Shown here piece after piece: positions 1 to 22,491 of a DNA stretch of 22,491 nt (position 1 is its first letter; each line of letters opens with the position of its first letter). The notes beneath the pieces were generated by a model. That model saw only the letters and a list, made by a program, of their open reading frames with translations, had not been told where the DNA came from and did no database searches. The stretch comes from a virus. The position numbers and the translations under genes are program-made. The stretch covers positions 1 through 22,491 of the IMG/VR virus record IMGVR_UViG_3300025892_000172; one strand, 5' to 3'.

Positions 1-1278
1 ATTGTAGCTCTGTGACTCGTCTTCATCCAGGCTTCTGATTCTCAAACTGTCCACGTCAAACTCAAGATCCACTTTCTGTCCAACACCAGAACTTGATCTT
101 GTTTTCATGAACTGTATCTGATACCTGCCACGTTCCTTCATTGCTCGGCTTGTGAATATACCTATCACGTTGTCTGCTGTCTGTATCTTAGATAGTCCGC
201 CTGATATGTGACTGTGGTCAAACTCTATCTCTTCGACCGATGCCCTGTTCAACTGTGATGCTGTTGCCAACACACACTGTTTCTCAACGACCAAGTTCCT
301 CAGTTCTTCTGAAACGTATTTGTCTTTGATGAACAAGTCTGCTGGTGATATCCTTTTGCTCTTTGGCATCATCAGATCCAAGTAGTCGATCAGTATGCAG
401 TCTATTTTCTTCTTGTTCTTGAGTTCTAATTCCTTGAGATACGTCCTAACATCCAACACGTTACTACCACTTGGCAGATATTTGATCTGCAGGTTACCTG
501 ACTTCTTCTTCAACATCTTGACCTTCATCTCAACGTTTTCTATTTCGGGAAATACTTTTCTTGTTGGAATATTTGTCATCATAGCATCCAATCTCATGGC
601 AGTCAGTTGCTCGCTCAACTCAAATGATATGTAACACACATTCAGTCCAGCCAGTGCCCAGTTGACCGCAAGATTCTGCAAGAACAAACTCTTACCTGCA
701 CCCGATCCACCTGCAAAGATGTTCAGCTCGCCTCTGTTGAATCCACCAAACAGTTTCTTGTCCAAGTTGGCCCAACCTGTACTGATCTGTCCGTTGTTGT
801 CTTTGAGTGCTTCAAGTCTTCCTTTTGGATCTTCAAAATAGTCCGTGCCGAGATCTCTTGTGAGGCCAACCTGTACTGCTTCCTTGACCATGTCCTCGAC
901 TGGACCATAGTCACCTCTCTCTAATAGATCAGCAGACGACAGTATTGCTTGTTCAAGTGCTTTGTGTCTACAAAATGTTTCAAACTCGTCCAGCAACCAA
1001 TTGAAATGGCTTGGGTCCAGATCCTTCGCTGTTTTTAATTTTATATCGTGTGATGCATTGACTATGTCAACTTCTGGCATGACCTTGTACTCGTCCATGT
1101 AGTCTTTGACGAACTTGGCGATTGGTTGCAGTTTACGATCAAATGATTTGGGATTGAATATGTTCTGTGCCCTCGCAAATGATTCAGCATCCGCCAACAA
1201 CATCTCTATGTACAATTTCTGCACATCAAAAGAATAATTCTTAGCCTGGTGTTGTTCGTTGTTATCGTAATCAGCCAT
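1..1278 (-). CDS. 41: Replicative DNA helicase, T4 gp41/DnaB type (3' end cut by window)
   Basis: Hexameric 5'-3' helicase that unwinds DNA at the phage fork and partners the primase encoded just upstream. The frame is open from the ATG at 1278 to base 1, giving 426 residues with no stop, so only the C-terminus is missing (T4 gp41 is about 475 aa). Walker A GGSGAGKS is at residues 190-197. ISFEL (217-221) carries the likely catalytic Glu, and Walker B is in CILIDYLDLM (294-303). A RecA-like C-terminal core with ATASQLNRAS follows. The N-terminal 140 residues are helical, as expected for the DnaB-type collar. The start overlaps the primase stop by 8 nt (ATG inside the last primase codons), and AAGAGAAAG just upstream can serve as ribosome binding site. 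Family assignment is secure; the gene number follows T4 by analogy. Confidence 0.93.
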   Translation of the reverse strand, partial: MADYDNNEQHQAKNYSFDVQKLYIEMLLADAESFARAQNIFNPKSFDRKLQPIAKFVKDYMDEYKVMPEVDIVNASHDIKLKTAKDLDPSHFNWLLDEFETFCRHKALEQAILSSADLLERGDYGPVEDMVKEAVQVGLTRDLGTDYFEDPKGRLEALKDNNGQISTGWANLDKKLFGGFNRGELNIFAGGSGAGKSLFLQNLAVNWALAGLNVCYISFELSEQLTAMRLDAMMTNIPTRKVFPEIENVEMKVKMLKKKSGNLQIKYLPSGSNVLDVRTYLKELELKNKKKIDCILIDYLDLMMPKSKRISPADLFIKDKYVSEELRNLVVEKQCVLATASQLNRASVEEIEFDHSHISGGLSKIQTADNVIGIFTSRAMKERGRYQIQFMKTRSSSGVGQKVDLEFDVDSLRIRSLDEDESQSYN

Positions 1279-2284
1279 ACATCTTTCTCTTCAAATCTAT
1301 TTTCAGTTTACTTGATTCTGTCGTTTTCAGTATCGATTGTATAGTAAACAGTCTACCATATTTTAACACAGCATCCGCCACATCGCCAACCGTTTTGTCC
1401 CATTCTGGAAATGCCACGCTCCATCCAAACTCCGTCGCTTGGTCTACCAGTTTCTGTCCTGGGGCATCTCTGTCCGGCACTACGATAACCTGTCTACCAA
1501 GTCCATCTATCAACTCTCGCTGTGTGTCATTTATCTCCGATCCCAGTATGCTCACACCAGAAACGGCGATGGCATCAAAAGGTCCTTCTGTGACTAGCAC
1601 AAATTTCCTAGTCCAGTCCTGTGCGTCCATGTTGAACACGTATCCAGGCCACACGTCTGTGTAGTATTTGACAGCATCTGATTCCTCGAACATCCTGCCT
1701 GTGAATCCAACTACTTCACCTCGCCAGTAGAATGGTATCAGCAATCTTTGGTGTACGTCCCAAATCTTATCAGGTGAGTACATGAAGTCATACCAGTCAG
1801 CACCTATGCCTCTGCTTTCCAAATATTTCAACAGTCCGTCTATCTTCTTCCATTGTGGTTCCGTGAGATCGTTGCCCACATACTTCTCCAGCCATACATC
1901 CAGTTTGTGTGCGTTCTTGGGCAGTGTCTTGTTCTTGAATGTTACAAATTTCTTCTTCTCGTACTTGACATCACCTTCCTCCTCACGCATGGCTTCTATA
2001 GCCAACTTACGTATTGTGTCCTCCGGTATACCTATGTAACTCATAAACTGTCTCATCTTATATGTAAGTTTACGTCCTATCACGTAACTGGCCTTGAAGC
2101 CACAGTTGAAACAGTGGTAACTGACTGTGCCGTCCGCACTGGTCATAAGTCCGCCACGCTTCTTCTTGTCAGCGGTCTCTCCATTGTAAACACAACAAGG
2201 TGCGTTGAAACTGATCCAACCGCTTGGGGTCTTCTTTCTGTTCGCAGGAAGACTAGTCAGAATTGTATTCTGTATAAGATTCAT
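1271..2284 (-). CDS. 61: DNA primase, T4 gp61 type
   Basis: Synthesises RNA primers for lagging-strand replication in complex with the gp41-type helicase. At 337 aa it matches the length of T4 gp61 (342 aa). An N-terminal zinc-ribbon-like region has cysteines at 30/31 and HCFNC at 57-61. A TOPRIM domain follows: LVTEGPFDAIA (230-240) with the conserved Glu at 233, then VVPDRDAPG (268-276) with the DxD pair. The gene begins 13 nt after the stop of the upstream structural gene. A near-consensus early promoter lies within that upstream gene's 3' end (2323..2295), so primase and helicase can be expressed early and independently of the late structural gene. The leader would be only about 4 nt and no Shine-Dalgarno is evident. 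Confidence 0.92.
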   Translation of the reverse strand: MNLIQNTILTSLPANRKKTPSGWISFNAPCCVYNGETADKKKRGGLMTSADGTVSYHCFNCGFKASYVIGRKLTYKMRQFMSYIGIPEDTIRKLAIEAMREEEGDVKYEKKKFVTFKNKTLPKNAHKLDVWLEKYVGNDLTEPQWKKIDGLLKYLESRGIGADWYDFMYSPDKIWDVHQRLLIPFYWRGEVVGFTGRMFEESDAVKYYTDVWPGYVFNMDAQDWTRKFVLVTEGPFDAIAVSGVSILGSEINDTQRELIDGLGRQVIVVPDRDAPGQKLVDQATEFGWSVAFPEWDKTVGDVADAVLKYGRLFTIQSILKTTESSKLKIDLKRKMYG

Positions 2285-2294
2285 AATCTATACT

Positions 2295-2323
2295 ATTTTA
2301 CTGCCTATATAGGATTTTGTCAA
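2295..2323 (-). promoter_or_regulatory. Sigma70-like early promoter for primase-helicase
   Basis: On the minus strand, -35 TTGACA (2323..2318) is a perfect consensus. A 17-nt spacer is followed by -10 TAAAAT (2300..2295). It sits over the last codons and stop of the structural gene and points at the primase start at 2284. The predicted transcription start, about 7 nt after the -10 box, is near 2288. Seen directly in sequence; activity is inferred. Confidence 0.75.
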
Positions 2324-3101
2324 TCACGCCAGTGTTACCACTGTCGTTGCCCCAACTGAATCTCACACTGTGGTAAACACCCGTGAAGTTGAAGTTGGAT
2401 ACTGTTGTAGAATTTGAGAAAGTATTCGCCGTGGATCCTGCACCTTCCATGGTAATATCAAAATAGTCTGAGTTGCTTGGTGAAGCACTCATTGTTCCTT
2501 GCACCCGCAAAGCACCTGAGAAGTTTTTTGTGTACACAGCAATCGTGTGCAAAGCCTTGTTGTTGTTGATGCCCGGTCTGGAATCTATTGAGCCTGATGT
2601 GTATGCTAGTGGACCTCCTGACGCCGTGAAACTGGAAACACTAGTACTTGCTACAAATTCCGGATAAGCACCATCTAGCAATTCTATCGTGCCAGCGGCC
2701 GCATAACCTGTGTCTGCATACGTGATCTCTCTGCTACCATCTGATTTCACTTCACGTACAGAGAAGTTGTAGAACTTGGCATCCAGTGGTAATAGGTCAC
2801 CCTCTGTGATAGTACAACTAGCGTCACCCTTTGTGCTGACAGTGGATCCGTCATCTAGTATGCTTAACGTCTTTGTTAAGACCGCTTTCTTGCTCTCAGA
2901 ATCTATCATGTTGAACTCGTATGTTTTAGAAGTTATATCCTGTGCCTTCTGATCCTCGTTCTTGAACGTGAATGTGATTGGGTTTGATACCCCTCTGTGC
3001 AGTGTTAGGCGTCTATCGTACACTTTTGAGTTCCTTCCGGTATAACCATTTATGTAGGCTATTACCAATTGATTTATTAAATACCTTTGTACTGTTTGCA
3101 T
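2298..3101 (-). CDS. Putative virion structural protein, baseplate-upper/fibre-like
   Basis: A 267-aa protein with no catalytic motif. Residues about 30-145 have the pattern of phage BppU-type N-terminal domains: ITFTFKNEDQ, then alternating beta-strand text through TITEGDLLPLDAKFYNFSV and ADTGYAAAGTIELLDG. After a Ser/Thr/Gly-rich linker (about 150-185), the C-terminal 80 residues form a beta-rich module ending GVYHSVRFSW...GVIDKILYRQ, a composition typical of marine phage tail or fibre proteins. An exact T4 late promoter box lies 17 nt upstream of the ATG, which fits late expression of a virion part. This is notable because both flanking modules are early replication genes. The structural role is inferred from pattern and promoter; the exact position in the virion is unknown. 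Confidence 0.6.
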   Translation of the reverse strand: MQTVQRYLINQLVIAYINGYTGRNSKVYDRRLTLHRGVSNPITFTFKNEDQKAQDITSKTYEFNMIDSESKKAVLTKTLSILDDGSTVSTKGDASCTITEGDLLPLDAKFYNFSVREVKSDGSREITYADTGYAAAGTIELLDGAYPEFVASTSVSSFTASGGPLAYTSGSIDSRPGINNNKALHTIAVYTKNFSGALRVQGTMSASPSNSDYFDITMEGAGSTANTFSNSTTVSNFNFTGVYHSVRFSWGNDSGNTGVIDKILYRQ

Positions 3102-3117
3102 AGTACATATTTAACAG

Positions 3118-3125
3118 TATTTATA
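3118..3125 (-). promoter_or_regulatory. T4-type late promoter box TATAAATA
   Basis: Exact TATAAATA on the minus strand, ending 17 nt upstream of the ATG of the structural gene at 3101. In T4 the box spans about -13 to -6, so transcription would begin near 3112 and leave a leader of about 11 nt. Its four outer bases (TATA) are shared with TATAGA on the opposite strand, in front of the divergent gene at 3134. Confidence 0.72.
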
Positions 3126-3133
3126 GATATAGA

Positions 3134-3508
3134 ATGAAGGAAATTTTTGCAACATTAAGGGATAAATTCCCATTCCTAAGCCTGATCAGAAAGGGCGATT
3201 TGGAGTATGTGGGCATAGTGCAGAACGAGGATGCCAATGTGATCAGTTTCTATGACTACGGCAGGCTGATGATGCCACAGGACAAGATGAAGTTCTTAAA
3301 GTGTGGGGAAACTTGGTGGCACGAGTCCAATCGTAAATTACCAATCAACATATTTCTCAAAGGTGAATTTAGATATTTCCGTTCAACCCTAATCACACTT
3401 AATTCTAAGGACGTTGAAATAGTACACGGCCCTACTGTAAAACTTTCTGAAATTTCAAAGAAACGGGTAAAAAGAAGAACTATCCAATTAGTGAGAAGAC
3501 CTACTTAA
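3134..3508 (+). CDS. Hypothetical protein, basic C-terminus
   Basis: Function not recognised. A 124-aa protein with mixed alpha/beta text; residues 20-60 (LEYVGIVQNEDANVISFYDY) look like a small beta-sheet domain. A strongly basic tail (KKRVKRRTIQLVRRP) could contact nucleic acid. It is transcribed divergently from the structural gene, with the two starts only 32 nt apart, and ends convergently by overlapping the 94-aa minus-strand gene by 8 nt. There is no clear Shine-Dalgarno; TATAGA at 3122-3127 sits immediately upstream. It is retained as real because its long frame has normal composition and fills the space between two opposing transcription units. Confidence 0.6.
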   Translation: MKEIFATLRDKFPFLSLIRKGDLEYVGIVQNEDANVISFYDYGRLMMPQDKMKFLKCGETWWHESNRKLPINIFLKGEFRYFRSTLITLNSKDVEIVHGPTVKLSEISKKRVKRRTIQLVRRPT

Positions 3509-3785
3509 TAACAGTCAAAAAAAAAGACCGCTGTCTGCGATCCCATCTAATTTTAATACCACGCTCTTTCCATAACTCTTGCCAGTATGGTAATTCCTGT
3601 TTGATCCAACGGGCATCCATTTGATCCTCTTTGTTTAGTATCTTCCACGTGTTCTTGGCCTTGGTCTTCCAGTAGTCTGTGAGAAACTTTGACAACGACA
3701 CGACCGAAAACGGTCCATCATTGGATAGGTCTACTACAGTGGGTTTGGATTTTTTAGTGAGTTTTTTATTTGTCTTGTTGTACAC
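3501..3785 (-). CDS. Small basic hypothetical protein (GTG start)
   Basis: Function not recognised. 94 aa, beginning with GTG at 3785 inside the 3' end of the mini-DnaE gene (20-nt overlap). The next in-frame Met is around residue 56, too late to keep the conserved-looking region. The first 15 residues are Lys/Asn/Thr-rich. The rest has many Trp and Lys (SKFLTDYWKTKAKNTWKIL; ELPYWQELWKERGIKIRWDRR), suggesting a compact helical, nucleic-acid-friendly protein. It is the last gene of the uvsW operon. A run of nine A (plus strand, 3517-3525) encodes Phe-Phe-Leu near its C-terminus. Confidence 0.6.
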   Translation of the reverse strand: MYNKTNKKLTKKSKPTVVDLSNDGPFSVVSLSKFLTDYWKTKAKNTWKILNKEDQMDARWIKQELPYWQELWKERGIKIRWDRRQRSFFLTVIK

Positions 3786-4356
3786 TAAAGTTATATTTAT
3801 GTTTTGTGATCAAATTCATCTGCACAACTATAGCCTGGGCATATGCCACAGCATGTGATTTCTTGAAGAAGTAACTGCCATCCGTGGGTTTCACCCAAAC
3901 TTCTTTCATTATTTCCACCCAGTCCTTGTACATTAGATTTCTCTTGGCAGGACGTATTATAGCCAACACAGCCGCAAGTTGTTCTATGGTCTTTGGTTCC
4001 AGTTTGGACACTATGTTGTAATGACCATTCAGGTGGAACAGATTTTGTACTATTTTTGGATCTTTCAGCATATCCCAATCTGGCTCCTGTATCATAAGCT
4101 CGACAAGTTCTTGTTCTGATTTAACATCCTTGTATATGTTCACATTAAGGCAGTCTATCTTGAAGTACCCTCGATCCTCCGCTTGTTTATAATCTAAACT
4201 TGCGTGTCTTGTTACAGGGTGTTCTGGCACTGCATGAAAGTAGACTCCGGTCTTGTGTTTTTCGCTTTTGCCATCCTTGATTATGGAAGCAGGTGTGTGC
4301 TTGAAAAGTTTTAGTGTGTTGTCTCGATCAAAGAAGTCTATGTCTACATCAGGCAT
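3766..4356 (-). CDS. Miniature DnaE-like (C-family DNA polymerase alpha) protein
   Basis: A 196-aa protein built from pieces that align in order with bacterial DNA polymerase III alpha. MPDVDIDFF (1-9) matches the PDxDxDF motif carrying the first two catalytic aspartates (D5, D7). TGVYFHA (36-42) and HPVTRHASLDYKQAEDRGYFKIDCLNV (46-72) match the segment leading to KFDFLGL, with the third catalytic Asp at D68. IVQNLFHLNG (102-111) matches the FQLES region, and LAAVLAIIRPAKRNLM matches the ALFRPGP region. FFKKSHAVAYAQA (163-174) matches the NKSHAAAYA motif. The PHP domain, upstream palm/GS motif, thumb and everything after the fingers are absent. Start ATG overlaps the upstream stop (TAATG), with AGGGAG about 10 nt before. 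Homology is read by eye but is multi-motif and collinear. Whether it polymerises DNA or acts as a replisome decoy or adaptor is unknown. Confidence 0.75.
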   Translation of the reverse strand: MPDVDIDFFDRDNTLKLFKHTPASIIKDGKSEKHKTGVYFHAVPEHPVTRHASLDYKQAEDRGYFKIDCLNVNIYKDVKSEQELVELMIQEPDWDMLKDPKIVQNLFHLNGHYNIVSKLEPKTIEQLAAVLAIIRPAKRNLMYKDWVEIMKEVWVKPTDGSYFFKKSHAVAYAQAIVVQMNLITKHKYNFSVQQDK

Positions 4357-4589
4357 TAGTGTACACTCCCTTTATCTTTCTCCGCGTGTTCAATCATTTT
4401 TTCCCTAGAACCAGGTTGTAACACCTCTAACACATCAAGAAGTTTTCTGTAACCTTCTGTTTTTATTATTTCTTTGTTAACTTTTGGCATTATCACTCTT
4501 CCGATAGATCCGTCTTCTTTGATTATCACTGCACAATCTCCGTCATCGAACTCCAAGTTATCAGACACTTCTAAATCTATCTTAGACAA
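4356..4589 (-). CDS. Small hypothetical protein
   Basis: Function not recognised. A 77-aa acidic protein: residues 1-30 are Asp/Glu-rich with a short beta pattern (CAVIIKEDGSIGRVIMP) and residues 40-75 look helical (YRKLLDVLEVL). It starts within the end of the zinc-finger gene (8-nt overlap) and its stop overlaps the mini-DnaE start by one base, so it is translationally coupled on both sides. That coupling supports it as a real gene and suggests, without proving, a role with its neighbours in replication. Confidence 0.7.
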   Translation of the reverse strand: MSKIDLEVSDNLEFDDGDCAVIIKEDGSIGRVIMPKVNKEIIKTEGYRKLLDVLEVLQPGSREKMIEHAEKDKGSVH

Positions 4590-5265
4590 TCTTGGCCTCC
4601 CTCGCTGTGTCTTGTACCAGCATGTGATCAGCAGGATAGCTCTTCAACTTGCTAGGCCAGAAACTTGGGTTTATAAATCTTTCTATCATTTGTAATTGTT
4701 CGTCGTTAAAAGATTTTAACATCCTTTTGCCTGCGTTGCAACCTAGCAACAGCCATGGACTTATCTTGCCTTGCTGTATGTGTTGTACCGCCCTGTTTTT
4801 GTTCACGAGTCTGAAGTAGTCAGACCACTGTGCGTTCTGTTCCGTGGCCCAGTCCATCATGGTTGCGATGCTCCTCTGTAGTGCGGCCTCCACGGGTTCC
4901 GATTTCAAGGCCTCAATCAAGTACAACTCGTACAGGTCATCCCTGGCCCAATGGTCCAGTTTTACTTTTGATTGTAACACATAGTCTATGTATTTTTCAG
5001 GATACAACGGGTTGACGTGCATGATAAATCTGCCAAACTTGACGAATGCGTTGTAGTATGAACTCTTGACGAAGTCATCATATGTTTTTGTCTTTGAATT
5101 GTGTTGGTGTATCTGATAGAATCTCTGGAACACCATAAATGCATTCACCACCCATTTCTCATCTCGTTGTAGATATCTTCTCTTGGGTTCACACAAGTGA
5201 ACTTGCAGTGTACGTTCTTTGGCAAACTCCTTGCCACAGTATGTGCATTTATTTGTCGATGCCAT
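4582..5265 (-). CDS. C2H2 zinc-finger-like hypothetical protein
   Basis: A 227-aa protein with an N-terminal zinc-finger-like motif: CTYCGKEF (7-14) followed by LQVHLC (20-25), giving Cys-x2-Cys and a His/Cys pair. The remaining 200 residues are helical and aromatic-rich (WVVNAFMVFQRFYQIHQH; KFGRFIMHVNPLYPEKYIDYVL; ISPWLLLGCNAGKRMLKSF) with no motif I recognise. The start overlaps the probable gp62 gene by 17 nt and the stop overlaps the next start by 8 nt. Position in the replication operon and the finger suggest nucleic-acid or protein binding in replication or transcription. The specific function is unknown. Confidence 0.75.
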   Translation of the reverse strand: MASTNKCTYCGKEFAKERTLQVHLCEPKRRYLQRDEKWVVNAFMVFQRFYQIHQHNSKTKTYDDFVKSSYYNAFVKFGRFIMHVNPLYPEKYIDYVLQSKVKLDHWARDDLYELYLIEALKSEPVEAALQRSIATMMDWATEQNAQWSDYFRLVNKNRAVQHIQQGKISPWLLLGCNAGKRMLKSFNDEQLQMIERFINPSFWPSKLKSYPADHMLVQDTAREAKIV

Positions 5266-5701
5266 GTGCTTCTATCAGTTCCTCTAGTTCTCTGTCGGTT
5301 ATCACCTTGTCCAATGTCTCTAGGTCTGCTTCCTTCCATGTGGGGTATATGGCCTGCAGTTTCTTAAGACTCTTGTTGGGCACACGCTTCATGGGTTTCA
5401 GCCATGGATGGAACTGCTGTGTCTCTGCTCCGCACATGGCGGTCAGTACCCATAACAGTTTCTTGTGTTTGCCCAATGCGAAACAGTGTTTGTTCACACA
5501 CTCGTTGACCATTTCAACATAGTGCTCTACATAGAATGGATCTTTAGATGAAACATTAGAAACGTATCTCATAAGCATGTAGGGAGAATACAACGACTTT
5601 TCTTTGTCGTCGATCCTGTCGAAGTAGTCCTTGTTCCTGAAGTCTACTGCTTTCAGTCCGTTTCTTAGATCAAAAAATTTTCTATTTTTTTCTGCTGGCA
5701 T
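5249..5701 (-). CDS. 62: Probable clamp-loader small subunit, T4 gp62-like
   Basis: 150 aa. The central pattern YSPYMLMRYVSN (about 39-50), HYVEMVNECVNKHCFALGK, then LLWVLTAMCGAETQQFHPWLK resembles gp62, where a Y-x-F/Y-M-hydrophobic stretch is followed by an Asn-containing helix and a basic/aromatic KR-x(n)-WxK segment. The helical C-terminus (YPTWKEADLETLDKVITDRELEELIE) also fits marine T4-like gp62 proteins, which are shorter than T4's 187 aa. In T4, gp62 works with gp44 to load the gp45 clamp; neither is in this window. Coupled by overlaps of 20 nt upstream and 17 nt downstream. The assignment is by remembered family pattern only. Confidence 0.55.
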   Translation of the reverse strand: MPAEKNRKFFDLRNGLKAVDFRNKDYFDRIDDKEKSLYSPYMLMRYVSNVSSKDPFYVEHYVEMVNECVNKHCFALGKHKKLLWVLTAMCGAETQQFHPWLKPMKRVPNKSLKKLQAIYPTWKEADLETLDKVITDRELEELIEAHGIDK

Positions 5702-5915
5702 ATTTTAGTGCGAACATCGTACAATCTTTCGCTGTTGCAAATGTTAATTTTAGTTTCTTGTTTTTGTGTTGTAAACCTGAAAATTGGAATTTGTTTTTCT
5801 TAATGAAATCAAAGAAATTGTGCATCCAATCTTCATCCATCCATACCGCAATCTTGTTGCTGGTAATCAGTATTGGTGCATCTATAGTGATTGATTTCCT
5901 ACCAGACTGAGCCAT
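5682..5915 (-). CDS. Small hypothetical protein
   Basis: Function not recognised. I chose the ATG at 5915 (77 aa, MAQSGRKS...) because AGGTGG lies just upstream at a usable distance and the overlap with the preceding gene falls to 17 nt. A GTG at 5963 would give 93 aa with a 65-nt overlap. The text suggests a small alpha/beta domain: two strands (ITIDAPILITSNKIAVWM), an aromatic helix (DWMHNFFDFIKKNKF), then LKLTFATAKDCTMFALKY. This resembles the shape of many small phage regulatory or RNA-binding proteins but lacks RegA's sequence. Confidence 0.65.
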   Translation of the reverse strand: MAQSGRKSITIDAPILITSNKIAVWMDEDWMHNFFDFIKKNKFQFSGLQHKNKKLKLTFATAKDCTMFALKYASRKK

Positions 5916-6402
5916 AGTCCACCTGTTCACACTGTCTCGATATGTCTTTAACAAAGTAGGCACACATGGGTTTTGGACCGTTGCTTAAAGGTACTGCCAA
6001 CATCTGTCCAGATTTGATCTTTGGGAAATACCATTTCACTTCTGTGTATATGTCTACCACATCTATAGGATAGAAATCAGGTTTTGGACTTGACAACGGA
6101 TTGAATGTGAAGGCGTCAAATCCCCTGTCGTTTAGACTTGTGATTGGCAAAACATGCATCTCGGATTGTCCGGCCTCACCTATCAACATCTTCCAATCCA
6201 GTGGCATCTTTATCTTGTGTGGTCCAATCTCTAACACCGCCGCTGGAGCATTGAAGCTCTCTAGGAATATTAAAGGTATGTAGAAGAAGTCTGGGTTTGC
6301 AGGATCTGAATTATCAAGCACAGCGAACCTTAGTTTCTCATCCACCCATTCTGGTATTTTCTCTAATTTGTATGTTCTGTTATCCAGTGTAAGGATTTTC
6401 AT
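5899..6402 (-). CDS. Hypothetical protein
   Basis: Function not recognised. A 167-aa soluble protein, beta-rich through residue 75 (MKILTLDNRTYKLEKIP; FAVLDNS; FFYIPLIFLESFNAPAAVLEIG). It then has a Pro/Asp-rich stretch (SSPKPDFYPIDVVDIYTEV) and a conserved-looking C-terminus (SGQMLAVPLSNGPKPMCAYFVKDISRQCEQVDYG). It starts inside the 3' end of uvsW (23-nt overlap), so it is translationally coupled to the helicase. No membrane segment or known catalytic motif was seen. Confidence 0.72.
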   Translation of the reverse strand: MKILTLDNRTYKLEKIPEWVDEKLRFAVLDNSDPANPDFFYIPLIFLESFNAPAAVLEIGPHKIKMPLDWKMLIGEAGQSEMHVLPITSLNDRGFDAFTFNPLSSPKPDFYPIDVVDIYTEVKWYFPKIKSGQMLAVPLSNGPKPMCAYFVKDISRQCEQVDYGSVW

Positions 6403-7846
6403 AATTTATCTTTTCTATATTATACGGGTAATTGGCCTCTTTGTAAAACTTTTTCCTTGCCCCTAGGTGTCTTTTCGCAAACTTGCAACTGCTGGTAATG
6501 TCCCAGATCTGCACACTGTCCTTATCTTCTGCTTTCCTGATTCCACGTCCTATGCTCTGTATAACCCTCACAAATGACTTGCCTGGCTCTATGAGAACAA
6601 GATTAAAAATCCTAGGAATATTAATACCAACAGCGGCCACTCCATAAGTGGCGATAATAACTTTATTTGTTGCAGTAGATATTTCATCATATTGTTCCTT
6701 TCTGTCTATGTTTTTAGTTGATCCAGACACGAACACCGCATCCTCAATCTGTTCTTCTAATATTTCTCCCGCGGATATCCTGTCTACAAGTATTAGTGTG
6801 TTGCCCGAACTTGATATGTCCTTGATTGTGCTGGCCACCCATTTCATCCTGGTCTTGTCTGTTGTGAGCCATTTCAATTCCTCTCCATAAGTTTTGAACT
6901 GCGGATGATCCTGTGTCTGGAGAACGTTCACATGACAATTTGCTAACACACCCTTGTCTTGCAGTTCGCTGGCCTGTATCCTGTTGGACACGTCACCTAT
7001 GCTACATTTCAATCCCATAAATTCGTAATCTGCTTTTGGTACTGTACCTGTAAGCCCCCAACGTATGCCACAGTGTGCGAATGGACCTGTGAGTAATCTC
7101 TTCAGCACATCTGCTTTGGCCATGTGTACCTCATCTATGATCACTGTGTTGATACCTTGTATGGCTTCTAAAAAATCTGTGGTATGTTCGTCTTTGCTTT
7201 TCTTTTCTAAAACATTCAGTGATTGCCATGTGGCTATCGTGTTGAAACGTCCCAGTTCTTTCCTGTCTCCGTAGTAAACACCAACATCTAAGTTACAAGC
7301 GATGAAATCCTCTTCGGTCTGTGTCACAAGACTCTTGTTTGGTACGATGGTTAATGTTCTTCCGTATGGTTCGACCAGTTGGCACAAGGCCGCTGTGATT
7401 ATGGTCTTACCTGCACCAGTGGCGATCTCTTGTATGCTCTGTGGATGTTCTATGAACTTGTTGATAGTCTCTACTTGGTAGTCTCTCAATTCGATTGGTT
7501 GTCCTGCGGCCGGATGATTCTCGGGCCATGTTATGTGTGACAGATAGTTTTTGTCCACTTGTTTGAATTCGAAGTTGTGTTGCTCTCTTCTATCCTCAAC
7601 ATCTATGTACACACCGCCTTCATCCAGTATGGGAAGTATTTGATCAACTAGGTTTAGGTATGTTGTGCCACCCAAACCAAAGAAACTGACCTTACCATCC
7701 CACCTACCCAACTTCACTGCTGGTAGATGTCTAGCATATGGTATCTCGTATTTGAATTTGTTGGACAGTCGCTTACGCCATTCGAGGCTCAGGTTCTCGA
7801 ACTTCACGTTCACCTCATCTTTTATTACTAGTTTACAACTGCTCAT
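6380..7846 (-). CDS. uvsW: UvsW-type SF2 DNA helicase
   Basis: ATP-dependent branch-migration helicase that remodels R-loops, stalled forks and recombination intermediates, and helps shift T4-like phages from origin- to recombination-dependent replication. 488 aa, against 503 for T4 UvsW. The N-terminal substrate-recognition domain includes WDGKVSFF at about 49-56. Motif I ATGAGKT is at 142-148, DEVH box at 238-241, motif III GLTGT at 264-268 and motif VI QSIGRGIRK at 430-438. The protein ends around 488 without an extra domain. Start ATG lies two bases from the stop of the 448-aa gene, with no Shine-Dalgarno, implying coupled translation. Very secure family call. Confidence 0.95.
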   Translation of the reverse strand: MSSCKLVIKDEVNVKFENLSLEWRKRLSNKFKYEIPYARHLPAVKLGRWDGKVSFFGLGGTTYLNLVDQILPILDEGGVYIDVEDRREQHNFEFKQVDKNYLSHITWPENHPAAGQPIELRDYQVETINKFIEHPQSIQEIATGAGKTIITAALCQLVEPYGRTLTIVPNKSLVTQTEEDFIACNLDVGVYYGDRKELGRFNTIATWQSLNVLEKKSKDEHTTDFLEAIQGINTVIIDEVHMAKADVLKRLLTGPFAHCGIRWGLTGTVPKADYEFMGLKCSIGDVSNRIQASELQDKGVLANCHVNVLQTQDHPQFKTYGEELKWLTTDKTRMKWVASTIKDISSSGNTLILVDRISAGEILEEQIEDAVFVSGSTKNIDRKEQYDEISTATNKVIIATYGVAAVGINIPRIFNLVLIEPGKSFVRVIQSIGRGIRKAEDKDSVQIWDITSSCKFAKRHLGARKKFYKEANYPYNIEKINYENPYTG

Positions 7847-7847
7847 A

Positions 7848-9194
7848 TTAAAGTTTTATTATTACGTGATCATGCCAATCCCAACTACTCGGTTGGTGAT
7901 CACTATAATACAACTTTTTTGGAAGATTTTCAAGCATTCTTTTTAGGTTGTCTGTACCCGTAGCGTAGTAACCACCGCCTATTCCAACCAGTGATGCTTT
8001 TGGTTTGACTTTACTCTTGATCAACGCCCTTGGTATTCTGTTCCTGACGAAGATGATCTTTGTTTGTTCGTTGATCAATTTGAACTGTTTACTCATTTGA
8101 TGCAACTCGTATAGGTTCTCAAAGAACTCTTCTGATTTTTGATTATCTAAAAGATAAGTCCTTTCGTTGTTGAAACGTTCTAGGTCTTTCTTGTAGATGG
8201 GTTCCTTGACATCGAATCCCCAACTGCATTCATTTAATAGGTCAACATCATGTGCCTTGAACGCATTCATCCACTCCCAGAAATCTTTGACGTCATCTTC
8301 CATGTGTATGTCACCACTCACAGGCATGATCAACGGAAAGCAGTTCAGCTCTATCAATCCTTTGACAACTTCCTTCTTGCTGAATCCTTTTGAATCAATC
8401 CATAACTTGTGGTAATTGTTGTGTGCTATCTTGTGACCTATCATGGTCTCGGCTGGTACATCTATTCCATTAGTTGATATGTCAAAGTTCTTCAACGAGT
8501 CCACTTGTGTCAACGTTGGTGCATCTTTGAGATTTTCATTCCAGAATTCCTGTAGAGATTCTGGTGCGTTGTCCAACACAACCTCTCCAGCGACCAATCG
8601 TGCTGTGGGTTTACGATGTCCAATAACTTGTTTTTTGATCTCCTCGTAGTCGTTGAGTAGACTGTCGTCCGTGAATTTGAAATCATATCTTACAGCGATC
8701 AAGGTCAGATAGTAGGCAGTGACATCGCTGTGTTGGAAGGTCCACTTCTTCTTCTCGCCATCGTATAACGCATACATTCCAGGCAAGTCACGATTATCTT
8801 TCATGCAACGTATCAGTTGTATTACTTTCTTGTTATACGGGAACCTCATCTCTATCCAGTCAATGTTGTCATCGTCTGTGTACTTCTCTATGACTTTGTC
8901 AAAACTGATAACACGGAAGTCGTCATCATACACTGGTTTATTCAGCAACTCCTTAATGTCCATGCCGTGTGCTTGGAATTTGGTCAGGTATCTTTTTAGA
9001 ATCACTAGTGCTAGTCTGGCCTGTTTCTCTGTCCATGCATACTGTGATTCCGCCAGTGATCTCACAGTTTCGTAATCTTTGGGGTGTGGTTTGATCTGGG
9101 TCTTCTGCGTCGATAGGGGATCTGACCAAAAATAATCGTTATATGCTAATATTTTAAGTGCTTCGTTAATTGTTTTTGGCAAATCTGTGTGCAT
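7848..9194 (-). CDS. Hypothetical protein coupled to uvsW, possible HARP-like N-terminal region
   Basis: A 448-aa protein not confidently recognised. Residues about 112-155 (WIEMRFPYNKKVIQLIR, then LPGMYALYDGEKKKWTF) recall the HARP/helicase-accessory pattern in which a FPY-hydrophobic helix precedes a short strand pair ending KxWxF. That pattern normally sits in front of SF2 motors. No Walker A, DExx box or nuclease motif is visible, so this is not a complete helicase. C-terminal features include KPKASLVGIGGGYYATG (about 398-414) and a Trp/His-rich end (SWDWHDHVIIKL). It is the first gene of the nine-gene operon, with promoter immediately upstream, and is separated from uvsW by a single base. 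A role assisting UvsW or replication is inferred from this coupling only. Confidence 0.7.
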   Translation of the reverse strand: MHTDLPKTINEALKILAYNDYFWSDPLSTQKTQIKPHPKDYETVRSLAESQYAWTEKQARLALVILKRYLTKFQAHGMDIKELLNKPVYDDDFRVISFDKVIEKYTDDDNIDWIEMRFPYNKKVIQLIRCMKDNRDLPGMYALYDGEKKKWTFQHSDVTAYYLTLIAVRYDFKFTDDSLLNDYEEIKKQVIGHRKPTARLVAGEVVLDNAPESLQEFWNENLKDAPTLTQVDSLKNFDISTNGIDVPAETMIGHKIAHNNYHKLWIDSKGFSKKEVVKGLIELNCFPLIMPVSGDIHMEDDVKDFWEWMNAFKAHDVDLLNECSWGFDVKEPIYKKDLERFNNERTYLLDNQKSEEFFENLYELHQMSKQFKLINEQTKIIFVRNRIPRALIKSKVKPKASLVGIGGGYYATGTDNLKRMLENLPKKLYYSDHQPSSWDWHDHVIIKL

Positions 9195-9203
9195 TTTTAA
9201 ACC

Positions 9204-9250
9204 TGGTAATATTGATAATTATTAGTATATTATAGCATACTTGGTAATAT
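9204..9250. repeat. Direct repeat TGGTAATAT flanking the divergent promoter region
   Basis: TGGTAATAT occurs at 9204-9212 and again at 9242-9250 (plus strand), 38 bp apart. One copy lies in the spacer of the uvsW-operon promoter and the other between its transcription start and the ATG. This is a possible operator pair or chance AT-rich repetition. Confidence 0.45.
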
Positions 9251-9256
9251 AGTCAA
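9229..9256 (-). promoter_or_regulatory. Extended -10 sigma70 promoter of the uvsW replication operon
   Basis: Minus strand: -35 TTGACT (9256..9251), 16-nt spacer, -10 TATAAT (9234..9229) preceded by TGC, giving an extended -10. The predicted start is near 9222, with a leader of about 28 nt and AGG before the ATG at 9194. The same TATGC+TAnAAT arrangement occurs at the uvsX promoter. Confidence 0.8.
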
Positions 9257-9259
9257 CCT

Positions 9260-9742
9260 ATGAAAAAGACCAGTAAGAAGACTGTCACAGTCAGGAAACA
9301 ATTGAAGATCAGATTGGAAAATACTCTGACTATGCGGAAGAACACACGGAACTTCAGACCCACACACTCAATAGTTGTAACTTGGTTTAAACATCTTAAC
9401 AAGGGATTATTTGGTAATCAGTTACCCACTGTTCCAATGTACTTGGTAAGGATGACCAATGACTGGGGCAGATGTTGGGCTAATTGGGACAATAGGAAAT
9501 GTAGGAAAGGTTCTTACGACCAGAGTGTGATACCCTATGACAAGACTGATGTGACTTTTGCGATAGAGATACACACCAAGTATCCAACGTTCAGGGACTT
9601 CATAGAAACACTAGCACACGAGATGGTACACCTGTACCAGATGACTGTGATCAAAGATCCTTACAGCAATCACAACGCCAACTTCTATGCGTTCAAGAAC
9701 AAGTTTAAAAGTGCTGGATTGACCTTATCAAGAACCGGCTAA
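9260..9742 (+). CDS. SprT-like zinc metalloprotease
   Basis: 160-aa protein with the SprT/Spartan-type zincin signature: LAHEMVHLYQ with H120, E121 and H124, and a third ligand probably H138 in SNHNANFY. The preceding region contains the SprT-like W-x-N strand text (RCWANWDNRK, 72-80) and a beta strand before the helix (DVTFAIEIH). Family members cleave DNA-protein crosslinks or other proteins; the phage substrate is unknown. The N-terminal 30 residues are very basic, which would suit DNA association. It lies alone on the plus strand, divergent from the uvsW operon, and its 3' end overlaps the convergent gene by 15 nt. TAATAT at 9245-9250 is a weak candidate -10 very close to the ATG. Confidence 0.8.
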   Translation: MKKTSKKTVTVRKQLKIRLENTLTMRKNTRNFRPTHSIVVTWFKHLNKGLFGNQLPTVPMYLVRMTNDWGRCWANWDNRKCRKGSYDQSVIPYDKTDVTFAIEIHTKYPTFRDFIETLAHEMVHLYQMTVIKDPYSNHNANFYAFKNKFKSAGLTLSRTG

Positions 9743-10477
9743 CACGGTTCCCTCAAACTCTTTGTAACTCATGATTCGACTGTTACCCAAGTCCGTGCCT
9801 GTTTGTAGATGATTTAAATATTCCGGTGGATCATCATGCACCACTGTGTAGTTCACATATGGTCTCATCTTCAGCATGTCTCTGAATTGTTTAAGCCAAC
9901 CTTCGAAGATCTTATCATCGTTCCGTTCTCCGTAACAGGTCGTGTCCTGGTATATGTTGTTTAGTTCTCCCTTGCCGTATTCCCTGAAGTCAAATCCTAG
10001 TAGGTATATATTCTTGTGTCCATGCACACCTGCTGTCCAGAAAGCGGCATTGCCTGATATCCAATGTGGATTGTTTGGTATGAGATTTATCATGCCCTTA
10101 CTCTGTTTCCTGTTCACTTCTAGTGCTGGACCGTAGTGTACAGTCTTCAATCCAACTTCGTCCTCTACCATCTGCATTGACATCTTAGTGTCAACTGAGA
10201 ATATAAAGTCAGGCATGAAGTCTCTATACAGTGCATTACATCCGTACGTCTGACCTGTTGCCTTTAGTTTTGTAAGATCAAAATCCTTACGTGAAGGACC
10301 GTTACCTATGCAGTAGGCGTTGCCTCGAGGTACCGCCTTGACTTTGTCTTCAAAGAACCTGATGTCTTGTATTCGTTTGCCTTGCCTGATTGTAGTGTTT
10401 ACGATTACATCCTCTCCCTCATATTTTTTCCATATGATAGGCTCAATTTCTTTTTTGCCGATGTTTATAGTTTGCAT
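9728..10477 (-). CDS. GT42/DUF115-like glycosyltransferase-superfamily protein
   Basis: 249 aa from the ATG at 10477, chosen because GGAGA lies 10 nt upstream and it overlaps the preceding stop by one base (TAATG). A TTG at 10519 would add 14 residues inside that gene. Motifs: YCIGNGPSRKDFDL (55-68) followed by YGCNALYRDF (78-87), then WISGNAAF (139-146) and GHKNIYLLGFDF (153-164). Bacterial sialyltransferases of GT42 (Campylobacter Cst-II) and DUF115/MptE-like proteins share this order: a GNGPS nucleotide loop, a CN-containing strand, a SG helix and an IYLxGxDF strand. The GT42 catalytic histidine segment is not obvious. The CMP-sugar donor is therefore only a possibility. Last gene of the minus glycan operon. 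Confidence 0.6.
   Translation of the reverse strand: MQTINIGKKEIEPIIWKKYEGEDVIVNTTIRQGKRIQDIRFFEDKVKAVPRGNAYCIGNGPSRKDFDLTKLKATGQTYGCNALYRDFMPDFIFSVDTKMSMQMVEDEVGLKTVHYGPALEVNRKQSKGMINLIPNNPHWISGNAAFWTAGVHGHKNIYLLGFDFREYGKGELNNIYQDTTCYGERNDDKIFEGWLKQFRDMLKMRPYVNYTVVHDDPPEYLNHLQTGTDLGNSRIMSYKEFEGTVLAGS
9732..9750. terminator. Hairpin at convergent gene ends
   Basis: GAACCG (9732-9737) and CGGTTC (9745-9750) form a perfect 6-bp stem with a 7-nt loop spanning the stop codon of the SprT gene at 9740-9742. It lies where two convergent genes overlap. No U-tract follows on either strand, so it may be a weak bidirectional stop or an mRNA 3'-end stabiliser. Confidence 0.4.
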
Positions 10478-11346
10478 TATATATATTTCTCCTGTAGCCT
10501 TGCCCTGATCCTTGCCCATGGTAGTCCTTGTTCTATCTCGTCCTCAAACCATTCCGTGTACGCTAGTTTGTTTGCCCACGTTACCCGGTTGGGCATGGCC
10601 GGTGTGTTGATATCTGCTAACTTAATGTTACCCACATCATGGCACAGACTTGATTCCGATACGAACACAGGTATGCCTTTCATCACTGCTTCCATGGCTG
10701 GATTGCTGGAATGATTGATCACTGCCCAAGTTCTTTCAAGTGTTGCTTTAAAATCTGTGTCGTCATAGGTCCTGAAATCTCGTTTTGGTAATCTTACCTT
10801 CACGTTTTTGAATTTGTTCTCATCGAATGTAATCGTGTTACGAGGATGAGGCCTTACCAAGACAGGCCTTGTGGTGTATTTCCTTATTTCATTTATCTGT
10901 TGTTCGATCCAGTTGGACATCTTAGGTAATCCTTTCCATTGCTCTGATGTGTCATGCTGTCCACATATCACTATCAGCTCTCCGGTTGGATTCCATGGTC
11001 GAAATTCATGTTTGAAGAGTGGCCATCGTTCATCATCAAAATCTTGGTTGGCGAAGTCGGCATCTCTGTTTATTCCGTTTATTCCAATTTTGAAACTGAG
11101 ATTCCTACGCAGTCCTCCCACCTCAATGACAATCACAGGTTTGCCTTGGCTCCTATAACGATCCCATATCTTTTTGTAATTCTGCATCCTGCCACGCCAT
11201 AACACACTCCAGATCACTGCAACGTCACCGTTGGTTTCTTTGTTCACATGTACCTGGTCTCCTGTTTTCTGCATAGATTTTATGAATTTTGCAAAGATGT
11301 CTTTGCTGTTCAATGGGCCATGCATGGGCCATGCTTCTATCCTCAT
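10477..11346 (-). CDS. GT-B-like surface-polysaccharide transferase, paralogue A
   Basis: 289 aa, resembling the capsule-polysaccharide KpsC/LipB-like GT-B group. The C-terminal half carries VRPHPRN (164-170), NHSSNPAMEA (211-220) and GIPVFVS (224-230). It ends with DVGNIKLADINTP and LAYTEWFEDEIEQG. The same signatures recur in three other proteins of this window, so this is one of four paralogues. The N-terminal half (MRIEAWPMHGP..., VAVIWSVLWRG) would be the acceptor side. Donor and acceptor are unknown. The start shares one base with the upstream stop (TGATG) and its stop overlaps the GT42-like start, giving tight translational coupling. Confidence 0.7.
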   Translation of the reverse strand: MRIEAWPMHGPLNSKDIFAKFIKSMQKTGDQVHVNKETNGDVAVIWSVLWRGRMQNYKKIWDRYRSQGKPVIVIEVGGLRRNLSFKIGINGINRDADFANQDFDDERWPLFKHEFRPWNPTGELIVICGQHDTSEQWKGLPKMSNWIEQQINEIRKYTTRPVLVRPHPRNTITFDENKFKNVKVRLPKRDFRTYDDTDFKATLERTWAVINHSSNPAMEAVMKGIPVFVSESSLCHDVGNIKLADINTPAMPNRVTWANKLAYTEWFEDEIEQGLPWARIRARLQEKYI

Positions 11347-12266
11347 CAGTTGCCTTGCTTCCCTTTGGCCACCTTGCTCATTATGTCGTCTGCCTGTTTT
11401 GGATCAAACTTCACACCACCGAACGGATCATAGTTCTCCACGTTCTTCCAGTAGTCCTCGTTCCTGTTTCCACGTAGGTCACTCTTGCTACTTTTGCCTT
11501 GCACTTTCCTTTTGCCTTTCATGTGGTCCACGTATGCTCCCAACACGCTGTTGATGAACACATGATGTCCTTTGGCGCCTGCACCTTTGCCTATGTCCAC
11601 CCCGTCGTTGGGTGCCACACGTTTGACACACTGCCAGAACAGGTAACTGTCATGCCATTCTAACTCTTTGAATATGGTGTCCTCGGTGTAAAGGTCTGTC
11701 CAGTACTGCATGAACTCTGTGATTTTTGGATGCTTCTTGTTGTAGCACACCCACCCGCATTCTGGATATTTTTCACCCCTACCCAGGAAGTTCACGAGCT
11801 TGTCTTCAGGTAACAGTCCAGTAACGAACTCTGTTGTGATTGGTCGGAATGTGTATGTGTCAGCGTCTAACCACAGAACATAATCTGTGGTGATTGTTTT
11901 TATCGCGTGATCCACTGCAAAGGTCTTGTGTGCGAATCTCACAGCGTCCCATAGGTAAGAACCCTTGCCCTTGTCATTTTTGCCTGCGTTGGGATCTCGT
12001 CTGACACCACCTGGTACTTCGTCCACTTCGCCGTTGGCCACAGGATCGTCCTTGTGTCTCTGTTTGAATTTGACCAGTTCAGGACAGGCATCTTCTATGT
12101 TGATAAATTTAATCTTTGGATGTTCCAGGGTTGGTTTCTTGCCTTCGTGATATGCATACAGGATAACATCGTCAGGCCAGAATTGAACATGGCTCTCCAA
12201 CATTCTTTTTGCATACGCTGTCCATCTGTTTGGTGGGAAGGTCGTAACTACAGACAATGATGTCAT
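11346..12266 (-). CDS. GT-A-like glycosyltransferase
   Basis: 306 aa from the ATG at 12266, which overlaps the upstream stop by one base (TAATG) and begins directly at the first beta strand (MTSLSVVTTFPP). An upstream start at 12332 would extend into the previous gene. A GT-A nucleotide-sugar fold is indicated by VLWLDADTYTF (130-140) with the DxD metal-binding motif at 134-136. An acceptor-region text follows (ECGWVCYNKKHP; WHDSYLFWQCV). A long Lys/Asp-rich loop sits at about 70-105. Usually such enzymes add a hexose or amino sugar to a glycan or lipid carrier. The C-terminal 50 residues are charged and probably flexible. Confidence 0.72.
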   Translation of the reverse strand: MTSLSVVTTFPPNRWTAYAKRMLESHVQFWPDDVILYAYHEGKKPTLEHPKIKFINIEDACPELVKFKQRHKDDPVANGEVDEVPGGVRRDPNAGKNDKGKGSYLWDAVRFAHKTFAVDHAIKTITTDYVLWLDADTYTFRPITTEFVTGLLPEDKLVNFLGRGEKYPECGWVCYNKKHPKITEFMQYWTDLYTEDTIFKELEWHDSYLFWQCVKRVAPNDGVDIGKGAGAKGHHVFINSVLGAYVDHMKGKRKVQGKSSKSDLRGNRNEDYWKNVENYDPFGGVKFDPKQADDIMSKVAKGKQGN

Positions 12267-13249
12267 TATAAGCCTAACCTCTGTTTGAATCTTTTGTACA
12301 CTGTTCCATCCCTTATCTCTTGTATACTCCATAACTTGTAACCTAGGTCATTCACCCACTGTGTCCTGTCAGGTGTCCTTGGAGTTTCTATATCGTTGAG
12401 ATCCTTGTTACACACGTCCCAACAAAGTGCTAGGTCTGATGTGCAGAACGTTGGTATCCCCCTTATGCAACTGTCAACACTGGCAGTGGAGTTGTGTGTT
12501 ACCACAGCATGTGCATTCGCAATCGCTTCCTGGAAATGGAATCTGTAAAATTTCTTTTCATCTCCCGCGAAGTGTTGCTGTGTATATTGCAGTTCCACGT
12601 CCTCTGGAAAATCATCCTTTCGTGCGACAATGGATGCGACATGATTTGGATGGGGACGGACTATGAATTTTCTACTGGTGGCAGGTCTTAACCTTTCGTA
12701 AACTTCGTTGAACCACTCTATGGGATCTAGTTCGTTCATGCTCCAGTTGTCCTTGGGTTGCAGTACAAATATTATGGGATCGTCTTGGTTAGACTTACGC
12801 CATGGTTCGTACTTGACCTTGAATTTCTTCACCATCATGTCCCAACGATCACTTGGACTGTTGTCAGACAGGAAGTCTCCATCGTTCATTGGTGTGTACA
12901 AAGACACCCTGAAATGGTGATCGGGTGATGTTGACACGTTACCAAAACTAGATAAAAGTCCTCCGTCAAATGTTATCAGCGGAATCTTTTTGTCTCTGCA
13001 ATTATTAGCAAGTTCCCTACGTCTGCCTTTGGTGTGATGCATCTGCTTGTCACCACCGTATCCAAACATGGCCGCCATGGGTGCAGTGGGTGTCATCTCA
13101 CCTTCTACGGTTGGTCCAGACCGGTTCTCATTGACTATCACCGCTTCATCGCCCGCGGCCTCTATGCCTTCCTTGAGATGATAAAGTAACTCGTAACTGT
13201 TGCCACGTTTACGGTCCTTTACCGTCCTCCTGAATATTTCAACTTTCAT
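12266..13249 (-). CDS. GT-B-like surface-polysaccharide transferase, paralogue B
   Basis: 327 aa. Signatures match paralogue A: IVRPHPNH (196-203), VTHNSTASVDS (250-260), GIPTFCT (264-270). The end is DLNDIETPRTPDRTQW...LGYKLW and EIRDGT. N-terminal MKVEIFRRTVKDRKRGNSYELL and FGYGGDKQ differ from A, suggesting a different acceptor. The start overlaps the upstream gene by 11 nt and the stop overlaps the GT-A start. The RPHP motif and Asn/Ser-rich loop suggest a nucleotide-sugar-binding C-terminal Rossmann domain of the KpsC/LipB-like type. The specific sugar cannot be read. Confidence 0.7.
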   Translation of the reverse strand: MKVEIFRRTVKDRKRGNSYELLYHLKEGIEAAGDEAVIVNENRSGPTVEGEMTPTAPMAAMFGYGGDKQMHHTKGRRRELANNCRDKKIPLITFDGGLLSSFGNVSTSPDHHFRVSLYTPMNDGDFLSDNSPSDRWDMMVKKFKVKYEPWRKSNQDDPIIFVLQPKDNWSMNELDPIEWFNEVYERLRPATSRKFIVRPHPNHVASIVARKDDFPEDVELQYTQQHFAGDEKKFYRFHFQEAIANAHAVVTHNSTASVDSCIRGIPTFCTSDLALCWDVCNKDLNDIETPRTPDRTQWVNDLGYKLWSIQEIRDGTVYKRFKQRLGL

Positions 13250-14051
13250 TCAACATCCTCCACGCTGTGCCGTTGGCCATTTCTTGTAGTGTCCAGTTAT
13301 TATATGCTAGACTGCTGAATAATGCAATCCTGTCTTCGTATTTAGGTGTTTCTATCTTGCTTAAATCCGTCTCAGATATAGGAGCGGCCGCACTGTTGTT
13401 GGGATCGCAGAATACAGGCACGCCATTTGTGAGGCTGGCCACCATGGTGTTTGAGTTGTAGGTCACTGTTGCATAATAATCGCCCCAGTTGATATTGCCC
13501 TTGTGGACAGTAGGCCTATCAACCTTTACAGTGGCACCCACGTGATCGATTTCGATTGTTGGGTTGTAAGGTTTTTCCCTTACGTCTATTTGTCTATCGG
13601 TGTGCTGTTCGAGTATTTTCAATGTGTTGTCTAACCAGTCAGTTGCATCAAAGAAGTTCGCTATTGCGTTTGTTGGCGGCAGGACAAGAATTTTCTTGCC
13701 CTTGTTCCATGGTTTGAGATCTTGCCTGAAATGTTTTTCATACCTGTCTGTGGGTCTCTGTTGTAGTATGTTCTGACAGTGATTGTTCTTGGTTATACGT
13801 AACCAGTGTGGACTGTCATGAGCATTAGTGAAGTACCCGTGATCCATGAAATAGAAATCTTTGTTCTCCCTCTCACACCATTTGTACACTTCACCAGAAC
13901 CTGCCAGTATGCCGTACATGGTAAGATTCTCCTCAGGTAATGATTTCAAATCTCTAAACTGGTATATCCTGCCCTGACCGGATCCACGAACGAAAGCATC
14001 TACATAACGTTGTGTTCGCGGTTTGGTCGTGTGTATGCCTGACAACATCAT
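13239..14051 (-). CDS. GT-B-like surface-polysaccharide transferase, paralogue C (variant motif)
   Basis: 270 aa. Shares VTYNSNTMVAS (196-206), GVPVFCD (210-216) and DLSKIETP...LAYNNWTLQEMANGTA with the other paralogues. The RPHP motif is replaced by VREKPYNP (157-164). Its N-terminal half (ILAGSGEVYKWCERENKDFYF; HGYFTNAHDSPHWLRIT) aligns with paralogue D on the opposite strand rather than with A or B, defining a C/D subgroup. Tandem ATG codons at the start; ATGA overlap with the oxygenase stop at 14048-14051. Likely a glycosyltransferase or a degenerate relative. Confidence 0.66.
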   Translation of the reverse strand: MMLSGIHTTKPRTQRYVDAFVRGSGQGRIYQFRDLKSLPEENLTMYGILAGSGEVYKWCERENKDFYFMDHGYFTNAHDSPHWLRITKNNHCQNILQQRPTDRYEKHFRQDLKPWNKGKKILVLPPTNAIANFFDATDWLDNTLKILEQHTDRQIDVREKPYNPTIEIDHVGATVKVDRPTVHKGNINWGDYYATVTYNSNTMVASLTNGVPVFCDPNNSAAAPISETDLSKIETPKYEDRIALFSSLAYNNWTLQEMANGTAWRMLNES

Positions 14052-14797
14052 CTTCTGTTTTCCTTGACCTCAAACATTTTACGTCCGGCCGCCCTGTTGA
14101 ATTCTGCAATTATGTTCACACTCCTCCTATGTAATACGGCATCTCTCCTGGCCGATACACTGTGTACGCATCTTGTTGAATTGTTACAGAACACGACTAG
14201 TGTGTTTGCTTTGTAAGGGATTGTCTTCACAATTCTGCCTGCCTTCTCTTTTACTTCTCTACCGCCGTTTTTATTCACTTCTGAAATGGTATCATGTGTT
14301 TCGTGTATCTGGAATTCTCCACCTGTGCTTCGATCCTCTTTGTATGGCATGTAAAGTAAGGCCGCGTATATCTCTCTGGGGTTGTCTATGTGTGCAGTCC
14401 TTGAACTGTAGTCTATGGGCTTGTGCATCACTGTCTGACAGTCTGTTCCTATCTTGTCATGGCCTGTGTCCCAGCCTCTTGGACTCAATGTTAGGTCTTC
14501 TATGTGGGGGACCAAATCGCCAAACACTTCGGTCATTTGTTTGTAAAATTCCATTGATGTGTGGTACTCGGTGAATTCTTTCCATAGATTGGAAACTTTT
14601 TCCGGTTTCAACATCTCATCTGCTTTCAGCCTGTAACATATACCCGAATCAAATGGCTCGGTGGACAGCAGTTGTTCTTTGGGCCATTCCTTCTCAAGTT
14701 GATCGTACACATCTTGGGGCAGTGCATCCTCGATCACGAAATGTGGATAAGGCTCTAGCACAAGTTTGGGTTTCTTTTGTAGCACTGATAGGTTCAT
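14048..14797 (-). CDS. 2-oxoglutarate/Fe(II)-dependent oxygenase
   Basis: 249 aa with a double-stranded beta-helix oxygenase pattern: AHIDNPREIYAALLYM (135-150) carries the HxD iron ligands H136 and D138, and TRCVHSVSARRDAVLHRRSVN carries the distal His (H212) and an Arg (R224/225) for 2-oxoglutarate. The strand GGEFQIHE sits between, as in prolyl-4-hydroxylase-like members. Such enzymes hydroxylate proteins, lipids or small molecules using O2 and 2-oxoglutarate. Its place between a GT61 and GT-B genes, with ATGA overlaps on both sides, suggests modification of a glycan, lipid or the glycosylated protein. The substrate is unknown. Confidence 0.82.
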   Translation of the reverse strand: MNLSVLQKKPKLVLEPYPHFVIEDALPQDVYDQLEKEWPKEQLLSTEPFDSGICYRLKADEMLKPEKVSNLWKEFTEYHTSMEFYKQMTEVFGDLVPHIEDLTLSPRGWDTGHDKIGTDCQTVMHKPIDYSSRTAHIDNPREIYAALLYMPYKEDRSTGGEFQIHETHDTISEVNKNGGREVKEKAGRIVKTIPYKANTLVVFCNNSTRCVHSVSARRDAVLHRRSVNIIAEFNRAAGRKMFEVKENRR

Positions 14798-15882
14798 TCT
14801 AGGTGCTCCATAATCTCAGGAATGTTTATCTTGAAGTTGATCATGTCGCTAAATCTTTTCACTCCTTGTAATTTTTTTCCTTTATCTCGTGGTATCTCCA
14901 CAACATCTGCAAGATAAAGTTTGTGTTCTAGGTTTAGATTGTGCGATAGTAATGGATAAACTTTCTTGTGTAGCATGTTCCTGTCTTGGATCTCTATGAC
15001 CTTAGTCCCAGGTTGGCACCATAACAGATTGACCATGCCCGCACCATGGGCCGCTAACACATGTGATGCTTCCGCGAATGTTTTTATCTGATCCTTTATA
15101 CTAAGATTTTCAAGCGTGACAGTCTCCCAACCTTTTAGTTTTAGTAGCAATTCGTCTGAGTTCAACATCCTTCTGGTTTTGGCCCCCGGCCTTAGCACGA
15201 CTATTTTCCTATGAGGTTTTACTCCCTCAATGTTGGTCAACCCTTTGAAATGTCGCAACCATGGGGCAAGTGCTGGAGTCGTGATCCCATCTCTGACATT
15301 ACTCATGCTAGGTACTATTAGATGTTTGAATTGCCATGTTTCTCCTTTGAGCATTGTAACTATTTTTACATCTGGGAAAAGTTCTTTACATACTTTTTCA
15401 AAATATGGACTATGGTTGGCTAGCACAAAGCAATATCTAGCAAAGTTTGTTGACCATCTTTTCTCTAACAGCCTGAACTTAGATATGACATCGATCCAGA
15501 TGTGCCATGGGTTTCCTTTGCTGTCGTCGTCTATTGGTAACCACACGTATGTGTCTTTCTCATGGAAAAATTCGGTGACGGGTGGTAGATTTAAATCCAC
15601 ATTGTCATCCCACTCTGTCCAGAGTTTGTGGCTCTTATGAGGCTTGTGTCTGCTCTTGTGTGTCAGTGTCCAAACATGATCTGTTATCAATTTGTTCTCT
15701 CTGGTCAACAACAACGGGCAAGTATGCACTTTACAATTATGGAACTCCGCCACGAACGTTGGTAAACTTGTGAAGTGTGGATCTATGGAGTCATGATAGG
15801 GCACGGTGTAATTGTATTCCGAGTCCACCGTTGGCCAACGGTCGAGGAAATACTTCAGCGAGTTTATGTTTTTTGCTAACAT
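14794..15882 (-). CDS. Glycosyltransferase family 61 (DUF563) protein
   Basis: 362 aa, first gene of the minus glycan operon. The GT61 signature is clear: KIVVLRPGAKTRRMLN (226-241), then FAEASHVLAAHGAGMVNLLW (269-288), then PGTKVIEIQDRN (291-302). Family members transfer xylose, arabinose or GlcNAc; bacterial and phage homologues act in surface-polysaccharide assembly. The N-terminal 200 residues are specific to this protein, with Trp/His-rich segments. The ATG is 12 nt after the predicted transcription start and has no Shine-Dalgarno. The stop overlaps the oxygenase start by four bases. Confidence 0.85.
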   Translation of the reverse strand: MLAKNINSLKYFLDRWPTVDSEYNYTVPYHDSIDPHFTSLPTFVAEFHNCKVHTCPLLLTRENKLITDHVWTLTHKSRHKPHKSHKLWTEWDDNVDLNLPPVTEFFHEKDTYVWLPIDDDSKGNPWHIWIDVISKFRLLEKRWSTNFARYCFVLANHSPYFEKVCKELFPDVKIVTMLKGETWQFKHLIVPSMSNVRDGITTPALAPWLRHFKGLTNIEGVKPHRKIVVLRPGAKTRRMLNSDELLLKLKGWETVTLENLSIKDQIKTFAEASHVLAAHGAGMVNLLWCQPGTKVIEIQDRNMLHKKVYPLLSHNLNLEHKLYLADVVEIPRDKGKKLQGVKRFSDMINFKINIPEIMEHLE

Positions 15883-15896
15883 TTAATTAATAATTA

Positions 15897-15905
15897 TGTT
15901 ATAAT
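15897..15905 (+). promoter_or_regulatory. Extended -10 promoter of the plus glycan operon
   Basis: TG-T-TATAAT at 15897-15905 is a perfect extended -10 element. No convincing -35 is seen. The predicted start, near 15912, is about two bases before the ATG at 15914, so the mRNA would be essentially leaderless. Confidence 0.6.
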
Positions 15906-15929
15906 ACACTACTATGATATTATTCTCAA
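15901..15929 (-). promoter_or_regulatory. Sigma70-like promoter of the minus glycan operon
   Basis: Minus strand: -35 TTGAGA (15929..15924), 17-nt spacer, -10 TATTAT (15906..15901). The predicted start is near 15894, 12 nt before the GT61 ATG. It overlaps the oppositely directed promoter at 15897-15905 and the first codons of the SGNH gene, so the two operons probably compete for polymerase. Confidence 0.65.
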
Positions 15930-16576
15930 ACGGTTGCAGTTTTCTCACACCCAGGCCCAAGGACGGCGTGGACACCTTTACCAGCAAGTTAATTGCTGAA
16001 AAGTATGGCATGGAACTCTCCAACATAGCCATGGGAGGTCGGGGAAATACGAGGATAAGTTTCTCATCAAAAGTTTGGCTCGAACAGAACAAGGACAAAG
16101 ATGTGTTCGCTGTGATAGGATGGTCGAGTTCGGTCAGGAATGACTACATAACGGATGACGGATGGAAGAAAGGTCGCGTACCAGGTACAGATCTCACTTG
16201 GCGTACCTGGAAGACATTAGATAATGTTAGTTTTATTAGGAGCCACAAAGGGTGGGATATTGAAAATAATTTAGCAATGAATTTTTTAGAAAATGTTTTT
16301 GACCTACAAAATTATTTTGAACGTAAACGAATACCTTATGTGATGTACAATTCCTTACCCAACGACTTTGGCAACGGCACCGCGGACTTTGAAGTCATTA
16401 GGAACGCGATAAACATGGATAGGTTCTTCAGTCCAACAGTTAGTCATTTAGAATTTGTCATGGACAATAACTTGATAGTGAGTCCAAATGATCCACACCC
16501 ATCGGCAGAAGGACACCAACAATGGGCAAAACAACTAACGGAATTTATAGATGCTAACAATCTACGCACCATTTAG
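15914..16576 (+). CDS. SGNH/GDSL-type hydrolase
   Basis: 220 aa with the SGNH block order: FSNGCSF (4-10) with probable nucleophile Ser9, AMGGRGNTRI (39-48) providing the oxyanion-hole Gly and Asn, VIGWSSSVRND, and PNDPHPSAEGHQQWA (191-205) with the Asp193/His195 pair. Enzymes of this fold add or remove acyl groups (often acetyl) on sugars and lipids. Beside glycosyl- and methyltransferases it most likely edits acyl groups on the same glycan. First gene of the plus operon; its 3' end overlaps paralogue D by 26 nt. Confidence 0.8.
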   Translation: MILFSNGCSFLTPRPKDGVDTFTSKLIAEKYGMELSNIAMGGRGNTRISFSSKVWLEQNKDKDVFAVIGWSSSVRNDYITDDGWKKGRVPGTDLTWRTWKTLDNVSFIRSHKGWDIENNLAMNFLENVFDLQNYFERKRIPYVMYNSLPNDFGNGTADFEVIRNAINMDRFFSPTVSHLEFVMDNNLIVSPNDPHPSAEGHQQWAKQLTEFIDANNLRTI

Positions 16577-17363
16577 TAATAAGAAAAGCAAGGCATGGGA
16601 AGTGTTCAACGGTGTCGATAAGTCATGGCCTGATCAGATTACCAAGTTAGACAATGCTGTGGAAACAGATCCCGTGAGCAACAGCATGTTCTGGGGATTC
16701 GTTGGCAACAACAGGGAAATGGTCAAGAAGTGTGAAGCACGTAATTACAACTACTGGTTCACTGACACACCTTATTTTGGAAGATTTGACAACAACAATC
16801 TGAAACCTGACAATCATTATTGGCGTGTGTGTAGGAATGCCATACACGTGCCTTACATTAAAAATTGCAAGGCCGATAGATTTGAGAAGTTTGGAATGAA
16901 GGTCAAGGCACCAAACTTCGCTGGCAAGTATATTTTAGTTTGTCCTAGTAGTGCAGGTATACACAATTACCTTGGCCGGCCCAATTGGACGAACGAGATC
17001 ATGGAGCAGATCAAGAGATACACAGACAGACCAATCCGACTTCGACACAAGCCTAGGGGTAGGGGTACATCAGGGCCAAGTGAGGCCAAGGTACCCCTAT
17101 CAGAGGATCTCAAGGAGGCATGGTGTGTGGTCACAAGTTGTAGCATAGCGGCAGTGGAGGCCATGTGTGAGGGCATACCTGTGTTCTGTGATAACAAGAG
17201 TTTCGCAGTAGATGTTGGAAACGTGGAACTAGCAGACATAGAGAATCCCTACTACGGTGGACCTGAACCTTGGTTGTACAGCCTAGCCTACCAACAGTTC
17301 ACACCGGAAGAATTAGAGAACGGTACGGCAGTGGAGATATTAATGGACAAGGGAATACTGTGA
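16551..17363 (+). CDS. GT-B-like surface-polysaccharide transferase, paralogue D
   Basis: 270 aa. Carries RLRHKPRG (163-170), VVTSCSIAAVEA (193-204), GIPVFCD (208-214), DVGNVELADIENP and LAYQQFTPEELENGTA. It is closest by eye to paralogue C on the opposite strand: shared GNNREMVKKCEARNYNYWF-like segment, HYWRV and a replaced RPHP motif. Start ATG at 16551 lies inside the SGNH gene, giving MLTIYAPFSN as the first strand, like the first strands of A and B. Its stop overlaps the next start (GTGA). Confidence 0.7.
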   Translation: MLTIYAPFSNKKSKAWEVFNGVDKSWPDQITKLDNAVETDPVSNSMFWGFVGNNREMVKKCEARNYNYWFTDTPYFGRFDNNNLKPDNHYWRVCRNAIHVPYIKNCKADRFEKFGMKVKAPNFAGKYILVCPSSAGIHNYLGRPNWTNEIMEQIKRYTDRPIRLRHKPRGRGTSGPSEAKVPLSEDLKEAWCVVTSCSIAAVEAMCEGIPVFCDNKSFAVDVGNVELADIENPYYGGPEPWLYSLAYQQFTPEELENGTAVEILMDKGIL

Positions 17364-18001
17364 AGATTGAAAAATTAAGTGAAGGGATATGGGTACCGTC
17401 CGCAGACGCCCAGATAGAACAATGGCGTGAAAAAGGACATCCTTACATGCAGGACACCTGTCTCAACAAATTGCTCGATTGGTGTAAGATACAGAATAAG
17501 AAATTCAATCTCATAGTTGATGTGGGAGCATGGTGTGGAACTTGGTCTATGGCCATGCAACAGTATGCAAAGAACATTCATTGTTATGAGCCTAACAAGT
17601 TGCATTATGAATGTCTCTCAAGAAATTTAAGTACAAATGACCATGTCAGGGTGTACAACCAAGCAGTTGGTAACAATAACGGATTTGTGAAGTTGACCGA
17701 AGAAAGTACCACACAAAATACTAGGGTGTTGTTGGAAAAAGGTGAAACAAAGATCAACAAGTTAGATTCTTTAGATTTACAAGGGGTGGATTTCATAAAG
17801 ATAGATGTTGAAGGATTAGAGATGGAAGTGCTCAAGGGTGCGGAAAACACTCTAGAAAATGTTGAATACTTGATGATTGAGTTGAACGGCAACAGTGAGA
17901 AATACGGTAGCAGTAAGAGAGATATCAAAGAGCATTTGAAATCCTTGGGATTCAAAGTCTTGATCAAAACTTGGCCAGATATTGTTTATTATAAAGCATG
18001 A
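17360..18001 (+). CDS. FkbM-family methyltransferase 1
   Basis: 213 aa from a GTG at 17360 that overlaps the previous stop in a GTGA unit. An upstream ATG at 17270 would run 90 bases inside paralogue D and add low-complexity residues. SAM-binding motif I is VDVGAWCG (53-60), followed by IHCYEPNK (73-80). The FkbM hallmark VDFIKIDVEGLEMEVLKGA (143-161) follows, and IELNG lies after it. Family members O-methylate sugars or polyketides. Here it probably caps or decorates sugars made by the neighbouring transferases. Confidence 0.85.
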   Translation: MKIEKLSEGIWVPSADAQIEQWREKGHPYMQDTCLNKLLDWCKIQNKKFNLIVDVGAWCGTWSMAMQQYAKNIHCYEPNKLHYECLSRNLSTNDHVRVYNQAVGNNNGFVKLTEESTTQNTRVLLEKGETKINKLDSLDLQGVDFIKIDVEGLEMEVLKGAENTLENVEYLMIELNGNSEKYGSSKRDIKEHLKSLGFKVLIKTWPDIVYYKA

Positions 18002-18603
18002 TGTACCAATATTTGAAAGACCTGAAATCAAAACAAGAGTTCATGCCTTTGAGGATACTGGACATAGGTGCGTGGAACGGATTCTGGACCAAAAACGTTA
18101 AACCCATTTGGCCAGATGCTCATTACACATGCATTGAAGCAGGACAAAAACACGAGAAAAGATTAAAAGAAGTGACGGACGATTATCATATCGCTGTGCT
18201 TGGAGACAGTGACAGGGAAATTAAAATGTACCTGCGTGAAATTGACAAGGGAAACAAGAAAAAGGTTACATACACAAAAGGCTCAACAGTGTTTGGTATT
18301 TTTAAAGATTATGAGATCAGACAGATGAAAACGTTGGATCAGTTGGTTGGCAAGGATGCCCAGTATGATTTGATCAAGCAAGATGTTCAGGGTGCTGAGA
18401 TAATGGTCATGAATGGTGCTCCAGACATATTTACACGTGCCAAGTACGTGATACAGGAAGTTAATCTACACAAGGATAAGCAATTTCCGGAGATGCCATC
18501 TGAAAACGATATGGACGAGTACATGTTCCAACTAGGATTCAATAACAGTGAAGTGATAGAACAAAAACCAAACGCAGATCAGATAGATAAGATTTATTTT
18601 TAA
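17998..18603 (+). CDS. FkbM-family methyltransferase 2
   Basis: 201 aa. Motif I is ILDIGAWNGFW (20-30), followed by YTCIEAGQ (43-50). The hallmark is YDLIKQDVQGAEIMVMNGA (123-141), with Gln in place of the usual Glu after Asp-Val, and IQEVNLHKD follows. It starts four bases before the end of methyltransferase 1 (ATGA) and ends two bases short of the convergent transferase. A tandem FkbM pair suggests two different methylation positions or substrates on one glycan. Confidence 0.82.
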   Translation: MMYQYLKDLKSKQEFMPLRILDIGAWNGFWTKNVKPIWPDAHYTCIEAGQKHEKRLKEVTDDYHIAVLGDSDREIKMYLREIDKGNKKKVTYTKGSTVFGIFKDYEIRQMKTLDQLVGKDAQYDLIKQDVQGAEIMVMNGAPDIFTRAKYVIQEVNLHKDKQFPEMPSENDMDEYMFQLGFNNSEVIEQKPNADQIDKIYF

Positions 18604-18605
18604 TT

Positions 18606-19280
18606 CTATGAACTGAAAAGATTTATTAGCTCTTTCTTCCAATCATCTGCATACTCACAGTCTCGGTAGCCGTCAAACCACGGACCACCTTCTGTGTAGT
18701 GTAATACTTTTGGTGTGCCGTCCCTTGGCTCCTTATACCAGCCTACCAACCAGTTGTACTCTGCGGGCATTGAACCTATCTCGTTGTCCTCTAACCAACT
18801 GAACCTGTGTAGGAACTTTGGTGATTCTTCGTTCAGTAATTCTGGTGTGAGGATTTTATTCTTGGGGTGTTCGCAGTTCCAAAGCACCATGCTTGACCAG
18901 TTCTTTCTGGGATATGAAGTCTGCACCTGTCCGTCCATCTTAGTTGTTTCTTTTGGTGCATAGTCATGCTGTACAACTACAACCGCTTTCGACGGATCAC
19001 AGTATTTCACAAGTTCATGGCTTGGAATCTTCCAAAGGAAATCACAGTCACAGAACACCGCCCAGCCTTTGAAGTCATTCATGTATGGTACGAAGAACCT
19101 TGTGAATGTGAATTCAGTTGATGCCAACTTGTCTACAGGCCTGGTGTACAGTCCTTGGTCTCGCATCTGTTTTTGCTTAAGGGGGATGACTTCTGCTGAC
19201 GGATCTCTTCTTTTTATAGAATGCTCACAGACTTGGTAAGCAATGTCTTCTCTGCTGTCGTGCCCTACGTATATTTTCAC
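18606..19280 (-). CDS. GT-A-like glycosyltransferase (GTG start)
   Basis: 224 aa from the GTG at 19280, chosen because it begins exactly at the first strand KIYVGHDSREDIAYQVCEHS, the usual N-terminus of this group. The earlier start at 19418 would overlap the divergent methyltransferase gene by over 100 nt. DxD-like FCDCDFLW (77-84) lies in the nucleotide-sugar site; VVVVQHDY and NWSSMVLWNC follow, then HYTEGGPWFDGY near the C-terminus, a sequence order familiar in small GT8-like bacterial and phage transferases. Donor and acceptor unknown. Convergent with the plus operon. Confidence 0.72.
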   Translation of the reverse strand: MKIYVGHDSREDIAYQVCEHSIKRRDPSAEVIPLKQKQMRDQGLYTRPVDKLASTEFTFTRFFVPYMNDFKGWAVFCDCDFLWKIPSHELVKYCDPSKAVVVVQHDYAPKETTKMDGQVQTSYPRKNWSSMVLWNCEHPKNKILTPELLNEESPKFLHRFSWLEDNEIGSMPAEYNWLVGWYKEPRDGTPKVLHYTEGGPWFDGYRDCEYADDWKKELINLFSS

Positions 19281-19286
19281 ACGAAT

Positions 19287-19315
19287 ATTTAACTTATAAA
19301 TATTTCCGTATGCAA
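19287..19315 (-). promoter_or_regulatory. Possible sigma70-like promoter for the GTG-start transferase
   Basis: Minus strand: -35-like TTGCAT (19315..19310), 17-nt spacer, -10-like TTAAAT (19292..19287). The predicted start coincides with the GTG at 19280. Both boxes are imperfect. Confidence 0.4.
19295..19302 (+). promoter_or_regulatory. T4-type late promoter box TATAAATA
   Basis: Exact TATAAATA on the plus strand, seven bases before the ATG of the third methyltransferase at 19310. By T4 geometry, transcription would start at about 19308, so the message would have almost no leader. It indicates late expression of this gene, unlike the plus glycan operon, which has a sigma70-like element. 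Confidence 0.65.
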
Positions 19316-20002
19316 ATTTCAGAACGTTGCCGAGAGTATGAAAGTAGGTTTCCTCTATCACCCAGTGGTGGTCTAGTAAATCAACAAGGATGGACACGGT
19401 ACAAACAGTACAGCACACCCGATCATGTTAGAAAAAACGCAAAAATGTTTTGGAACTTTGGTGTATCGAGAGAGATTAGATACGAAGTCAATTGTAGGAA
19501 AGATAATCGCACAGCAAAGATCTTGACCTTTGATCCAACACCGTTATCAAAACAGACCACAGACAGTGCCAATAGAGGTGATTATAATATTATTCATACA
19601 AGCAAAGCCTATGACACAGTTGCAGAGCAGACAATGAAGTTTTACGATGTTGCTGGTGATGGCAAGTGTTTTCAATTAGACGAGCCGGAGAAATATGAGA
19701 ATGTGATAGAAGTTCAAACAACTAATCTCAAAGAGATTGCTGATCAGCACGGCGCTGAAGTAGATATCATAAAATTAGACGTGGAAGGACGTTGGTACGA
19801 GATGCTGAACGAAATACAGGATCTTTCGTTGCCGGCAAAAGTAATCCTGTGTGAATGCGAAATGGATATAGGTGACACAGATATCAACTTTGATAGACTA
19901 GACGAGATAGTGGAAAAATATCAAAGTCGTGGATATAAAGTTTGGACAAACAGAATTGGTAAAAAACAAAACATCGAACTTATTTTTACCAACAATATAT
20001 AG
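19310..20002 (+). CDS. FkbM/METTL24-like methyltransferase 3
   Basis: 230 aa. The FkbM hallmark is present as VDIIKLDVEGRWYEMLNEI (151-169), followed by ILCECEMD. Motif I is unusual: MFWNFGVSREIRYEV (46-60) lacks the GxGxG pattern, and ILTFDPTP (71-78) follows. This WNFG...FDPTP layout is the one I associate with METTL24-like members of the FkbM group. Activity is likely but less certain than for the other two. It has its own late promoter box and its ATG lies within the divergent promoter region of the neighbouring transferase. Confidence 0.72.
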   Translation: MQISERCREYESRFPLSPSGGLVNQQGWTRYKQYSTPDHVRKNAKMFWNFGVSREIRYEVNCRKDNRTAKILTFDPTPLSKQTTDSANRGDYNIIHTSKAYDTVAEQTMKFYDVAGDGKCFQLDEPEKYENVIEVQTTNLKEIADQHGAEVDIIKLDVEGRWYEMLNEIQDLSLPAKVILCECEMDIGDTDINFDRLDEIVEKYQSRGYKVWTNRIGKKQNIELIFTNNI

Positions 20003-20008
20003 ATTGTT
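19991..20008. terminator. Weak AT-rich hairpin at convergent ends
   Basis: AACAAT (19991-19996) and ATTGTT (20003-20008) form a 6-bp AU-rich stem with a 6-nt loop over the stop of methyltransferase 3, followed by ATTTTCTT on the plus strand. This could be a weak plus-strand terminator. The low stem GC makes this tentative. Confidence 0.35.
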
Positions 20009-20636
20009 ATTTTCTTCCTGAAACTATTTGGTGTATGTCTTTCCAACTACCCACACGTATCACATCAGGATGTTGTAGGTCTTGATTGTATGGATGGTCT
20101 ATTAATATAGGCTTTAAACCGTATTTGAGCCCCAGTACAGCGTTCTTTGGCTTGTCCTCGACCCAATATAGTCCGGTATCATGGAACTCTGCTAAAGCAC
20201 TGTCTTTGTCCGCTCCTGTACCCAATATATGGTAATTTGTGAATATATGATCTCCAAACAGTTCTCCCAATCTTTTCTTACGTAATTGCTGTCCTGGTAT
20301 GTCTGATGTCTGCGATGTGATAGGTATGAACGTCCAACCTTCAGCGGCCAACAGTTTTACCCATGTCTGTGATTCCAACATTGGTCTCTGTGTACCCATC
20401 CAAGCACTCCTGTTGAATTCCCTTATCTCTTGTCTGATTGTATCTTTGCTGACTCCATACCTGGTTGCCATATCATATTCGTCCAGCATGTCTGGTAATT
20501 GTTTATATGGATAATATCTCGTTCCTTTTTCATCAAAATATGATCTAAGTGACATCCATTTAGAAAAATGGTGTTCCCATTCTAACAAGACCCCATCAAC
20601 GTCTGTGAGTATTATCCTATTATTTGATATCGGCAT
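20007..20636 (-). CDS. HAD-superfamily phosphatase, nucleotidase-like
   Basis: 209 aa from the ATG at 20636, preceded by GGATGGAAG; a TTG at 20651 would add five residues. All four HAD motifs are visible: ILTDVDGVLLEW (9-20) with nucleophile D12 and acid/base D14, FIPITSQT (103-110), K144 in ADKDSA, and WVEDKPKNAVLG (158-169). The cap is a helical insert between motifs I and II, as in small C1-type 5'-nucleotidases. Likely a nucleotide or sugar phosphatase. It overlaps the end of uvsY by 17 nt and ends 5 bases from the convergent methyltransferase. Confidence 0.8.
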   Translation of the reverse strand: MPISNNRIILTDVDGVLLEWEHHFSKWMSLRSYFDEKGTRYYPYKQLPDMLDEYDMATRYGVSKDTIRQEIREFNRSAWMGTQRPMLESQTWVKLLAAEGWTFIPITSQTSDIPGQQLRKKRLGELFGDHIFTNYHILGTGADKDSALAEFHDTGLYWVEDKPKNAVLGLKYGLKPILIDHPYNQDLQHPDVIRVGSWKDIHQIVSGRK

Positions 20637-21081
20637 CTTCCATCCCCGCAACCCTCAGTTTCACAATGTTTGTTATCTGCCATTGTTTTTGATCCAGTCC
20701 TTTGGTTATGCCCAGCCATTGATTTCTGATTAACGCGAAGTCATTTATTATTTTGTCCATGTCAACAACATCATCCTCACCGTCTACGTACTTCTCGGCA
20801 TCTCTGCTTGATAACGCTCTGTTGTAATTTTCTAGATATTTTCTAAAAGTCTTTGATCTTAATCTACGTAATTCTATGTTTAGGTATTCTAGTATTGCTT
20901 CTAATTGTTGTAGTTGACTGAATCTTTCTTCCACTATGCCTGGTAATGAGGCACTGGCTCGTTCGAGATTGCCATATATCTTGCACTGCTTTTTTGCTTC
21001 AAGTAGTTCTTTGTCAAAGTATGCTACGCAGTCTGGTATCTTGTCTAGGTTCCTGCTGACTTCGTTGTACCAATTAATCAT
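20620..21081 (-). CDS. uvsY: UvsY recombination mediator
   Basis: Loads the UvsX recombinase onto gp32-coated single-stranded DNA. 153 aa from the ATG at 21081, which overlaps the upstream stop by 8 nt (ATGATTAA). A non-ATG start further up would run into the previous gene. Recognition rests on the C-terminal block YVDGEDDVVDMDKIINDFAL (98-117), then IRNQWLGITKGLDQKQWQIT and NIVKLRVAGMEDADIK, which is the UvsY pattern. A coiled-coil-like centre (about 55-95) fits its hexamer assembly. T4 UvsY is 137 aa. Its co-operon position behind uvsX supports the call. Confidence 0.87.
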   Translation of the reverse strand: MINWYNEVSRNLDKIPDCVAYFDKELLEAKKQCKIYGNLERASASLPGIVEERFSQLQQLEAILEYLNIELRRLRSKTFRKYLENYNRALSSRDAEKYVDGEDDVVDMDKIINDFALIRNQWLGITKGLDQKQWQITNIVKLRVAGMEDADIK

Positions 21082-21307
21082 CTTCGCCGTATCCGTCTGA
21101 CTCTTCGTCTTCCTCGAACACAGTAGCAACGGCTTCTTCTAGTTTTGGATCGAGCTCGGCAGATCCTTTCAGTACGTCATGCTCTACACCAATGTCCTCT
21201 AGGCTCTTGATGAAGTCTATAGCACAGTCCAGTTTCTGTCTCTCTGGAACGTAGTGTGTTATGGAGTTCCATAACCTTTCGATGTCCTCGTGTGTAAAGT
21301 CTATCAT
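21074..21307 (-). CDS. Small acidic hypothetical protein between uvsX and uvsY
   Basis: Function not recognised. 77 aa: a helical N-terminal half (DIERLWNSITHYVPERQKLDCAI shape) and a strongly acidic tail (EEDEESDGYGEDD). It is coupled by a TAATG junction to uvsX and by an 8-nt overlap to uvsY, so it is made with both recombination partners. The acidic tail could mimic DNA or bind a basic partner, but that is inference. Confidence 0.75.
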   Translation of the reverse strand: MIDFTHEDIERLWNSITHYVPERQKLDCAIDFIKSLEDIGVEHDVLKGSAELDPKLEEAVATVFEEDEESDGYGEDD

Positions 21308-22404
21308 TACTCTTCTTTTTTACTCTTTGCTTTTGTTTTTGTTACTACTTCGATAGGGGCATCGGTATCCTCCATTTCGGTGGGTACCTCTTCTTTGAAC
21401 TCTGCCATTATCATATCTAATTTATCACCAACCCATGCTTTCCTGAAGTCTATGTGTTCTTTACCTGCTTTGTCGATGTATTTTAATCTGTTTCCTGTCT
21501 GCACTAATAGACCTTTCTTCTCGAAAAGATCAACTAACCCACTGTATGGGTTCATGCCTGTTTCATACGGGATCTTGACTTGTACACCTTCAAATGGTTT
21601 GGCATATCTGGTCTTCATAACTTTACAAGCGGCTCTTATACCTCTCACATCTGAAACTTTATTGCCTGCTTCGTCTTCTTTTAATTTTAATTTTTTCATT
21701 GCAACAACAATAGAACTTGCATAGATGAATCCTTGTCCGCCTGATATCTTGTCATCTGGATCAAACATATCTTGTGATGCGTATGTGTGGTTGGTTGCTA
21801 TAAGCCCAACATTCCAACTACCAAACATGTTCACACAGTTTCTTACAAGTGCCGTTAGTGCTTTGGGTTTCCTACCCAAGTCACCTTTCATGTCACCTGC
21901 TTCAAACTGATTAACATCTGTTGGTGTAAGCATCATACCCAAACTGTCTATGACAAATAGTACTTTAGGTGCACCTTCCTTGTTGTCTGCATGTTGCTCT
22001 TTGTAACCTTTCATGAACTCCGAAACAGTTTTTGCAACATCATCAACCATTGACATACTTAATTTTAAAAGTTTGTCTTCTGATGTGTCAACTTTTAATG
22101 CTTGTAACCATTTTTCATCTAATGCGTTCTCTGTATCAATTAGAATAACAAAGATGCCTTGCTCTTGTGCATTTTTAATAATGTTTCCTGATGCTATGTA
22201 ACTTTTGCCTGCTCCTGATTCACCTGCAAGTACAGTTACTTTGCCTAATGGAATTCCTTTGTTGAAATCGCTGGTCATCAAATAGTTCAGTGCGTAGTTT
22301 CCTGTCGAGATCCAATCTGTGGGATCGCTGAAACCAATACCCAATCCTTGTATAGACTTTGTGATACTCTTTCTAAATTTTGTTGCGTCAAATACTTTTG
22401 TCAT
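21307..22404 (-). CDS. uvsX: UvsX RecA-like recombinase
   Basis: Strand-exchange recombinase central to recombination-dependent replication and repair. 365 aa from the ATG at 22404, chosen for its AGGA ribosome binding site 7 nt upstream; the TTG at 22455 lies inside the promoter -35 box. Walker A is GESGAGKS (61-68), the catalytic Glu region is LIDTENAL (88-95), Walker B is VLFVIDSLGMML (148-159), and the L2/DNA-binding segment runs through NHTYASQ to DDKISGGQGFIYAS (217-230). T4 UvsX is 391 aa. The C-terminus has an acidic stretch followed by a basic tail (KTKAKSKKEE). First gene of the uvsX-uvsY operon in this window. Confidence 0.96.
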   Translation of the reverse strand: MTKVFDATKFRKSITKSIQGLGIGFSDPTDWISTGNYALNYLMTSDFNKGIPLGKVTVLAGESGAGKSYIASGNIIKNAQEQGIFVILIDTENALDEKWLQALKVDTSEDKLLKLSMSMVDDVAKTVSEFMKGYKEQHADNKEGAPKVLFVIDSLGMMLTPTDVNQFEAGDMKGDLGRKPKALTALVRNCVNMFGSWNVGLIATNHTYASQDMFDPDDKISGGQGFIYASSIVVAMKKLKLKEDEAGNKVSDVRGIRAACKVMKTRYAKPFEGVQVKIPYETGMNPYSGLVDLFEKKGLLVQTGNRLKYIDKAGKEHIDFRKAWVGDKLDMIMAEFKEEVPTEMEDTDAPIEVVTKTKAKSKKEE

Positions 22405-22426
22405 AATTTTGTCCTTTGTGTCATCT

Positions 22427-22455
22427 ATTTTAGCATACCTAGGCCCTAACGTCAA
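22427..22455 (-). promoter_or_regulatory. uvsX: Strong sigma70-like promoter of uvsX
   Basis: Minus strand: -35 TTGACG (22455..22450), 17-nt spacer, -10 TAAAAT (22432..22427) with an extended TGC. Predicted start is near 22420, leader about 16 nt including AGGA. A perfect inverted repeat covers the -35 end and half the spacer. Confidence 0.8.
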
Positions 22456-22466
22456 TATTAGGGCCT
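22441..22466. repeat. Perfect 9-bp inverted repeat overlapping the uvsX promoter
   Basis: AGGCCCTAA (22441-22449) and TTAGGGCCT (22458-22466) form a perfect stem with an 8-nt loop. It is GC-rich against an AT-rich background, lies over the -35/spacer of the uvsX promoter, and lacks a following U-tract on either strand. Either an operator-type site or the hairpin ending the gene upstream of uvsX. The rest of 22405-22491 holds no gene. Confidence 0.6.
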
Positions 22467-22491
22467 TGGTAAAATGTCAGATTATTTTGCT

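Follow-up and report, generated by a model that had tools for sequence, protein, structure and literature searches.

The window analyzed here is a 22,491-base fragment of an uncultured viral genome (IMG/VR record IMGVR_UViG_3300025892_000172) that carries a T4-type replication module, with UvsX, UvsW, a gp61-like primase and a gp41-like helicase all present around a 196-aa ORF (P0001) related to bacterial DNA polymerase III α. The ORF, hereafter the C half, exists at positions 3766–4356 as originally predicted, and lies on the minus strand, reading from 4356 to 3766 with GGGAG preceding its start and a one-base TAATG overlap with the preceding gene. In close relatives the block runs in the order UvsW, small ORFs, C half, convergent 124-aa ORF, variable ORF, primase and gp41. 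The phage replication neighborhood named in the original prediction is thereby borne out; its label 'T4-like' suits the replication genes, and the relatives include jumbo phages. Coordinates are collected in the table below.

Features of the window around and including the C half (positions in the 22,491-base stretch)
Positions	Strand	Feature	Evidence
1–1236	-	gp41-like replicative helicase, cut by window edge	93.6% to L034 ORF, itself matching annotated gp41 of RaK2
1271–2284	-	DNA primase (gp61-like)	
2298–3101	-	267-aa ORF; position kept, sequence variable	
3134–3508	+	124-aa convergent ORF, just downstream of C half in most syntenic loci examined	
3501–3785	-	94-aa ORF sharing 20 bases with the C-half end; many relatives have no match	
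3766–4356	-	C-terminal half of putative split minimal Pol III α, 196 aa, P0001	ORF, profiles, conservation, predicted fold
3841–3864	-	K165-K-S-H168-A-V-A-Y172 = E. coli NKSHSAAY	Sequence, alignment, conservation
3943–3954	-	R135-P136-A-K138 = E. coli FRPGP region, fingers	Sequence, alignment, conservation
4153–4161	-	K66-I-D68 = E. coli K553-F-D555	Sequence, conservation
4333–4353	-	PDVDIDF: D3, D5 metal-binding (E. coli D401, D403), D7 (D405); first residues past split point	Sequence, E. coli numbering, conservation
4356–4589	-	77-aa ORF, 1-base overlap with C-half start; translational coupling likely	ORF list
4582–5265	-	227-aa protein, phrog_11058; weak C2H2-like finger match at N-terminal start (below Pfam cut-off); conserved upstream neighbor	
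5249–5701	-	150-aa ORF, phrog_11758; neighbor kept in most loci examined	
5682–5963	-	93-aa ORF, same overlapping run	
5899–6402	-	167-aa ORF, phrog_11279; neighbor kept in most loci examined	
6380–7846	-	UvsW-type helicase	DNA helicase phrog_16; match to annotated UvsW of RaK2
21307–22455	-	UvsX/RecA-like recombinase	58% to annotated UvsX of RaK2

Several neighbors recur with the C half. A gene of about 120 aa, opposite the C-half end and reversed relative to its neighbors, occurs in nearly all loci examined (homologs in L081, L082, L084, L086, L102 and L240–L246), and the window's 124-aa version has no Pfam or NCBIfam match. In most of the relatives checked, the phrog_11058 protein is encoded upstream of the C half, and it may act as an accessory to the split enzyme described below. 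Between the two replication blocks, positions 9728–20651 hold ORFs that give the impression, from their translations only, of glycosyltransferase-, methyltransferase- and sugar-modification-like genes.

Profile search matched the C half to phrog_11778, annotated 'DNA polymerase' (E 3.1e-64), and to the full-length Pol III family phrog_405 (E 2.8e-7), and these values place its C-family homology, as first proposed, well beyond chance at the level of sequence; the Pfam finger model scored 15.5 bits, under its 22-bit cut-off. The Pol III motifs follow one another in the order first described. E. coli DnaE reads M399 P400 D401 F402 D403 V404 D405 and K553 F554 D555, which places D401 and D403 on D3 and D5 of the C-half start MPDVDIDF, D405 on D7 and D555 on D68. 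The three catalytic aspartates of the original prediction are therefore kept and its D68 stands, but its D5 and D7 were shifted by two and the correct pair is D3 and D5. A by-eye reading of H34 as E. coli H511 was dropped, since alignment puts H34 elsewhere. The C half shares with bacterial DnaE and PolC the palm aspartates, the K553/D555 motif, the FRP and NKSH fingers motifs and the fold (2hnh, 5lew, 3f2b), but is 196 aa long compared with 1160 for the E. coli enzyme: by length and alignment it has no PHP domain, full thumb, β-binding or tail domains, in line with the domain losses noted at the outset, and its sequence contains no GS motif. The span D5–D68 is 63 residues against 152 for D403–D555, matching the gap of about 60 first reported, and R135–K166 is 31 residues against 119 for R639–K758. 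About 90 residues are gone from the fingers, so polymerase activity is not assured.

We assessed residue conservation over 263 sequences, from which 37 without a C-half match (all from a scan for a second DnaE gene, below) and two truncated ones were excluded, leaving 224 untruncated loci that represent 186 distinct proteins. The four aspartates D3, D5, D7 and D68 are retained by 185 of these 186; in the sole exception, L103, the script had picked a wrong frame, and the correct frame keeps the aspartates. The conservation expected of the catalytic aspartates thus holds under the corrected numbering. K66 and P44 are kept in all 186 proteins, and R135, P136, K138, H168 and Y172 in 185. The count itself was free of any motif filter, and the underlying scans used conserved peptides: the window-query scan used six window peptides, one holding the D motif; the scan that fetched 80 C-half loci demanded a KSH-type pattern only; and 43 C halves came via the DnaE scan, with no C-half motif selected. 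In the 80 loci reached by the KSH pattern and the 43 reached through another gene, the aspartates were therefore not selected for. Against 78 of 80 close relatives (two were saturated) the median dN/dS of the C half is 0.038, at a median dS of 1.4 that is itself near saturation, and by this sequence comparison the gene is under strong purifying selection.

The GS-motif half of the palm, absent from the C-half polypeptide as the original prediction had noted, is not lost from the relatives but encoded by a second gene. This N half is a separate gene of about 174 aa (phrog_11127) that carries the GS motif and ends at approximately EFL[KR], and the C half begins at MPDxDIDF, where the N half leaves off. 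Cyanobacterial DnaE is likewise encoded as two genes, with a split intein; in the phage pair an intein-like extension is absent, the N half ending and the C half beginning directly at the motif. A tblastn search with the C half matched 81 records out of 50,697 from phages, with query coverage of at least 80% in 63; the 18 low-coverage records were excluded, and the 13 of these that were listed comprise 12 with a DnaE-like Pol III annotation and one unannotated record. C-half phages include RaK2, PBECO4/121Q, GAP32, CBB, PA5oct/MIJ3 and Atu_ph07, together with Phosso, XacN1, SCTP-2, one Vibrio phage, two Alishewanella phages and others, and the same two gene families (phrog_11778 and phrog_11127) occur in RaK2, CBB, PA5oct and Atu_ph07. 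CBB_328 and Atu_ph07 gp316 are N halves of 172 and 177 aa with the GS motif, ending EFLKW and EFLE, and the respective phage papers note the former as a truncated and the latter as a predicted Pol III α.

Pairing of the two genes in named phages is close. A search with Atu_ph07 gp316 returned 376 phage records, and the best 60 all fall among the 63 C-half records; the remaining 316 lower-ranked records include many Mycobacterium and Streptomyces phages by name. Both halves lie on one strand in all 60 best-listed records, as read from the listings. The distance between the two genes is 11 kb to more than 180 kb in the cases seen. The C-half records outside the best 60 are Slicko01, its sister Slickus01 (OQ508957) and the 109-kb PP728206; a profile located the N half of Slicko01. 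Phosso gave one N-half profile match at E 0.07.

We next examined predicted structures of both chains. AlphaFold2 gave a mean pLDDT of 90.9 for the C half, from 82 sequences, and of 91.3 for the N half of a related contig, G119, from 75 sequences. In agreement with the fold first proposed, the predicted C half overlays residues 400–784 of E. coli α (2hnh; VIA-align Z 8.7, rmsd 3.9, 186 aligned); its best 16 rows are all C-family (Z 6.0–9.6, including 3e0d at 9.6 and PolC 3f2b at 9.4), and the next row falls to 3.4. The N half overlays residues 271–393 (Z 10.3, rmsd 3.0, 101 aligned), its best 14 rows again all C-family (Z 7.7–12.6, with 5lew at 12.6) and the next at 2.3. These rows are a second look at Foldseek candidates whose E-values were weak (best 1.1e-3 and 1.1e-2). 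The two ranges on E. coli α abut without overlap, and in these models the chains together would rebuild the palm and a shortened fingers. By predicted fold, alignment and conservation, the D3, D5 and D68 positions sit in a C-family palm, and the C-half prediction also contains a helical fingers-like module. The alignments to cellular Pol III α leave N-half residues 1–63 (L319:8777–8965) uncovered, and these are possibly a small phage-specific domain.

Environmental sequences extend both families. IMG/VR yielded 296 confirmed C-half relatives with the window as query and at least 599 with a broader alignment, and at least 587 N-half relatives. The best 80 of these N-half loci are all stand-alone frames of 159–212 aa (310 in L127) that stop no more than seven residues past the E-F-L position, just before the C-half start motif. 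L127 was omitted from the N-half alignment for its longer upstream open frame; it lies on a 191-kb contig (G057) without a C-half or UvsW match, which gives the impression of possibly being a chimeric assembly. C halves also occur on 335-kb and 153-kb contigs in genome bins. A bacterial and archaeal genome collection gave 11 C-half matches, all of them in the same gene block and in records whose titles mark them as metagenome bins; a clearly cellular copy was thus not found there. These bins (L511–L521), labelled Pelagibacter, Verrucomicrobia, Neomarinimicrobiota, archaea and others, hold the phage gene block, which means that bins assigned to bacteria and archaea include phage contigs.

Among 50 N-half contigs drawn from the best 80, nine also carry the C half, including seven of the eight longer than 200 kb, and 41 show none, among them the 359-kb G064. 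UvsW is also absent from the five C-less contigs checked (G064 and four of 118–191 kb), so that these are either incomplete contigs or phages without the block; a C-half profile, run without a positive control, had no match on six N-only contigs. In the reverse direction, eight of the 14 C-half-scan contigs longer than 60 kb have a stand-alone N half, including all seven above 100 kb, and of the other six, two match only within a longer DnaE frame and four show nothing. A 144-kb contig with a C half that was reached via a 561-aa DnaE (G101) has no stand-alone N half. C-half loci share 15 metagenomes with the L154-type N-half set and six with the general N-half set (59, 60 and 77 distinct metagenomes), which is only suggestive of pairing, and no near-identical shared genes linking N-half to C-half contigs were found. 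A B-family polymerase, expected at the outset for such phages, is present by family model in 27 of 28 large relatives, including G119.

For the window itself, no GS-motif ORF is among those listed for the 22.5-kb fragment, and a frameshift or a split into adjacent ORFs was rejected because no such ORF adjoins the C half. G119 (196,581 bases) is close to the window (C half 80% identical, UvsX 90%, UvsW 82%) and carries both halves on one contig, the N half as a stand-alone gene, along with a B-family polymerase and a gp44-like clamp loader. The window's lineage, judged by this relative, has both halves, and the window's own record shows the C half only.

Part of the marine group encodes a further C-family enzyme, a PHP-less Pol III α of 561 aa located about 5–8 kb downstream of the C half, beyond gp41. 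It matches the Pfam NTPase (2e-43) and finger (5e-15) domains; its NCBIfam matches are all far under cut-off, with error-prone DnaE first and nearly tied with replicative DnaE, so we call it DnaE-type only. This gene appears on eight of 49 C-half contigs tested (of 80), and among 14 marine contigs that extend 9 kb or more past the C half on the downstream side it is present in seven and absent in seven. G119 stops short of the site, which if occupied would sit just off the window's left edge; examples are L096:1495–3180 and L323–L402. None of the eight larger contigs that carry both halves has the 561-aa DnaE, their two weak matches being the N halves, and it was not found in any of five named phages searched, which keep the C half. 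Conversely, 19 of 19 longer contigs with the 561-aa DnaE (up to 144 kb) show no stand-alone N half. Neither gp44 nor PolB was found in 12 of those 19 and two similar DnaE contigs, with G119 as positive control, and the N-half region therefore probably lies off these contigs. Marine phrog_11127 matches were rejected as partner candidates, eight of them being the DnaE frame (seven of 565–568 aa and one cut frame of 92 aa). Tentatively, and with more doubt than confidence, some marine phages of this lineage may carry three DNA polymerases, a B-family enzyme, a two-chain mini-C-family enzyme and, in the same gene block, a single-chain PHP-less DnaE-type enzyme, with division of labor or chain exchange among them. 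If so, the two-chain enzyme, at about 370 aa in total, would be perhaps the smallest C-family polymerase.

We consider it likely that a minimal C-family DNA polymerase is built here from two chains and that the C half is the C-terminal one; assembly, catalysis and role are predicted as follows. The C half would supply the metal-binding residues D3, D5 and D68, K66 and a shortened fingers module, and the N half, encoded at a distance on the same strand, would supply the GS-motif part of the palm that holds the dNTP triphosphate. GS residues bind the triphosphate in cellular Pol III. The junction of the chains would fall in the loop that separates E. coli residues 393 and 399, giving an active site composed of two proteins. 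Such assembly is favored by the co-occurrence of the genes, by the strand they have in common, by the fixed split point and by the way the folds complement each other. With GS residues and metal-binding aspartates on different chains, neither chain should work alone, and the location of the GS-motif half on a second gene makes it unlikely that the C half is a stripped core with its own activity, as one form of the original prediction held. Because it would have no PHP domain, most of the thumb missing, and no β-binding or tail domains, the two-chain enzyme is probably distributive and suited to short tracts. The proximity of UvsX, UvsW, primase and gp41, together with a B-family replicase, suggests short-tract or repair synthesis over bulk replication, and we infer that the enzyme may serve repair, gap filling or recombination- or primer-linked synthesis beside the replicase.

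The other form of the original prediction, in which the C half alone is a non-catalytic decoy or adaptor engaging host Pol III partners (β clamp, τ) or template, went unsupported here and is quite improbable. Phages often use mimicry, and the helical fingers-like module would be compatible with such a role, but the catalytic residues rank with the best-conserved columns, the C-terminal tails in the relatives' alignment differ in both length and sequence with no common clamp-binding motif seen by eye, and the N half co-occurs in 60 of the 63 named tblastn records. Both this reading and stand-alone activity were set aside since the missing half is a co-occurring gene. Decay of an acquired bacterial dnaE, which heavy truncation might suggest, is almost certainly not the explanation given the dN/dS of 0.038, 186 distinct intact relatives and preserved synteny.

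We regard each of two further alternatives as unlikely. The C half could partner another C-family chain, the 561-aa DnaE or host DnaE, modifying its palm or competing with it. The position of the 561-aa gene downstream of the C half in half of the 14 sufficiently long marine contigs, and the missing stand-alone N half on the 19 longer contigs bearing it, would fit; the other seven marine contigs, the eight larger contigs with both halves and the five named phages keep the C half without that DnaE, however, and those DnaE contigs that were checked stop short of gp44 and PolB. The pair could instead assemble as a nucleotidyltransferase other than a DNA polymerase, acting for example on RNA ends, primers or proteins. 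Reduction of the 152-residue D403–D555 span to 63 and of the outer fingers implies a reduced template grip, and 27 of 28 large records already have a B-family replicase, but retention of R135, K138, H168 and Y172 in 185 of 186 proteins (with the KSH stretch part of the fetch pattern for 80 loci) argues against this reading. The two-chain DNA polymerase remains our preferred explanation.

The original prediction allowed that small DnaE-like ORFs might already have been noted, and the C half of the window is indeed probably a further case of the split Pol III α predicted by Iyer et al. 2021, there for group 2.2 jumbo phages. That study (PMC7824862) describes a phage-specific minimal Pol III α with distant N- and C-terminal genes alongside a B-family polymerase, proposes that it might serve one strand or repair, raises an 'ancestral' idea for it and states that split-version phages contain no other Pol III domains. 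Relatives such as G119 share with this description the C-terminal Mg- and template-binding piece, the distant N-terminal NTP-binding gene and the accompanying B-family polymerase, and the window's stand-alone C chain with DxDxD start, K-x-D, RP and KSH motifs is as in the jumbo-phage split enzyme (phrog_11778 and phrog_11127). The window differs from the group 2.2 phages in belonging to an uncultured, apparently marine contig set, and, unlike the statement of Iyer et al. 2021, some marine C-half contigs also hold a complete 561-aa DnaE, the longer contigs with this gene showing no stand-alone N half; the 561-aa gene thus bears on the claim of no other Pol III domains. Weinheimer and Aylward 2022 report that 51.9% of the phages in one marine jumbo-phage cluster have the PF07733 domain. 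A search of the open-access literature, with subscription papers and preprints outside its scope, found no experiments on the split enzyme.

New here are the scale, the exact split point, the residue conservation, the pairing count, fold matches that complement each other and the 561-aa DnaE close by. With the split site fixed, conserved residues identified in each chain and the two genes closely co-occurring in named phages, a short 2021 prediction becomes testable. If the two chains reconstitute activity they would define a minimal C-family catalytic core, and an active enzyme would help in studying the origin of Pol III and the reason that phages already equipped with a B-family replicase retain a C-family core. 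The analysis also exposes an annotation gap, the C half being commonly unlabelled as a polymerase. Homology indicates that RefSeq starts the Atu_ph07 C half (gp074, locus 12070; L082:11989–12070, NC_042013) about 80 bases too late, so the annotated protein omits the DxDxD motif; elsewhere in phage-record listings the C half is often filed as 'hypothetical protein' or under 'putative membrane protein'.
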